DNA from: Trachythela sp. YZ-2020
Lineage: Eukaryota; Cnidaria; Anthozoa; Malacalcyonacea; Clavulariidae
Assembly: GCA_016169945.1 (NCBI GenBank)
Contig: JADLSH010000252.1
Location: forward strand, 1-64,000
Direction of reading: 5' to 3'
Length of the DNA: 64,000 nucleotides
Both the position numbers and the translations under genes were made by a program. Each line of letters opens with the position of its first letter. Position 1 is the stretch's first letter. The notes under the pieces are model-generated. The model had not been told where the DNA came from and did not search any database. It saw only the letters and a program-made list of their open reading frames with translations. Below are positions 1-64,000 of this stretch, piece by piece.

Positions 1-1570
1 CATCAAAGACGTCTCACGCATCCGCAAAAGGAATAAACATCCTTGACTAATGTTGTATATAAGAAATTACGAAAAGTCAAAGTCCTACCTTTGAATTTGA
101 CTATTTGAGGAAAGTTTACCATGAATTTGTAAGTTTTCAGTCTTCTATACAAACCTGTTCGACAATGTAAACACACGGACACTATACACAGACACAGTCC
201 TATTTGGTTTACAAATTCAGCAACAAAAATAATGACAGGTGACTTATGTGCATATTTTAATAAGGCCAGTACATGCTGCGTCGTTATATTGCCAGACCCC
301 TTTTTACTGGTCGAGACTGCAAATACTCCAAATACTCGAGTAAGCGCTCTTAAATGTCCGCCTATATAACCGTTTCTCAATATTTTGACTAGTCCATAAT
401 CATGCCAAAATGGATGTTTGAAATCTAACATTCAAATGAGTTTATAGACATGAAGGATCATGTTTTGTAGGAATACTTCCTGCCAAGATTCGTCATGTGA
501 GGTCGCTACCGGTTGTTAAAAGTTATTCAAGGGCATTTTCCTGTCTAATTTGTAAGAAACGAAAGTGAACACAGCGGTTAATTTCGCGTGTTTTTATAAT
601 AGTTCACATTGTTGCATGGATTGTTGTGCCATGAGGGATTAGCAGGCATCTATTCACAATATCAGCAGCAGTTCTGTGGCAGCGCACCATGAGTCAAATG
701 GGCACTGCACGATACTATTCAATGGTATTATTATCTACGATATGGGAGATATATAAAATGGTGTTAATCTTTAACAAGAAGGACTTTGACTGTCATTTTC
801 GGTAATAATACTTTTAAAGCAGGTTTGTCAGTGACTTGGAGTTACTTTTCGTAACCACTGATCTATAACGCCAAAGTGAATTGTGCCTGTTATACAATGA
901 CAAGAAACTGACAAGTTAGGACGGCTATACGAAGTTAGCTTATGTTAGACCCAAAACCCCTACAAGGAATGGAGTCCACGCGTAGGTTCGGTAACGTAGC
1001 CTTGTCCGGCCTTATGTATTAATCATATTTTCAGATTTGCTTCAATTGAAACTCAACAGGCTACTCGACATGATGATCGCATAATACTTGGAGACGAAAC
1101 ACTGGGGAGGGAGCCACGGCAACAACAAATTTAGATGTATCCCAACTAATTTCGGCTATAAATATATCGGCGGATATCAAAATACACAGCAATCTTCCAC
1201 AATAATTACATTCTAAGAGAAAATAGTAAATTAATAAATTTAGAACAAAAAGGGTAGCTAGACACTAGTACTATCCCACTACTGTTTGACGTGGGAACTT
1301 TTGTCTGCTATGTTTCCATCCTGGACAGGTACGTTCCTCTTTATGCAACCTTATGGACGAATGTTCCCTGAATTCACCATATAGACTCGAGCTCCTAACG
1401 TAGTATCCACACCTGAACGACCAACGTACGACACGAGTCCGACCTCAAGCCATTCGACACCACCTGCTCCGTAGCAGCTCGGTTACATGCGCCACCACGC
1501 ACAGGGAGGATTTTGCTAAAACTAATTAAATATAATCATAATAATGTTGAACGTTTTGTCTCCGGTTCAC
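1..1570. repeat. Segmental duplication block A1 (pair of 30,838-32,540)
   Basis: This stretch aligns in the same order and orientation with 30,838-32,540, starting at the shared words ACGCATCCGCAAAAGGAAT near 15 and 30,845 and ending at GTCTCCGGTTCACAAA near 1,558 and 32,525. The two copies differ by many substitutions and small indels. Copy B also has a 496-bp MITE that A lacks. The longest open frame here (3-431, minus) is not preserved in copy B, so I see no gene. The left edge is cut by the window. Confidence 0.85.
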
Positions 1571-3432
1571 AAAATAATGACGTAATGGCTTTTAATCATT
1601 CACACGCGGTGGGCTTATGGTTCAACTGACAAACAATCAAATTAAAAGAAAGTTGTTGCAAACTATTTTTTCATTCAATACTGTCTCGATGTTACAATTG
1701 TTTTGACACAACAGTGAAGACAGTCTTATCAGTGTAATACCGAACGAATGGTCCGAACGAATGAAGAAGTCAGGACCCAAGAAAATTACTGAAGTGATTT
1801 GAAAAGTTAATCGAGATAAATTTTGGATTTATTCTGTATGAGCTAGAGAGTTCAAGGACATTTAATCTTTGTGATTTTGAATTTCACGCTATGAATATGT
1901 AGGTCGATACATACATAAATATGTTCATATCATACATTTGCTTTCATGCATTACAGATTTATGGGCAAGACATTTAGAGTACTGAATTCTTAGAAACTAA
2001 ATCATATTACAGACATAGGAGTATGAGACAGGGGTGACCTTGGAAAAAAGTGATAAAGTTTGGGTAGTTTCTCCTCAATATATGTAGATAATTTCTCAAA
2101 CCAACAGTATGCACTCTCTACAGTATACCATAGACATGAAGTGCATGCATGTTGTTCTAAGGTGTAAACATTTTGGTCTACACACCTTCATTTTGTCTGC
2201 ATAGCTATGTTATTGGTTGAATTGTTAAGTTGTATTTATAAGAATTTGCCAGGCTTTACGGTTGCCATATATATGCAGCTATCAATGTAAGGCTGACAAA
2301 GCATAGAAGCAGAACAGGGAGGACCATCAACAAAAAATATCCCCAAGGATATTTCATAAAAGTAAACCAAGCATCCTTGAGTGAAGTGACATTTTTCCAT
2401 TATTTTTCAAATGTCAAAATTTCACAACTGTTAGTGCAATACTCCACCTCTCCTGCTACAGTAGCATTATATAACTTTATACTCTAGACCTTATGTAACA
2501 TAGGGAGGGTAAGTCCATACAAATGTAAGTAACTCCTCGTAACTTAACAAATCAGGAAGCTAGTTAAGCTACAATCTTGGACATAACTGGTTGAGATTCC
2601 CTTTCCCTATATGCATACCTTTATGATAAATATCCTGTAAAATGATGTTGCGCTTCTTAATTCCCCACATCCCCCAACTCAATGTTGAGCATGTGTCATG
2701 GTAAACTGTCAAAAGTTGTTTCGGAGTTGAACACCACATTGAACTGGTGGGGAGGGGGTCACGAATTTTGTTTGTGAATGTACACTAACTTTGCAATATT
2801 GCCAGTAATTAATGGTCTCAAAGGTTATGTTCAAGATTGGAGGTTGGCTGATCAGATTGAAACACGTACATGCATAGACAATGTTACAATTATGTGAGCC
2901 TCATGTTCGTCCCTAGATAAAAGGTATGCCTTTATGTTCACAGTTTACTCATCTAAGTTTGCTTTATAAATATCAACCCTGGTATCCCAGGACATATGCC
3001 CAAGGTAATATTTCCCGCGAAGTTTTGCTCGATCGCCCATCCGCCCCCGCCTTTCAAGCCCTCGCAGTTAGCAGTTATCAAATGAAAAAATTGCTTGGAT
3101 TACTTTAAAATCCCGTCCAGTCCTCATTTTTGGCAATGTTCTGTGCAAATATTACATATAAGGCAATGTTCAAATGTTTAATAACCATACAGCATCAAAT
3201 ATAGAACAGATCTTTTTAATGAGCAGTTCTACACAAAATGAGCAAACTAAATATTGTAATTGCAGTTACTGTTTCAGTGTTTAAATGTTAAATGACATTT
3301 CGTGCAATTTGTAGTGAGTTCAGTTTCTTGCCATGGCATGTCTCTGTGTGCAGTTCTTATTCTTACTTTAAATAATAAACCATGATAATAATCGTCTCTT
3401 TTATACGAATACAAGATCTACACTTGCCCAAA
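1571..3432. repeat. Non-coding; blocks A2 and A3 of the segmental duplication in its right half
   Basis: From 1,571 to about 2,500 I see nothing recognisable, and this part has no counterpart in copy B. From about 2,555 to 3,005 it aligns with 42,695-43,045 plus 44,186-44,293. From about 3,040 it aligns with 47,915 onward and leads into the kinase gene. Copy B is broken here by two separate insertions. No supported coding region. Confidence 0.6.
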
Positions 3433-4530
3433 TTAGTAACAGCATGTACTTGGCTGGCTGGCTTGGCTTGGCTGGCTGCTTCCCACTTGGATGGAAGAAC
3501 GAATATTCTCTACGCTATCTTTCACCTCACTGGCACTTGGTCGATGGCGTGGATCATAACTTAACATGTTTTGGATCAATCGCATCATGGAGTTGGACCC
3601 CTGAAAGCTGGATGGAAATAATACTTTTTTGTTTGGATCAATTTCTGCCATGGCGTATCCAAGTCCAACTTTCCCAGTCGGCGGTGAGCAGGTCAGAAAC
3701 ACACCATACATCTTTTTCGTGTCCGTTTGAATGAAATCACGTGTTAAGATTGCGTAGAATATTCCTCCAAGTGAAAAGACATCTGCCTTCTCTGTATAGC
3801 GCTCGTGATAGAACTCTGGGGCCATCCAGTGTATAGGGCCAATACCGGAAGTCATGTAGTACATCTGTACCGATTGGGAACTACTATCGGCGTTCTTCAT
3901 GGCAAGATACTCTCGCGCCAATCCGAAATCTCCGAGCTTTAGGTCTTCTGTGGACTGGTCAGTCAATAGGACGTTGTCAGCTTTCAGGTCTCGGTGTACA
4001 ATAGGTGGGTTTAGCGAGTGTAAGTAACTTAAGGCTTCGGAAATTTGGCAGATCCATTTTAGATTCGTGTCTCGGGTGCTGCGTTTATTTAGCCGAGAGT
4101 TCAAGTCTCCGCCGGAACAGAACTCTGTTAAGATGAGGAGTTGGGACGACCATTCATAAAAATCGTTTCCCAAGATCCGTACGATTCGCTCGTGGTTTGC
4201 TTTAGCCAATGTTTTAGCCTCGCGTTTCGCTACATCAATGCTTGTCTGGTTTTCACAAATAACTTCCTTTAAGGCATACATTTTCCGGTTTGTAATGTCG
4301 TATACTTTATACACAGTGCCAAATGCTCCCCTGCCGATTTCGTCTTGAACCACAAGTTCTATATGCCCAACATTGATTTGCTTGCCTTTAGACAGTACAG
4401 GCATTATTGAAGAAATTTCTTGTTGACGCGAAGAACGGGCCGGGGTAACTTTCGTTTTAAAAGCGATGAGTATATGCGTTTCGGACTGTGATATGATACC
4501 ATCGTTCATCGCTGATTTTCCAAGAAGCAC
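3433..4530 (-). CDS. Serine/threonine protein kinase, single exon, intact
   Basis: A 365-residue protein with a complete protein kinase domain at about residues 60-345. It shows the glycine loop GRGAFGTVY (67-74), the ATP-anchoring lysine in MYALKEV (Lys88), the paired glutamate in KREAKTL (Glu104), the catalytic loop HRDLKADN (179-186), DFG (201-203) and the APE motif in WMAPEFY. It should phosphorylate Ser/Thr, but substrate and pathway are unknown. The HRDLKxDN loop fits Ser/Thr kinases, and no Tyr-kinase signature is seen. There are no introns, which suggests a retrogene or a small lineage expansion. A Ser/Gln-rich tail (about 346-362) follows. The first Met is taken as the start; Met8 or Met43 are alternatives, because the domain begins only near 57. 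A broken paralogue lies in copy B at 48,380-49,330. There is no visible signal peptide or membrane segment. Confidence 0.85.
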   Translation of the reverse strand: MLLGKSAMNDGIISQSETHILIAFKTKVTPARSSRQQEISSIMPVLSKGKQINVGHIELVVQDEIGRGAFGTVYKVYDITNRKMYALKEVICENQTSIDVAKREAKTLAKANHERIVRILGNDFYEWSSQLLILTEFCSGGDLNSRLNKRSTRDTNLKWICQISEALSYLHSLNPPIVHRDLKADNVLLTDQSTEDLKLGDFGLAREYLAMKNADSSSQSVQMYYMTSGIGPIHWMAPEFYHERYTEKADVFSLGGIFYAILTRDFIQTDTKKMYGVFLTCSPPTGKVGLGYAMAEIDPNKKVLFPSSFQGSNSMMRLIQNMLSYDPRHRPSASEVKDSVENIRSSIQVGSSQPSQASQPSTCCY

Positions 4531-5067
4531 ATGTTAATTAGCTTTACAAAGTATCATCGTCATAAGCCCAAATAGACTTCCTTTCAATTTGGTGGCGTGA
4601 GGGGGACGTATGTCCCAACTTTTTGGACATTTGTAATCATAGAAATATATGTTACATTTCGTCAGTTGGCCGGCTCCATCCCCTTATTTCGTAGTGGACT
4701 GTCGCCCCAGTATATTTCAGGGAATTAAACGAAACAATGCTACCGTAGTTCTCAGAAGTGATATGACATGTAACACAGAGTCAAAAGTTATGAAAACGTT
4801 TCTATTACGTACCAAAAATACTCCTTTAACATTCGCCATGGCCAATATAATACAAGAGAATTAAAATGCTCTTGCTTTGATGTAAAATTTCCACCGTAAA
4901 ATTATTAAAACATACCCATATTTACAACGCTGAATTCTCGCTCTCCAGCCTCTGCCATTTAAATAATCAATATCAATCCAATAGCAACATTGCATCATTT
5001 TACGCTAGCTGCCTCTAATTATGCACACTAAGGGCCATCCTCGAGCCCTGGGAACGAGGATGACTAA
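4531..5067. other. Non-coding, nothing recognised
   Basis: Upstream side of the kinase gene. No long open frame, repeat or TE signature that I can support. It has no counterpart in copy B, where a different transposon follows the kinase pseudogene. Confidence 0.4.
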
Positions 5068-6263
5068 GGGGCTGTTTACATGGAGTAAGCCGATATATGT
5101 TACCTACCAACGACTCTAGTTCTTTCCATACAGATACGGATGCTATGCGCGCTTTCCCGAGACGAATTTCACACGTGTTTACATGACACTGTTCAGACGC
5201 GGGCTTAAATAATATAAACACTGAACTTTCCAATGAACCTGAAATCATACTTTTGCGAACAAGTTTCACAGTTATAACCCAAAGAAATGATCACAGAGAC
5301 CTTTTACGATCGAAATCTGTCCAGAAAATGTCATATATTCGCATAAGCACGACAATAATTCCCAGTCCGGGTAGGCGAGCCAGCTCGGGTCATTGCGTTT
5401 AAATGGAAAATTCCAGCCCGCTTTCAGCGAGATCCCGAGTCAGTCGAGGGCGGAGTCTTGCTTAAGCGGGCCAGCTCAGTACCCATATAAACGCAAGATG
5501 AAATTTAATAGGAAATAATAACAAACGCGGGAATTCGCCAAAACCGGGCCAGCTCGCGTGGGTACCCGGGCCAGCTCGCGTGGGTACCCGGGCCAGCTCG
5601 CGTGGGTACCCGGGCCAGCTCGCGTGGGTACCCGGGCCAGCTCGCGTGGGTACCCGGGCCAGCTCGCGTGGGTACCCGGGCCAGCTCGCGTGGGTACCCG
5701 GGCGAGCTCGCGTGGGTACCCGGGCCAGCTCGGGTACAGTGGCGCCGTGGCCGGTGGGGCCAGGGGGGGCCATGGCCCCCCCTATCGTTGAGACCCGTCG
5801 GAAAATTGGAAATTTGTTATGTTGTCGGAATCTTCGTGGTCAAGCATACCTGCATATACGAGCGGGAATTTTACTTCTCTTCGTTGTTTGACAATGCGAA
5901 ACATGTTTGAATAAAAAAAATATATAGATGAAATATCGGAAATCGGACTCAGTTTACGTTTTCCAAATATAAGTTTATAGAATAGTGAATATTTAAGAGT
6001 TATATGCTTTATACGATTCCACACATGTAACATTAGCATGGATTTCCGAGCTTTGCGCCTTTACGGCTAACCCCCCCCCCTCATTTTTTCTAAGACTGAT
6101 CAAACTTATGAACATTTTCGTATGACTTTATATATTATTTATGTCGGAAAAAATTGTGTTTGTCGGGAAAATGCTGCCCTTGGCCCCCCCTAAAACATGG
6201 GACCCACGACGCCCTTGCTCGGGTACCCAGGCTTGCTCGCCCCGCGGCCATATAAACAGCCCC
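5068..6263. mobile_element. MITE-like element with terminal inverted repeats, 1.2 kb
   Basis: The left end reads GGGGCTGTTTACATGG. The right end, read on the other strand, is GGGGCTGTTTATATGG. The flanks are TAA on the left and AAA on the right, compatible with a 3-bp TWA target duplication carrying one change, as in PIF/Harbinger elements. There is no transposase inside. The interior holds a 22-bp minisatellite (5,547-5,740). A C-rich/G-rich segment near 5,740-6,210 may be a second nested element. Superfamily assignment is inference. Confidence 0.6.
5547..5740. repeat. 22-bp minisatellite, about 8.5 units
   Basis: Direct tandem copies of a 22-bp unit containing CCAGCTCGCGTGGGTACC run with almost no divergence; one late unit has GCGAGC instead of GCCAGC. 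The unit contains the palindrome GGGTACCC. Open frames in three phases across it are a by-product of the repeat (22 is not a multiple of 3, so three units restore phase) and are not genes. Confidence 0.9.
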
Positions 6264-6607
6264 AAACTAACATAGTTACTCGTATCCTAGCATTATATCT
6301 GCGTTAGCGCAGTTACAAAAAGGAATAAGCATTTTATCTGTGGATGTATAAGTGTAAGAACGCGCTTCCGAGAATTCAGGAATTATGAGACTATACGTAT
6401 ACGCGGTGACCCACAACTGAGAAACGATCCAGACTTATAAAATTGGAAGTGCTCATCGACTATACAAAGTAGAAGGTAAAAGTAGGAATAGAATACTCAC
6501 CGAATACGAAGGAGCACATTATCATTACAATACATCTCCCACTCAACTACAAGGTTATGAGCACACGTGACATATCGACTATGTTAACGCGAGACCGGAC
6601 GAATTCC
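6264..6607. other. Non-coding, nothing recognised
   Basis: Short AT-rich stretch between the MITE and the next duplicated block. No coding or repeat signal seen. Confidence 0.4.
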
Positions 6608-7036
6608 GGGTACCGTACTTAATTCGTCCGCTTCCATTTGTCGACAGGGGGAATTCGTGCGATAAGCTGTGCTTACATTGACGAATTCACCCGGTTTCAT
6701 GTGTCACGTATCAACAAGCGAACGGTGCAAATTTGATAGTGATATGGTTTCGAATTCATATAAGGTCCCTTGTGAAGAGCGCCTCAGGCTTAGAGGAGTT
6801 AGAGCAGCTAATTTGCCCATTAACCGTACGGCAAGTTTTGAAAATGAAACTTCAAAATTGAAGCTCACGCGGCCGCCGTCACGTTTTTCAAAGATTTCCC
6901 GCAAAATATAAGCATGCTATTACTTATTTCTTTTACTTTTGCTTTCGACAAAATAGTATTTGCGATATCTATTTTAATTTATACTAGAAATATATATATG
7001 TCAATATTATATTATATTAACGTTATATACATTTTA

Positions 7037-7942
7037 TTAACAGGACGTATAATGTTTTACATAGGGTAACACTTTCGATTTAAATATTTTTCTGTTCTGA
7101 TATCCCTTGTTCCCAAAGAACCTAACAGGATGTAAGAACATAACATCTTCTGAGAATTTGGGCCAAACGTATTTCACGTTAGAAAAATCCTGAAACCCGA
7201 ATATTTCCGGTAAATAGACACCTTTCGCATTCTGCCAAGATTTGAAACCGTCGAGCATACTTAAAATAGTCGGAAATGCTATTTCTAAGAACACTTTATT
7301 TTCAAAAAATATCCTGGAAAGTGTTGCGAATTCCCTACTCAACCTTCCAGGAACGTACGCAAAGTCGGCCCACGTACGAAAACACTTCGTTCTATTTTTA
7401 CCATTACGATAGTGCGTGTATAGCAGTTTTGATATCGTTATTTGGCTTAATTTTGGATTCATGTGAAAAACCGACCAATTTTTGAAAGGTTTTCTCGCAA
7501 TTCTTTAAACCATTCTCTTTTTTCCACCACATCCAATCATCTCGAACTGGTCTGCGATTCATTTCATGAGCCACGTTTTGATTAATCTCTGCTCCTTTCC
7601 AAATGTTATCCTTGTCCAATTTCGCAAAATTCCACCAGTTAACAATCATATCATCGTTAACAAACATATACCCCCTGTAACCCGGATGCAAGCGCATTAC
7701 TCTCCCCAGGCACTCGTAACTATAGTAACCACGCGGTCCGAAATCCACGGCTAAAACCTGGAACTCGGTACTGGATTTAGGTCCACAAACAGCAACGTGG
7801 GGGAATGCATCTTTATACTGAGATAAGATGAAAGGGACAGTGCTGTAGAATGGATAATGATATACCACGACCAAGAGAACATCTTGGAAGTAATTCTTGA
7901 GACATTTACCACCGCTCGTGTCCACAAAATTTCTGTATTCTC
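7037..7942 (-). pseudogene. Glycosyltransferase-like C-terminal exon, frameshifted (copy A)
   Basis: Near-identical to the intact exon at 52,113-53,020. The same acceptor (CTCTCTACAG, exon from 7,942) and the same NDDMIVNWW motif are present. The reading frame breaks near 7,421-7,430, where copy A reads TAGCAGTTTTGAT and copy B reads TAGCAACATTTTGAT, a 2-bp net loss. After the break, the second half is still open to the shared C-terminus. Either copy A lost function after the duplication or it encodes a truncated protein of about 178 residues that loses its C-terminal half. Apart from the shift, substitutions are few, so the loss looks recent. Confidence 0.8.
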
Positions 7943-9160
7943 CTGTAGAGAGAAATAAAACAAAACGTTAAAGTATGCATTTCAAGACGATCAGGAACTA
8001 TTTTAAGGGAATTATATTGCTGCCAAAAGAGCAAAAAGGGAAAAAATATAATTTTGCGGCATGTTAAATAGCAATGGAGCATTGAAAAGCTCTGTAGCTA
8101 ATCAGTTCAGTGCAGTACTGAACTGTTTAATAATCTTATACAGGGCTTTTTTACGAATTCGTCAAGAGGAGGTCAAGGAAAAGGAACCTAACTAGGAGGT
8201 GGTGAACTGCAAGAGAACGACCTTCTGGAAGGACCTGGTGTTTGTTAGTCTCTGGGGCTAGATTTCCTGCATTTTCAGAGATAATTTTTGATATATCCCA
8301 TCTGGACAGAAAGAATATTAACTATGAAAGCAATGTTTCAGTTTGGTCATGGGAATGTGTACTGTTTTAAAATTTGGGTTCCAAAGCTTATATGTTAAAA
8401 AAGCATTCATCCTGGAAGCTCGGATATTTACAACCGGGTATGTGAGAACATAGCGGATTCCAAAGTTGTCCGCCATTATGTCATGGACGGTCTTCTACGT
8501 TATGCGCATGCGCGAGTTTAGGCCGGGAGAAAACTGGTCACTATTTACCTCATTATTGGCTAATACAAATATTTTGTGTTTTAATGTTGCATCACGATTT
8601 TAACTGCCACTTTGCAATCCTTTTTCAAAAATTTCTTTTATACTCGGGTCATCGAAAAGTACAGAGTCTTCAAAACAAGATAAATGAAAATTTTCAAGAG
8701 AAAAAATCAAGGAGAAGTCAACAGGAGAAAAAACAGTCGAATGACCGGGAAAAGGACACAATTTTAAAGTTTTGAAGCATTTTAAACGGTAAGTGTCTAT
8801 TTTGCGTACTTGCTATTAGCGTGCATGCAGTTTAGTTTGTGGATATTTGGCAAAGGCGTATTGAATAATCTCAAAAACTTCATTTCAAAATTAAAGTTTG
8901 TGAAAATATTATATTCTTTGACGTTTTTGTGAAATGTCTGAGGTTGAATTTTACAGCAAATCAAAGCTAAAAGAGTAGATAATAATAATACACCTAATTT
9001 ATATAGTTGAGCAATTCATCATTTTATAGTTAAAATACAAATCTTATGACTATTTTACCATCATTTTTTTAAATGTAAAAGAAATTCACCATGTTGCGTG
9101 TTACCATGGTTCCATGGTTACTTCATGTTATAATAATTTTTGGGAAGTATAATTGCTTAG
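7943..9160. other. Intron or intergenic, duplicated, no gene recognised
   Basis: On the minus strand this precedes the glycosyltransferase-like exon, so it is probably intronic. It is shared with 53,021-54,120 but no open frame is conserved between the copies. Confidence 0.4.
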
Positions 9161-9164
9161 TTCG

Positions 9165-9705
9165 AATGGACGAGGGGATACATCATTTGGTTCAACCCAC
9201 CGTTTAGCAAGAGTGTTAGCACAAACATAGGACGTAATTTCCTTAGTCTAATTGACAAACATTTTCTACCGCACCACAAGATACTTAAATTTTTTAACAG
9301 AAATACAGTTAAAGTAAGTTATAGCTGCATGAACAATATCAAGTCAGTAATCACTAAACACAATGCATATGCAGCATATCTAGGAATAACAAGCCACAGG
9401 AGAGGGACACTACCAATTGCAGTTGTAGAGAAAACAGCATTTGACCGCTTCGAAAACAATGCATGACTAGGGACATAGTATACAAAGCAACAGTCACAGC
9501 AAGCAACACAAACACGACCAAAAATTACATTGGCATGACTGCAACCACATTCAAAGAGCGATTGGCCAACCACACTAAATCTTTTCAGCATAAAAAGCAT
9601 GCAAATGACACGGAACTTTCGAAATATATTTGGACATTGAAAGAAAACAATAAGGATTTCAGTTCTGGAATTGCTTTCTTATATAGTATATTTTGTTCAG
9701 TTTAG
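9165..9705 (+). mobile_element. Penelope-like element fragment (RT tail and GIY-YIG endonuclease), broken
   Basis: Conceptual translation gives a [10 protein letters not shown] tract and an [13 protein letters not shown] tract, typical of the end of the Penelope-like RT. This is followed after a frame break by a GIY-YIG-type domain (NYIGMTATTFKERLANH, then TELSKYIW). Frameshifts near 9,370-9,440 break the reading frame. The fragment stops abruptly near 9,670, where the paralogue at 54,125-54,825 continues. It was present before the segmental duplication. Confidence 0.75.
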
Positions 9706-9857
9706 ATTTTATTAGTTAAAGTAAATATTTTCATATGGTGGTACCGTAGTTGCTCGTATTTCTATTTGTAGTTCAGATTAGCATGGAAGTGTCTGAGAAT
9801 GGGGAACCAACCCAACCTGTTTCCCCGGGTTTCACCTCCGTCACGCCCCCCCCCCTA

Positions 9858-10661
9858 ACAGCTCAGTGCTCAGGCGAAACCCTGTTACTGTCTGGTCATG
9901 TGGCATCCCAGATATAGTGCATATTAATGTACTTTCTATATATATGCCTTTTTACTCATATTATTTTCGATGCTTTTTCATTTATTAATGACCCAATTTG
10001 TATGCAAAATTCAGTTTGTAAAAATAATTCAAGCTTTATGTGTGAAATTTTCACAGCATTATAATATTTATAGTTAACGAAATTGGAACAGTCGTTGTCG
10101 CGTTTGTATCGATCTAAAAATATGTGATCGTATTGTATTGAATATTAAATATATTTAAACCGTGTTTAAATCAGTGGTATATAAATTTAACCGTTCTCCG
10201 TAGGGCAGAATCGAACAATTAGTTGGTAAACAGCTACAGTAAGACGATTCGATCCGTTCCGTATGACTGCATCTTTAATCTTTATATGTGTAGTCTGTAG
10301 ACGATAATATGCGACATAGCTTATTTTATTAATAATTCCAAGGATATAAAACTAATGGTTATGACTAAAACACCGTCGTTCGATGCAGCGTCCTTTAGAC
10401 GGATCTTTTAAATGATAGTGATTCGTTCACAATGCTGTAGCAGATATTAATATCCTCGTTTGAAGGATTTGAAATTTGTAATTGTGTTGTTTACAATTAA
10501 AACTTAGCAAGTATACTTGAAGAAAATTCATTAACGAATAACGGCTTTGCTGCCCGACATCTCCGTTCAGTTAAAAGCTAGCAGCATTCGACTTTGCGTA
10601 AACACTATATTTAGAACTCTAATTTTATTCGGTTAAGAAATAGTCTAAGTCTGAATTATCA
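9858..10661. other. Duplicated non-coding segment left of the MULE
   Basis: Aligns with 57,050-57,862. It lies in the probable intron of the minus-strand glycosyltransferase-like gene. No coding region conserved between the two copies. Confidence 0.45.
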
Positions 10662-10671
10662 GGAAAATCAT
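10662..10671. other. Target-site duplication, left copy
   Basis: GGAAAATCAT directly before the element end GGCTATC. The same 10 bp follows the right end at 20,564-20,573. Copy B has a single similar site, GGAAATCTT at 57,863-57,871. Confidence 0.9.
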
Positions 10672-11556
10672 GGCTATCTTTAAAAGCAGGAACGGGGAAT
10701 CTGGGAACGGAACGGGGAACGGAACGGGGAACTTTAAAAACAGGAACGCGAAAAGCCGGAATCTTTAAAAACAGGAACGCGAAAAGCCGGAATCTTTAAA
10801 AACAGGAACGCGAAAAGCCGGAATCTTTAAAAACAGGAACGCGAAAAGCCGGAATCTTTAAAAACAGGAACGCGAAAAGCCGGAATCTTTAAAAACAGGA
10901 ACGCGAAAAGCCGGAATCTTTAAAAACAGGAACGCGAAAAGCCGGAATCTTTAAAAACAGGAACGCGAAAAGCCGGAATCTTTAGGAATCGGGCAACGGG
11001 GAATCGGGCAGTGGGAAAATCGGGCGACGGGGGGAGTGAGGGAAACGGGGAGCGGGAGAATACCGTATTCCCCCTTTTAAAGATCTTTAAAACCCGTATA
11101 AATACTAAAATCGGTAGGCTCTAGCCATTGCCGAATGCCGCCGAAAATTGCCGTTGGAAAACGGGAATATATCTGGTTTCATGCGCGCATATATTGGCAG
11201 AAAGCGTACGACATTATCTACATTTCGGTGGTATTTATATTTTTTCTAGCTACAATATTGAGCGAGAAATCATTGCCTAAACGAGGGTGTCGAATTGCCG
11301 TCGATATAGTGAATATTATATTCTAGTTGGAATTTATTTGTCTGGTTTCATGCGCGCGTTTCAACCGCTTATATTAACTCGCATATTGACAGAAAGCTTA
11401 TGAAAATATCTACACTTTGGTGCCATTTATATTCTCGTAGCTACGACAGTGAGCGAAAAATCATTGCCTCGTTCAAGCAATGCGCATTTGAGATGGTTTG
11501 ATTGACATGTTTACGCCCATGTCACATTGGCGGCATTTGGCGCAAGTTAGCAATGT
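10672..11556 (+). repeat. Left long terminal inverted repeat of the MULE
   Basis: An 885-bp inverted match to 19,748-20,563. It is nearly identical over the non-satellite part: I see about one substitution (CCCCC versus CCCCA near 11,075), a repeated 11-12 bp GGAACGGGGAAC word, and two extra 31-bp units. A 63-codon open frame inside it is identical in both TIRs, which reflects TIR identity and is not evidence for a gene. Confidence 0.92.
10732..10983 (+). repeat. 31-bp subterminal tandem repeat, 8 units
   Basis: Eight head-to-tail 31-bp units containing CAGGAACGCGAAAAGCC lie about 60 bp from the element end. The right TIR has six units. Subterminal repeats of this kind are often transposase-binding sites in Mutator and related elements; that role here is inference. 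Confidence 0.9.
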
Positions 11557-12303
11557 ATATATTATTAGTGTATTGCGGTATATATTATTATAGAAGATTG
11601 AAGAGTTTAGAAAACCACAATTTTAATGATATATCTAAGGTACACGTGTTCATGAATAGCTTCAATTATTTTAAAATTATAAGATCTGGACTATGGCCAT
11701 TATATATACAGTAATATAGTAGCTCTTGGGCACTAATATTGCGTCAACAGTGCTATTCGAAAGCGGGATGTGACGTTCACTGTCTGGCCAGTCACAAGAG
11801 CATTGTGTCATTCATATGTGCATATCGATGATATAAAACATTCATAAGTACAAAAGTACATTCAAAAACATTCAAAAGTACATTCATATGCGCATATAAG
11901 CTGATATAAAACGAATGATCATGAAATACAGTAAGAAATCTAATCTATGGTACTGTGCAAACAACGTCTTCATAAAATGTATCTGACCACGCGGCATTAT
12001 GCACGTTGCTAATCAGTTTATAAGAAACTCAACATATGTTGAAAATTTTAACCCGATAGACCGATATATAACATAACATGAATTTGAAGTTTATATTCTT
12101 TATATTATAGTCTGGGAACTTGGTACAAACTTACATTTTGTACCAAAATACCCTATGAGTCACAATTGTTCGCCTTACTACAAATTAGTGTTTTAGCATT
12201 GACCTTAGCCGTTTAATTTAAGGTCAAACCAAAATTTACTGCTAATTGCTGAAATGTTCTTGATGGAGATGGGGCAAAAACTCATGGCCAATGTTCAGAA
12301 CAT
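11557..12303. other. Non-coding interior of the MULE, left side
   Basis: Lies between the left TIR and the 3' end of the transposase gene. It is AT-rich, with no recognisable coding or structural signal; it probably includes the transposase 3' UTR. Confidence 0.4.
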
Positions 12304-13799
12304 TTACAGAGAAGTCAGATATTTCATCAAAATACATTCCTTGCGAAGATGGAAGTGAACGTTCTGTGGTGATGCACTTCTTTGTAGTTGCCCAGACAGC
12401 CTATCCCTGTATTCGCGTACATCACGACAGAAAACAATCAAATCATGCGGACGCTGCACAGGCGGGTTCTGAATACGTCCATTACACCCATAACACTTTT
12501 TAACGGTTGTCCCTTGTACCCACTTTAAAAAGAAAAAACCATTGGGCAGGATTGTAGTTGGTTGGGCCATAAGATTTGTCGTATTCTGCGTTGGGGGAGT
12601 TGACCTGGAAACTCCAGCGACTGATGGCATGGACGAATTTGTAGATTGGCAATGATTCATTGAGGTAAACCACAGCCGCTGAACGTAGGTGGAATATGGC
12701 TGGTATGGTGGAACTCGCTCGCCATTGAAGGGTAATGACTCGAGGAACTAACTGGTGGTATGCTGCATCTTCTACTAAGAGAGGATTCGGAAAAACTGGA
12801 TCTGTGGTGTTGCAAGACATTTACAGGTGTCGCGCTGTAGTATGCAGTGGAAGTGTGGAATTGTTGTGGTGGAAATGCCGCACGATGCTGCTGACTATTA
12901 TTTGCTGCAGTTGTAGTTGGTTGCGTGCTACGGGAAGACGTACTAGTCTCATTGTTATCACCAAACAAGTCGACGTATTCTTCCACCGCTTGTGCTTTTG
13001 AATTCGACCGCTTTCTCTTCGACGGTTTTTTCCCGGCATTCTTGGGTCCTCTTTCATCAACCATATCCATCATAACCGGTTGCTTCTTCTTTCTCTTAAA
13101 CCACGCAATAAATTCGTGAAGTGTTCCTCTCAGCTGCGCAACGGCGAGAACGTGTTCGCAGATTTTCGTAGCATGGTTAATGCATGTACGATCGCACACT
13201 AAACAGCCACCTTTTCCGGGAGTAACGATGTGGACTTTGTTCGACGTCCCAGCAACTACAAAGGATCCATCGTCAGCTCCAGGCTTTCGGATAACATTTC
13301 CCTTGGATATAAGCAAGTTGGAGGCTTTCTCAAACATGGCTTCGAGTATTGGTGCTGGCACTGTTGTGATTCCACTCTCCTTCGCGCTAATACCCAATGA
13401 CGATGCTTGTTCTTCTTCTTCCGAGTTGGTTCGATCAGAATTTATGACATCATTCTTGTCATTCATTCCTGCATTTTTGAATTCCATCAACTTTTTTGTC
13501 ATTTGAGCATGGCTCAAATGGCTTCTCTCCACCTCGTCTATCGTAAGATGCGTGAAACCTGGTCGCACTCGATACATTCCTTTGCCAAACACAGCGCGGT
13601 CTTCATTGCGTTGTTGGGTTTCAATAATGTCCTTGATCTTGTCAATAAACTCGTGCGGCTTTTTCGCGTTGAAATTAAGGCCGTGCTTAATGATAAAGTT
13701 TGCGGACTCAGGGTCGTTATTGGTATAGGCTGATGGAGGATTTCCAAGTCCAGCTTCCGTTCGGACAGGTTTTAACATCGAATCCTTCATATCGGCTGC
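12304..13799 (-). pseudogene. MULE transposase, last exon (SWIM-like finger and C-terminal Cys/His domain)
   Basis: The exon follows an acceptor at 13,800-13,801 (ATTTTTATCAG) and joins in phase 0 to the core exon ending at 14,918. It encodes a helical segment, then a SWIM-like zinc finger (CLVCDRTC ... KICEH, about 13,140-13,210), a basic tract (KRKKKQ, KKPSKRKRS) and a Ser/Thr/His-rich linker. The frame breaks by one base near 12,660. It then continues to a C-terminal Cys/His cluster (KKCYGCNGRIQ ... VFCRD ... HFHLRKEC) and a stop at 12,304. SWIM fingers after the catalytic domain are characteristic of MULE transposases. The frameshift makes this copy non-functional as a full protein. Confidence 0.8.
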
Positions 13800-14917
13800 C
13801 TGATAAAAATATGTGTTAAAAATAATACTGTTAAATTAAAGATTAAATGAATTAGTGAGGGTAGTTTTTCGCTCTTGTGCTGCGGTGCAGGTAACCCGCG
13901 AAACGTCTACGCGGAACTTTTCTTTAACTTCTCAATTTTTGGATTTCATATGACGTCATACATTTCAGTGGAGGTCAACTCTAAATCGAGACACAGTAAT
14001 CGGAGTGAGTTAATTGTTCACTGTATGTATTGTTCACTCTATGTTCAGTCCGATTAGCCGGGTAACTCGCCTCCACATAATCGGACCCTTAGTTGAAATT
14101 AAATGGTATTGGCAATGGAAATTTAGTTTGTCCATAGTTTGTTTAATTTAAAAGAACTAGTAAAATTATTAATATAGAAATATCGACACCGAAATGAGTG
14201 AGCTGGCCACCATCTTGGACTCGTTTCTATGACTGAAATTGCAAAGAAATTCTGAATCTAAAGAGGATAAGAAGGCTTATTATGATGCACATCACAATCA
14301 TTTAAATTAGTCTGAATTATGAAAGGGGTCTATAAAACATCTAGTAATTGTTATTTGGTTACCCAAGAGTAGTTTTACACGGTTAATCTCGCTTGTGACC
14401 TCACTAAAACCACCGTCAATGAGATGGTATTTCGAAAACTAAGCAAGATATGAAGAACTGTTAAAAGAGATTTATATATAATTTCAACAGTTCTTGTATG
14501 CGAGTTCGATGTTTGTCAGACCTCTATAACCGTGAAAAGATGGTTCACGGAACAGTGCCGTGGAGGGACGTTCGTAGGGTAAATGGTGTACGGAAAAGTT
14601 TGAAAATAGGCATGGGAAATGCAATTTCCAATATTCTCTATCAACGGCAACGGTTCGTTAATCATACAGCAAGGTCATTGTTTTTAAATGTAAAGATTAA
14701 ACTATTTGTAATGTATATCTTTGTACTGGACCTCCTAAATTTTTACATGTCAATCCCTTTATTAACACGAATAATTAAGCATGACCTCTTGTATAGAGGA
14801 AGAGGTCATGTCGTCATGGTAATTTCGCCCCCCTCTTACAGCACTGCTTCAAAGGAGACACATATACATAGGAAGTATTCGGGTATTTAATGTGAAATAT
14901 ACAACTGGTTCTAATAC
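13800..14917 (-). other. Probable intron of the MULE transposase gene
   Basis: Bounded by a GTATTAG donor at 14,917 and the acceptor at 13,800 on the minus strand, with phase 0 on both sides. Nothing else recognised inside. Confidence 0.55.
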
Positions 14918-15997
14918 CTTTTCATCCTGAAACCACTCATAGAACGTACGTTTGTTGCCACCATTCCCATGCTCTTTCTCTCTTTCCTCCCAGCTTAGTT
15001 TGAGGTCTTGAAGCTTTGCGTCGCATTCTTCTTCAGTCTCACAGTCGACGAGTCCAAAATATTTCACAGAGCCTTCCTGCTTGCCGAATACTTCTGACAC
15101 GAAAGCTTTTGGCATCACCCGTTATTCCTCTACTCGCGAGTTCTCTTTCGATATTGTCTTTAAAATGCAGAAAACATCGTAGGAAAACAGCAAAACGCAT
15201 GTTTCGTTTAAATCCATCAATAAGGGCTTTTTCGCCATCGGTTCCAACAGCAAGAATACCCTCCAGTTCTGGTTTGAGAGTTTTCAAAGCATGCGCAAAC
15301 GTTGAGTACGTCTGCCAATCCTTCCTTTGGTGCATAAGTAACGGTCCCACAAACACAGGTGCTTTTCCGGTTTTCGGGTTTACTAGCTTGAGATTTCTGT
15401 AGGTTGTAACGGTGAGGCTGATGTTGCGATCAAATACGTTAAACGTTGGATCAATTCCAAGAACACTGTATTCCGTTGGGTGTGTGCAGAATTGAACAAG
15501 CTCTCTTAGTTGCTGGTCGTTTGCAATAACAACAAAGAAATCCGGATGTATTGCACATTTACGTATGAATACTGCGTCCTTAGAGCGTTCTTCGTCTCTC
15601 TTTGCGCGTTCTAGGAGTGTCCACACGCTACTTACACTAATATTTTGACTAGTTTCGCCTTTTTCACTTTCATCATAGGGCGCAGAACGAGACTCAGAAG
15701 ATTGCTTTGCTGAGTGTCTGGCGTTATACATATCACTTGGCCCTCTCGGTAATTCACCAACAGACCTGGCCATTGTAACATCGCCTGATGAGCGATATAC
15801 CTCATCAAGAGCTTCTTTAACCGTATTTTCTTTATCAAGTACAGACTTTTTCATCTTGTCTCTTGTGCTGGGTAGAAGCCGCATGTAAGAAGATTTGAAT
15901 TTGGAATTCCCATGAGGCTTGATACATTTAACATCATGTTCTGTGCCACTGAACAGGTACTGTACAAGCGCATAAGGAAGTTCATTACCACAGTTAT
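14918..15997 (-). pseudogene. MULE transposase core exon (DDE-type catalytic domain)
   Basis: The exon starts after the acceptor TTTCTCCAG (15,997) and ends at a GT donor after DEK codons (14,918). The translated part runs from NCGNELPYALVQY through a SVWTLLERAKRDEER segment to the catalytic region. There, GIDPTFNVF supplies the first and AVGTDGEKAL the second catalytic Asp of the MULE DDE fold, followed by CFLHFKDNI. A one-base shift near 15,108 moves the frame to PKAFVSEVFGKQEG and the rest of the exon. I assign the family from the order of these motifs and the downstream SWIM-like finger. This copy cannot make an unbroken transposase. It carries no sign of recoding, so I treat the shift as decay. 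Confidence 0.82.
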
Positions 15998-16408
15998 CTG
16001 GAGAAAAAAGAAAACGATTCTTTCAATGTTTAGCCGTATCCAGAAACATCGAATGTGGAGAAAAGACGTGAAACTCTGTATACGAAAACATTCAACATTT
16101 CATTGCCCGTATATAAACTGTTGATTAAAATAATGCGAAACGTAGCCTATAGTTCTTTGTTTTAAAGTCTTTAGTTCTCTGAGCCAAGTGCTTTATAAGG
16201 AAACAAAGAAATACTCAACAGGCCAAAAGCACATGTATTTTGTAAATCAAAATCCCCCTGCCACGGCAACTAACGCCACACGGAAACCCGAACGTCCTAA
16301 CCCAACGCGTCCCAGCAAGAAACGTGATCGCAGTTTGAATGTATATATACAATAATAATTTTTCGCCAAATTTTGTGGATTTGTTAATAACCGTTATTCA
16401 ACACTTAC

Positions 16409-16840
16409 CATTTAATTTTGAAACAATTTTGCGAACATCTGGGTCAGAGACGTTCCTGTAATAAGTTCTTTTCAACTCGTAAACGTCTGTTTCAGATGTA
16501 GAAGACGACTTATCTAGCGAACGAATCTTCATGATCCCTTTGAATCCCTTTCAGCGCGAAAAGGCGTTTAGGTGAGCCATTGTACTTCCACGCCCCATAT
16601 CATCGCATTTCAAATCATCTCGATGTTGTAGGAACTGATGTCAACAGGAAGGAAACGTTATGTGAAACGTTTAAGGGTTGCGATATGCATGTGTGCTCAA
16701 GTTCGTACTTTCCCATTAAGATGCGAACGATTTGTTCCCCGTTATAGGCTTCCTTACTCCTTGAGAAGACAGGAGTCATCGCGTCATCCTTGTAAGGTTC
16801 ACCAGAAGGTTTAAACGCTTCCATTGTAATATCATTGTCA
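16409..16840 (-). pseudogene. MULE gene, upstream exon, broken
   Basis: The acceptor TTTATTACAG opens the exon at 16,840, and a GTAAGTG donor closes it at 16,408. The entry phase matches the exon at 16,934-16,995, and the exit phase matches the core exon (a split Asp codon). The start reads NDITMEAFKPSGEPYKDD. A frame break near 16,630 and an in-frame TGA near 16,555 separate it from a second half containing HRDDLKCDDMG and ELKRTYYRNVSD. The second half resembles the N-terminal region seen ahead of MULE domains in other animal elements (from memory, moderate trust). Confidence 0.65.
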
Positions 16841-16933
16841 CTGTAATAAATAAACAAAAGCGACAATGTTAACTTCACGTTGTAACTTCATGCAAGCAGC
16901 TAAGCATAGCAGGTTTAATGTTTGATAACTTAC

Positions 16934-16995
16934 TTCACGAAATCGTGATCTGATGAAATATCACTTGTCCCGTCCTCTTTGTCCATGATATCATC
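16934..16995 (-). pseudogene. Small upstream exon of the MULE gene
   Basis: Bounded by AACAG on the 5' side and GTAAGTT on the 3' side. It encodes an acidic DDIMDKEDGTSD tract. Its phase-2 exit fits the next exon exactly. Which gene product it belongs to (transposase alone or a larger kinase-containing protein) is not settled. Confidence 0.5.
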
Positions 16996-17079
16996 CTGTT
17001 TAAAAGACGAGGTCCTGTAAGTGCTAAAGCACTTAAAACTACGGTACATATTTTTCGAGCGTTCTCAAGTAGACCTTTT

Positions 17080-17455
17080 GCATAATAAACAAAATTTTGA
17101 TCTGAACAAGTTTAGACAAAAATTTCATCACAGCTTGAAAGTTGAAAGAACATCACAAAATTAGTGGTATTCCGAAATTTCGTCGTAAAATGCATATAAC
17201 ATAGCCCGCAAGTTCGCCAGTTTTCAGTCATTTTGTATTTCCATTACAAATGGAAATTGACAGCCCCAAGGCGTTTCCGGCTGTCAATTTCGCGTGCATA
17301 TGGCGCAATAAAAAGACTGAAAACGGCTATATTAGATGCATTTTACAACATTTCGCAACGAAAGTTCAGAGTACCATTAATTTTGTGATGCTCTTTCAAG
17401 ATGTGATTAAAGTTTTGTCTAGATTTGTCTAGATCAAAATTTTGTTTATTATTCA
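17080..17455. repeat. Imperfect foldback inside the MULE
   Basis: The left arm (about 17,080-17,245) and right arm (about 17,290-17,455) are imperfect inverted copies, joined through GGAAATTGACAG and CTGTCAATTT near the centre. They share AACAAAATTTTGATCT at the outer ends. It overlaps the 3' end of a probable exon and may be a small MITE or a decayed inverted duplication. Confidence 0.6.
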
Positions 17456-17602
17456 AAACGTTAATTACTGCTCTAGTTTCCATTTCACCATCATGTTGTA
17501 CATCTTCATTGCTTTTGCCACTTCTTGCTAAGGCTGCGTCCTCACTTCTAAGTCTAACTGCATCATCATCAACTATTTGTGAACTCTCTTGGCCAATTAT
17601 TG
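17456..17602 (-). pseudogene. Probable exon between kinase and transposase parts
   Basis: Acceptor TCATTATTCAG, exon from 17,602. It encodes IIGQESSQIVDDDAVRLRS and further acidic sequence. It joins in phase (split Ser codon) to the exon at 17,881-17,975. Its 3' end is blurred by the foldback at 17,080-17,455. Confidence 0.5.
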
Positions 17603-17880
17603 CTGAATAATGACACAAATCACATGGTAATTAATTGCCGGTTTGCTGGTCCAATTTGGTTTTTGGCAGTGGCAGTTGAGAAAAATCCTGATAACAGAGC
17701 TACAATAGGTCTCTATTTTCTTCAGTATATCTAGTACTGTGTAAAACCAAGAAGATCATATATGCCTGTCTTTTGAAAGATAATTTAAGGGATTTGAACA
17801 TTTTCGTATACATGTGTATAAATAAGCACTTCATATAGCATAAATTGAACATACATAACAAAGCAGTACATATCTCTTAC

Positions 17881-17975
17881 ATTCATTAGAGCTTGAAGAG
17901 CATAGAAAAATAACAGGACCAGATACACCTAATTCTGCCAGATCAGTGGATTCAACAACCCTCTTGGCAAAAGGT
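17881..17975 (-). pseudogene. Probable 95-bp exon between kinase and transposase parts
   Basis: The acceptor TTTTTTTGCTTCTAG has a good pyrimidine tract, and the donor is GTAAGAG. The open phase encodes a segment ending in FLCSSSSNE. It joins the next exon at 17,602 in phase. Joining it to the kinase exon donor at 18,549 fits only in the frame interrupted by a TAA, so the upstream link is uncertain. Confidence 0.45.
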
Positions 17976-18548
17976 CTAGAAGCAAAAAAACTGATGTTAT
18001 AATTGTTGCAACTTGCAAAATTCACCCATCTTATGGGTTATTTTGTAACATACCATGGTTCCAACACAGAAAAGTTAAGTACTAAACTTATATAGTGTTA
18101 TGTACAACACAATGTTTGCAGTTTGCATGAAACATAGAGTTCAAAAAGTGATATAAACAGCTGGAAAATTAGGACAGGATATCCCATTAAATAAACCCCA
18201 TTTCATTTCCAATAACAATTAATGAAATAATTGTACTCCTCCCAACAAACCCCGAATAACCCACAATGCGTTGCGCTAAACACGAAATTCAAGATGCCGT
18301 CGCTATTGATGGATGCGTGAGTTAACGCCTTGTTCAAAATAAAATGTACTTTAATTGAAATTCTTACACAAGACTTACAGTTCACTAGTTTTGCTACATC
18401 CACCTTGGAATGTTTGTGAATATGGTACTCCCTAAAATAATTCAATTTTTTTATTATGAGACAAAATGTGTATCACTGAAAGGAACACCACAACACCTAA
18501 GCAACTGAAAACTATCAAACTTTTGGTAGAATATTGGAGAAGGCTTAC

Positions 18549-19732
18549 CTTGTTTGAATCAACAGAATGGATGTACTGGTTGCTTGTTGAATCCTGGGCG
18601 TTTTCGTTTTCAAATGGCATATTCTCAGAATCAGGGCACGAGAGGCATTTATCTTGGGATTTTATAGCATCAGACTCGCGAAGTTTTCACACTCTGTTGT
18701 CACCATTTCTAATACAGCTTTGGCTGACAATCGCTCACTTGGCGGAAATGATGTGCAAGCCTTAAAAGCTCTGTCGATTGCTAACCAGTCGACCGTTCTG
18801 ATGCGATGATACTTGTCAGAAAATGAGGGCTTCGTTTCTCACGCATTAGGCGAATAAGAACTTCCCGCGCTTTCCAAACACTGTTCACGCTCTCTCCTTC
18901 CATTTCTATACAGTACGGAAATTCTAAATCAGGATTAAGAAGAATGAACATGACCATTCCGAGAGACCAAACGTCGCAGCATTTAAGTCCGTCAATGAGA
19001 ACGATTGACCTTGTTCTGCTGTTAGCATCTCAGGCGAATTGTACACAAGAGTCCTCTTTCAAAGTTGGTCGTTCTTGTATGGCTTGCGACCGCGGTTTGG
19101 TTAAGGCTGATCGGCTTTCGCCAAAATCGGCAAGCTTGCACACTATTGCTTCTTTCTGCCATTCCTTTTCAATTTCAGCTCGGGACTTGAGATTACAATA
19201 GTGTGTATTTGACACCAAAATATTCGCGGGTTTAATATCTCTATGAACGATGTCATTATCATGAAGGTAACTTACCGCCGAGCTAACATCCTGCGCTATT
19301 TTTAGTTTGAGGATGATAATTCCTTCACAAAATTACCACTACAGATAAAATCGAGTAATTCTGTGAGAGTCGTTACGCGATCGCCTTCAATCCCAAGTGG
19401 CTGGAAGTCGAAATAGACGTACTCAAGCATCACCGCTACTGGGCTTTGCTATAACCTTCGACGCGCACGATATGTTTGCACTTTAGATCTTTTAATATTG
19501 ATATCTCTTTGAGAAACATAGCTTTTTCACGCTCTTTCTGTTGCCGCTTTAGCTTTTAACACGACCGTTTTCCTTCGAATTCTGCGGTAAAAACATCCCC
19601 GAAGCTCCCTTCGCCCAGGCGGACTTTATCTTTAATTCCTGCCCATTCAAAAAGCGGTAAATCTTCAATATACGCGTCTAATATTTGCGAACTACCTCGT
19701 TCGAGAATAGGCAACTTAGTCGTAACAGCCAT
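18549..19732 (-). pseudogene. Protein kinase gene carried by the MULE, decayed
   Basis: The ATG at 19,732 lies 16 bp inside the right TIR. The conceptual protein starts MAVTTKLPIL. It has the glycine loop GEGSFGDVF, an ISILKDLKCKHIVRV stretch (region of subdomains III-IV), the catalytic loop IVHRDIKPANILV, a DFG segment KLADFGESRS and the subdomain IX motif DVWSLGMVMF. The order and spacing are those of a complete kinase domain. Several stops and frameshifts (near 19,558, 19,452, 19,320 and 19,030) break it. The conserved invariant residues show it was functional until recently. The exon continues past the domain into an acidic tail and ends at a strong GTAAGCC donor at 18,548, pointing to further exons leading toward the transposase. 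It is unrelated in detail to the kinase at 3,433. Confidence 0.85.
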
Positions 19733-19747
19733 TTTGACACTACTTTG

Positions 19748-20563
19748 ACATTGCTAACTTGCGCCAAATGCCGCCAATGTGACATGGGCGTAAACATGTC
19801 AATCAAACCATCTCAAATGCGCATTGCTTGAACGAGGCAATGATTTTTCGCTCACTGTCGTAGCTACGAGAATATAAATGGCACCAAAGTGTAGATATTT
19901 TCATAAGCTTTCTGTCAATATGCGAGTTAATATAAGCGGTTGAAACGCGCGCATGAAACCAGACAAATAAATTCCAACTAGAATATAATATTCACTATAT
20001 CGACGGCAATTCGACACCCTCGTTTAGGCAATGATTTCTCGCTCAATATTGTAGCTAGAAAAAATATAAATACCACCGAAATGTAGATAATGTCGTACGC
20101 TTTCTGCCAATATATGCGCGCATGAAACCAGATATATTCCCGTTTTCCAACGGCAATTTTCGGCGGCATTCGGCAATGGCTAGAGCCTACCGATTTTAGT
20201 ATTTATACGGGTTTTAAAGATCTTTAAAATGGGGAATACGGTATTCTCCCGCTCCCCGTTTCCCTCACTCCCCCCGTCGCCCGATTTTCCCACTGCCCGA
20301 TTCCCCGTTGCCCGATTCCTAAAGATTCCGGCTTTTCGCGTTCCTGTTTTTAAAGATTCCGGCTTTTCGCGTTCCTGTTTTTAAAGATTCCGGCTTTTCG
20401 CGTTCCTGTTTTTAAAGATTCCGGCTTTTCGCGTTCCTGTTTTTAAAGATTCCGGCTTTTCGCGTTCCTGTTTTTAAAGATTCCGGCTTTTCGCGTTCCT
20501 GTTTTTAAAGTTCCGTTCCCCGTTCCGTTCCCAGATTCCCCGTTCCTGCTTTTAAAGATAGCC
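19748..20563 (-). repeat. Right long terminal inverted repeat of the MULE
   Basis: Inverted copy of 10,672-11,556. It contains six 31-bp subterminal units (20,322-20,511) versus eight on the left. The kinase start codon lies just inside it, so this TIR probably supplies the promoter for the minus-strand genes (inference). Confidence 0.92.
20322..20511 (-). repeat. 31-bp subterminal tandem repeat, 6 units
   Basis: Same unit as at 10,732-10,983, in inverted orientation. Confidence 0.9.
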
Positions 20564-20573
20564 GGAAAATCAT
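20564..20573. other. Target-site duplication, right copy
   Basis: GGAAAATCAT, identical to 10,662-10,671. Confidence 0.9.
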
Positions 20574-20912
20574 CAGTCAATTCAATTTTAGTTTGAGAAG
20601 AGTTAAATTGTTTATACGAACTCAGAACAATAACAATTCCGCAAAAGAAATTCTATAATTAGACGAACAGTTTCATTACCATATATGGGATAATTGTTTT
20701 GTTTATCGACGCAATGACAACAGACTGGTAGCCTACCCCTACTGAGTATAGCAGACGACTTTGACTCATGTGACCAGACAGAACCACGGTCGCTCCGCAG
20801 CAGGGTGGCGAAGGCGAGACCCTTGAAAACAGGTTGGAACCAACCCCCTTGCATCCCCACACCGCTTCTCTATTGATCTGTTCTTGACACATCACGTGTC
20901 TCGCAATGTTCG

Positions 20913-21367
20913 TAGGGATGGGCGATACAAGCTTTTTTCGACTCGATACGATACCAGTCCGATACTAAGTATTTTGATCGATTCCGATACCAAAACCGAT
21001 ACCGATACTTCCATCTGTATTGTGATTAGAAAAACATTTTAATTGCAAAAATATGAATAATTGGATCAAGAACTAGTCCATATTTATGCATAATTATATG
21101 TCTTCTGGCTCATATGAATGTGATCACGAGCCCCAAAAGGTCAAAATGAAAGTGCAAGTTTATACAACTCTTTTACACTACATTCTCTCTATACAAACTA
21201 ACTACATTTTACGACATTTTCATAAATACTGAACAAAAAACATTGCAGGCTCAAGTGGTATCTAAATTACCAATACTGTGAATATTTGTGAATATCGAAA
21301 GTATCGATACTTTTGTAAAGTATCGTTGGTATCGATATTTGCCACTGCATGGTATCGTCCATCCCTA
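20913..21367. mobile_element. hAT-like MITE, 455 bp
   Basis: The ends are TAGGGATGGGCGATA and, inverted, TAGGGATGGACGATA. The flanks are AATGTTCG and ATTGTTCG, an 8-bp target duplication with one mismatch, which is the hAT hallmark. The interior is rich in GTATCGATAC words. A diverged copy sits at the same place in copy B (58,215-58,624), so the insertion is older than the segmental duplication. Confidence 0.8.
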
Positions 21368-21936
21368 ATTGTTCGAGGCGGTCGGCGACATATTGTGATT
21401 TGAATTTCTGTTTTCACTGACAAACCGCTTTGGTTCTGGTTATACAGACCGTGGTTTTATTTACCTTAATTCAATCATTGTAAATCTACGCGAGGGTAGT
21501 ATTCAAAACATTTCCTACTGGCGAATTAATCCCGTACTACGCATTATTATTAAATACAATCTGAATGAAACATGTGATACATTTGTTTTGTTTAATTGGC
21601 CATGACCTAACCCGCGCAATCCAATATACTTGTTATTGAGTTTATCTTGTGGCGTTGCCAATATAAAGTCGAATACGCAAGAAGTTGGTTAAAGGCAAAG
21701 TAATACGGGGACCAAAATTGCCGTACTTGCAATAAAAGCTGATTTCAACGCATGTTAATGAATAATGTTCACTGCACAGAGTAACAAAACACGTACGTGA
21801 CAATATTCCTATACGTTTCTGCTTAACATGCGTTGAAATCTGCCTTTGTCAATTCAGTTTTCTCATGTGTATACTATAGATTCAAAGTTAATTTCAAATG
21901 TTTATCAGAACACATGCCGAGTTGTATACTACATAC

Positions 21937-22056
21937 CTGGCGAATGTAAGCGATTTCTTTGATATATCCCGACGTATGATATGAGTGTAAAAGTGGCCAC
22001 AATACCAAGAAAACACAACACACGACACAGTCTTTGCGTCGACATTCTGTTCGCAT
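21937..22056 (-). CDS. Putative first exon with type II membrane anchor (copy A)
   Basis: Forty codons from ATG (22,056) to a CAG|GTATGT donor (21,937). A short basic N-terminus (MRTECRRKDC) is followed by an 18-20 residue hydrophobic stretch (VVCCVFLVLWPLLHS). This is the layout of a Golgi type II anchor. The frame, the hydrophobic stretch and the donor are conserved in copy B (59,770-59,889). It lies upstream, on the same strand, of the glycosyltransferase-like exon. The exit phase (0) does not fit that exon's entry phase (1), so at least one middle exon is missing from my reading. Confidence 0.5.
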
Positions 22057-24015
22057 TATTACGACACAATTACTGAACGAAGAAAGTTGATAATATCACT
22101 GAGAACCCTTTTAGGTATAGAAAATGGCGCTTTTCTATGAATTCGATATATACTGGCGCTGCCAGGGAACTCAAGCAGTTTATCGTTTGTAACAGCGGGT
22201 TATTGCACTTCAAGAAAGTTGATACTTTGATTTAATTTATATCGTTGTTCCCACAGTGCTTGCCGTATTTACTGTAAGCTTGAGGTTCTTTATATGCCTT
22301 TTCCTTATCATTACAGCACCAGATTTCACCGTCTGAAAGGGAACACAAACGAACGTTGAGTTGTTGTCTGCGATTAATTTGTTGGCACAGCATATGATAA
22401 ACTATTTAAAGTATTTAGATCGATTTTCGTGCATCACACCAGCTTTCTGAAGGTCTTGGCGTCTTGCGGATTTAGAACAATTTCAATTGACGGATTATGT
22501 TTCTGAGTAAATTACGTCACTTTTTGGCGAGTTTACAAATTTTTATATTTAAAGAGTAGTTTGCGATGCAATTTTAATTCAACATATTAAGGACAACAGG
22601 TCGACGATAAACAAAGTTATCGATTACAGTAATGGAATAAATAGAGGCGCGTTGAATATGACCTCAAACTTAGAAATGGCCAATAGGCGCATTATTTTCC
22701 AAGGAACCTGGACAAATCATCCCTAAAGCGATATTTTTACATGTTCACATATACAGAAACCACTAGAAGTGTGTGATATTTTGAACATTAATTAAATCCT
22801 TAACTTAGATAAGACGCCAGCAGGGTGCAAGCCAACGTGTAACTAATGCCGTCTCGCATAAATAACAATTACCTAATAAGTAAGAATTTAGTCGACTCCT
22901 TTCACAAATACAATTTATTTACTAAGAAGCCTCAGTCTGCGGAGGAGAGTGGCCAGTAGCGTTGATTACAACTCTACATTATTAATCACCAACACAATGA
23001 CAGGAAGTCTCCAATCAATCTCCTACCCAGAGCCATAAGGTAAATGGCTCTGGCCACATCAGTTGGAGAAATAAATCTGATTGGTCAATCTAAGAGATAT
23101 CCGATAATCCATACCCCCTGTGGCTATCCTTAGTGCGGCCAATATATTTTGTATAGGAGCGAACACAGTATTTTTGCCTAAAAAATTTCTTTTGACGATT
23201 TTTTGTTGATATTCGTCGTGCATAGTTGGGATAGAATTAAGAAGTTTGTTTATGAAAAATTTCGTGTCGTTTGAAGAAAAGAATGAACTTCTTTATGGCA
23301 ATAATTGGAAATTATTTTTGACTCTGAGTTTGATATGTGACCTTTCTCTGATTTGAATGGAGTTTTTACTGTATTTGTATATTTTAAATGTAATTATGTT
23401 ATTGTAAGAAGAGAGAGGATATTCATGTGTACAAGATTTACAAGTGTACTGAGATTTTTGTGCAAGATGTGGGATTTATTTATTGAACTGTAAATACATT
23501 ATGAGTTATGGTGTTTGACAATATCAATATGTTGAAAATATAATCATGATCACCAATAGTGCCAATTGAAAATTGAGCTTCATGAAAGTAATGCATCAGT
23601 CAAATCCAAGCGTGGCCATCCCCCCTGGCCAATTAACCCCCGGGAACATAATTTTGCTCCAATACGAAGTTTTGTATGGGAGGAGGTGTTATAACTTTCA
23701 GTCTCTCACCAGGGGAGGGGCTCCAACACTTTGGATACTGATCTAGGGGGGGGGGGTCAATAGAACTTGTTGATATAATGAAGAAGTTGCCCAGCCCCCC
23801 CTATATAAATAATGAACGGTCCCTAAACCCAAGAATACACACAATAATAATGTCAAAAACTCTATATACAATATTAGTTATTTTAGTGTGATATGGGCCA
23901 CATACAAGTTGAGAAAGTTCTGCAATTTTTTAAAGTTTGAATTGCAAACATATCATACTAAATAACATTGCTCAAACGGTGCCTGCCTTAATATTTATGA
24001 AGGGGCAATATTTAT

Positions 24016-24257
24016 TTACATTGATTGACTAAAATATTCATCCAGATGTGGGGGTTCCAGATGAAAGAATTTTGAGGTCAGCGAATCATAAAGACATACT
24101 TTGGCATTAAAATTTAGACATGAGACTGCATAAATCTTTCCAACTGATTGCAAACCAATTTTTAAATTCTTTTTAAAATCATTGAAAGCAAAGCAGGTTG
24201 CAATTTCCCCAAATGGCCACTCCACAGCAACTCTTACAGAGCTCATGGATTTATTAA
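24016..24257 (-). pseudogene. Harbinger transposase C-terminal piece, inverted
   Basis: On the minus strand it encodes SSVRVAVEWPFGEIATCF and about 60 further residues, ending at a stop near 24,016. This is the region from the catalytic Glu (VEW) to the C-terminus of a Harbinger/HARBI1-like transposase. It abuts, head to head, the plus-strand piece starting near 24,258. Confidence 0.65.
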
Positions 24258-24279
24258 TAAGGTGCCCCTTTGCAAAACT

Positions 24280-24668
24280 GTTGGGGATATATTTGTCGAT
24301 GGTACGGTAAGACCTGTAGGCAGGCCTGGTCGACACAAGATAATTTTATACAATGGACACAAGCGTATTCATTCCATAAAGTTCCAATCTGTAGCACTTC
24401 CCAATGGTTTAATTGCAAACTTGTCAGGGCCTTATGAAGGAAAGAAACGTGACAGTGGCATGCTAGCAGAATCAGGATTGCTTCCAAACCTAGAAAACCA
24501 CAGCCTTTCCCCTTGCAGGAGATATATTATGCATTTATGGTGATCCGGCATATCCTCTTAGACCCCATCTTCAAGCCCCAACCAGGGCACTTAGACTAAC
24601 TGAGGAACAGCAGGCATACAATAGGACAATGAGTGCTGTAAGGGTCAGTGTGGAATGGCTATTAGGGG
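24280..24668 (+). pseudogene. Harbinger transposase catalytic region, frameshifted
   Basis: Plus-strand translation gives DGTVRPVGRPG (first catalytic Asp), then GPYEGKKRDSGMLAESG. After a frame break near 24,520 it gives YGDPAYPLRPHLQ (second Asp) and AVRVSVEWLLG (Glu), followed at once by a stop. All three DDE positions can be recognised, but the tail after VEW is missing and the frame is broken. Confidence 0.75.
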
Positions 24669-25827
24669 TATAGTGAATTATTCTTAGATTTAAGTTCTTC
24701 TAAGTGCAGTTGGTAAAATGTACATTGTACAATAAAGAATATAAACATTATAGTGATTTTGCATATGAACGTGATCGGTGTTTCATCCCTTTCTATTTCT
24801 TTCGCCCCTCGCCTTCCCTCGATCTCCCGCAATCCTTACTGTTGTTTGCTCGAAACGTCATGTAATAATTTCGTTTTATCAATAATTCGCCATGCAAATG
24901 ATGCAATATTTTCGTTTTGAATCATTGTTCGATTGAAGCAATGTTTGAAGGTATTCACTGCATAATATAAGCTCTATCATTTATACAAGTAAGTCCAACA
25001 ATTTGAATATACTACGCTATATTTAGTCCTGCTCGTCACAGTTAGTCTTAGTTGGACTCACTGATAAGGGCTTACCACCTAGATCTCTGCATAATATCTT
25101 GTCATGCTCCTCAGTCCATCTCATGGGCGTACTTTATAATCAAAATGATTGAAAAATTATAAGACATCAAAAAGAAAAATCAATTGTTAAAAAGTGCTAA
25201 TAAATGGCCAATTATTTAATTAATTGCACGTAAACTTTGAATGAGGCCTCTTTGTTATATTTACAAAATTATGATTCCAGTGCTACAATTGTGGCGCAGC
25301 AACTAAACCACGTTGCCTGTGTCAGACCGGTAAAAATGTAGGAAAGTCCTCAATGAATATGGTAACAATTGATTGATACAAAGCAAATACATATTATGAC
25401 ATACAGTATATATCAATGCAAAGTTGAAAGTTCAAGGAATATAATGCCATATTATTTAAGTTTACTACTAAATACATAAACCAAAACTACGGTAAAATGA
25501 CACTTACCTCTTTTTTGAATTTTTGCTTGTTTTGTTTTATTTTATATTTCCAAAAATATGTATCGCTTTATGAGAAAGCCTGCTATAAAAGCTTTTTCAC
25601 GGAGTTGACGTGCAAAGAACGTCTTCATGCCTTCCACGAGGCATGCTCAGTTGGATATTGACATAATTTCTGGTGAAAAAGACGACGTCGTCCAGCGAAA
25701 GTCGTCCTTGCGTAAGCTCCCTATTAGCTTGCAAATCCCCCACCCCGGGGAGGAGCCAAAGTGTCAAATGGCCCTGGGGGGATAGGCACGCTTGGATTTG
25801 ACTGATGCATAATTAAATGTCTTATAT

Positions 25828-28103
25828 ACGTGCAGTGGTGGGCACTAGCTACAAAATATTGGGGGTACCCAACCTGCTGTTGCTACTAATTTCAATCTTA
25901 AATATATTTGACACAATTATAATGGAATTTCAGGTTGTTAGAAAACATTGAGGGGAGGGTAGTCCCATTGCCCCCTCTCCTAGTGTCTACAACTGGTCAC
26001 CAGCTATGACTAGGTCTCTGGTTCTAGGTGCGCTCAAGCCTTGTAAACTTTTTGCAAGCAAGACTAACTAAACCTTTATGTTAAATGGAAAGCTGTAAAG
26101 CTCATACACCTTTGACAGTACACCTAGCATAATACAAGATGCAATTTTTAAACATCTTTCTACTATTTAAAACACGAGCAGGAGTGCTTTATCAGGCAAT
26201 TACGTGTGGGGACTTCAATATACTCCTCGGGTTTTGGCCCTCTGGGCCCAAAACCCTGCGGGGACAATAAACATCGTCGTTGCATTAACATGGCATTTTG
26301 TTAACATTTTTAAAAGCTGTTTAATATAAACTTATTGGTCACTAGTTTGAGTTATACTGCATATTTGAAAAAGCTCTATCTTAGCTGCTTTCTTAGACTG
26401 ATCGAGTATTATTAAATAAATGGGCCGATCGATATAATACGGGAAATAATTGGGATTAATCAGGGAAAACCTGCGGTGTTTAATATATTGAAGGAATCGG
26501 ATCGCGTTCAAAGGGCGGTGAAAGGTACATGCCCTAACATTAATCTTTTTAGTTTATAATATAATTAGAAATAAAACGAAGGAATTTTCGAGGAAGTCAT
26601 TTGAGGGAGAAGTAAGGAGTTTGCGGAAGTCAGAAAGTTCTCGACTTCTTTCGACATAGTAATGTAGCTAGCTGCTTACCTCAATGGAAATTTCAGATAT
26701 TGAATTCCGAAGATCTTGGCCTCGGAAAAAAGGCATGTGTGTGACCGCAAGCTCGCGAGTCACAAAATATTGTTTTGTAAATATATTTAATGACCAAATT
26801 ACAAATACAGAGACAAAGAGTGAATAAACGGACTGTTAATTAGGCACCTATTAGATATGAATGGCTGATGAGCTTTAGCTTAAACAGAGAGGCCTAGCAC
26901 TGGTGTGATATCAAAAATCGTTGCTAAGCCGGATGATTTCGCGGATACCCGGCTTTGAAATTCAGAATTTGTTTCAATAATAAACTACCGGTCCTCCAAC
27001 AGGAAATTGTTTTTACTATTACCGTTGTGAGAGGTAGGCTATGATGCCGTAATCTGGCTTTGCATGTCATGCAGATAAACATCTCATCAATTTCAGGACC
27101 TATGAGATTGATTTCCTGAGACACTGAGGCCTAGCTGCTTCCAGTCATGGATCACTGAAAGAGACTTCCAATCTTAAGTGTAGGAAATTGGTCGAACATA
27201 TTGCGCAATCATATATCCTCTTTGACTGAGACATATATTGCTTTCTTGTTTTCAATATGTTAATTCCCCATGTTTGCTCGTAAACTTATATGTGTGAAAA
27301 ATTAAGTAAGCTGTTGCCTGTTGTGGGTCCATAAGTCTTGCATATTATATCGCATATCAAGGCACACTACATGCCCAATGAGAATAAATACACGCAGGGA
27401 CCGCGGGCGGGCTGGTTTAAAAGTGGAGGGGGAGGGGGGGAGAGGCGCATGATTCCCAATTACGTATTCCAATTCCGTATTTCAATTTTATGTACTATGA
27501 GATGTCTATATAGGCATAGAAGTCTTTAAATAATTTATTCTGTTAAAGACCCATATATTGAAACTAAAATTTGCTTGGTACATAATTATCAAAATGCTCG
27601 TTAAATGGTGTTAATGAGCTTCAAGTTGAAGAAGATCAGGCCTATAGGCGGCTTCAACGACATGAATTACTATTATAAATATTACGTTGGCTCTGTACAG
27701 TCACTTCCTTATGGTAACTGTCATTAATTCAATTGAAATTATTTAACCAGTGAAATATGAAAGCTCTGCCGTACTTTGTTCAATGTTCATCTACAGTAAA
27801 TTTCACTACGAAAACTCTAGAGGCAATGTACATGTCGCGACTGATTTTGTACGCGAAATCTCGTGCGAAATTACTGCATTAGATTACATAATAACATGTG
27901 GTATTAACTTGTAGTACTTGGCTGTATCACCGGTCTTAGCAAGGAACGCTTGCTTCCCGACTTTTCCATAACCAACGTCTACCTATGTCATAGGCATGAC
28001 AACGGGCCACCTATCGGAACCAGGATAATGCGGATTCGCGGTAAAATTTAAGTACGCGATCAGCGATAACAAACGGAAATTTGAGGCCTTTTCGTTTCGA
28101 TAG
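25828..28103. repeat. 2.28-kb tandem duplication, first unit
   Basis: Starts at ACGTGCAGTGGTGGGCAC and is repeated directly from 28,104. I find only about four differences between the units: one 3-bp indel near 26,219/28,498 and single-base changes near 26,245, 27,220 and 27,467. No recognised gene inside; small open frames are conserved only because the DNA is. It contains a hairpin at 26,223-26,263 (GGGTTTTGGCCC with its inverted partner). Confidence 0.95.
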
Positions 28104-30381
28104 ACGTGCAGTGGTGGGCACTAGCTACAAAATATTGGGGGTACCCAACCTGCTGTTGCTACTAATTTCAATCTTAAATATATTTGACACAATTATAATG
28201 GAATTTCAGGTTGTTAGAAAACATTGAGGGGAGGGTAGTCCCATTGCCCCCTCTCCTAGTGTCTACAACTGGTCACCAGCTATGACTAGGTCTCTGGTTC
28301 TAGGTGCGCTCAAGCCTTGTAAACTTTTTGCAAGCAAGACTAACTAAACCTTTATGTTAAATGGAAAGCTGTAAAGCTCATACACCTTTGACAGTACACC
28401 TAGCATAATACAAGATGCAATTTTTAAACATCTTTCTACTATTTAAAACACGAGCAGGAGTGCTTTATCAGGCAATTACGTGTGGGGACTTCAATATATG
28501 CCTCCTCGGGTTTTGGCCCTCTCGGCCCAAAACCCTGCGGGGACAATAAACATCGTCGTTGCATTAACATGGCATTTTGTTAACATTTTTAAAAGCTGTT
28601 TAATATAAACTTATTGGTCACTAGTTTGAGTTATACTGCATATTTGAAAAAGCTCTATCTTAGCTGCTTTCTTAGACTGATCGAGTATTATTAAATAAAT
28701 GGGCCGATCGATATAATACGGGAAATAATTGGGATTAATCAGGGAAAACCTGCGGTGTTTAATATATTGAAGGAATCGGATCGCGTTCAAAGGGCGGTGA
28801 AAGGTACATGCCCTAACATTAATCTTTTTAGTTTATAATATAATTAGAAATAAAACGAAGGAATTTTCGAGGAAGTCATTTGAGGGAGAAGTAAGGAGTT
28901 TGCGGAAGTCAGAAAGTTCTCGACTTCTTTCGACATAGTAATGTAGCTAGCTGCTTACCTCAATGGAAATTTCAGATATTGAATTCCGAAGATCTTGGCC
29001 TCGGAAAAAAGGCATGTGTGTGACCGCAAGCTCGCGAGTCACAAAATATTGTTTTGTAAATATATTTAATGACCAAATTACAAATACAGAGACAAAGAGT
29101 GAATAAACGGACTGTTAATTAGGCACCTATTAGATATGAATGGCTGATGAGCTTTAGCTTAAACAGAGAGGCCTAGCACTGGTGTGATATCAAAAATCGT
29201 TGCTAAGCCGGATGATTTCGCGGATACCCGGCTTTGAAATTCAGAATTTGTTTCAATAATAAACTACCGGTCCTCCAACAGGAAATTGTTTTTACTATTA
29301 CCGTTGTGAGAGGTAGGCTATGATGCCGTAATCTGGCTTTGCATGTCATGCAGATAAACATCTCATCAATTTCAGGACCTATGAGATTGATTTCCTGAGA
29401 CACTGAGGCCTAGCTGCTTCCAGTCATGGATCACTGAAAGAGACTTCCAATCTTAAGTGTAGGAAATTGGTCGAACATATTGCGCAATCATATATCCTGT
29501 TTGACTGAGACATATATTGCTTTCTTGTTTTCAATATGTTAATTCCCCATGTTTGCTCGTAAACTTATATGTGTGAAAAATTAAGTAAGCTGTTGCCTGT
29601 TGTGGGTCCATAAGTCTTGCATATTATATCGCATATCAAGGCACACTACATGCCCAATGAGAATAAATACACGCAGGGACCGCGGGCGGGCTGGTTTAAA
29701 AGTGGAGGGGGAGGGGGGGAGAGGCGCATGATTCCCAATTACGTATTTCAATTCCGTATTTCAATTTTATGTACTATGAGATGTCTATATAGGCATAGAA
29801 GTCTTTAAATAATTTATTCTGTTAAAGACCCATATATTGAAACTAAAATTTGCTTGGTACATAATTATCAAAATGCTCGTTAAATGGTGTTAATGAGCTT
29901 CAAGTTGAAGAAGATCAGGCCTATAGGCGGCTTCAACGACATGAATTACTATTATAAATATTACGTTGGCTCTGTACAGTCACTTCCTTATGGTAACTGT
30001 CATTAATTCAATTGAAATTATTTAACCAGTGAAATATGAAAGCTCTGCCGTACTTTGTTCAATGTTCATCTACAGTAAATTTCACTACGAAAACTCTAGA
30101 GGCAATGTACATGTCGCGACTGATTTTGTACGCGAAATCTCGTGCGAAATTACTGCATTAGATTACATAATAACATGTGGTATTAACTTGTAGTACTTGG
30201 CTGTATCACCGGTCTTAGCAAGGAACGCTTGCTTCCCGACTTTTCCATAACCAACGTCTACCTATGTCATAGGCATGACAACGGGCCACCTATCGGAACC
30301 AGGATAATGCGGATTCGCGGTAAAATTTAAGTACGCGATCAGCGATAACAAACGGAAATTTGAGGCCTTTTCGTTTCGATA
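28104..30381. repeat. 2.28-kb tandem duplication, second unit
   Basis: Direct copy of 25,828-28,103, ending at TTTTCGTTTCGATA. The junction GATAGACGTGCAG compares with TATATACGTGCAG before unit 1, leaving at most a few bases of microhomology. No supported gene. Confidence 0.95.
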
Positions 30382-30837
30382 TTGTATACGATTGAATTTC
30401 CCAACGTGACAATCACTAACTGACATAAACTAACGGTTGCTGAATAACAACGTTCGCGTTTTTAAATCATACATTCAATTAAACTCAGTTTGATTCTTCT
30501 GTACTGTATAAATTTAGGAAATATATAACAGCATAGTTTCAAAATGAGCGTAGTTTATAATGTTTGCCTGTCCCAACAACCGATCGATATAGCAAAGAAA
30601 ACATAAACATTCAGATTTTGGATGTTCTCCGAGTTTAGTCCAATGTATATATTGATCAAGGTTTGCAATTTGTTAACAAATACAGAATAACCTTTCTTAT
30701 TTCTTCCTTCTCATTAGTTGAGATCATCATTGCTATACTGAACTTAGTATTTGCCGCTATAACATCGGCGTCGACTGTTGTTGGAAAATCAAATTTCCCA
30801 TATCGCACTATAAATCTATAATAACCCAACCTCAAAG
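30382..30837. other. Non-coding, nothing recognised
   Basis: A 61-codon open frame on the minus strand (30,656-30,841) has no recognisable motif. I see no other signal. Confidence 0.35.
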
Positions 30838-32540
30838 TCACCTAACGCATCCGCAAAAGGAATGAACATCCTTGACTAAATGTTGTATATAAGAAATTAC
30901 GAAAAGTCAAAGTTCTACCTTTGAATTTGAGGAATGTTTACCATGAATTTGCACTTTTCAAGTTTTCGTTTCTGTCTTCTATATAAACCTGTTTGCCAAT
31001 GTAAACACACGGACATGCACTATACACAGACACAGTCCTATTTGGTTTACAAATTCAGTAACAATAACCACGCATGACAGCTGACCATTTGCAATTTTAA
31101 TAAGGCCAGTACATGCTGCGTCGTTATATTGCCAGACTCCTTTTTACTGGTCGAGACTGCAAATGCTCCAAATAATCGAGTAGGAAGCTCTTAAATGTCC
31201 GCCCATATAATCGTTTCTCAATATTTTGACTAGTCCATGCATAATCATGCCAAAATGCATGTTTTAAATCTAACATACAAATGAGTTTATAGACATGAAG
31301 GATCATGTTTTGTAGTAATATTTCCTGCCAAGTTGCTGCGGGTTGTTAAATTTATTCAAGGGCATTTTCCTGTCTAATTTGTAAGAAACGAGAGTGAACA
31401 CGAAGGTTAATTTCGCGTGTTTTCAAATAGTTCATATTCTTGCATGGATTGTTGTGCCATGAGGGATTGGCGGGAATCTATTCACAATATCAGCAGGCCG
31501 TTAGGTGCCGTTCAACAATCACGTCATCAATTTTTGGCCTCTTTTTAGCTCTCATCACTTGTCATCAGCCAACTTTCCCCCCCCCATATTGATTATGTAA
31601 CTGTCATCTAACGCCCCCCTCCCTTTCCTAGAAGCAAAAATTAGGAAGGATTCATTATATATGTGTGTACATGAATTATTATGCTGAAAACTTCAAACCG
31701 ATCACGTTTTAAATATGCTTGCAACCTATACTTTTTAAAATATTAAGTGGTACTATCAATATTGTGATTACTAGAAAGAAAATATTTTCATAGTTTGTTG
31801 TTCTGATGCTGATATAAAGTAATTATCATGAGTAATAGTGAATGCAAAATATGATTCGTAGTTGATGAATTTATGAATTTGTTCCCCTCTATTGATTGCA
31901 TAATCTTCACCAATAACCCCCCTCCCCCTATGTAATCAACTGTTATCGAATTAGGAACCCCCTCCCCCCTCGATGATAACGTAATTGTTGAACGACCCTT
32001 TATGTGGTAGCACACCATGAGTCAAATGGGCACTGCACGCTTCTATTCAATAGTATTATGTACGATATGGGAGAGTTTAAAATATGGGAGAGAAAAAATG
32101 GAGCTCGTGAAGCTGATATCAACAGAACATTGAATTATTGAAATATTGATCACAACAAACTTCCACAATAATTTGTTCTAAAAGAAAAGTTATTAGAGTA
32201 AAATTGAAAATTTTAGAACAAAAAGATTAGCTAGACACTAATGCTATCCCACTACTGTTTGACGCGGGAACTTTTGTCTACTATGTTTGCATCCTGGACA
32301 CCTAGCTACGTTCCTCTTCACTCAACCTTCCTCTGAATTCACCATATTGACTCGAGCTCCTAAGTTCGTATGCACACCTGATCAATCAACGTACGACACG
32401 AGTCCCCACATCAAGCCATTCGACACCACCTGCTCCGGATCAGCTCGGTTACAGGCGTCACCACGAACAGCGAGTATTTTGCTAAAACTAATTAAATAAA
32501 ATCACGATAATATTGAATGTTTTGTCTCCGGTTCACAAAT
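30838..32540. repeat. Segmental duplication block B1 (pair of 1-1,570)
   Basis: Diverged direct copy of the window start, interrupted by the MITE at 31,504-31,999. No conserved coding frame. Confidence 0.85.
31504..31999. mobile_element. PIF/Harbinger-type MITE, 496 bp
   Basis: The left end GGTGCCGTTCAACAATCACG and the inverted right end AGGGTCGTTCAACAATTACG are imperfect TIRs of at least 25 bp. TTA lies on both sides as a 3-bp target duplication. Copy A (about 665-680) is the empty site, running directly from CAGCAG to TGTGGCAG. No transposase inside. Confidence 0.85.
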
Positions 32541-33560
32541 TACATTTATGACCCATCCAAGTTCCAATCTTGATATAAGATACTAGTGATTTAATCTCAT
32601 TTTCCCATTACATTCAACCGTAAATGTCATATATATCAGTGTTTCTTCAAATGAAGATATTAATGCTTGGAACTATTGCATGAATAGGAGACAGTTTAAT
32701 AAGGTTTCTGATTGGTGGAATTGCTTCACTCAAAAACTTGCCCGCGCTCTGGTTTAAGAATGTGGACATGGATTCGACGAACAAATTCCTGACATGGAAA
32801 TTTTGAAGCAAATTCATCGAATATATATTTATACGTGCTACATTTCAAATATTTTATTTATGCCAATCAGCAGTACATAAAACAACAACTTTGTGCGATA
32901 TTTGCCAGAAACGAAACATGTAGCCAATATTATGTTGAAGAGAAATATACCGACAATCATTATCGATGTTTGATGACCCACCCTTGTCAAAGACAAAAAC
33001 AGCCTTCAAACTTTCTTGAACTTGTACAAACTATAATAGGTCCAGGTTTTTTAGTTACAGATTTATGGGAGTGCATAATGTAAAGGGGTTCGGGGGAACG
33101 CTCCCCCGCACAACTTACGAAAATTGGACCACGTTCTGACATTTATTGGAAATTCACATCGCACAATGTTCGAAATTTTAAAAATTTACTGCTTTCTTTT
33201 CGATCACTGCATGTGTGAGAAAAAATTTTCCATACGAGAAAAAACCTCAGTGGAGTACATTTAAGAATGCTAATTGAGACGTCAATGAGATAATTGAATA
33301 GGAGCAGAGGAGGTTGGACAGCAGGCCAAAAAGCATCATGGGTATTGAGCGCCTGATTCCATGTGTGGCTTCATTGACCTTTTGACTGTCATGGAGTAAA
33401 CATCTCTCAGGCTACAACAAAATGGATGCTTTCGAAAGACAAGATTGTTAGGCTACGATACTTCATCAAAATAGCATGTTATACATGTATTGCTGCGATT
33501 CGCATTACGACTTATGTTTTAGCATACCAAGTTTACCGTTTTTAAAATTGCATGCGGTTT
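32541..33560. other. Non-coding start of the copy-B-specific segment
   Basis: Not present in copy A. An 82-codon frame at 32,835-33,083 has no recognisable motif. I cannot name anything here. Confidence 0.35.
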
Positions 33561-33589
33561 GTTGCCATTTTAGCTTTCTTAATAATCCG

Positions 33590-34883
33590 TCCGAAAGAAG
33601 GATTTGTGTTATACCCAACAGCGAGGCCCAACTTTCGAAGTTGAATGGCCTTAAATCCCCGTGTATCATCAACGTTAAAGCAAGCACAGTATTTCAGGTT
33701 GGTATACTTCTCTGCATTTACATTTAATTGGTTATTTTTTCCAATACGAGGTCAAATTTCTGCTTCCGTGTTTATATCTTGTACTGTATTAAATTACACT
33801 GTATTAAATTACGCTCTATAAAGTATGGCTTAATATTTGTATTAAACGTCTTTTATAGTTGGATACTATCCCTGATGAGTTTGCTGATTGTGGTGCCGAG
33901 CGAATGCTTTTAGTTTGGGATTTTGATGTGGATCATATATTGACAGCGAATACAAGTGCAGTGGCTGCAATTGTCCCTTATTTTGACGACATTGAGGAGA
34001 CTCCATTCTTAACATAGATGCGGTAAGTTGCAATTGTTCGAACTTTTACCCTACTCATAAAGTTCTTATACCTCCTTTAGATAACACTCCAGAAAGAGGA
34101 AACTCTCAAGAACCAATTGAAAGAAACAGAGACAGCCTTGATGGACCTGGAAATAGAAACTCAGACGATGATCATTGGTTCTCTGATGAATCTGAAGGTA
34201 AGTTATGTGATGCATTTGTGTTTGTTTGGGGTTATAAAAATAGTGTTTGATAACTTCTTGGCTCTTGCTATCTGTTTGTGGTTGGATTCTTGCACATGCT
34301 ATGTCTTTAGTTTGATACTTTAAATTTTCAACTATTTAAAGATTTGTGTGTTCTAAATTTTAATGATTGAAATTACAGTTTTAGCCGTTTTATTTATAAT
34401 TTTAGACATTACAGCATAGACTATGAATTGCTTTGTTATTACTCTATAGAAAGAGATCTACTTGAATATTTGGCTGGACTTGGAATTAATCAAGAAGGAA
34501 ATGACAACGAACAAGGTGTTCACGAGGAATGTGATACTTAGGAGCGAAGTAATGACTTGTTAAGTGAAGATGAAAGTGAGGAGGAAGAAATCACCCATGC
34601 TAAACCATTCATGTGCATTGGAGCTGCTCATGAAAAAAATTACCATCATCATTTGGAACAGGCATATCTTGCTCTTGAACAGAACATATCAGTAAAGGTT
34701 AGACTTAGGCCGGAGCCTTTGAATCCAAGGGATCCAAGTGCAATTGGCATTGATCTTGACTATGGAACTGGATGGACACATGTTGGATATATTGCTTCTG
34801 AACTTTGCAAGTATTTACAGTTTTTACACCCACTGATTGCCGCAGGAGATATTTTAGATGTCTATGTTCAACATATCAAGTAG
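33590..34883 (+). pseudogene. Multi-exon gene with a HIRAN-like C-terminus, probably broken
   Basis: Four splice-bounded pieces can be followed. The first (to 33,699) ends in VKASTVFQ at a GTTGGT donor. The next starts LDTIPDEFADCG after TATAG near 33,860 and reaches a TAG stop near 34,014. The third (34,080-34,199) starts DNTPERGNSQEP and ends at GTAAGTT. The last (34,450-34,883) contains ERDLLEYLAGLG, an in-frame TAG at 34,540, an acidic DESEEEE tract, then LRPEPLNPRDPSAIGIDL and GWTHVGYIASELCKYL. That final pattern (charged NPxDPxAI followed by VGYI and a helix) resembles HIRAN domains, which bind DNA 3' ends in helicases and repair proteins. The two stops argue for a pseudogene, or my exon limits are off. 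Convergent with the gene ending at 35,933. Confidence 0.5.
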
Positions 34884-35932
34884 AGGGTTGACTCTTTAAA
34901 AATGGGGTTTTATCCGAAAATTTGGATAAAGAGGCGTGGTGAGTGAGAGGTTCAAGTGGTAAGGAAGAGCGTGAGTGTACGTTGACATATGTTTGTTATT
35001 TTATAGCAACTAGTTAGGGTTTCACAAGTTGTGAAATTGCTGTGATTTCAATTGGCTAACCTTTTTAGATTTTTTCCAGCATTTTTTTCCAGCACCAGAA
35101 ATATTAGATTAACCATAAATAGGTTTTCTAATAAAAACAATTTCTTGTCATGTACACTCGTGCAATTCCTTCTAAATAGCAATATTTTTTTAATGGGAAC
35201 AATATCAATATATTACATGACATTGTACAAATCAAGGTAATTCTGTATTTCTGTTATAAATAGATGCATGTACTGATACCAATTTTGTGACTAATTATTC
35301 AAATTAAAATTGCTGCAACTGTGTGTCAGCCATTGTGAAACTAATGATATCTTTTGCTAGTAAACAAAACTAATTTCTGAGTGACCAATTTACCTTCGCT
35401 ACAGTAGCCATGCAATGTTGCAATGTTACAAATAGTTATATCAAACTCTCACTGTACAGAATATTTTGTTTGAAAACAACAAAAATTCACACAGAAATAA
35501 AACAAGATATATATATATTTTTTCAAATTAATCAAAGGTCCCATAATAACTTGCCTCTTATTCATATATTTCATGATGGGTATATTAAGTAAAAATCTGC
35601 ATATAAAAAACATTTCTCTAACTCTGCCTGTGGTGGTTCTTTTACAAGATGGTCCTTTATAAAAACAAGTATCCATGCTTTGCTCCTTTGGTCAGGACCC
35701 ACGGTCCTGCGATTCCGGTGCTACTGTTGCATTTTTCGCAACTGTTCCTGGTTAGGTCTTAAATTGTGTATATATCTACTCACTTGGATTATCCACCAAA
35801 CCCAGTATTCTAGTCCAACCAAGTAAAGTGCAAAAAAATATTTGAAGTTTAATAATAAGTTATTAAATAATATCAACAAATAGGTGAAAGTATGCAATCA
35901 CCCCATGGTATGTTCAGTGTTTTGCTTTATAT
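34884..35932. other. Intergenic, nothing recognised
   Basis: AT-rich interval between two convergent genes, presumably holding their 3' UTRs. No repeat or RNA signal that I can support. Confidence 0.4.
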
Positions 35933-36222
35933 TTATTCACTATGTGAAGGTGGTGGTGGTAAACTTTCTGCCGGTTTTAAATGTGCTGTTCTGACACTTA
36001 GTTGGCCACGTTGCGGGATGACAGCTCTATTTGCCACAAAAACTCCAGGATCAGCTCGCCTCGAAATATGTACACGATCCTGACGTTCTTCTCCACTGCT
36101 AGAGGGTACGTCAAAATATTGTAAGAAACCGTCGCTGTATCGGTCGTTGGATCCAGTGTAGTAGTAAAACTCACCTACACTCTGCTTCCTCTTTCCTGTC
36201 AATACAGTGTACGTCAAACCTG
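35933..36222 (-). pseudogene. 3' part of an exon split by the gypsy element
   Basis: On the minus strand it reads LTYTVLTGKRKQSVGEF and on to a stop at 35,933, ending in a Pro-rich tail. Its 5' continuation is at 40,382-40,700 on the other side of the LTR element. Removing the element and one 5-bp duplication (ACCTG) restores a continuous reading frame across the site. The protein family is not recognised. Confidence 0.7.
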
Positions 36223-36401
36223 TGTAATGTAATGCATGCTAATTAATATATTGTAATTATGATAATTATGTAGTTAGAGCCCAGTCTCCAGTGCTGCTAT
36301 AAAGAAGCAGCCATCTTGAATTTATGTAATCTTGTTAGCTAATATAGTGAATACAATCCTTCACAATCCAGGACTCACAGAACACATCAATATATGTTAC
36401 A
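36223..36401 (+). repeat. 5' LTR of the gypsy element
   Basis: 179 bp, TG...CA ends. Differs from the 3' LTR at two positions near 36,354 and 36,364 (A versus G). Confidence 0.95.
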
Positions 36402-36429
36402 TGGTGGCAGCGGTGGGTGAAACACAGTT

Positions 36430-39400
36430 ATGGCTGAATTTCTAGCTCTAAATAAACCACCAGTGTTAGTAATGGATTTACGAGCTAGTGAAAATTGGAA
36501 AAGATTTAAACAAAAATATGAAATTTATGTCATAGCCACTGGTATTCATGCGAAGTCGAAGAAAGTCCAAGCTGCAGTACTCAAAAATCTGATAGGAGAT
36601 GAAGCAGTTGAGAAGTTGGAGTCGCTAGAATTCGCAGAAACCGAAGACAAAGACGATACGAAAGTCTTAATCGAGAAAATGGACGAATATCTAAAGCCAC
36701 TGAAAAACACAACCTACGAAAGACACGTTTTCTTCACAAGAAAGCAAGGTATGTCAGAAAATATCGATGCTTACGTTACAGCCTTAAAGTTAAAAGCTAA
36801 GGATTGTGAATTTGGTGATTTAAAAGACGAACTTGTTCGAGATGTATTAATTTGTGGAATACGTAGTGACTCAGTTAGAGGTAGACTACTAAGAGAAGCA
36901 GCTACTTTGACACTTACAAAGGCAGTAGACATATGTAGAGCAACAGAACTAGCAGAAATTCAAATTAAGTCCTTATCAAGTACTAATAAAGAGCTGGGAG
37001 CAGATATGCTTGGACGACAGCAGAGAAGAAAGCCAAAGAATATCAAACAAGCCCAGCAATATGAAGAATCGAAAGCTCTTCAATGTGGAAAGTGTGGAAG
37101 AAAGCATAAGAAAAAAGAATGCCCTGCATATAGAAAAAAGTGTCATTACTGCCAGAAACCGAATCACTTCGAGAAGATGTGCCGACAGAAAAATAAGCCT
37201 GGCAAAGTACACGAAGTTGAAGAAGAGATAGACGAGCCATTCTATGTTGGAACACTTGAAGTCGTCGATGAAATCAAGGTAGATAATCTCGAAGAGTGGT
37301 GGGTCAATGCTAAAGTCAATAACAAGTCTATAAAGCTGAAGATTGACACTGGAGCAAAATGCAATGTTCTACCTGTGAATCACTACAAACGACTGGACCT
37401 ACCACCAATCCAAAAGAGAAAGGTAAAGTTGGTGAGCTTTTGTAAAACCAAGATTGAACCATTGGGGGAAGTTACAGTTCCATTAGTGTATAAAGATAAA
37501 GAATACAATCTTCAGTTCTATGTGGTTGATCGAGAAGATGTACCCCCTCTGCTAAGCCTGAAGACAAGTGCTGAAGAAATGGAGCTGGTGCAACGAATCG
37601 ACACAGTGTCGGCCAGATCGTTAATAACCGTGCCAGAAGTACCACAAACCAAGGAAATTGCTCGTGGTCTTAAACCAGAAGATATTTTTGAGCAGTATAA
37701 AGATCTATTTGATTGGCTAGGGTGTTTACCTGGCGAACACAAGATCAAGTTAAAGCCTGAAGCAGTACCTGTAATACACCCACCCCGGAAAGTACCAGTT
37801 GCATTACAGACACAAGTAAAGACTGAACTTGAACGAATGGAGAAGCTTCAAGTTATAGAACCAGTGAGTGAAGCAACTGAATGGGTTTCCAGCATGGTGA
37901 CCGTGGTTAAACCAGGAAAAGTACGCATTTGTCTTGATCCGAAAAACCTGAATGCTGCAGTTATGAGAGAACATTACCCAATGTTGACAATAGAAGAAGT
38001 TGTTGCAAAGTTGTCAAAAGCAAGAGTGTTCAGTGTTCTAGATGCAAGTTCAGGGTTCTGGCAAATAAGATTTATTGGAACAATCCGGTATTTGGCAAAG
38101 TTTATTCCATCCCTAAGCCAGACCATGGAACCACTACGAGAGCTCCTTAAGAAGAGTAACAGATGGGAGTGGAGTAATCAACACCAGAAATCATTTGATG
38201 AGTTGAAAAAGAAATGTACAGAGTATCCCGTACTAAAGTATTTTGATGAATCAAAACCTGTTCGACTCTCAGTAGATGCAAGTCAGAACGGACTCGGTGC
38301 AGTATGTTTACAAGATGAACTTCCAGTAGCTTATGCGAGCAGATCACTCACGGCGGTTGAAAGAAGGTATGCTCAGATTGAGAAAGAGTTATTAGCAGTA
38401 GTCAACGGTTGTCAGAAATTCCACCATTATATTTATGGGAAGAAGGTCATTGTGGAAACGGATCACAAACTTTTGGAAAACATCAATAAGAAACCATTGC
38501 CAGATGCACTCCCGAGATTGCAGAAGATGCTGCTGAAGTTGCAGAAGTATGACATACAGCTTGAATACAAACCAGGAAAGTTGTTGTATTTAGCAGATAC
38601 GCTGTCTAGAGCTCACTCAAAAGATACGGAAATACAGGAGACAGAAGAAGAATTTGAAGTGTCCGTAATCTTACCAATGTCCCAAGAGAGACTATTGCAA
38701 CTGAAACGTCCCACTGAAGATGATCCTTCTCTTACAGAGATCAAGAAGGTAGTTTTGGAAGGATGGCCTAACCACAGATCAGAAGTTGATAGAAGAATAA
38801 CAGCTTATTGGGACTTCCAAGAACAAATTTCAATACACGATGGAGTGTTGTTCAAAGGCGAACGAGTCATTGTACCGGATGAGTTGCGACCTGCCATGAT
38901 GCAAAGAGTACATCAAGCACACCAAGGTGCCGAAGCCTGTAAGAGACGAGCAAGAGAATTACTTTATTGGCCCGGAATGAACCAGGATATCGAAGAAGTG
39001 GTCAGAAAATGTAGTGTATGCAATTTACACTCTAGAAGTCAGTGCAAAGAGCCGTTGAAACCTCATGAAGTGCCAGATTTACCGTGGAAGAAAGTGGGAG
39101 CAGACTTGTGTTGCTTTGACGGTCGTGATTATCTGGTCCTTGTAGACTATTACAGTTTCTGGTTTGAAGTCGAGTTGTTGAAAACTACAACGTCTAATGC
39201 TGTGGTTACAGTAATGAAGTCACAATTTGCCAGATATGGAGTTCCTGAAGAACTTATTAGTGATAATTGCCCGCAGTTCCGTTCACAAGAGTTTGAAGAA
39301 TTTGCCAAGTCTTGGAGCTTCGCTCAAACTACAAGTAGCCCTTATTATCCCCAGTCCAATGGAATGGTGGAAAGAGCAGTACAAGTGGCCAAGAGAATTT

Positions 39401-40032
39401 TGAAAAGGGCTAAAGAAGATGATTCAGATCCATATCTAGCGATGTTGAATGCAAGAAATACGCCACGAGATAGCACTGTTGGTAGTCCTGCACAAAGGTT
39501 GCACTCGAGGAGATTAAGGACGGTATTACCAATAACAAAGGAACTCTTAAAACCACAAATGGTTGATAACACCGAGGTTCAACGAAGGCTGGAAAATTAC
39601 AAGAGACGACAGAAATTCTACTTTGATCGAAAGGCTAAACCGTTACCTCCGCTGCAAGAACAAGATGTCGTAAGAATAAAGTCAAAGAATGCGAAGTTCG
39701 ATTCTAAGGCTGTTGTTGAAAGTACGACTAAATATCCTCGGTCATATTTAGTGCGAAAGTCGGACAGAACTTTGTTAAGAAGAAACCGGAAAGATTTACT
39801 CAAAGTTAAAGAACAACTGGCATTACCAGCACCAGACTTCGTGGGTGATTGTGTGGTTCCTTCTGAAGCAGTTCCACAAAGTCCAGAAGTTGCGCATAAC
39901 AGACAGTCGAATGTCGTTCAATTGCCAAAGAACGCTGAGAGTGCTAGACGTCCTACCGAAGAACGTGTTCAGACAACCAGAAGCGGACGGGTTGTTAGGA
40001 AGCCACAGTACCTTAAGGACTATGTGCAATAG
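36430..40032 (+). CDS. Gypsy gag-pol polyprotein, open but lacking the RT active-site region
   Basis: A 1,200-residue fused gag-pol. Domains in order: gag (about 1-210), two CCHC-like zinc knuckles (about 217-251), aspartic protease with KIDTGAKC (about 302-309), the start of reverse transcriptase (about 440-545), RNase H with VDASQNGLG (about 612), the HHCC zinc finger of integrase (about 827-870) and the integrase core with its D, D and E near 890, 943 and 979. At about residue 546 the RT jumps in frame from DASSGFWQI to a segment that normally lies after the palm. The YxDD catalytic motif is therefore absent, although the frame stays open. The order RT-RNase H-integrase defines Ty3/gypsy. 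This copy should be unable to reverse-transcribe by itself and may be mobilised in trans. Confidence 0.92.
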   Translation: MAEFLALNKPPVLVMDLRASENWKRFKQKYEIYVIATGIHAKSKKVQAAVLKNLIGDEAVEKLESLEFAETEDKDDTKVLIEKMDEYLKPLKNTTYERHVFFTRKQGMSENIDAYVTALKLKAKDCEFGDLKDELVRDVLICGIRSDSVRGRLLREAATLTLTKAVDICRATELAEIQIKSLSSTNKELGADMLGRQQRRKPKNIKQAQQYEESKALQCGKCGRKHKKKECPAYRKKCHYCQKPNHFEKMCRQKNKPGKVHEVEEEIDEPFYVGTLEVVDEIKVDNLEEWWVNAKVNNKSIKLKIDTGAKCNVLPVNHYKRLDLPPIQKRKVKLVSFCKTKIEPLGEVTVPLVYKDKEYNLQFYVVDREDVPPLLSLKTSAEEMELVQRIDTVSARSLITVPEVPQTKEIARGLKPEDIFEQYKDLFDWLGCLPGEHKIKLKPEAVPVIHPPRKVPVALQTQVKTELERMEKLQVIEPVSEATEWVSSMVTVVKPGKVRICLDPKNLNAAVMREHYPMLTIEEVVAKLSKARVFSVLDASSGFWQIRFIGTIRYLAKFIPSLSQTMEPLRELLKKSNRWEWSNQHQKSFDELKKKCTEYPVLKYFDESKPVRLSVDASQNGLGAVCLQDELPVAYASRSLTAVERRYAQIEKELLAVVNGCQKFHHYIYGKKVIVETDHKLLENINKKPLPDALPRLQKMLLKLQKYDIQLEYKPGKLLYLADTLSRAHSKDTEIQETEEEFEVSVILPMSQERLLQLKRPTEDDPSLTEIKKVVLEGWPNHRSEVDRRITAYWDFQEQISIHDGVLFKGERVIVPDELRPAMMQRVHQAHQGAEACKRRARELLYWPGMNQDIEEVVRKCSVCNLHSRSQCKEPLKPHEVPDLPWKKVGADLCCFDGRDYLVLVDYYSFWFEVELLKTTTSNAVVTVMKSQFARYGVPEELISDNCPQFRSQEFEEFAKSWSFAQTTSSPYYPQSNGMVERAVQVAKRILKRAKEDDSDPYLAMLNARNTPRDSTVGSPAQRLHSRRLRTVLPITKELLKPQMVDNTEVQRRLENYKRRQKFYFDRKAKPLPPLQEQDVVRIKSKNAKFDSKAVVESTTKYPRSYLVRKSDRTLLRRNRKDLLKVKEQLALPAPDFVGDCVVPSEAVPQSPEVAHNRQSNVVQLPKNAESARRPTEERVQTTRSGRVVRKPQYLKDYVQ

Positions 40033-40040
40033 GCAATAGC

Positions 40041-40131
40041 TATGAACTATTAGCAATTAAAATCTATAAACTATTAGCAATTAAAATCTATGAACTATTA
40101 GCAATTAAAATCTATGAACTATTAGCAATTA
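40041..40131 (+). repeat. 23-bp tandem repeat downstream of gag-pol
   Basis: Four near-perfect units containing AACTATTAGCAATTAAAATC lie between the stop codon and the purine tract of the gypsy element. Followed by an A-rich stretch. Confidence 0.9.
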
Positions 40132-40202
40132 ACTTTTATATAATTTAAAAAAACAAAAAACAAAAAAAACAAAAACTTTTGTTTATTCTAGAAAGAGGAG
40201 GA

Positions 40203-40381
40203 TGTAATGTAATGCATGCTAATTAATATATTGTAATTATGATAATTATGTAGTTAGAGCCCAGTCTCCAGTGCTGCTATAAAGAAGCAGCCATCTTGAA
40301 TTTATGTAATCTTGTTAGCTAATATAGTGAATGCAATCCTTCGCAATCCAGGACTCACAGAACACATCAATATATGTTACA
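40203..40381 (+). repeat. 3' LTR of the gypsy element
   Basis: 179 bp, matching 36,223-36,401 except for two positions. Followed by the target duplication ACCTG. Confidence 0.95.
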
Positions 40382-40700
40382 ACCTGTACGAGGATCGTTC
40401 ATAGCCTTCACAAATACTTGGAGATCCACGTTCGGGATGTGCCCCTTTCCCAAACTTCCACCAATCCTCTTCAGCACATGGTTATGGTCTTCACGTTCAT
40501 GTTGAGGCTCCCCTGTTCTTTCACTTACCTCTGGCACATACAAATAATCTAGGAAGTTAATACCTTGCTCACAGTACATTAGACTGCTGTACTTAAGAAC
40601 ACGAACAGGAATAGCATACGGTTTGAAATTTCTTAACTCATTACTTACCATGAATATCAGTATGTGAGATGCTGCTACTCGTGTCTTTGAAGTAATGCCT
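40382..40700 (-). pseudogene. 5' part of the exon split by the gypsy element
   Basis: The exon appears to open after TTTAATGTTTAAG near 40,700 and reads through FKPYAIPVRVLKYSSLMYC and a GGSLGKGHIPNVDLQVF stretch to MNDPRTG at the LTR boundary. It continues at 36,222. Family unknown. It may belong to the same gene as the exons at 41,011-42,115. Confidence 0.65.
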
Positions 40701-41010
40701 TAAACATTAAAATAACTTAATCAGAACATATAACTGCTATTAAATACTATACAGTATGGTAAATTTTAACTAAAAATGAATGAAGTGATGTTCATGAAAC
40801 GTTTCAACAACATTTTCATGAAGTACTTGTCAAGACAAAATGAGCTTTGTTGTAAAGCTCAACATTTGATTAGAAATGTTTCCAACCTTGGTGTTATATA
40901 TTACTCAAAGCATAGCTAAACCTCCATTCAACCGTGGAATCCCATAACACAGTCACATAAATTTACAGTCTATGAAAACCTCACTTTAGTACTATATACC
41001 TAGTAATTAT

Positions 41011-42115
41011 TTACATAGACTGGCCAGAGTTTCTCCAATGTTTAATGAATGGTTGACACCACTGTCGATGATGCTGATAATATTTTCCAGTGACTGCGAA
41101 AAGGACACATTCTTCGCCAGCAACTTGCCGTACTCCTCTACTTTCCACGCACATGCAAACAATGCTTTCTCCGTAGCGTTGCCCGTCTCCTGGATGCTCT
41201 TGTACTCCTAGCTTTTTTGCATCTTCATAACCTGACCTCAGGAACTCTTTCTCCCTGGATAGCATTGAGCACATTGCTTCAAGGTCTTCTTTGATGTCAT
41301 CAGAGGAGGTCCTGACGTTCAACCCAATACTGCGGACAAACTCAAGGTATTTTATGTATTTGGAATACTTACCTTTCAACTCACCATCTCCAAGATCTAC
41401 ATCACCTGACCATTCATTCCTCATGGATTCTCTGAGTCCCTCTTGGATATCAGTACCATCAGCTTTCAACCACCACCTTCCAGTTGGATGGGTTTCATGA
41501 AGGAAATTCAATGCAGATGTCTGTAAAATGTCAAAATCGATTTGGTTTTACATTTATATTTCATTTCTTTATCTAAAATGCATTCACTATTATATCAGTA
41601 TGTACCTGAATGTCAGTGTCTTTGCTAAACTCATAGTCCTTGTTCATCCTTCGAATTGTTCGAGCCGCAATATTGTTCTTAGCCTGCAAGATAAATAAAG
41701 AATATTACATATATGTTATTCACTGCAATTTACTCATTACTGTTACTTACATTATACTGAGAACATCTGGACATTGGCACAGTAATATACTTTTAATTAC
41801 CTTTAATGGATCTCCTTTTATGGTCCTACCAGTCTTCATGACATCCCCAGCAGTTGTATCTTTCACATTCTCCAATGCTGGTAATGGGTTTTCCATCTTA
41901 CCATAGGTGACTCTGATCCAAATGTTTCTTGCAGTGCTTGGCTAATAATATCTAAACATAATGAAGAATCGTTAGTAACAGACACATGTTCATTTTCAAT
42001 CTCATAGGACCACATTGGCCCCAGGTGTATTGATGCCCACTTGTTCCCAAACAAGGTATACATTGATTGACACCAGGATCGGTAGTCGTCTGGAGCTTGA
42101 AGGTTGGAAACGTTG
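41011..42115 (-). CDS. Uncharacterised multi-exon gene, minus strand
   Basis: Readable exons: about 42,115-41,900 (after the acceptor TTTTTTGCATCAG; contains GNKWASIHLGPMWSYEIEN); about 41,905-41,803 (MENPLPALENVKDTTAGD, ending at GTAATT); 41,682-41,605 (acceptor TATCTTGCAG, NNIAARTIRRMNKDYEF, donor GTACATA); and 41,521-41,011 (acceptor TTTTACAG, HPTGRWWLKADGTDIQEGLR, to a stop). The link between the first two pieces needs a one-base shift or an unseen splice. The last exon has a GDVDLGDGELKGKY stretch and a C-terminal helical, Cys-containing part. I recall similar GRWWLKADGTD proteins as unnamed families in cnidarian gene sets, but no function. No signal peptide or membrane segment seen. Not present in copy A. 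Confidence 0.5.
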
Positions 42116-42245
42116 TCTGATGCAAAAAAACTTCAGATTATGGGCAATAAGACCAAAAGGCATCCTATCCAATGGCATTCTAGGAACATCACCTCCATGG
42201 CGTATTGGCGTTGTTCCCCAAAGCATCGAGCAGCATGATGGATAA

Positions 42246-42690
42246 GATTTAAAGCTCAGAGATTTGTTTCGATATTTTTGTAAAAATTATGAAAATCGAA
42301 CCATACGAACTCCAGATATTTTAGTTTGAAGATTGTAAACAGATGCGAAGTTGAGTCATCATGAAGCGATAACCTGACCAACTTTAAAGGTTAAAAATAT
42401 CGTTTACCTGAGAAATTTTTGTAGATATCGCCAGTTATTTTATATTACTAAGGCTCCGCTTTGATTTTAATAAATAAAATTTAAATATTCATATATTTTT
42501 CGAGTGTATTTGCGTCCAATGCAAATTAGATAGCCAAATATCTTCACGAACACGATGCGAAAATACAGCGATTTCATTGGTCGAGATATTCACGTGACAG
42601 CTGTCCAACTTCCTCTGGAATAGAGGGGTTGCCTGCCTCATGTCTAAATAAGCCTCTCGGTTATTACATTAACTGATATTTTATAAAGTC
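42246..42690. other. Non-coding, nothing recognised
   Basis: AT-rich stretch upstream of the uncharacterised minus-strand gene; a promoter may lie here but no element is recognisable. Confidence 0.35.
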
Positions 42691-43048
42691 GGGATAAATC
42701 AGGAGGTTAATTAAGCTACAATCCTGAATGGACATAAGTGGTTGAAATTCCCTTTCCGTCTATGGAAAATTCGCATACCCTTATGATAAATATCCTGTAA
42801 AATGATGTTGCGTTTCTTATTTGCCCCCATTCCACAACTCAACGTTGAGCTTGTGCCATGGTAAATTGTCAATAGTTGTTTCGAGGTGGTACACTTCATT
42901 GAACTGGGCAAGAGGAGGTCACAAATTTTGTTTCCTGAGTGCACACTAACTTTGCAATATTGCCAGATTCAAACATGTACATGCATAAACAATTTTACAA
43001 TAATGCGAACGTCGCGAATGTTTTCGCCCTAGATAAAAGATATATATG

Positions 43049-43188
43049 TTATTTACCGGTTGCGAGGTCCGGATGAGAAAAACTGTGCCCGAGGTCTTGA
43101 AAACGGCCCCAGCCCGGAGGGCGAGGGACGTTTTCAAGACCGAGGGCACAGTTTTTCTCATCCGGACCGACGCTGCCGGTAAATAACG
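43049..43188. repeat. Large hairpin (inverted repeat) of about 140 bp
   Basis: The left arm contains GTCCGGATGAGAAAAACTG and CGAGGTCTTGAAAACG. The right arm is its reverse complement, with outer ends TTATTTACCGG and CCGGTAAATAA. The loop is GC-rich, about 15 bp. Confidence 0.9.
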
Positions 43189-44055
43189 TGTTTATTTTTT
43201 ATCATAGGTAAAATTTAAGAATTTATTAAAATTGAAAATTCCAGTGTAGCGAAATAATTTGAGATCAGTGCACTTGTGAATTCAAAGCGAGGCTGACAAA
43301 ACTTGAACGTTAAAAGAAAACACGAAGACGAAAACTCAAGAAAACTGGCAAGAAACTCACAAAAAACCATAGTTTCTGTAAAAATGTACACGATATTTTT
43401 AAATATGGCAGTAGAAAGCATAGGAATGAAAGGTTTTGGCCTGGTTTTCCGGTATTCCGTGTCTCTTCGACAAGGATATCTTCGTGTTTACTTGCTTTGG
43501 CCATAAAAAACTCATAAAGTTAATCATGCAGTGAATGCATGTGTTTTGACCTCGATCAACGCTTTCTAGTACTAAAACTGGACAATGAACAAGGTATGCT
43601 GTAATTTTTTTCTGGTCATTTCACGGTAAAAAAACATATAGCCTCAACTTTGTTTGCCAAGGGCCACGGCTTTAATTTATTTTTTGTTTACAATATGTAT
43701 ACGAAAAGTACTTTAACAAATGGGCAGAAAAATCATGTTTTCACTACAGTTGGCCCATATTTTTAAGTTTTATGTACGGAGAAAAGTTTTTTCTTCTATG
43801 ATATCTGTTTAAACTGAATTTTTTTAACTTTAATGTGGCCAAATACTGAAATACATGAGCAATAAAACAAATGTATTAGTTTTAATACACGAGCATTTAA
43901 AACAAATGTATTAGTTTTCTCGACGCATCGTGCTTAGTATGAAGCCTTTGGAGTTGATGCAATTTATTTTTGTACTCTAACTATCGTTAGGCTAACTTTT
44001 TGGGTAGATTTTTTAATCTAAAAATTGTTTCACTCCTGTGTTTTGTCGCGTAATC

Positions 44056-44114
44056 CAGAGCGGGCCGGATGAGTTTCAGAGCGGGCCGGATGAGTTTCAG
44101 AGCGGGCCGGATGC
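44056..44114. repeat. 21-bp tandem repeat, 2.8 units
   Basis: Unit contains CAGAGCGGGCCGGATGAGTT, two full and one partial copy. Confidence 0.9.
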
Positions 44115-44297
44115 AAAATTCCGGACCGCTCTGAAACGCTCGCTAGCCAATCAGATTGCTTTATTTTCATAGATAAAAAATAAATGCCGTTATGTTCACA
44201 GTTTACTCATCTAAGTTTGCTTTATTAATATCAACGGCCTGGTATCCCAGGACATAACCACACCCCAAAGGTCATATTTCCTGCGAAGTTTATTTAA

Positions 44298-47200
44298 TGC
44301 CTGGGTCAAATTTTTCCTCGACCCAGGGTAACCCGCGTGGTCAGGTCGCAAGTCCTGAAATGTGTGGCTAACATGCCACGCAGGAGCGATGAGTTTTTGT
44401 AAACGAAGCAAATTGAGTAAAAATGGCTACATCATTTTTTCTATATTTTGTCTCGAACTATTACCTCATTAAAGATTTTGCTGATATATCCAAATCGGAC
44501 AGGATAAAATTGTAAAATGTACGCGGTAGATATTTAATGGAATACTCCTTCGATCAAAGGAGAAATTATTAGAATGCCGTTTGGAATCAGTTTTGACTTT
44601 TGTTACCTTATTTGTTTCCTAATCAGTGGACTTAGGGCTACTTAATTACTTCTATTACCACTGAGGCTTAATTCATATTTGATCAGATGTTGGGAGTCTC
44701 TTCTTTGGTGAAAATTGAAATAATGAGCCTTGGGTTTTTGAGTTGTCTAATGTTACGCTTCGTTTGGCTATATACAAGAAAAAATTCGTTTGATAACAAG
44801 AGACCAAACCATTCGTTTTTAAATCATGTTTATTTATTTTATATCGCACAAACGTTTTCGCTTCTAGCTCTTCAGCTGCTTTACATTAATCTAATGCGTA
44901 ATCTAATTCATAATCTAATGCATCTATTATTTATTTAAAGTTGCATGTATGTATACGCTCATCTTCATGCAAATGTTAATTTGAATTTTCAGTGAAAATT
45001 ATGTGTATGGCCATGGAAATTGAACTGTATAGTTTTACATATTATATAAAATACGCAGTATGTCTGCATCGCGTATTATCACTTGCGGCTTCGCACTCTC
45101 GTTTCTTTAGATAAATCATGCTGCTTTCCAATATCCCCCAATATCAAAGAGGCCTTCCTCTTTAATATCTGAAATGAATATGCATTGAAATTACTAACTA
45201 TATAAACATTTTAGCTTCCTTGTTCACATATCTACAAATACATGAACTTCAATTTCCAGGAAAGGTTGCAATGCTGAAGCATTATAGGCTAGAACGATTA
45301 AGTACATCCAAAACATTATAGTTCAATTTGCGGGAGGAATATTGACATCTATCTTTGGTTTTATCCATGTAAATACGGACAGTTACAGAGTATTTTGAAA
45401 TAAAACGCAAAATATTATCTACATTAAACTATATAGACAACCGCGCAAGTTGAATTCGTATAGTTTAACACCATATCTGTTACATTAAATCAATTGGGCA
45501 GTTTAGTCTAGGACCTGCATATGAGTTTGTATGCATTTCATTTAGGACAGATAATCTGAACCGTTTTAGGGTAAAATGACCATGACGGACAACATGGCAT
45601 AATTATGTGCCAAAACCGTTTCCGGGAAGAAATGCCTGAAAATGCCCATACTCAGAAAGGGCACTATCGACATAGTTCTATCCCCTGAATCATCAAAGCA
45701 ACAGACTAATTTCCGAAGCGCTTATAGTGTTTAGAGTGGTCACTTTTAGGGGTGGTCATTGGAAAGTGAAATGTCGGTCTAGGTATAATATTTTACAAGG
45801 AAATTACTATGCACCATCCCAAGGGCAACTGCTAATTATACATCACATAACTTCATACCCTTTAGAAAGGCTGAAGGCTCTATTTTCTTATTTTCTAAAT
45901 ATTTTTGTCATTGAATCAAAAACTATACTTATTTGAATATAATACAAATAGATTTCATGAGGGTTTATGTTGTTTAGTTGATATACAATACAGTTTATTT
46001 TACTTACCCCACGCCAAAACATGATTTCAGCAATATTTTGCCGTTTTATTTGCTTTTTATCACACAGGCCCGCACATATTATCCATATATACTTGAACAT
46101 AACGATAGTTGACTCAGAAAAGAATAATTCAACCAAGTTTCGTCAGGTGTTGAAGTAGTGCAGTGTTTTTATCTTCGATATTGTAGAAGTGATGTTTTGC
46201 CCAATTATCGCGCCAGTGCAATGTCTCGCCGCTTCCCTGCCCGATTTATCACACTTTTTCATCGTCAAATGTGTTTAGAGTAAAGTATCCGGAAATACTT
46301 GATTGTAGAAAAGTTCTAATCGAAAAATGTATAACCTAACTGCCAATGCATGGCAATAAACGACCCCAAGTATTTTATAAACATGAATAAAAAATATAAT
46401 GTTCAAACGTTTAAGCTATACGTAGATAATAATGTTTAAGCAAATAATGTTTAAGCTAAACAGAAGCCAGAAACTTGAAATATCTTTTTGCACCAAAATA
46501 TCAAAAGTTTTCTATGCCTCAAATTATAGTTTTGGGTGTTCGTGAAAAATTTTAACCCCCCCCCCTGTCATATAGTCCACGCGGTGTTTTCGTGAAGATT
46601 GCGCGCGACTTTCAAATTACTTTGAACACTATATTTTTTATTCATGTTTATAAAATACTTGGGGTCGTTTATTGCCACGGATTAGCAGTTAGGTTATCAA
46701 TTTTTCGATTGGAACTTTCTGGATACTGGAATCTAAATACATTTGACGACGAAAAAGTGTGATAAATCGGGCAGAGAAGCGGCGAGACATTGCAATGGCG
46801 CGATAATTGGGCAAAACATCGCTTCAATGATATCGAAGATAGAATACACTGCACTACTTCGAAACCTGACGAACTGAACTTGATTGAATTATTTTATAGT
46901 CAACTATCATTATGTTCACGCATAATTTGTGGATAGTATGTGCGAACCTCGCTGATAAAAAGCGAATATTATCTCAACAAAACAATATATCTCAACAAAA
47001 CAATATCAATCCTCATAAAATCTATCAGTATTATATTGCCTTTCTAATGTGTATGAAGTTATGTAATGTAAATTAGCAGTTGACTTGGAATGCTGCATAG
47101 TCATTTTCTTGTAAAATATTATACAACAACAACAACAATTTACTGGAGTAAATAACGTATTAAAAATAAGGGGCAAAAGATTATTCTGGATTTTCATCAT

Positions 47201-47902
47201 AAAGATAGCAATATGAAATGTAATAAGATCAAATATTTTAATAATATTCAATTGTTTAATTAATTAAAGGACTGGAATGCTCATTAAGTTTAGAAAAAGT
47301 CATAATACGTACAGTTTTTTTTTTGCAATTTAAAAAGAGGTTGAACATTTGATAATCGATCAATTAAGGCATAATAAAGGCTAATATTGATCCTGGTGTC
47401 AACATAATAACGAAGTTATACCTAAACACATTTCAGTGTGCAATGACAACCCTAAACACTATCAGCACTTCAGAAAGTCTGTAGCGTTGACGGTTCAGGA
47501 GATAGAACTATGTCGATAGTGCCGTTTCTGGATGTGGTCATTTTCAGATATTTCGTCCCATGTGTTTTGGAACATATGCCATGTTGTTCGTCATGGTCAT
47601 TTTATCCTAAAACAGTTGAGATTATCGGTCCTAAATGAAATGCATACAAACTCATATACAGGTCCTAGACTAGTTGCGGAAATCGATTTTGTGTTTCGGA
47701 GGAACGGGTTTCATTTTGACCGGTGTTTATTGACGTTTTAGGCTATAAACTTCGTGAGCGAAGCGAAGAAAAATAGGTCAGGTCAAACTCTATTACATTA
47801 AATCACAACGGTATTATATTAATCAAGCTTTCATGTCGACAATCACCCTGAACGTACTTGGTATACTCATTTTTTGGCCTTGGCTGAAATGTGACCCAGG
47901 CA
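44298..47902. mobile_element. 3.6-kb TTAA-flanked element made largely of a foldback
   Basis: The left end TGCCTGGGTCAAATTT and the inverted right end TGCCTGGGTCACATTT are TIRs, each bordered by TTAA, as with piggyBac-type target duplication. In copy A the corresponding junction near 3,010-3,040 has no insert. No transposase is recognised. The superfamily is inferred only from TTAA. Confidence 0.65.
45500..47690. repeat. Giant imperfect foldback with about 1-kb arms
   Basis: The left arm (about 45,500-46,420) and right arm (about 46,620-47,690) are inverted copies, roughly 10 percent diverged by eye, with a spacer near 46,420-46,620. Matches include GACATAGTTCTATC near 45,670 and its complement near 47,505, and GGGCAAAACATC near 46,810 and its complement near 46,190. 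No coding content. Confidence 0.8.
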
Positions 47903-47914
47903 TTAATCTACCTG

Positions 47915-49340
47915 ACTAACCTGAAGTCCTCGTAGTTTTCGCAGTCCTCGCAGTCCTTCCAGTTAGCAGATATCAATAGAACAAACTGCTTGGATTACTT
48001 TAAATTTGGTCCAGTTCTAATTTTTGGCAAAGTTCTATGCAAATATTACATATAACGCAATGTTTAAACGTTTAATAACCATACAGCATCAAATAAAGAA
48101 CATATCTCTTCAATGTGCAGTTCTATATAAAATTTGCTCACTAAATATTACAATAATTTCACTTATTGTTTCAATGTTTAAAATTTTCAATATTATTTCG
48201 TGCAATTATATTAATTAGTTCTGGTGAGTTCAGTCTCTTGCTAATAAACCGTGATAACAAACGTCTCTTTTATGCGAATACAAGTTCTACACTTGCCCAA
48301 ATTAGTAACAGCCTGTACTTGGCTAGCTTTCTTGGCTTTGGTGGCTGTTTTCCTTGGCAGAACGAATATTATCTACGCTATGTTTCACCTGACAGGTTGA
48401 TCATGTGGATCATAATGGAACATGTTTTGGATAAAATCCATCATGGAGTTGGACCTTAGAAAGCTTGAGGGAAATAATATTTCCGCATTTGAATCAATTT
48501 TTGCCATGACGTATCCAAGTCCAACTTTCCCTGTCGGCTGTGAGTAGGTCAGAAACACACCATACGACTTTTTCGTGCCAATTTTAACGAAATCACGTGT
48601 TAAGATGGCGTAGAATCCCTCCAAGAGAAAAGACACCCGTCTTCTCTCTAGAGAGCGCATAGAAGAAATCTGGGGCAACCCAGTGTATAGGACCAGTTCC
48701 GGATGTCATGTAGTACATCTGAGTCGATTCGGAACTTCCATCATTGTTCTTCGTGGCAAGATATTCTCGTGCCAATCTGAAGTCTCCGAGCATTAGGTCT
48801 TCCGTGTACTGGTCAGTCTATAAGACGTTGTCAGTTTTGAGATCTCGGTGTACAATTGGTGGGTTTCGTGAATGTAAGTAACTTTAGATTTGTTTCTTGG
48901 GTTTTGGATTTGCTCAGCAGAGTGTTAAATTCACCACCGGAACAGAACTCTGTTAAGATGAGGAATTGCGAGGATCCGTTTGACAATTGGCAACAATCGA
49001 ATTCCAAAATCAGTACGATTCGCTCGTGGTTTGCTTTATCCAATGTTTCAGCCTCGCGTCTCGCTGTATAACGCTCCTCGGTTCGCCACAAATAACTTCC
49101 TTTAAATTAAGGCACATATTTTCCTATTTGTGCTGTCGTATGCCTTATACACTGTGCCAAATCTTCCACTGGCGAGTTTGTCCTGAACCAAAAGTCTTAT
49201 TTGCCCCACTTTGATTTGCTTGCCTTTAGATAGGACAGATATTATTGAGGAATTTCGTGTTGACGCAAAGAAGGGCTACTTTTGTTTTGAAACTCTATGA
49301 GTATGCGTTTCTGACTGTCATATGATACCATCGTTCAGTG
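47915..49340. repeat. Segmental duplication block B3 (pair of 3,040-4,530)
   Basis: Direct copy of the kinase region of copy A, with many indels. It includes the kinase pseudogene described next. Confidence 0.85.
48380..49330 (-). pseudogene. Degenerate copy of the single-exon kinase
   Basis: The fragments match the intact kinase at 3,433-4,530 in order: REAETLDKANHERIVLIL, LILTEFCSGGEFNTLLS, NPPIVHRDLKTDNVL, MLGDFRLAREYLATK (DFG changed to DFR), GTGPIHWVAPDFF and FPSSFLRSNSMMDF. They lie in different frames with stops between, and part of the alpha-E region is missing. It cannot make an active kinase. Confidence 0.9.
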
Positions 49341-49460
49341 GGAAGTCCCTGGTTTTCCATGTAGCATAAGGTGGTCATACCCCTTCCAACAATTTTTTCT
49401 CATTTTGCATGGCAGGAAATAAATTTCACCATTTTTTGAAAGAGCATGGTACAGGTGTAC

Positions 49461-50204
49461 GTACCACAGAATACCGCGGTACCACAGAATACCAGTCTTA
49501 TTTATTGATCTTATAAAATTTGGAGGAAACATACTGTATACTTTATTTTTGTGAATATACATTAGTTTTAGTTTTAATTGACATATAAAAAACAAAAAAT
49601 GAATATTTTCATAAAATTTTAAAAAATAATCAGGATTAACAAAAAATAACATTGTATGTTTTTGATACTTTTTTCCCGCATTATGCCTGTAAAATTCGAA
49701 AGTTTAAAAATAAGTTTGCAAACCAGTATACTTTATGTTGATCACTACTTTTTCTATGCAACACAACATTATTACTATACAGGAATCACACCGAGAAATC
49801 AATTTTACCATTGAAAAACTGAATTTTTAAAAATTATTGATAAACCTGGTATACTTTGGTTACACCACTGGTATGCTGTAATGATTTTAGTGTTTACCTT
49901 TCACTAAATTAAGTTAGCAATATCAATACAGTATTATCACACGACATGACACACCAAATCCTGGTACAATTTGATAAACCGTTGCTTATTTATCTCCGCA
50001 CTGGTATTCTGTGGTACATTAGAGTTTGTTCCACAGAATGTTCAATTATTAAAAAAAAATATTGAAGTCTATGAAATCTAGCCCAAAAACCCCCAGGAAG
50101 AAAAAATATATCGATAAACTATACTAAAAAATATTAAGAAGCCACATTATATGTATTTGACAAAAGATATAGAACATGTAAATTTTTGCGGTATTCTGTG
50201 GTAC
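49461..50204. mobile_element. MITE with perfect 17-bp TIR and a second, inner pair
   Basis: The outer ends are GTACCACAGAATACCGC (49,461-49,477) and its exact complement at 50,188-50,204. A second inverted pair of almost the same word, GTACCACAGAATACCAG, lies at 49,479-49,495 and about 50,003-50,020. No coding content; interior AT-rich. Confidence 0.75.
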
Positions 50205-50384
50205 ATGCACTCAGTAAATATGCTAATTAGCCAATATGGCCGCCTTCAAATTAGTGAAAATCCGCTTCGATATTATTAGAAAGCTTACAACATGAACTAG
50301 TGCCTGACACTCTTTAATTTGATGTAACATCTTCATTAATTTTGATGTAAATTTTACCTAACATTTCGAATTTTCAATTGCTAA

Positions 50385-51145
50385 TTAGTAGGGAAATATG
50401 CCAGAATTAACTAATAATAAAAAATCTTGACATTTGAAGAGGTGCCTCAGTGTTTTTCTTCTTACTTTGACCTTTTCTGTGCACTTTTTGGGCGACAGTT
50501 TGATTCGGGTGGCGTCGTAGTCTTGGGCACCTTTACAAGCGAACACACTTGGCGTAATATCCAAGTCCTCAAATATTTTGAGCAATGAAATATCTCCATC
50601 ATTAAACTTCATGACAGCCCAAATAAGTAGCCAGAGCTACAGTTTCTTACTCCACATATGTTGTTTCAGGGCATCTGTCCCAAATCATACAGTTCAAACA
50701 TTCGTTAACATTCTGCGTCAATAGCCATCTTCTGCCTAGTGCCATCTAGAGATATCCCGCACTCTCCTTCGTCATTTCCACTCTTCTCTTTAACCTCCAT
50801 TGCACTAGTGTTCATGCTGTCATTTGCTAATTGTTTAACAATTGGCAAGAGCTTTTCATTTTGGATCTTGGTAAAGTTACGACGAGTTGGTGGTGAAGGC
50901 CTATCCAAAATTTTTGTAAAGGTTTGCACACGCCCCCCGTGGAAATCAGCTACGGTTGACGGGGTTAGCGAGTATAAATAAAGTTATACTACTACTACAA
51001 AAGCATTGTGCCCTCTACCAATTTATCTGAAAGGCAGGACAGCTCTGACATTAATTTCATAGGAATGCCCTTGCTTGTTTGATGTATTGAAACAATACTT
51101 CCATTCACACTCCAAACTTTTACATTCCAAAACAATATAATAGGA
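50385..51145 (-). pseudogene. Transposase remnant (CGISLDGT family), internally deleted
   Basis: Three minus-strand pieces in order: ECEWKYCFNTSNKQ with an in-frame stop (51,140-51,020); FTKIQNEKLLPIVKQLANDS leading to ECGISLDGTRQK (50,930-50,705); and MKFNDGDISLLKIFEDLDI with a basic KVKVRRKTLRHL tail (50,612-50,385). I know this order from a transposase-like family common in invertebrate genomes, where SxDGTWQK marks the first catalytic Asp. The central catalytic part is lost. Superfamily name not certain. Confidence 0.55.
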
Positions 51146-52112
51146 AAAGCCATTTTTTTTCTTCATGCCAACATGAGAGTCATGTTACCACCACATTCAG
51201 GGCTTTTCAAAATGCCATCAAAGAGACTAAACAGTACAGACAAGTCCATAAATATCGTACCTGTCTTCACAGCGTCAATCTTTTCCGTGTTACCTCCAAA
51301 ATTGGCACTTTGGTCACCAAATTTAACTCCAGAAGGTCCAGAGTTTTCATTACTGGGACCGCCATCTTTAAAGGTGGAATTCTACCCTTTTTCTCTTTCT
51401 ATTACGAGAATTTCCCATTTATACGATCAGAATAATAAATGGATTCCACTATTCAACCAGAAAAATCAAGTTTTCGAATCAAAAATGTAAAATAACCAAG
51501 ATTATTGAAGAGAATTGACACGCTGTTGTAAATATTTAGACCGCTCACAAAATTACTATTCATAGCCATATGACCACCCCCCAAACGGACTAATCACAAT
51601 ACAGCTAGATGAAAGAGCCTAAATAACATACACCAAAAGCAGAACTAAAAAAGAACTCGTTTTGTGGCAGTTTTTCATGCGAATCTGCTGGGTACCGTAC
51701 TTAATTCGTCCGGTTCCATTTGTCAACAGGGGCAATATATTCGTGCGATAAGCTGTGCTTAAATTGACGAATTCACCCGGTTCATGTGTCCCGTATCAAC
51801 AAGCGAACGGTGCAAATTTGATAGTGATATGCTTTCGAATGCATATATGGTACCTTGTGAAGACAGCCTCAGGCTTAGAGCAGCTAATTTTCGCATTAAC
51901 CGTACGGCAAGTTTTGAAAATGAAACTTCAAAATTGAAGCTCACGCGGCCGCCGTCACGTTTTTCAAAGATTTCCCGCAAAATATAAGCATGCTGTTGCT
52001 TATTTCTTTTACTTTTGCTTTCGACAAAATAGTATTTGCGATATCTATTTTAATTTATACTAGAAATATATATATGTCAATAATATATTATATTAACGTT
52101 ATATACATTTTA

Positions 52113-53020
52113 TTAACAGGACGTATAATGTTTTACATAGGGTAACACTTTCGATTTAAATATTTTTCTGTTCTGATATCCCTTGTTCCCAAAGAACTTA
52201 ACAGGATGTAAGAACATAACATCTTCTGAGAATTTGGGCCAAACGTATTTCACGTTGGAAAAATCCTGAAACCCGAATATTTCCGGTAAATAGACACCTT
52301 TCGCATTCTCCCAAGTTTTGAAACCGTCGAGCATACTTAAAATAGTCGGAAATGCTATTTCTAAGAACACTTTATTTTCAAAAAATATCCTGGAAAGTGT
52401 TGCGAATTCCCTACTCAACCTTCCAGGAACGTACGCAAAGTCGGACCACGTACGAAAACACATCGTTCTATTTTTACCATTACGATAGTGCGTGTATAGC
52501 AACATTTTGATATCGTTATTTGGCTTAATTTTGGATTCATGTGAAAAACCGACCAATTTTTGAAAAGTTTTCTCGCAATTCTTTAAACCATTCTCTTTTT
52601 TCCACCACATCCAATCATCTCGAACTGGTCTGCGATTCATTTCATGAGCCACGTTTTGATCAATCTCTGCTCCTTTCCAAATGTTATCCTTGTCCAATTT
52701 CGCAAAATTCCACCAGTTAACAATCATATCATCGTTAACAAACATATACCCCCTGTAACCCGGATGCAAGCGCATTACTCTCCCCAGGCACTCGTAACTA
52801 TAGTAACCACGCGGTCCGAAATCCACGGCTAAAACCTGGAACTCGGTACTGGATTTAGATCCACAAACAGCAACGTGGGGGAATGCATCTTTATACTGAG
52901 ATAAGATGAAAGGGACAGTGCTGTAGAATGGATAATGATATATCACGACCAAGAGAACATCTTGGAAGTAATTCTTGAGACATTTACCACCGCTCGTGTC
53001 CACAAAATTTCTGTATTCTC
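52113..53020 (-). CDS. Glycosyltransferase-like protein, intact C-terminal exon (copy B)
   Basis: The exon opens after CTCTCTACAG (53,020) in phase 1 and is open for about 301 codons to a stop at 52,113. The first Met inside it is not necessarily the real start, because the acceptor implies upstream exons. Features: a hydrophobic beta-like VLLVVIYHYPFY, a conserved AVDFGPRGYYSYECLG stretch, then GYMFVNDDMIVNWWNF, which looks like an Asp-containing metal/nucleotide-sugar site of a GT-A type glycosyltransferase. I tentatively compare it to STELLO-like proteins. The C-terminal half is rich in aromatic residues. A likely Golgi anchor exon lies upstream at 59,770-59,889. It would act in the Golgi lumen; the sugar donor is unknown. 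Its copy A counterpart is frameshifted. Confidence 0.6.
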
Positions 53021-54120
53021 CTGTAGAGAGAAATAAAACAAAACGTTAAAGTATGCATTTCAAGACGATCAGGAACTATTTGAAGGGAATTATATTGCTG
53101 CCAAAAGAGCAAAAAAGGAAAAAATACAATTTTGCGGCATGTTAAATAGCAATGGAGCACTAAAACCTCTGTAGCTAATCAGTTCAGTGCAGTCCTGAAC
53201 TGCTTAATAATCTTATACAGGGCTTTTTTACGAATTCGTCAAGAGGAGCTCAAGGAAAGGAACCTAACTAGGAGGTGGTGAACTGCAAGAGAACGACCTT
53301 CTGGAAGGACCTGGTGTTTGTTAGTCTCTGAAGCTTGATTTCCTGCATTTTCAGAGACAATGTTTGATATATCCCATCTGGACAGACAGAATATTAACTA
53401 TGAAAGCAATGTTTCAGTTTGGTTATGGGAATGGGTACTGTTTTAAAATTTGGGTTCCAAAGCTTATATGTTAAAAAAGCCTTCATCCTGGAAGCTCGGA
53501 TATTTACGCCCGGGTATGTGAGAACATAGCGGATTCCAAAGTTGTCCGCCATTATGTATTTATGTCATGGACGGTCTTCTACGTTATGCGCATGCGCGAG
53601 TTTAGGCCGGAAGAAAACTAGTTACCTCATTATTGGCTAATACAAATATTTTGTTTTTTAATGTTGCATCACAATTCTAACTGCCACTTTGCAATCCTTT
53701 TTCAAAATTTTTTTTATACTCTGGCCATCGAAAAGTACAGAGTCTTCAAAACAAAATAAATGAAAATTTTCAAGAGAAAAAGTCAAGGAGAACTCAACAG
53801 GAGAAAAAACAGTCGAATGACCGGGAAAAGGACACAATTTTGAAGTTTTGAAGCAATTTAAACGGTAAGTGTCTATTTTGCGTACTTGCTATTAGCGTGC
53901 AGTTTAGCTGAGGTTGAATTTTACAGCAAATCAAAGCTGAAAGAGTAGATAATAATAATACACCTACTTTATATAGTTGAGCAATTCATCATTTTATAGT
54001 TAAAAATACATATCTTATGACTATTTTACCATCATTTTGTAAATGTGAAATAAATACACCATGTTGCGTGTTACCATGGTTACATGGTTACTTCATGTTA
54101 TAATAATTTTTGGGAAGTAT
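53021..54120. other. Probable intron, no gene recognised
   Basis: Shared with 7,943-9,160. No conserved coding frame and no structured RNA that I can support. Confidence 0.4.
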
Positions 54121-54124
54121 AATT

Positions 54125-54825
54125 GCTTAGTTCGAATGGACGAGGGGAAACATCATTTGGTTCAACCCACCATTTAGCAAGAGTGTTAGCACAAACATAG
54201 GACGTAATTTCCTTAGTCTAATTGACAAACATTTTCCACCGCACCACAAGCTACATAAACTTTTAACAGAAATACAAGAAATACAGTTAAAGTAAGTTAT
54301 AGCTGCATGAACAATGTCAAGTCAGTAATCACTAAACACAATGCACGCATATCTAGGAATAACAACCCACAGGAGAGGGGCACTACCAATTGCAGTTGTA
54401 GAAAAAACACTATTTGCCCGCTTCAAAAACAATGCATGACTAGGGACATAGTATACAAATCAACAGTCACAGTAAGCAACACAAACACGATAAAAAATTA
54501 CATTGGCATGACTGCAACCACATTCAAAGAGCGATTGGCCAACCACACTACATCTTTTCAGCATAAAAAGCATGCAAATGACACGGAACTTTCGAAATAT
54601 ATTTGGACATTGAAAGAAAACAATAAGGATTTCAGTTTTAATTGGCAAATGTTAAAACATTGTATTTCGTACACGGGAGGATCAAAACGATGCAATTTAT
54701 GTTTAGAAGAATAATTTGTATTTTGAAAGAAAAAAACAAGAATTGTTTACTCTACAAAAGAGCTGAAATAATTTCACGATGTCGTCATCGTAACAAATTT
54801 CGCGTAAACAACGCAAACAAAGCCA
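54125..54825 (+). mobile_element. Penelope-like element 3' part (RT tail, CCHC, GIY-YIG)
   Basis: Translation gives [18 protein letters not shown] and a [18 protein letters not shown] stretch, then a Cys cluster (CSCRKNTICPLQKQC), the GIY-YIG domain (NYIGMTATTFKERLANH) and TELSKYIWTLKENN, SKRCNLCLEE. A one-base shift near 54,715 moves to LKEKNKNCLLYKRAEIISRC, the normal end of the endonuclease region. RT core is absent (5' truncated). It sits 75 bp before a hammerhead ribozyme, as in Penelope-like pseudo-LTRs. Confidence 0.85.
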
Positions 54826-54899
54826 TGCATGCACACATTGTCTCCCACATACACCCCCACGCTACGGCAGGAAGCATATAAGCGGTCATGTCTTTCGAT

Positions 54900-54954
54900 A
54901 CTTGCCACTGCCTGATGATTCTTTTACAGATGAAACAGCCTGTTGCAGACAAGT
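54900..54954 (+). ncRNA. Hammerhead ribozyme, type I, Penelope-associated
   Basis: All catalytic core positions are present: CTGATGA (54,912-54,918), GAA (54,932-54,934), A...T closing stem III, and H17 = T (54,944). Stem I pairs ACTTG/CAAGT and CTGC/GCAG with a CCA/A internal loop. Stem II pairs TCT/AGA. Stem III is the minimal ACA/TGT with a GCC loop. Short stem III is typical of Penelope and retrozyme hammerheads. The predicted cleavage is after T54,944. Confidence 0.85.
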
Positions 54955-55301
54955 TTTGAGGTAAGCGAAAATCTATAATATGCTTATATATGTTGTCGAG
55001 CACTCTTTGCGTTTCATAGACCTAAACCTACACTCAAATCAGCAGACATGCATGTTTCGCCATTCAACGGCTCGTCAGTGCTGCTTGTAACGCAGTCTAC
55101 ATGTGAGTGACTTCGTATTTATACACCATACTCTTGCTCTCACCAAGCGCATGTGGTACAATACTCAGACACATGCGCATCCAGACATGCGTGAAGTGTC
55201 TTGGGGCCAGAGTGCTCAAACGACCACAAGGGAAGTGAGCTTTTATAAGTATTAATCTTTCGTTGTCCGTCATATGAACAAAGAGTGCTCAATACCAAAG
55301 T

Positions 55302-55405
55302 AGATAGTTTAACACGCTTTATACAGCGATCCTCAGGCGATTGTTTACTCATTTGAATCAAATGAGTAAACAATCGCCTGAGGATCGCTGTAAAGCGTGA
55401 AACAC
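55302..55405. repeat. Near-perfect palindrome with a hammerhead in each arm
   Basis: The arms, about 40 bp, carry CAGCGATCCTCAGGCGATTG and its complement around a centre at about 55,355. The plus arm contains an essentially complete hammerhead (55,366-55,424). The minus arm retains CTGAGGA and stem II, but its GAAAC is replaced by GTTAAAC, so it is probably dead. Confidence 0.85.
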
Positions 55406-55424
55406 TGTGTAGAGATAACTTTAT
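55366..55424 (+). ncRNA. Hammerhead ribozyme, slightly damaged stem I
   Basis: Core CTGAGGA (55,378-55,384), GAA (55,399-55,401), H17 = A (55,411). Stem II is CGCT/AGCG with a GTAA loop. Stem III is ACA/TGT with a CTG loop. Stem I is GTAAA/TTTAT (one G-U wobble) and TCGC/GAGA (one mismatch). It has the same U-U opposition at the base of stem II as the other two motifs. Confidence 0.75.
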
Positions 55425-55840
55425 TTTATTTTAAGATTAAACTATATATATATAATATTTATTCATAAGCAAAATACAAAGGAAACTCATGACCCGTATA
55501 GCGGATCTATATATTTGATATATACTTGTTCAAATTTTCTCCTTCAATTTTTACAGCGTAGATAACACGAATCTTCAAAATTCCAACGCCAGTGAGAGTG
55601 CAAAACGAGTCATTTTAGAAGTCATATACAAACCTTGAAGTTCGGTCTTTATCAGATCTAAAGCACTCGGCCGCGCCTCGATGTTTTAAATCAGATAAAG
55701 ACCTCTTGCGCGGTTTGTATATATACTATATATATATATATATATAGGCCTAATTCAAGTTTGGTTTGTTTTTAGTAGAACAAAGAGTGCTCAACACTAT
55801 TGGAAAGTAGAGCAAATTTATTTATTGTTTCTATCTTAAA

Positions 55841-55910
55841 GTAAAGCCGTCGCTACACGGTGTTTCACGTCTAACTAAAAGTAAGACGATCTTCAGGCGA
55901 CTAAATTTAC
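55841..55910 (-). ncRNA. Hammerhead ribozyme, minus strand
   Basis: On the minus strand: CTGAAGA (55,896-55,890), GAA (55,866-55,864), stem III ACA/TGT with a CCG loop, and H17 = A (55,854). Stem I is TCGC/GCGA plus GTAAA/TTTAC, and stem II is CGTCT/AGACG. All stems are perfect. It lies downstream, on the same strand, of the Penelope ORF at 56,986-56,354. The word GAGCACTCTTTG follows, as it does after the plus-strand motif at 54,900. Confidence 0.88.
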
Positions 55911-56353
55911 ACTGATTCAGTTCATTGTTTGCTTGAGCAAAATCTTAACGGTTTGCTGACGCGTGATCGTATAGGTCGCATGCGCTTATTTTGTCGCTCG
56001 CGCTTTAATTTTACGGTATTACTTTTCAGCACGCCGCTTAAATTTTCCTGCATTAACTTATTTCTATGGCAGCACTTCGAGAATAGTTCAGTACGTTTGT
56101 TCATACCGGGGAGCTTCCTCATGGAACAATCTCCCAAATGATGTTGTCAATGGTTACAAGCAACTCTCCGCAAGAAATTTTAAAACTTTAATTAATAATT
56201 ACTTTAACGAGTTGGAAAGGGATAGTCAGTGACAACATATATGTGGAGGATTGTTCGGAATGAGGTTCTATAACTAATGGGTCTGTGAGAGTTAATGAGA
56301 GTTAATATAAGTTAGTATGCATGCATCCATTGTAACTATAGAAACTGTTTTCG

Positions 56354-56986
56354 TCATGTTATAGTGTTTTTAATATTTATTTTTAATATATGTATATAGT
56401 CTAACGGCCCCTTGAAAAGCAGCACCGACGCTGAAGGGTCACCGTTATCAAATAATTTGAAATAATAATAATAATTCAGTGTTTTCTTTTTGTCTGCGCG
56501 TATTATACATAATTTCTCCGTAAGGCATAAGTTACAACTCCGTGCACCAGCACTACGTGGGGAAGTACGCTTTAAAATGGACCACTTGATGTTTACAGGT
56601 CTTCCGCTAGCCTTCAGTTTCAACACGTATTTTGACAGTTCCGTTTCTGTTGCGTATCGCTCGTTGTTGATGGATTTCTTGTGGTTCCTGTATCGTTCCT
56701 TAAACGTCGTAGACGTCATCCCGATGTACTCTTTTGTGTCTTCATCCATGACCGTTGTGACTTCTGCCTTGTACACGATATTCGTTGTCAAACAGTTACC
56801 TTGGAGGGGGCATTCGGACTTGGTTTGGCAGTTGCAATTGTTCTTATCTTCCGTGGTTGTCTCCTCCGGCATGGTTGTTGAACTTTCCAGCAGTTGGTGG
56901 TTGTGTGTTGAAATCGCGCTTTTGACATTTCCCACACAAGAATAGCTCACTTTTACAGAGTTTCTGTTGAAGATTTCAACACACAA
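56354..56986 (-). mobile_element. Second Penelope-like element fragment (GIY-YIG endonuclease)
   Basis: A 210-codon open frame. It begins with FNRNSVKVSYSC (end of the RT region), continues with an acidic linker, a Cys cluster (CNCQTKSECPLQGNC), GIY-YIG (EYIGMTSTTFKERYRNH) and TELSKYVLKLKASG, and ends with SCNLCLTEKL and a low-complexity tail. The RT core is missing, so it is 5' truncated. It differs clearly from the fragment at 54,125, hence another family member. A hammerhead lies downstream at 55,841-55,910. Confidence 0.85.
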
Positions 56987-56994
56987 CCACCAAC
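56893..56994. repeat. Inverted repeat, 23-bp perfect arms
   Basis: GTTGGTGGTTGTGTGTTGAA at 56,893 and its complement ending at 56,994, with about 56 bp between. It marks the 5' truncation point of the minus-strand Penelope fragment and may record a foldback during insertion. Confidence 0.9.
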
Positions 56995-57049
56995 ATTTGT
57001 CACTTGTTAAGTGAATACATGTTTTTCAGGGAATATTTTGAAATTACAT

Positions 57050-57862
57050 GTTAGCTCAGTGCTCCGGCGCAACCCGGTTACTGTCTGGTCATGTGGCATC
57101 CCAGGTATAGTGCATATTAATTTACTTTCTATATATATGCCTTTTTACTCATATTATTTTCGATGCTTTTTCATTTATAATGACCCAGTTTGTATGCAAA
57201 ATTCAGTTTGTAAAAATAATTAAAGCTTTATAACTAGTGTGTGGAATTTTTACACCATTATAATATTTATAGTTAACGAAATTGGAACAGTCGTTGTCGC
57301 ATTTGTATCGATCCAAAAATATGTGATCGTATTGTATTGAATATTAAATATATTTAAACCGTGTAAATAAGTGGTATATAAATTTAAGCGTTCTCCGTAC
57401 AGCGGAATCGAACAATTATTTGGTAAACAGCTACAGCAAGACGATTCCGTGTCGCATGACTGCACCTTTAATCTTTATATGTGTAGTCTGTAGACGATAA
57501 TATGTGACAATGCTTATTTTATTAATAATATAAAATCCAAGGATATAAAACTAATGGTTATGACTAAAATACCGTCGTTCGATGCAACGTCCTTTAGATG
57601 GATCTTTTAAATGATAGTGATTCGTTCACAATGCTGTAGGAGTGTAGCAGATATTAATATCCTCGTTTGAAGGATTTGAATCTTGTAATTGTGTTATTTA
57701 CAAAACTTAGCCAAGTATACTTGAAGAAAATTCATTAACGAATAACAACGGCTTTGCTGCCCAACATCTCCGTTCAGTTAGAAGCTAGCAGCATTCGACT
57801 GTGGGTAAACACTATATTTAGAATTTTATTCGGTTAAGAAATAGTCTAAGTCATACCTATCA
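57050..57862. other. Duplicated non-coding segment with the MULE empty site at its end
   Basis: Matches 9,858-10,661. The word AGGAAATCTTCAGTC at 57,862 is the uninterrupted form of the MULE target. No gene. Confidence 0.7.
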
Positions 57863-58214
57863 GGAAATCTTCAGTCAATTCAATCTTAGTATGAGAAGAG
57901 TAAAATTGTTTAAACGAACTCAGAACAATAACAATTCCGCAAGAGAAATTCTATAATAAGCGGAACAGTTTCATTACCATATATGGGATAATTGTTTTGT
58001 TTATCAACGCAATGACAACAGACTGCCAGCCTACCCCTACTGAGTATAGCAGACGACTTTGACTCACGTGACCAGACAGAACCAGATCTCTCTGCAGCAG
58101 GGGGTGGCGAAGGTGAGACCCTTGGAAACAGGTTGGCACCAACCCCCTTGCATCCCCACACCGCTTCTCTATTGATCTGTTCTAATTGACACATCACGTG
58201 CCTCGCAATGTTCG

Positions 58215-58624
58215 TAGGGATGGGCGATACGATACCAGTCCGATACTAAGTATTTTGGTCGATACCAAAACCGATACGGATACTTCCATCTGTGATTAGA
58301 ACAACATTTTAATTGAAAAATATGAATAATTGGATCAAGAAGTAGTCCATATTTATCCATAATTATATGTCTTCTGGCTGATATGAATATGATCACGAGC
58401 CCCAAAAAGACCAAAATGAAAGTGCAAGTTTATACAACTCTTTTACACTACATTCTCTCTATACAAACTAACTACATTTTACCACATTTTCATCAATACT
58501 GAAAACATTGCAAGCTCAAGTGGTATCGAAATTACCAAAACTTTTTGTGAGTATCGAAAGTATCGATACTTTTGTAAAGTATCGCTGGTATCGATATTTG
58601 CCACTGTATGATATCGCCCATCCC
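58215..58624. mobile_element. hAT-like MITE, copy B
   Basis: Same element and position as 20,913-21,367. The left end TAGGGATGGGCGATAC is intact and the right end is shortened to GCCCATCCC. Confidence 0.75.
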
Positions 58625-58975
58625 CCGTCATGTTGTGATTTGGATTTCTGTTTTCACTGACAAACCGCTTTGGTCCTGGTTATACAGACCGTGGTTTTAT
58701 TTACCTTAATTCAATCATTGTAAATCTATGCGAGGGTAATCCCGTACTACGCATTATTATTAAATACCCTCTGAATAAAACATGTGATAAGTTTGTTTTG
58801 TTTAATTGGCCATGACCTAACCCGCGCAATCGAATATACTTGTTATTGAGTTTATCTTGTGGCGTTGCCAATATAATGTCGAAGACGCAAGAAGTTGGTT
58901 AATAAAGGCAAAGTAACACGGGGACCAAAATTGCCGTACTTGCAACAAAAGCTGATTTCAACGCATGTTAATGAA

Positions 58976-59664
58976 TTTTAACACTCAATTTTCGCAAACT
59001 GGCTTTCTTATTGGTCAATTTGTACAACGTGTGTGCATTTTATATAGCAACAACGCACGGCCGTGCCGTTATAGTTTATATCAAAACGGCAAGATGGCGC
59101 CCGAATTCACGAATGGAAAAGTTTATAAGATTTTTAAGCCGCAGACAATCCCAAAACCACGAAGTGGCCAAATTTCTAAAATAATTCCGTATTTAAACGT
59201 AAACATGTGTTATTTATTTAGTTTATGGAATATAAGTTGTGAATGCGTGGCGAAGCCGGTTGAAAATATATTCGTAAGTCGGCAGACAGATTCAAAACAA
59301 CAACAAGGTTGTTTCTTATATAAAAGCTATTTTTCGTTTTAAAATATTCTAAAAACACTTTTGAATATTATCAAAACTAAACAAGGAACTAGTAAACAGT
59401 TAGTTCACCAAAGTTTATAGAATGTTTATGCTCATAATTCATAAATAAAAAATACCGCCAAAGCGAGTATCAATTTTACTCAAATTGAATATTAAAACGT
59501 TCAAAGCACTCTTTGTTCATGCATTATCGTGATTTACAAGCACTCGTTCACGAACAAGGAACGAGAGTTTCATACTGCACGAGACGCAGTCGAGTGCAGT
59601 ATTAAACTTTGAGCTTGTAAATCCCGATAATCCACTCACAGAGTGCTTTAATCCTTAAATGTTC
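58976..59664. mobile_element. 0.69-kb insertion specific to copy B
   Basis: Copy A reads TTAATGAATAATGTTCACTG without it. The ends (TTTTAACACTC and, inverted, TTAAGGATTAAAGCACTC) are only loosely similar. The 3' third forms a foldback around 59,525-59,635 (GATTTACAAGC paired with GCTTGTAAATC). An open frame of 125 codons (58,965-59,342) has no recognised motif. Class unknown. Confidence 0.5.
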
Positions 59665-59769
59665 ACTGCACAGAGTAACAAAACACGAGACAATATTCCT
59701 AAACGTTTCTGCTTAACAGGCGTTGAAATCTGTCTTATCAGAACACATGTACAGTTGTATACTACATAC

Positions 59770-59889
59770 CTGGCGAATGTAACCGATTTCTTTGATATAT
59801 CCCGACGTATGATATGAGTGTAAAAGTGCCCACAATACCAAGAAAACACAACACGCGACACAGTCTTTGCGTCGACATTCTGTTCGCAT
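59770..59889 (-). CDS. Putative first exon with type II membrane anchor (copy B)
   Basis: Forty codons ending at a CAG|GTATGT donor. Basic MRTECRRKDC is followed by a hydrophobic segment, conserved with copy A (21,937-22,056) except for a few residues. It is the likely 5' exon of the gene ending at 52,113, about 6.7 kb away. Upstream in-frame codons extend to another Met at 60,024 but are not open in copy A, so this Met is preferred. Confidence 0.5.
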
Positions 59890-60746
59890 AATTACCACGC
59901 AATTACTGAAGAAGAAAGTTGATAATATCACTGAGAACCCGTTTAGGTATAAAACATGGCGCTTTTCTCTGAATTCGATATATACTGGCGCTTTCAGGGA
60001 ACTCAAGCAGTTTGTCGTTTGCAACAGCGGGATATTGCGGCCACATCAAGAAAGTTGATACTTTGATTTAATTTATATCGTTGTTCCTACAGTGCTTGTC
60101 GTATTTACTGTAAGTTTGATGGAGCGGTTCTTTATATGCCTTTTCCTAATCGTTACAGCACCAGATTTAACCGTCTGAAAGGGAACACAAACGAACGTTG
60201 AGTTGTTGTCTGTGATTAATTTGTTGGCAGGTCGATTTTCGTGTCAGTCACACCAGCTGGAGGATTGTAGTAGCGTTGAACAATTTCAATTAGCGGGTTA
60301 TGTTTCTGAGTAAATACGTCACTTTTTGGCGAGTTTACAAATATTTCTATTTAAAGAGTTTGCAATGCAATTTTAATTCAACATATTATTGGACAACATG
60401 TCCAGGATAAACAAAGTTATCGATTACAGTAATGGAATAAAAGAAGCGCGTTGAATATGACATCAAACTTAGGAAAGGCAAAAAGGCGCATTATTTTCCA
60501 AGGAACCTGGAGAAATCATCCCCAATGCGATATATTTACATGTTCACATATACAGAAACCACCAGAAGTGTGTGATATTTTGAACATTTTGCGACCTATA
60601 ATTTCGGTAATTAAATCCTCAACTTAGATAAGACGCCAGCAGGGTGCAAGCCAACGTGTAATTAACGCCTTCCCCCGCATAAATAACAATTACCTAATAA
60701 GTAAGAATTTAGTCCACTCCTTTCACAAATACAATTTATTTACTAA

Positions 60747-61267
60747 GGGCCTGTTCATATGGGGAAAAGTTATCTCGGTTAGCGAGAAAACATTTCGACT
60801 AGCCAAATAATTTTGTTCTGTTCATATCGAGAAACGTTACCCCGAATACCGGGTAAAGTTTCCGGCTGTGACGTAGCACTGGTGTGACGCGCAAGGCGGG
60901 AAAAGTTAAAAAAATCTTTAAAATACATTTTAAAAACAAATATGGCTGCTTTGAACCTACGTTACGTAGTTGGATTAACGGAAAACAACCTTGTCCAGTT
61001 TCTACGCACGCCATTTTGTAAAGTGTAAATTGAAAAGTTGGCGGGAAAGTTGTGGATATGTTGTGTTCATATGGGAAAAACATTATCCCGGTCACCGAGA
61101 TCTCGCCTGTCAACAAGCGAGATCTGGGTACACGGGAAAATTTTCGTCTCATATGAACGCAGTGCAATTTTTCATACTATTTTCATAACAAGGCGAGATC
61201 TCGCTTGTAAACTTGTCGAAATGTTTTCTCGCTAACCGAGATAACTTCTCCCCATATGAACAGGCCC
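60747..61267. mobile_element. MITE with long TIR, 521 bp
   Basis: The left end GGGCCTGTTCATATGGGGAA and the inverted right end GGGCCTGTTCATATGGGGAG continue into TTATCTCGGTTAGCGAGAAA, giving TIRs over 50 bp. The flanks are TAA and AAA, fitting a 3-bp TWA duplication with one change. Copy A shows the empty site TACTAAGAAGCCTC at 22,920. No coding content. Confidence 0.85.
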
Positions 61268-61890
61268 AAAGAAGCCTCAGTCTGCGGAGGAGAGTGGCCA
61301 GATAGCGTTGATTACAACTCTACATTATTAATCACCTATACAATGCAATGACAGGAAGTCTCCAATCAATCTCGTACCCAGAGCCATAAGGTAAATGGCT
61401 CTGGCCACATGAGTTGGAGAAATAAATCTGATTGGTCAATCTAAGAGTTATCGGATCCATAACCCCTGTGGCTATCCTTAGTACGGCCAATATATTTTGT
61501 ATAGGTGTGAACACCATCTTTTTGCGTAAAAATTTTGGTTCAGTTTTTGACGTTTTTATGTTGATATTCGTCGTGAATAGCCGTGATAAAATTAAGAAGT
61601 TGTTTATGAAACACTTCGTGTCATTTGAAGAAAAGAATGGACTTCTTTATGGCAATAATTGGAAATTATTTTTGACTCTGAGTTTGATATGTGACCTTTA
61701 ATTCTCTGATTTCAATGGAGTTTTGACTGTATTTGTATATTTTAAATGTAATTATGTTATTAAGAAGAGAGAGGAAATTCATGTGTACAAGATTTACAAG
61801 TGTACTGAGATTTTTGTACAAGATGTGGGATTTATTTATTGAACTGTAAATACATTATGAGTTATGGTGTTTGACAATATCAATATGTTG

Positions 61891-62187
61891 ACTAGTTGGC
61901 AAAAAAACAGAATTAGGCAACGATGTTATGGATAATTACATATGTGGCAAAATTTGTATTTACATGCAGTTTAATACTCTAGACGATATAGTAAAACTAG
62001 TAGTTACTATCGCAAGGAAAGTGCTGCCTAAGCATGTTTTGTAGTATTAAACGTACTAAATAATTATGTTATGTTCGCGTGGCGCAATAAGCCAATAACA
62101 AATTTTGGCAACGTATATATTATCACTGAATAAATGTAGGCAAAAATTTCGGCGTGAAAAATCTAATTTTTTTAGCAGCTTTTAATA
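61891..62187. other. Non-coding, nothing recognised
   Basis: Single-copy AT-rich stretch right of the duplication end. Confidence 0.4.
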
Positions 62188-62196
62188 GGCTGTTGT

Positions 62197-63104
62197 CACT
62201 CTCCTCCGCAGAGCCTTTATTGGTAAAAAATAAAGTAAAAAATAAAATAAATTTTTAAGGGCGCTAAGTATGACGGGAAGATGGAAGTTTCGTAAGGCTC
62301 TGCCATATAATGTTTTAAAAATGGCGCCAAATTACCGTGAGAGATTGGCACTAGTTCTTGCTCGTGAATTATTCAACATGGCTGACACAAAAAGCATTTT
62401 GTCATTGTCCAATAGACCGTTTCAGGATGCAAAAGTTTGTGGAAAAGTGGTGTGTTCGAAGTGCATCTTCTTTACATAAAGTGCATCTTCCTTATCATCG
62501 TTATCTACATGATATTATATAGTTATGTTATAAGTGCATGCCATGTCTAAATATTGGTTTAAAGACTAACACTAGCATTAAGAAAGTCAAAATATACAAT
62601 GAAATCATACTATAACTTAAAGTATACAAGCCCTTTTTGAAGAAACCAGTTAGATTTATCAAGCATACATCGACATTCAAATATCACAATATGGCGACTT
62701 TTGACCTTTCACATGATTAATATATATATATTGATTTTTTTTGTTATAAAATAGCTTCAAAATAACGTGAAATTCATTCTACTTACCTTCAAGACTTAAA
62801 TTATCAAGTGACAATTCCAAATCCTCAACTATAATGTCGTTTTCACCTCGCAATTCGGTCATCCCCGAGAACCGATCAAAATCCCTGAGAACCGAACATT
62901 ATATGGCAGAGGCTTCTCCTCCTTTCCCCCCTTCGCCTCCCCCCCGTGTCCTCTACTGTCCCTACTTTACCATTATTACCCTCCACTACGAAAAATGCCA
63001 TTATTACTTCCGCTACGAAAACTATATATTTCCTTTGATTTTATTACTGTGAAAAAACAATTTTAACTGTGAAAAAAACAAAGAAGCCTCTGCGGAGGAG
63101 AGTG
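62197..63104. mobile_element. MULE-type MITE, 908 bp, with 9-bp target duplication
   Basis: The ends are CACTCTCCTCCGCAGAG in inverted orientation. They are flanked by the perfect 9-bp direct repeat GGCTGTTGT (62,188-62,196 and 63,105-63,113), the length typical of Mutator-like elements. No transposase. A 69-codon frame at 62,270-62,479 has no recognised motif. The word GCGGAGGAGAGTG also occurs near 22,937 and 61,283, possibly from a related element end. Confidence 0.85.
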
Positions 63105-63147
63105 GGCTGTTGTCAAATTACTCATGGAAGTCACGGGGAAAAGACAG

Positions 63148-63408
63148 TCATATAACAACACAGGGGACCAACAATAGACTCGCTCTGTCACCCTTTTGGA
63201 GTCTTATTTCTGTTTCATTGTCAGTTTCGTATGAATGTTTTATTTTTATAGACTCCCTTACTTTTTGGAGTCTGATTTGTGTTTCACTGTCAGTTTCCTC
63301 TGACTGCATTTTCTTTTTATAATCATTAGCTTTTTTAAGCCTAGCTTGTTTATCACTTGGTGTTTCCACTGAACGCCTCTTTTTCTGATATTCTCTATCC
63401 AGTTTCAC
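63148..63408 (-). CDS. Possible exon with Lys/Glu-rich 25-residue repeats
   Basis: 86 codons with three related modules: KRRSVETPSDKQARLKK, KKMQSEETDSETQIRLQK and KHSYETDNETEIRLQK. Such ETPxxRxxRL-type modules are common in the N-terminal parts of Helitron-related and other invertebrate proteins, predicted to be charged helices. No start context, splice partners or downstream domain is visible, so it may be a repeat relic. Confidence 0.4.
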   Translation of the reverse strand: MKLDREYQKKRRSVETPSDKQARLKKANDYKKKMQSEETDSETQIRLQKVRESIKIKHSYETDNETEIRLQKGDRASLLLVPCVVI

Positions 63409-64000
63409 CTTTAGTTTTGATTTTGGAAACTATATATTTATTTAATTGCACAGGTATAATTTTACTGAAAAGAGTTGGTATGTATTTCTATTGACAGAGA
63501 ATACAAATATTGCTCCAACTCTAGAATATTAATAAACTTCATGACAACAGCAGTGCCATTAGGATCAGGCATGCAACTATAGTGTCGGCATGTGAGTCAA
63601 AGATAAATCATTAATTTTCTTTATTAAGGCCATCATATAGCCCTCTAATATTAAAATAGCACGACTGTCATTCAAGTGCTGTATGAATATCATAGTAAGG
63701 AAATTCAATTTCCCGATCAGTTATAACAAGCCCTTGAAGCTCCTTTCCCTAAGTCATATATAAACCAAATTTGGGTAGATCAATGTTATTTTGCGCCTCA
63801 TTAATGGGTTGATCACTATTATATTTTGAGCTACATCCACGGGTAGATTGTTTATATTTTGAGCTACCTCCACGGGTAGATTGTTTACATTTTGAGGTAC
63901 CTCCACTGGTAGATTACTTTTAATTGATCTATTCAAAAAACCTGTAATTAACCTCGAGATTAACCTAAGACATTTTGTAGCATTCTATTGAATATTTTCC
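63409..64000. other. Mostly non-coding, with a 33-bp tandem repeat
   Basis: Contains the tandem repeat at 63,795-63,912. Otherwise nothing recognised; the window ends here. Confidence 0.4.
63795..63912 (-). repeat. 33-bp tandem repeat, about 3 units, open on the minus strand
   Basis: The units contain CCACGGGTAGATTGTTTA. On the minus strand each 33-bp unit encodes an 11-residue module (NNLPVEVAQNI). A unit length divisible by three keeps the frame open, so the open frame at 63,754-63,936 alone is weak evidence for a gene. Confidence 0.8.

Follow-up and report, generated by a model that had tools for sequence, protein, structure and literature searches.

Mutator-like elements (MULEs) capture host gene pieces. 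The element described here lies in a 64,000-nucleotide stretch of the genome of the cnidarian Trachythela sp. YZ-2020 (contig JADLSH010000252.1, positions 1 to 64,000; hereafter the window) and carries a protein kinase beneath one of its terminal inverted repeats (TIRs). The question is whether this kinase is a captured piece or belongs to the element itself. The latter is almost certainly the case: the element has the kinase as one of its standing components. The features on which the argument draws are listed below.

10662..10671, no strand: left target-site duplication GGAAAATCAT, perfect 10 bp
10672..11556, plus strand: left TIR, 885 bp
10728..10984, no strand: 31-bp tandem array within the left TIR, 8.3 copies
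12307..13799, minus strand: last transposase exon, with a SWIM-like Cys/His cluster (by eye) and the C-terminus, one frame break; aligned to P0241 and P0242
14918..15997, minus strand: transposase exon that contains the conserved DDE-type region; its frame is broken once
16409..16840, minus strand: N-terminal transposase exon, three frame breaks; P0242 match, E 2e-18
16934..16995, minus strand: short putative exon DDIMDKEDGTSDISSDHDFV, with a probable phase-0 acceptor at its start
17073..17461, no strand: insertion with inverted repeats within intron 1, possibly a nested MITE
18549..19732, minus strand: protein kinase exon that has its own ATG and closes in phase 0 at a splice donor resembling the consensus; nine frame breaks
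19748..20563, minus strand: right TIR, 816 bp
20320..20515, no strand: 31-bp tandem array within the right TIR, 6.4 copies
20564..20573, no strand: right target-site duplication GGAAAATCAT, perfect 10 bp
57571..58172, no strand: empty site in a paralogous block

The 9,892-bp element is bounded by long TIRs and a perfect 10-bp target-site duplication (TSD), and an empty site exists at the paralogous block. A preliminary description had called these limits unambiguous, and each of its three grounds was recovered. The TIR arms are 100% complementary over their outermost 54 bp and their innermost 763 bp, and differ mainly in the number of 31-bp repeats (left 8.3, right 6.4). When the 300-bp flanks are joined through one TSD, they give an uninterrupted match to 57571–58172 at 90.6%.

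The kinase lies directly under the right TIR, as had been described, with 15 bp between the inner end of the TIR and an ATG at 19732. The transposase follows downstream on the same strand, spanning 16995–12307. Pfam PF00069 matches the window piece 19030–19332 with E = 3.8e-12 and the relative P0121 with E 3.2e-34. The catalytic Lys, HRD and DFG elements are all present, in VVLK, HRDIKPANILV and KLADFGESRS, and by eye the kinase is distinguished by the loop motif HRD-K-..N.LVSN.H and by a stretch inserted ahead of DFG. Kinases of these elements form one clade in a tree, separate from the 10 other kinases compared, an outgroup in which RIPK, JAK, IRAK and ULK do not appear by name; some outgroup branches are long. 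In structural alignments TKL/RIPK-, JAK- and IRAK-like kinases share 20–26% identity with the element kinase. Structure and profile matches are tied among several families (RIPK, JAK, IRAK and ULK were considered), and no single host family is closest. Thirteen IMG/VR loci from the kinase profile search, at 22–52% identity, were set aside as unrelated kinases.

The downstream gene had been named a MULE/SWIM transposase. The MULE part of this name stands, on Pfam matches in relatives together with the TIRs and the TSD and not on the window's own exons; Pfam recognises neither these exons nor P0241. PF00872 and PF10551 each match 4 of 24 relatives at E <= 0.1, with best values of 2.5e-5 and 8.9e-5. 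The TIRs are long (816–885 bp) and the 10-bp TSD falls within the 8–11 bp of MULEs. In the candidate DDE region of the 24 relatives the D of DPTFN is invariant, and the D of TDGE nearly so. As to the SWIM part, a Cys/His cluster is visible by eye in the exon at 13799–12669 and in P0241/P0242, where the Pfam SWIM model gives no match. A transposase profile found no match in PDB, and a transposase search of viral and genome contig collections outside its own genome found no relatives.

The source genome (578 Mb) was searched for copies with the TIR ends and both genes. Thirteen exact-terminus elements were found, 11 of them with both exact termini, and kinase sequence is present in all 13. Twelve have a transposase match, and in each of the 12 the kinase lies upstream; a deletion derivative of 3.6 kb among the 13 retains only part of the kinase. 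Intact elements keep the kinase–transposase order and the search returned no exact-terminus element without a kinase, which bears out the proposal that the kinase is a standing component. Of seven further copies for which both ends are available, six have a perfect TSD. Elements with similar but non-identical termini and without a detected kinase also exist (15 paired); 0 of 15 overlap a transposase match, as expected for non-autonomous relatives.

Among the matches listed, which include 94 kinase loci, 56 of these have a transposase locus no more than 12 kb away, where 0.44 pairs would be expected by chance, and the strands agree with the kinase upstream in all 56 linked pairs. Within the same listed matches, 38 of the 94 kinase loci, like 58 of the 114 transposase loci, have no partner at 12 kb or less; these may be fragments, or their partners may lie beyond the matches listed. 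Kinase and transposase distances correlate weakly over eight linked pairs (rho 0.35, a value reached in 122 of 5,000 permutations). An early hint of linkage, four contig sizes common to the 45 contigs with a transposase and the 38 with a kinase that measure at least 10 kb, against 0 shared within either family, is made redundant by the direct count.

A one-off capture, with a host kinase as the decaying passenger of a single MULE, would agree with the known capture of host genes by MULEs and with the nine frame breaks of the window kinase. Nevertheless, it is scarcely credible for this genome. All 11 close copies that were fetched have the same kinase at the same position, and the arrangement recurs at those 56 loci of many families; a single-copy host gene with introns is likewise not what was found, the kinase being present at many loci and in a clade of its own against the kinases compared. 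Nor is there excess change at invariant sites: the window kinase differs from its relatives at 1 of 54 such sites (wide set) or 3 of 81 (near set), changes that are no commoner than in the relatives themselves. Alternatively, the kinases could belong to a family of host genes that MULEs prefer as insertion sites or as neighbours. The 38 listed kinase loci without a transposase nearby, one of which is the deletion derivative, would suit such a preference. It is very improbable all the same, since strand and order are constant, the kinase of the window's family lies inside TIRs and TSDs, and one pair of loci (C225/C79) has unrelated flanks and a sharp onset of common DNA some 0.66 kb ahead of the kinase, as would suit mobile kinase copies.

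The description of the kinase as decayed was not supported, because the invariant sites are no more changed than in the relatives and the frame breaks resemble assembly errors. Across 12 copies the small gap events in the kinase exon number 16, whereas 5 columns have substitutions. The intron has small gaps as often as the exon does, and among 27 gap pairs 22 are mutually incompatible (homoplasy), which together mark technical error. If the breaks were real, the window copy and perhaps the whole family would be dead even if the kinase once functioned. We consider this improbable. It could draw on the small gaps in most copies, on a frame that is open across the whole exon in only 1 of 12, on a nonsense change in one copy, on an LTR element within the same window whose open 1,203-aa ORF indicates that the assembly is not bad everywhere, and on the inner TIR arms, which have no such gaps; against it, beside the gap pattern, two copies have a kinase frame that stays open for 427 and 359 codons counted from the ATG. 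As to purifying selection on the kinase, the evidence is modest. The exon has fewer changes than the introns (raw p 2.8e-6; after collapsing clustered changes 0.054 for intron 1 and 0.021 for introns 1 and 3). The five substitutions within the 12 copies, 1 synonymous, 3 non-synonymous and 1 nonsense, are near neutral expectation. Transposase exon 3 has no deficit of variation, with 15 of 434 columns variable and 12 of them in one copy.

How the kinase is made bears on what it does. Public gene models (EukProt) join kinase and transposase in one protein, although gene predictors can fuse neighbours; P0242 and P0243, being 98–99% identical, were counted as one family. In some relatives a Cys-protease-like domain lies between kinase and transposase, and the corresponding motif follows the kinase in 31 of 124 proteins (P0121–P0244). 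Searched by sequence against PDB, this domain gave nothing convincing (two matches, E 0.5 or worse), and against Pfam chance-level families only, such as Herpes_teg_N (1 of 9 members, E 0.087); a fold comparison returned matches for the kinase part only. Between the kinase and transposase exons of the window there is no convincing match to it. A standing kinase gene made as a separate protein, which would act on the host (silencing, DNA-damage signalling, BAF-type factors as candidate targets) and not on the transposase, much as OTU or Ulp1 accessory genes would in other transposons, is unlikely but deserves attention. Under the TIR the kinase starts from an ATG of its own, about 1.5 kb separates it from the transposase exons, the kinase proteins inspected end shortly after the kinase or protease-like domain except for P0242–P0244, and the protease-like motif would fit host manipulation. 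However, many of these matches may be exon-wise predictions whose ends say little, and the fused models, together with the consensus-like donor that closes the kinase exon and the matching acceptor phase, count for fusion.

We favor, as very probable, a MULE group that has the kinase as a permanent component and as its first coding exon, most likely spliced in frame to the transposase; that the two share a transcription unit is likely in itself. The window's family, one of many in the group, comprises at least 12 full-length copies and one deletion derivative. The TIR, under which this first exon directly lies, probably holds the promoter (TIR promoters are known from one paper), and splicing would yield a kinase–transposase protein in this species. 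The kinase is predicted to be catalytically active. It may act on transposition itself, a step for and against which we see nearly equal chances, by phosphorylating either the transposase or host chromatin or repair proteins met at the element ends. More tentatively still, the group could be an ancient and widespread one that unites in one polypeptide a transposase with an active kinase and, in many families, with a Cys-protease-like domain.

Transposases are known to be tuned by host kinases. Like Pack-MULEs and other gene-capturing transposons, the element holds a host-like gene between MULE TIRs. Unlike Pack-MULEs, whose cargo is variable and which have no transposase, it has a transposase of the autonomous type with the kinase upstream, and the kinase is conserved, constant across the copies seen and recurrent across families. 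The animal MULE groups treated by Dupeyron et al. 2019 (PMC6446971), for instance the Ghost sub-group of Cnidaria, MuDR-6_HM and Phantom, share with it TIRs, an 8–11-bp TSD and one transposase gene, which in those groups often has SWIM. Their TIRs measure 14–500 bp in the text of that paper and up to 640 bp in its table, versus 816–885 bp here. Accessory domains named there are OTU (MuDR-6_HM), SET (MULE-Phytophthora_1) and PMD (plants), and some groups have minisatellites; its Table 1 includes no group with a kinase, and the word occurs 0 times in the main text. The literature searched contains no described MULE with a kinase and no description of a DNA transposon with a kinase of its own. 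A precedent in function, not in family relation, is given by the piggyBac and piggyBat transposases, reported to be inhibited by phosphorylation of N-terminal casein-kinase-II sites (PMC11707139). By analogy, how active a eukaryotic DNA transposase is may be set by phosphorylation, where a host kinase is implied for piggyBac and piggyBat and an element-encoded one would serve here.

That many families have kept the kinase beside the transposase suggests a contribution of the kinase to the spread of the element. If kinase and transposase do form one polypeptide, the result would be a self-phosphorylating transpososome, or on-the-spot phosphorylation and processing of host chromatin proteins, and the first known case of kinase control built into a DNA transposon. 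The coupling of transposon movement to the state of the host cell becomes directly testable through the substrates of the kinase, and some genes annotated as "serine/threonine kinase" in such animal genomes belong to transposons. Our study suggests that transposons may bring their own signalling enzyme to control their own movement or the host cell.

The Mutator-like (MULE) element of the window spans 9,892 bp (10672–20563). The arms of its terminal inverted repeats (TIRs) measure 885 and 816 bp. Their outer 54 and inner 763 bp are identical, and most of the difference between them lies in the copy number of a 31-bp tandem repeat. The 10-bp target duplication GGAAAATCAT lies on both sides, and an empty site in the paralogous block (57571–58172) matches contiguously the joined flanks with one duplication copy at 90.6%. 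The long TIRs, duplication and empty site bear out the preliminary description, as does the kinase with its own ATG beside the right TIR:

19732–18549, minus strand: kinase reading frame, from an ATG 15 bp inside the right TIR
16995–12307, minus strand: transposase exons, downstream of the kinase

The kinase exon ends in phase 0 at AACAAG/GTAAGC, and the introns among the transposase exons, read by eye, are plausible GT-AG introns. Other features of the window are:

1439–23535 and 32405–61891: large segmental duplication, pieces 81–99% identical, order kept
3433–4533: host-type protein kinase gene, NEK-like in our reading, outside the clade of the element's kinase
48596–48883: diverged copy of that gene, in the second half of the window
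5544–5732: 22-bp tandem repeat, 8.6 copies, within an open frame for a repetitive peptide
52113–53045: duplicated gene in the right block with an open 310-aa frame; in the left block (7037–7967) it is split into two frames
36421–40032: open 1,203-aa frame, in our reading a Gypsy-type LTR retrotransposon; the reverse-transcriptase core seems mostly missing
36223–36401 and 40203–40381: candidate LTR parts, 99% mutually identical

The source genome (578,087,698 bp, 396 contigs) holds at least 128 transposase and at least 106 kinase matches. In all 11 close copies fetched, with 97–99% DNA identity, the kinase lies between TIR and transposase, which supports the earlier proposal that it is a standing part of the element. 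A perfect, individual 10-bp target duplication flanks six of the seven copies that were fetched with both their ends, C96 being the exception. Copies with the same TIRs and no kinase were sought through the exact terminal 29 bp. These occur at 24 sites, giving 11 two-ended elements, including that of the window and a 3.6-kb deletion derivative; adding C8 and C161, copies with one exact end each, makes 13. All 13 carry kinase sequence, that of the derivative matching kinase residues 3–178 only. With up to three mismatches the termini occur at 297 sites (control 0). At least 15 further elements of 0.85–12.7 kb with similar MULE termini were paired from 82 listed sites. By-eye comparison against the matches listed finds no kinase or transposase overlap in these 15, which therefore look like non-autonomous families related to the kinase element. 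Three of them, of 8.7–12.7 kb, may hold other cargo.

The linkage extends beyond this family. Among the matches listed, 56 of 94 kinase loci (after merging) lie no more than 12 kb from a transposase locus, and every one of these pairs has the kinase upstream on the same strand, where chance predicts 0.44 pairs. Twelve belong to the family of the window element; the other 44 are more divergent. Loci without a partner within 12 kb among the matches listed (38 kinase, one of them the deletion derivative, and 58 transposase) may be fragments, missed partners or true singles. At the source-genome locus C55 a 595-aa ORF with kinase and protease-like domains is followed by ORFs of 208 and 853 aa with transposase sequence. 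In the pair C225 and C79 the shared DNA begins about 0.66 kb before the kinase and the flanks are unrelated; from these limits, the kinase there seems to have moved as well.

The window copy needs nine frame changes in the kinase and five in the transposase exons, and its kinase had been called decayed. Yet where relatives are invariant, the kinase departs from them at only 1 of 54 sites (wide set) and 3 of 81 (near set); for the transposase the figure is 3 of 94. Leaving out each relative in turn gives up to 4, 7 and 5 differing sites, respectively. In the 12 copies compared (that of the window plus 11 of the same family) the 1,188-bp kinase exon has 5 substitution columns versus 16 gap events of 1–2 bp. 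Intron 1 has the same gap rate (21 in 1,556 bp, p = 1), and of 27 pairs of shared gap columns 22 are incompatible with each other. Judged from the sequences, this pattern of small gaps is that of homopolymer errors in assembly. With the kinase within the range of its relatives and the gaps error-like, the claim of decay is not upheld. Against assembly errors, the inner TIR arms of the window copy are free of such gaps, the LTR element keeps its 1,203-aa frame open, the kinase of one copy contains a nonsense change, and the kinase frame is open across the whole 396-codon exon in only one of the 12 copies, where it extends for 427 codons counted from the ATG; another copy reaches 359.

The selection tests on the kinase give modest results. 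Of the five kinase substitutions within the 12 copies, one is synonymous, three are non-synonymous and one is nonsense, close to the neutral expectation. Variable columns number 5 of 1,188 in the kinase exon versus 41 of 1,556 in intron 1 (p = 2.8e-6), raw counts that overstate the contrast because changes cluster; counted as collapsed events, the exon's 5 of 1,188 compare with 24 of 1,965 for two introns together (p = 0.021), or p = 0.054 against intron 1 alone. Transposase exon 3 shows no deficit of variable columns, 12 of 15 coming from one copy. Near-identical pairs from other families differ in the kinase by 15 synonymous and 20 non-synonymous changes (neutral synonymous share 0.25, p = 0.017). 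The deep conservation of the catalytic motifs is a stronger argument for selection than these counts.

A search of 5.8 billion proteins gives 197 matches for the transposase exon (Paramuricea clavata among those named) and 123 for the kinase (Dendronephthya gigantea and Pecten maximus among those named). The kinase family is taken as the first 96 of the best 120 of these 123, since scores drop steeply beyond; the loop motif HRD-K-..N.LVSN.H is present in 84 of the 96 versus none of the remaining 24. A composite query has five matches. P0242 (1,670 aa) and P0243 (1,510 aa) are single EukProt models, mutually 98–99% identical, with the order kinase, protease-like domain, linker, MULE transposase; P0244 (926 aa) is divergent with an incomplete kinase, P0241 is a Dendronephthya protein with transposase only, and the fifth is an unrelated kinase. 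In a tree of 56 kinases one branch (100/99) parts 46 family rows, including the window, P0242, P0244, the related protein P0168 and the Pecten protein, from 10 others, including the window's host-type kinase; long branches occur among the outgroups. The single branch suggests that the kinase was acquired once, long ago. A transposase tree and the correlation of kinase and transposase distances add little. The Pecten maximus protein P0179, annotated 'spindle assembly checkpoint kinase-like', lies inside the transposon-kinase clade; it may be a transposon gene under a wrong name, or a copy that has been domesticated. P0131, P0134, P0168, P0242 and others, and the locus L064, end in a domain of the DGTNxC...DTH type, which may be a cysteine protease or a deubiquitinase.

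The MULE group table of PMC6446971 lists the accessories OTU, SET, FAR1 and PMD and no kinase, a word absent from its main text. Term searches did not find 'kinase' in PMC6431247 or PMC10175614, and the titles and abstract beginnings listed in literature searches, subscription papers and Repbase aside, contain no description of a kinase-bearing MULE. Within these sources, the earlier remark that no described MULE group has a kinase stands.

MULE TIRs hold promoters driving the transposase (PMC6446971), so the kinase exon would be transcribed first. The kinase could be a separate, host-directed protein. Because the splice sites are phase-compatible and fused gene models exist, it most likely forms the N-terminal part of the transposase protein, to which it would be joined by splicing. 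N-terminal phosphorylation has been suggested to inhibit the piggyBac and piggyBat transposases (PMC11707139), which is a precedent for such a mechanism and not evidence for it. As a tethered N-terminal domain, the kinase could phosphorylate the transposase, transpososome partners, or chromatin or repair proteins at the ends.
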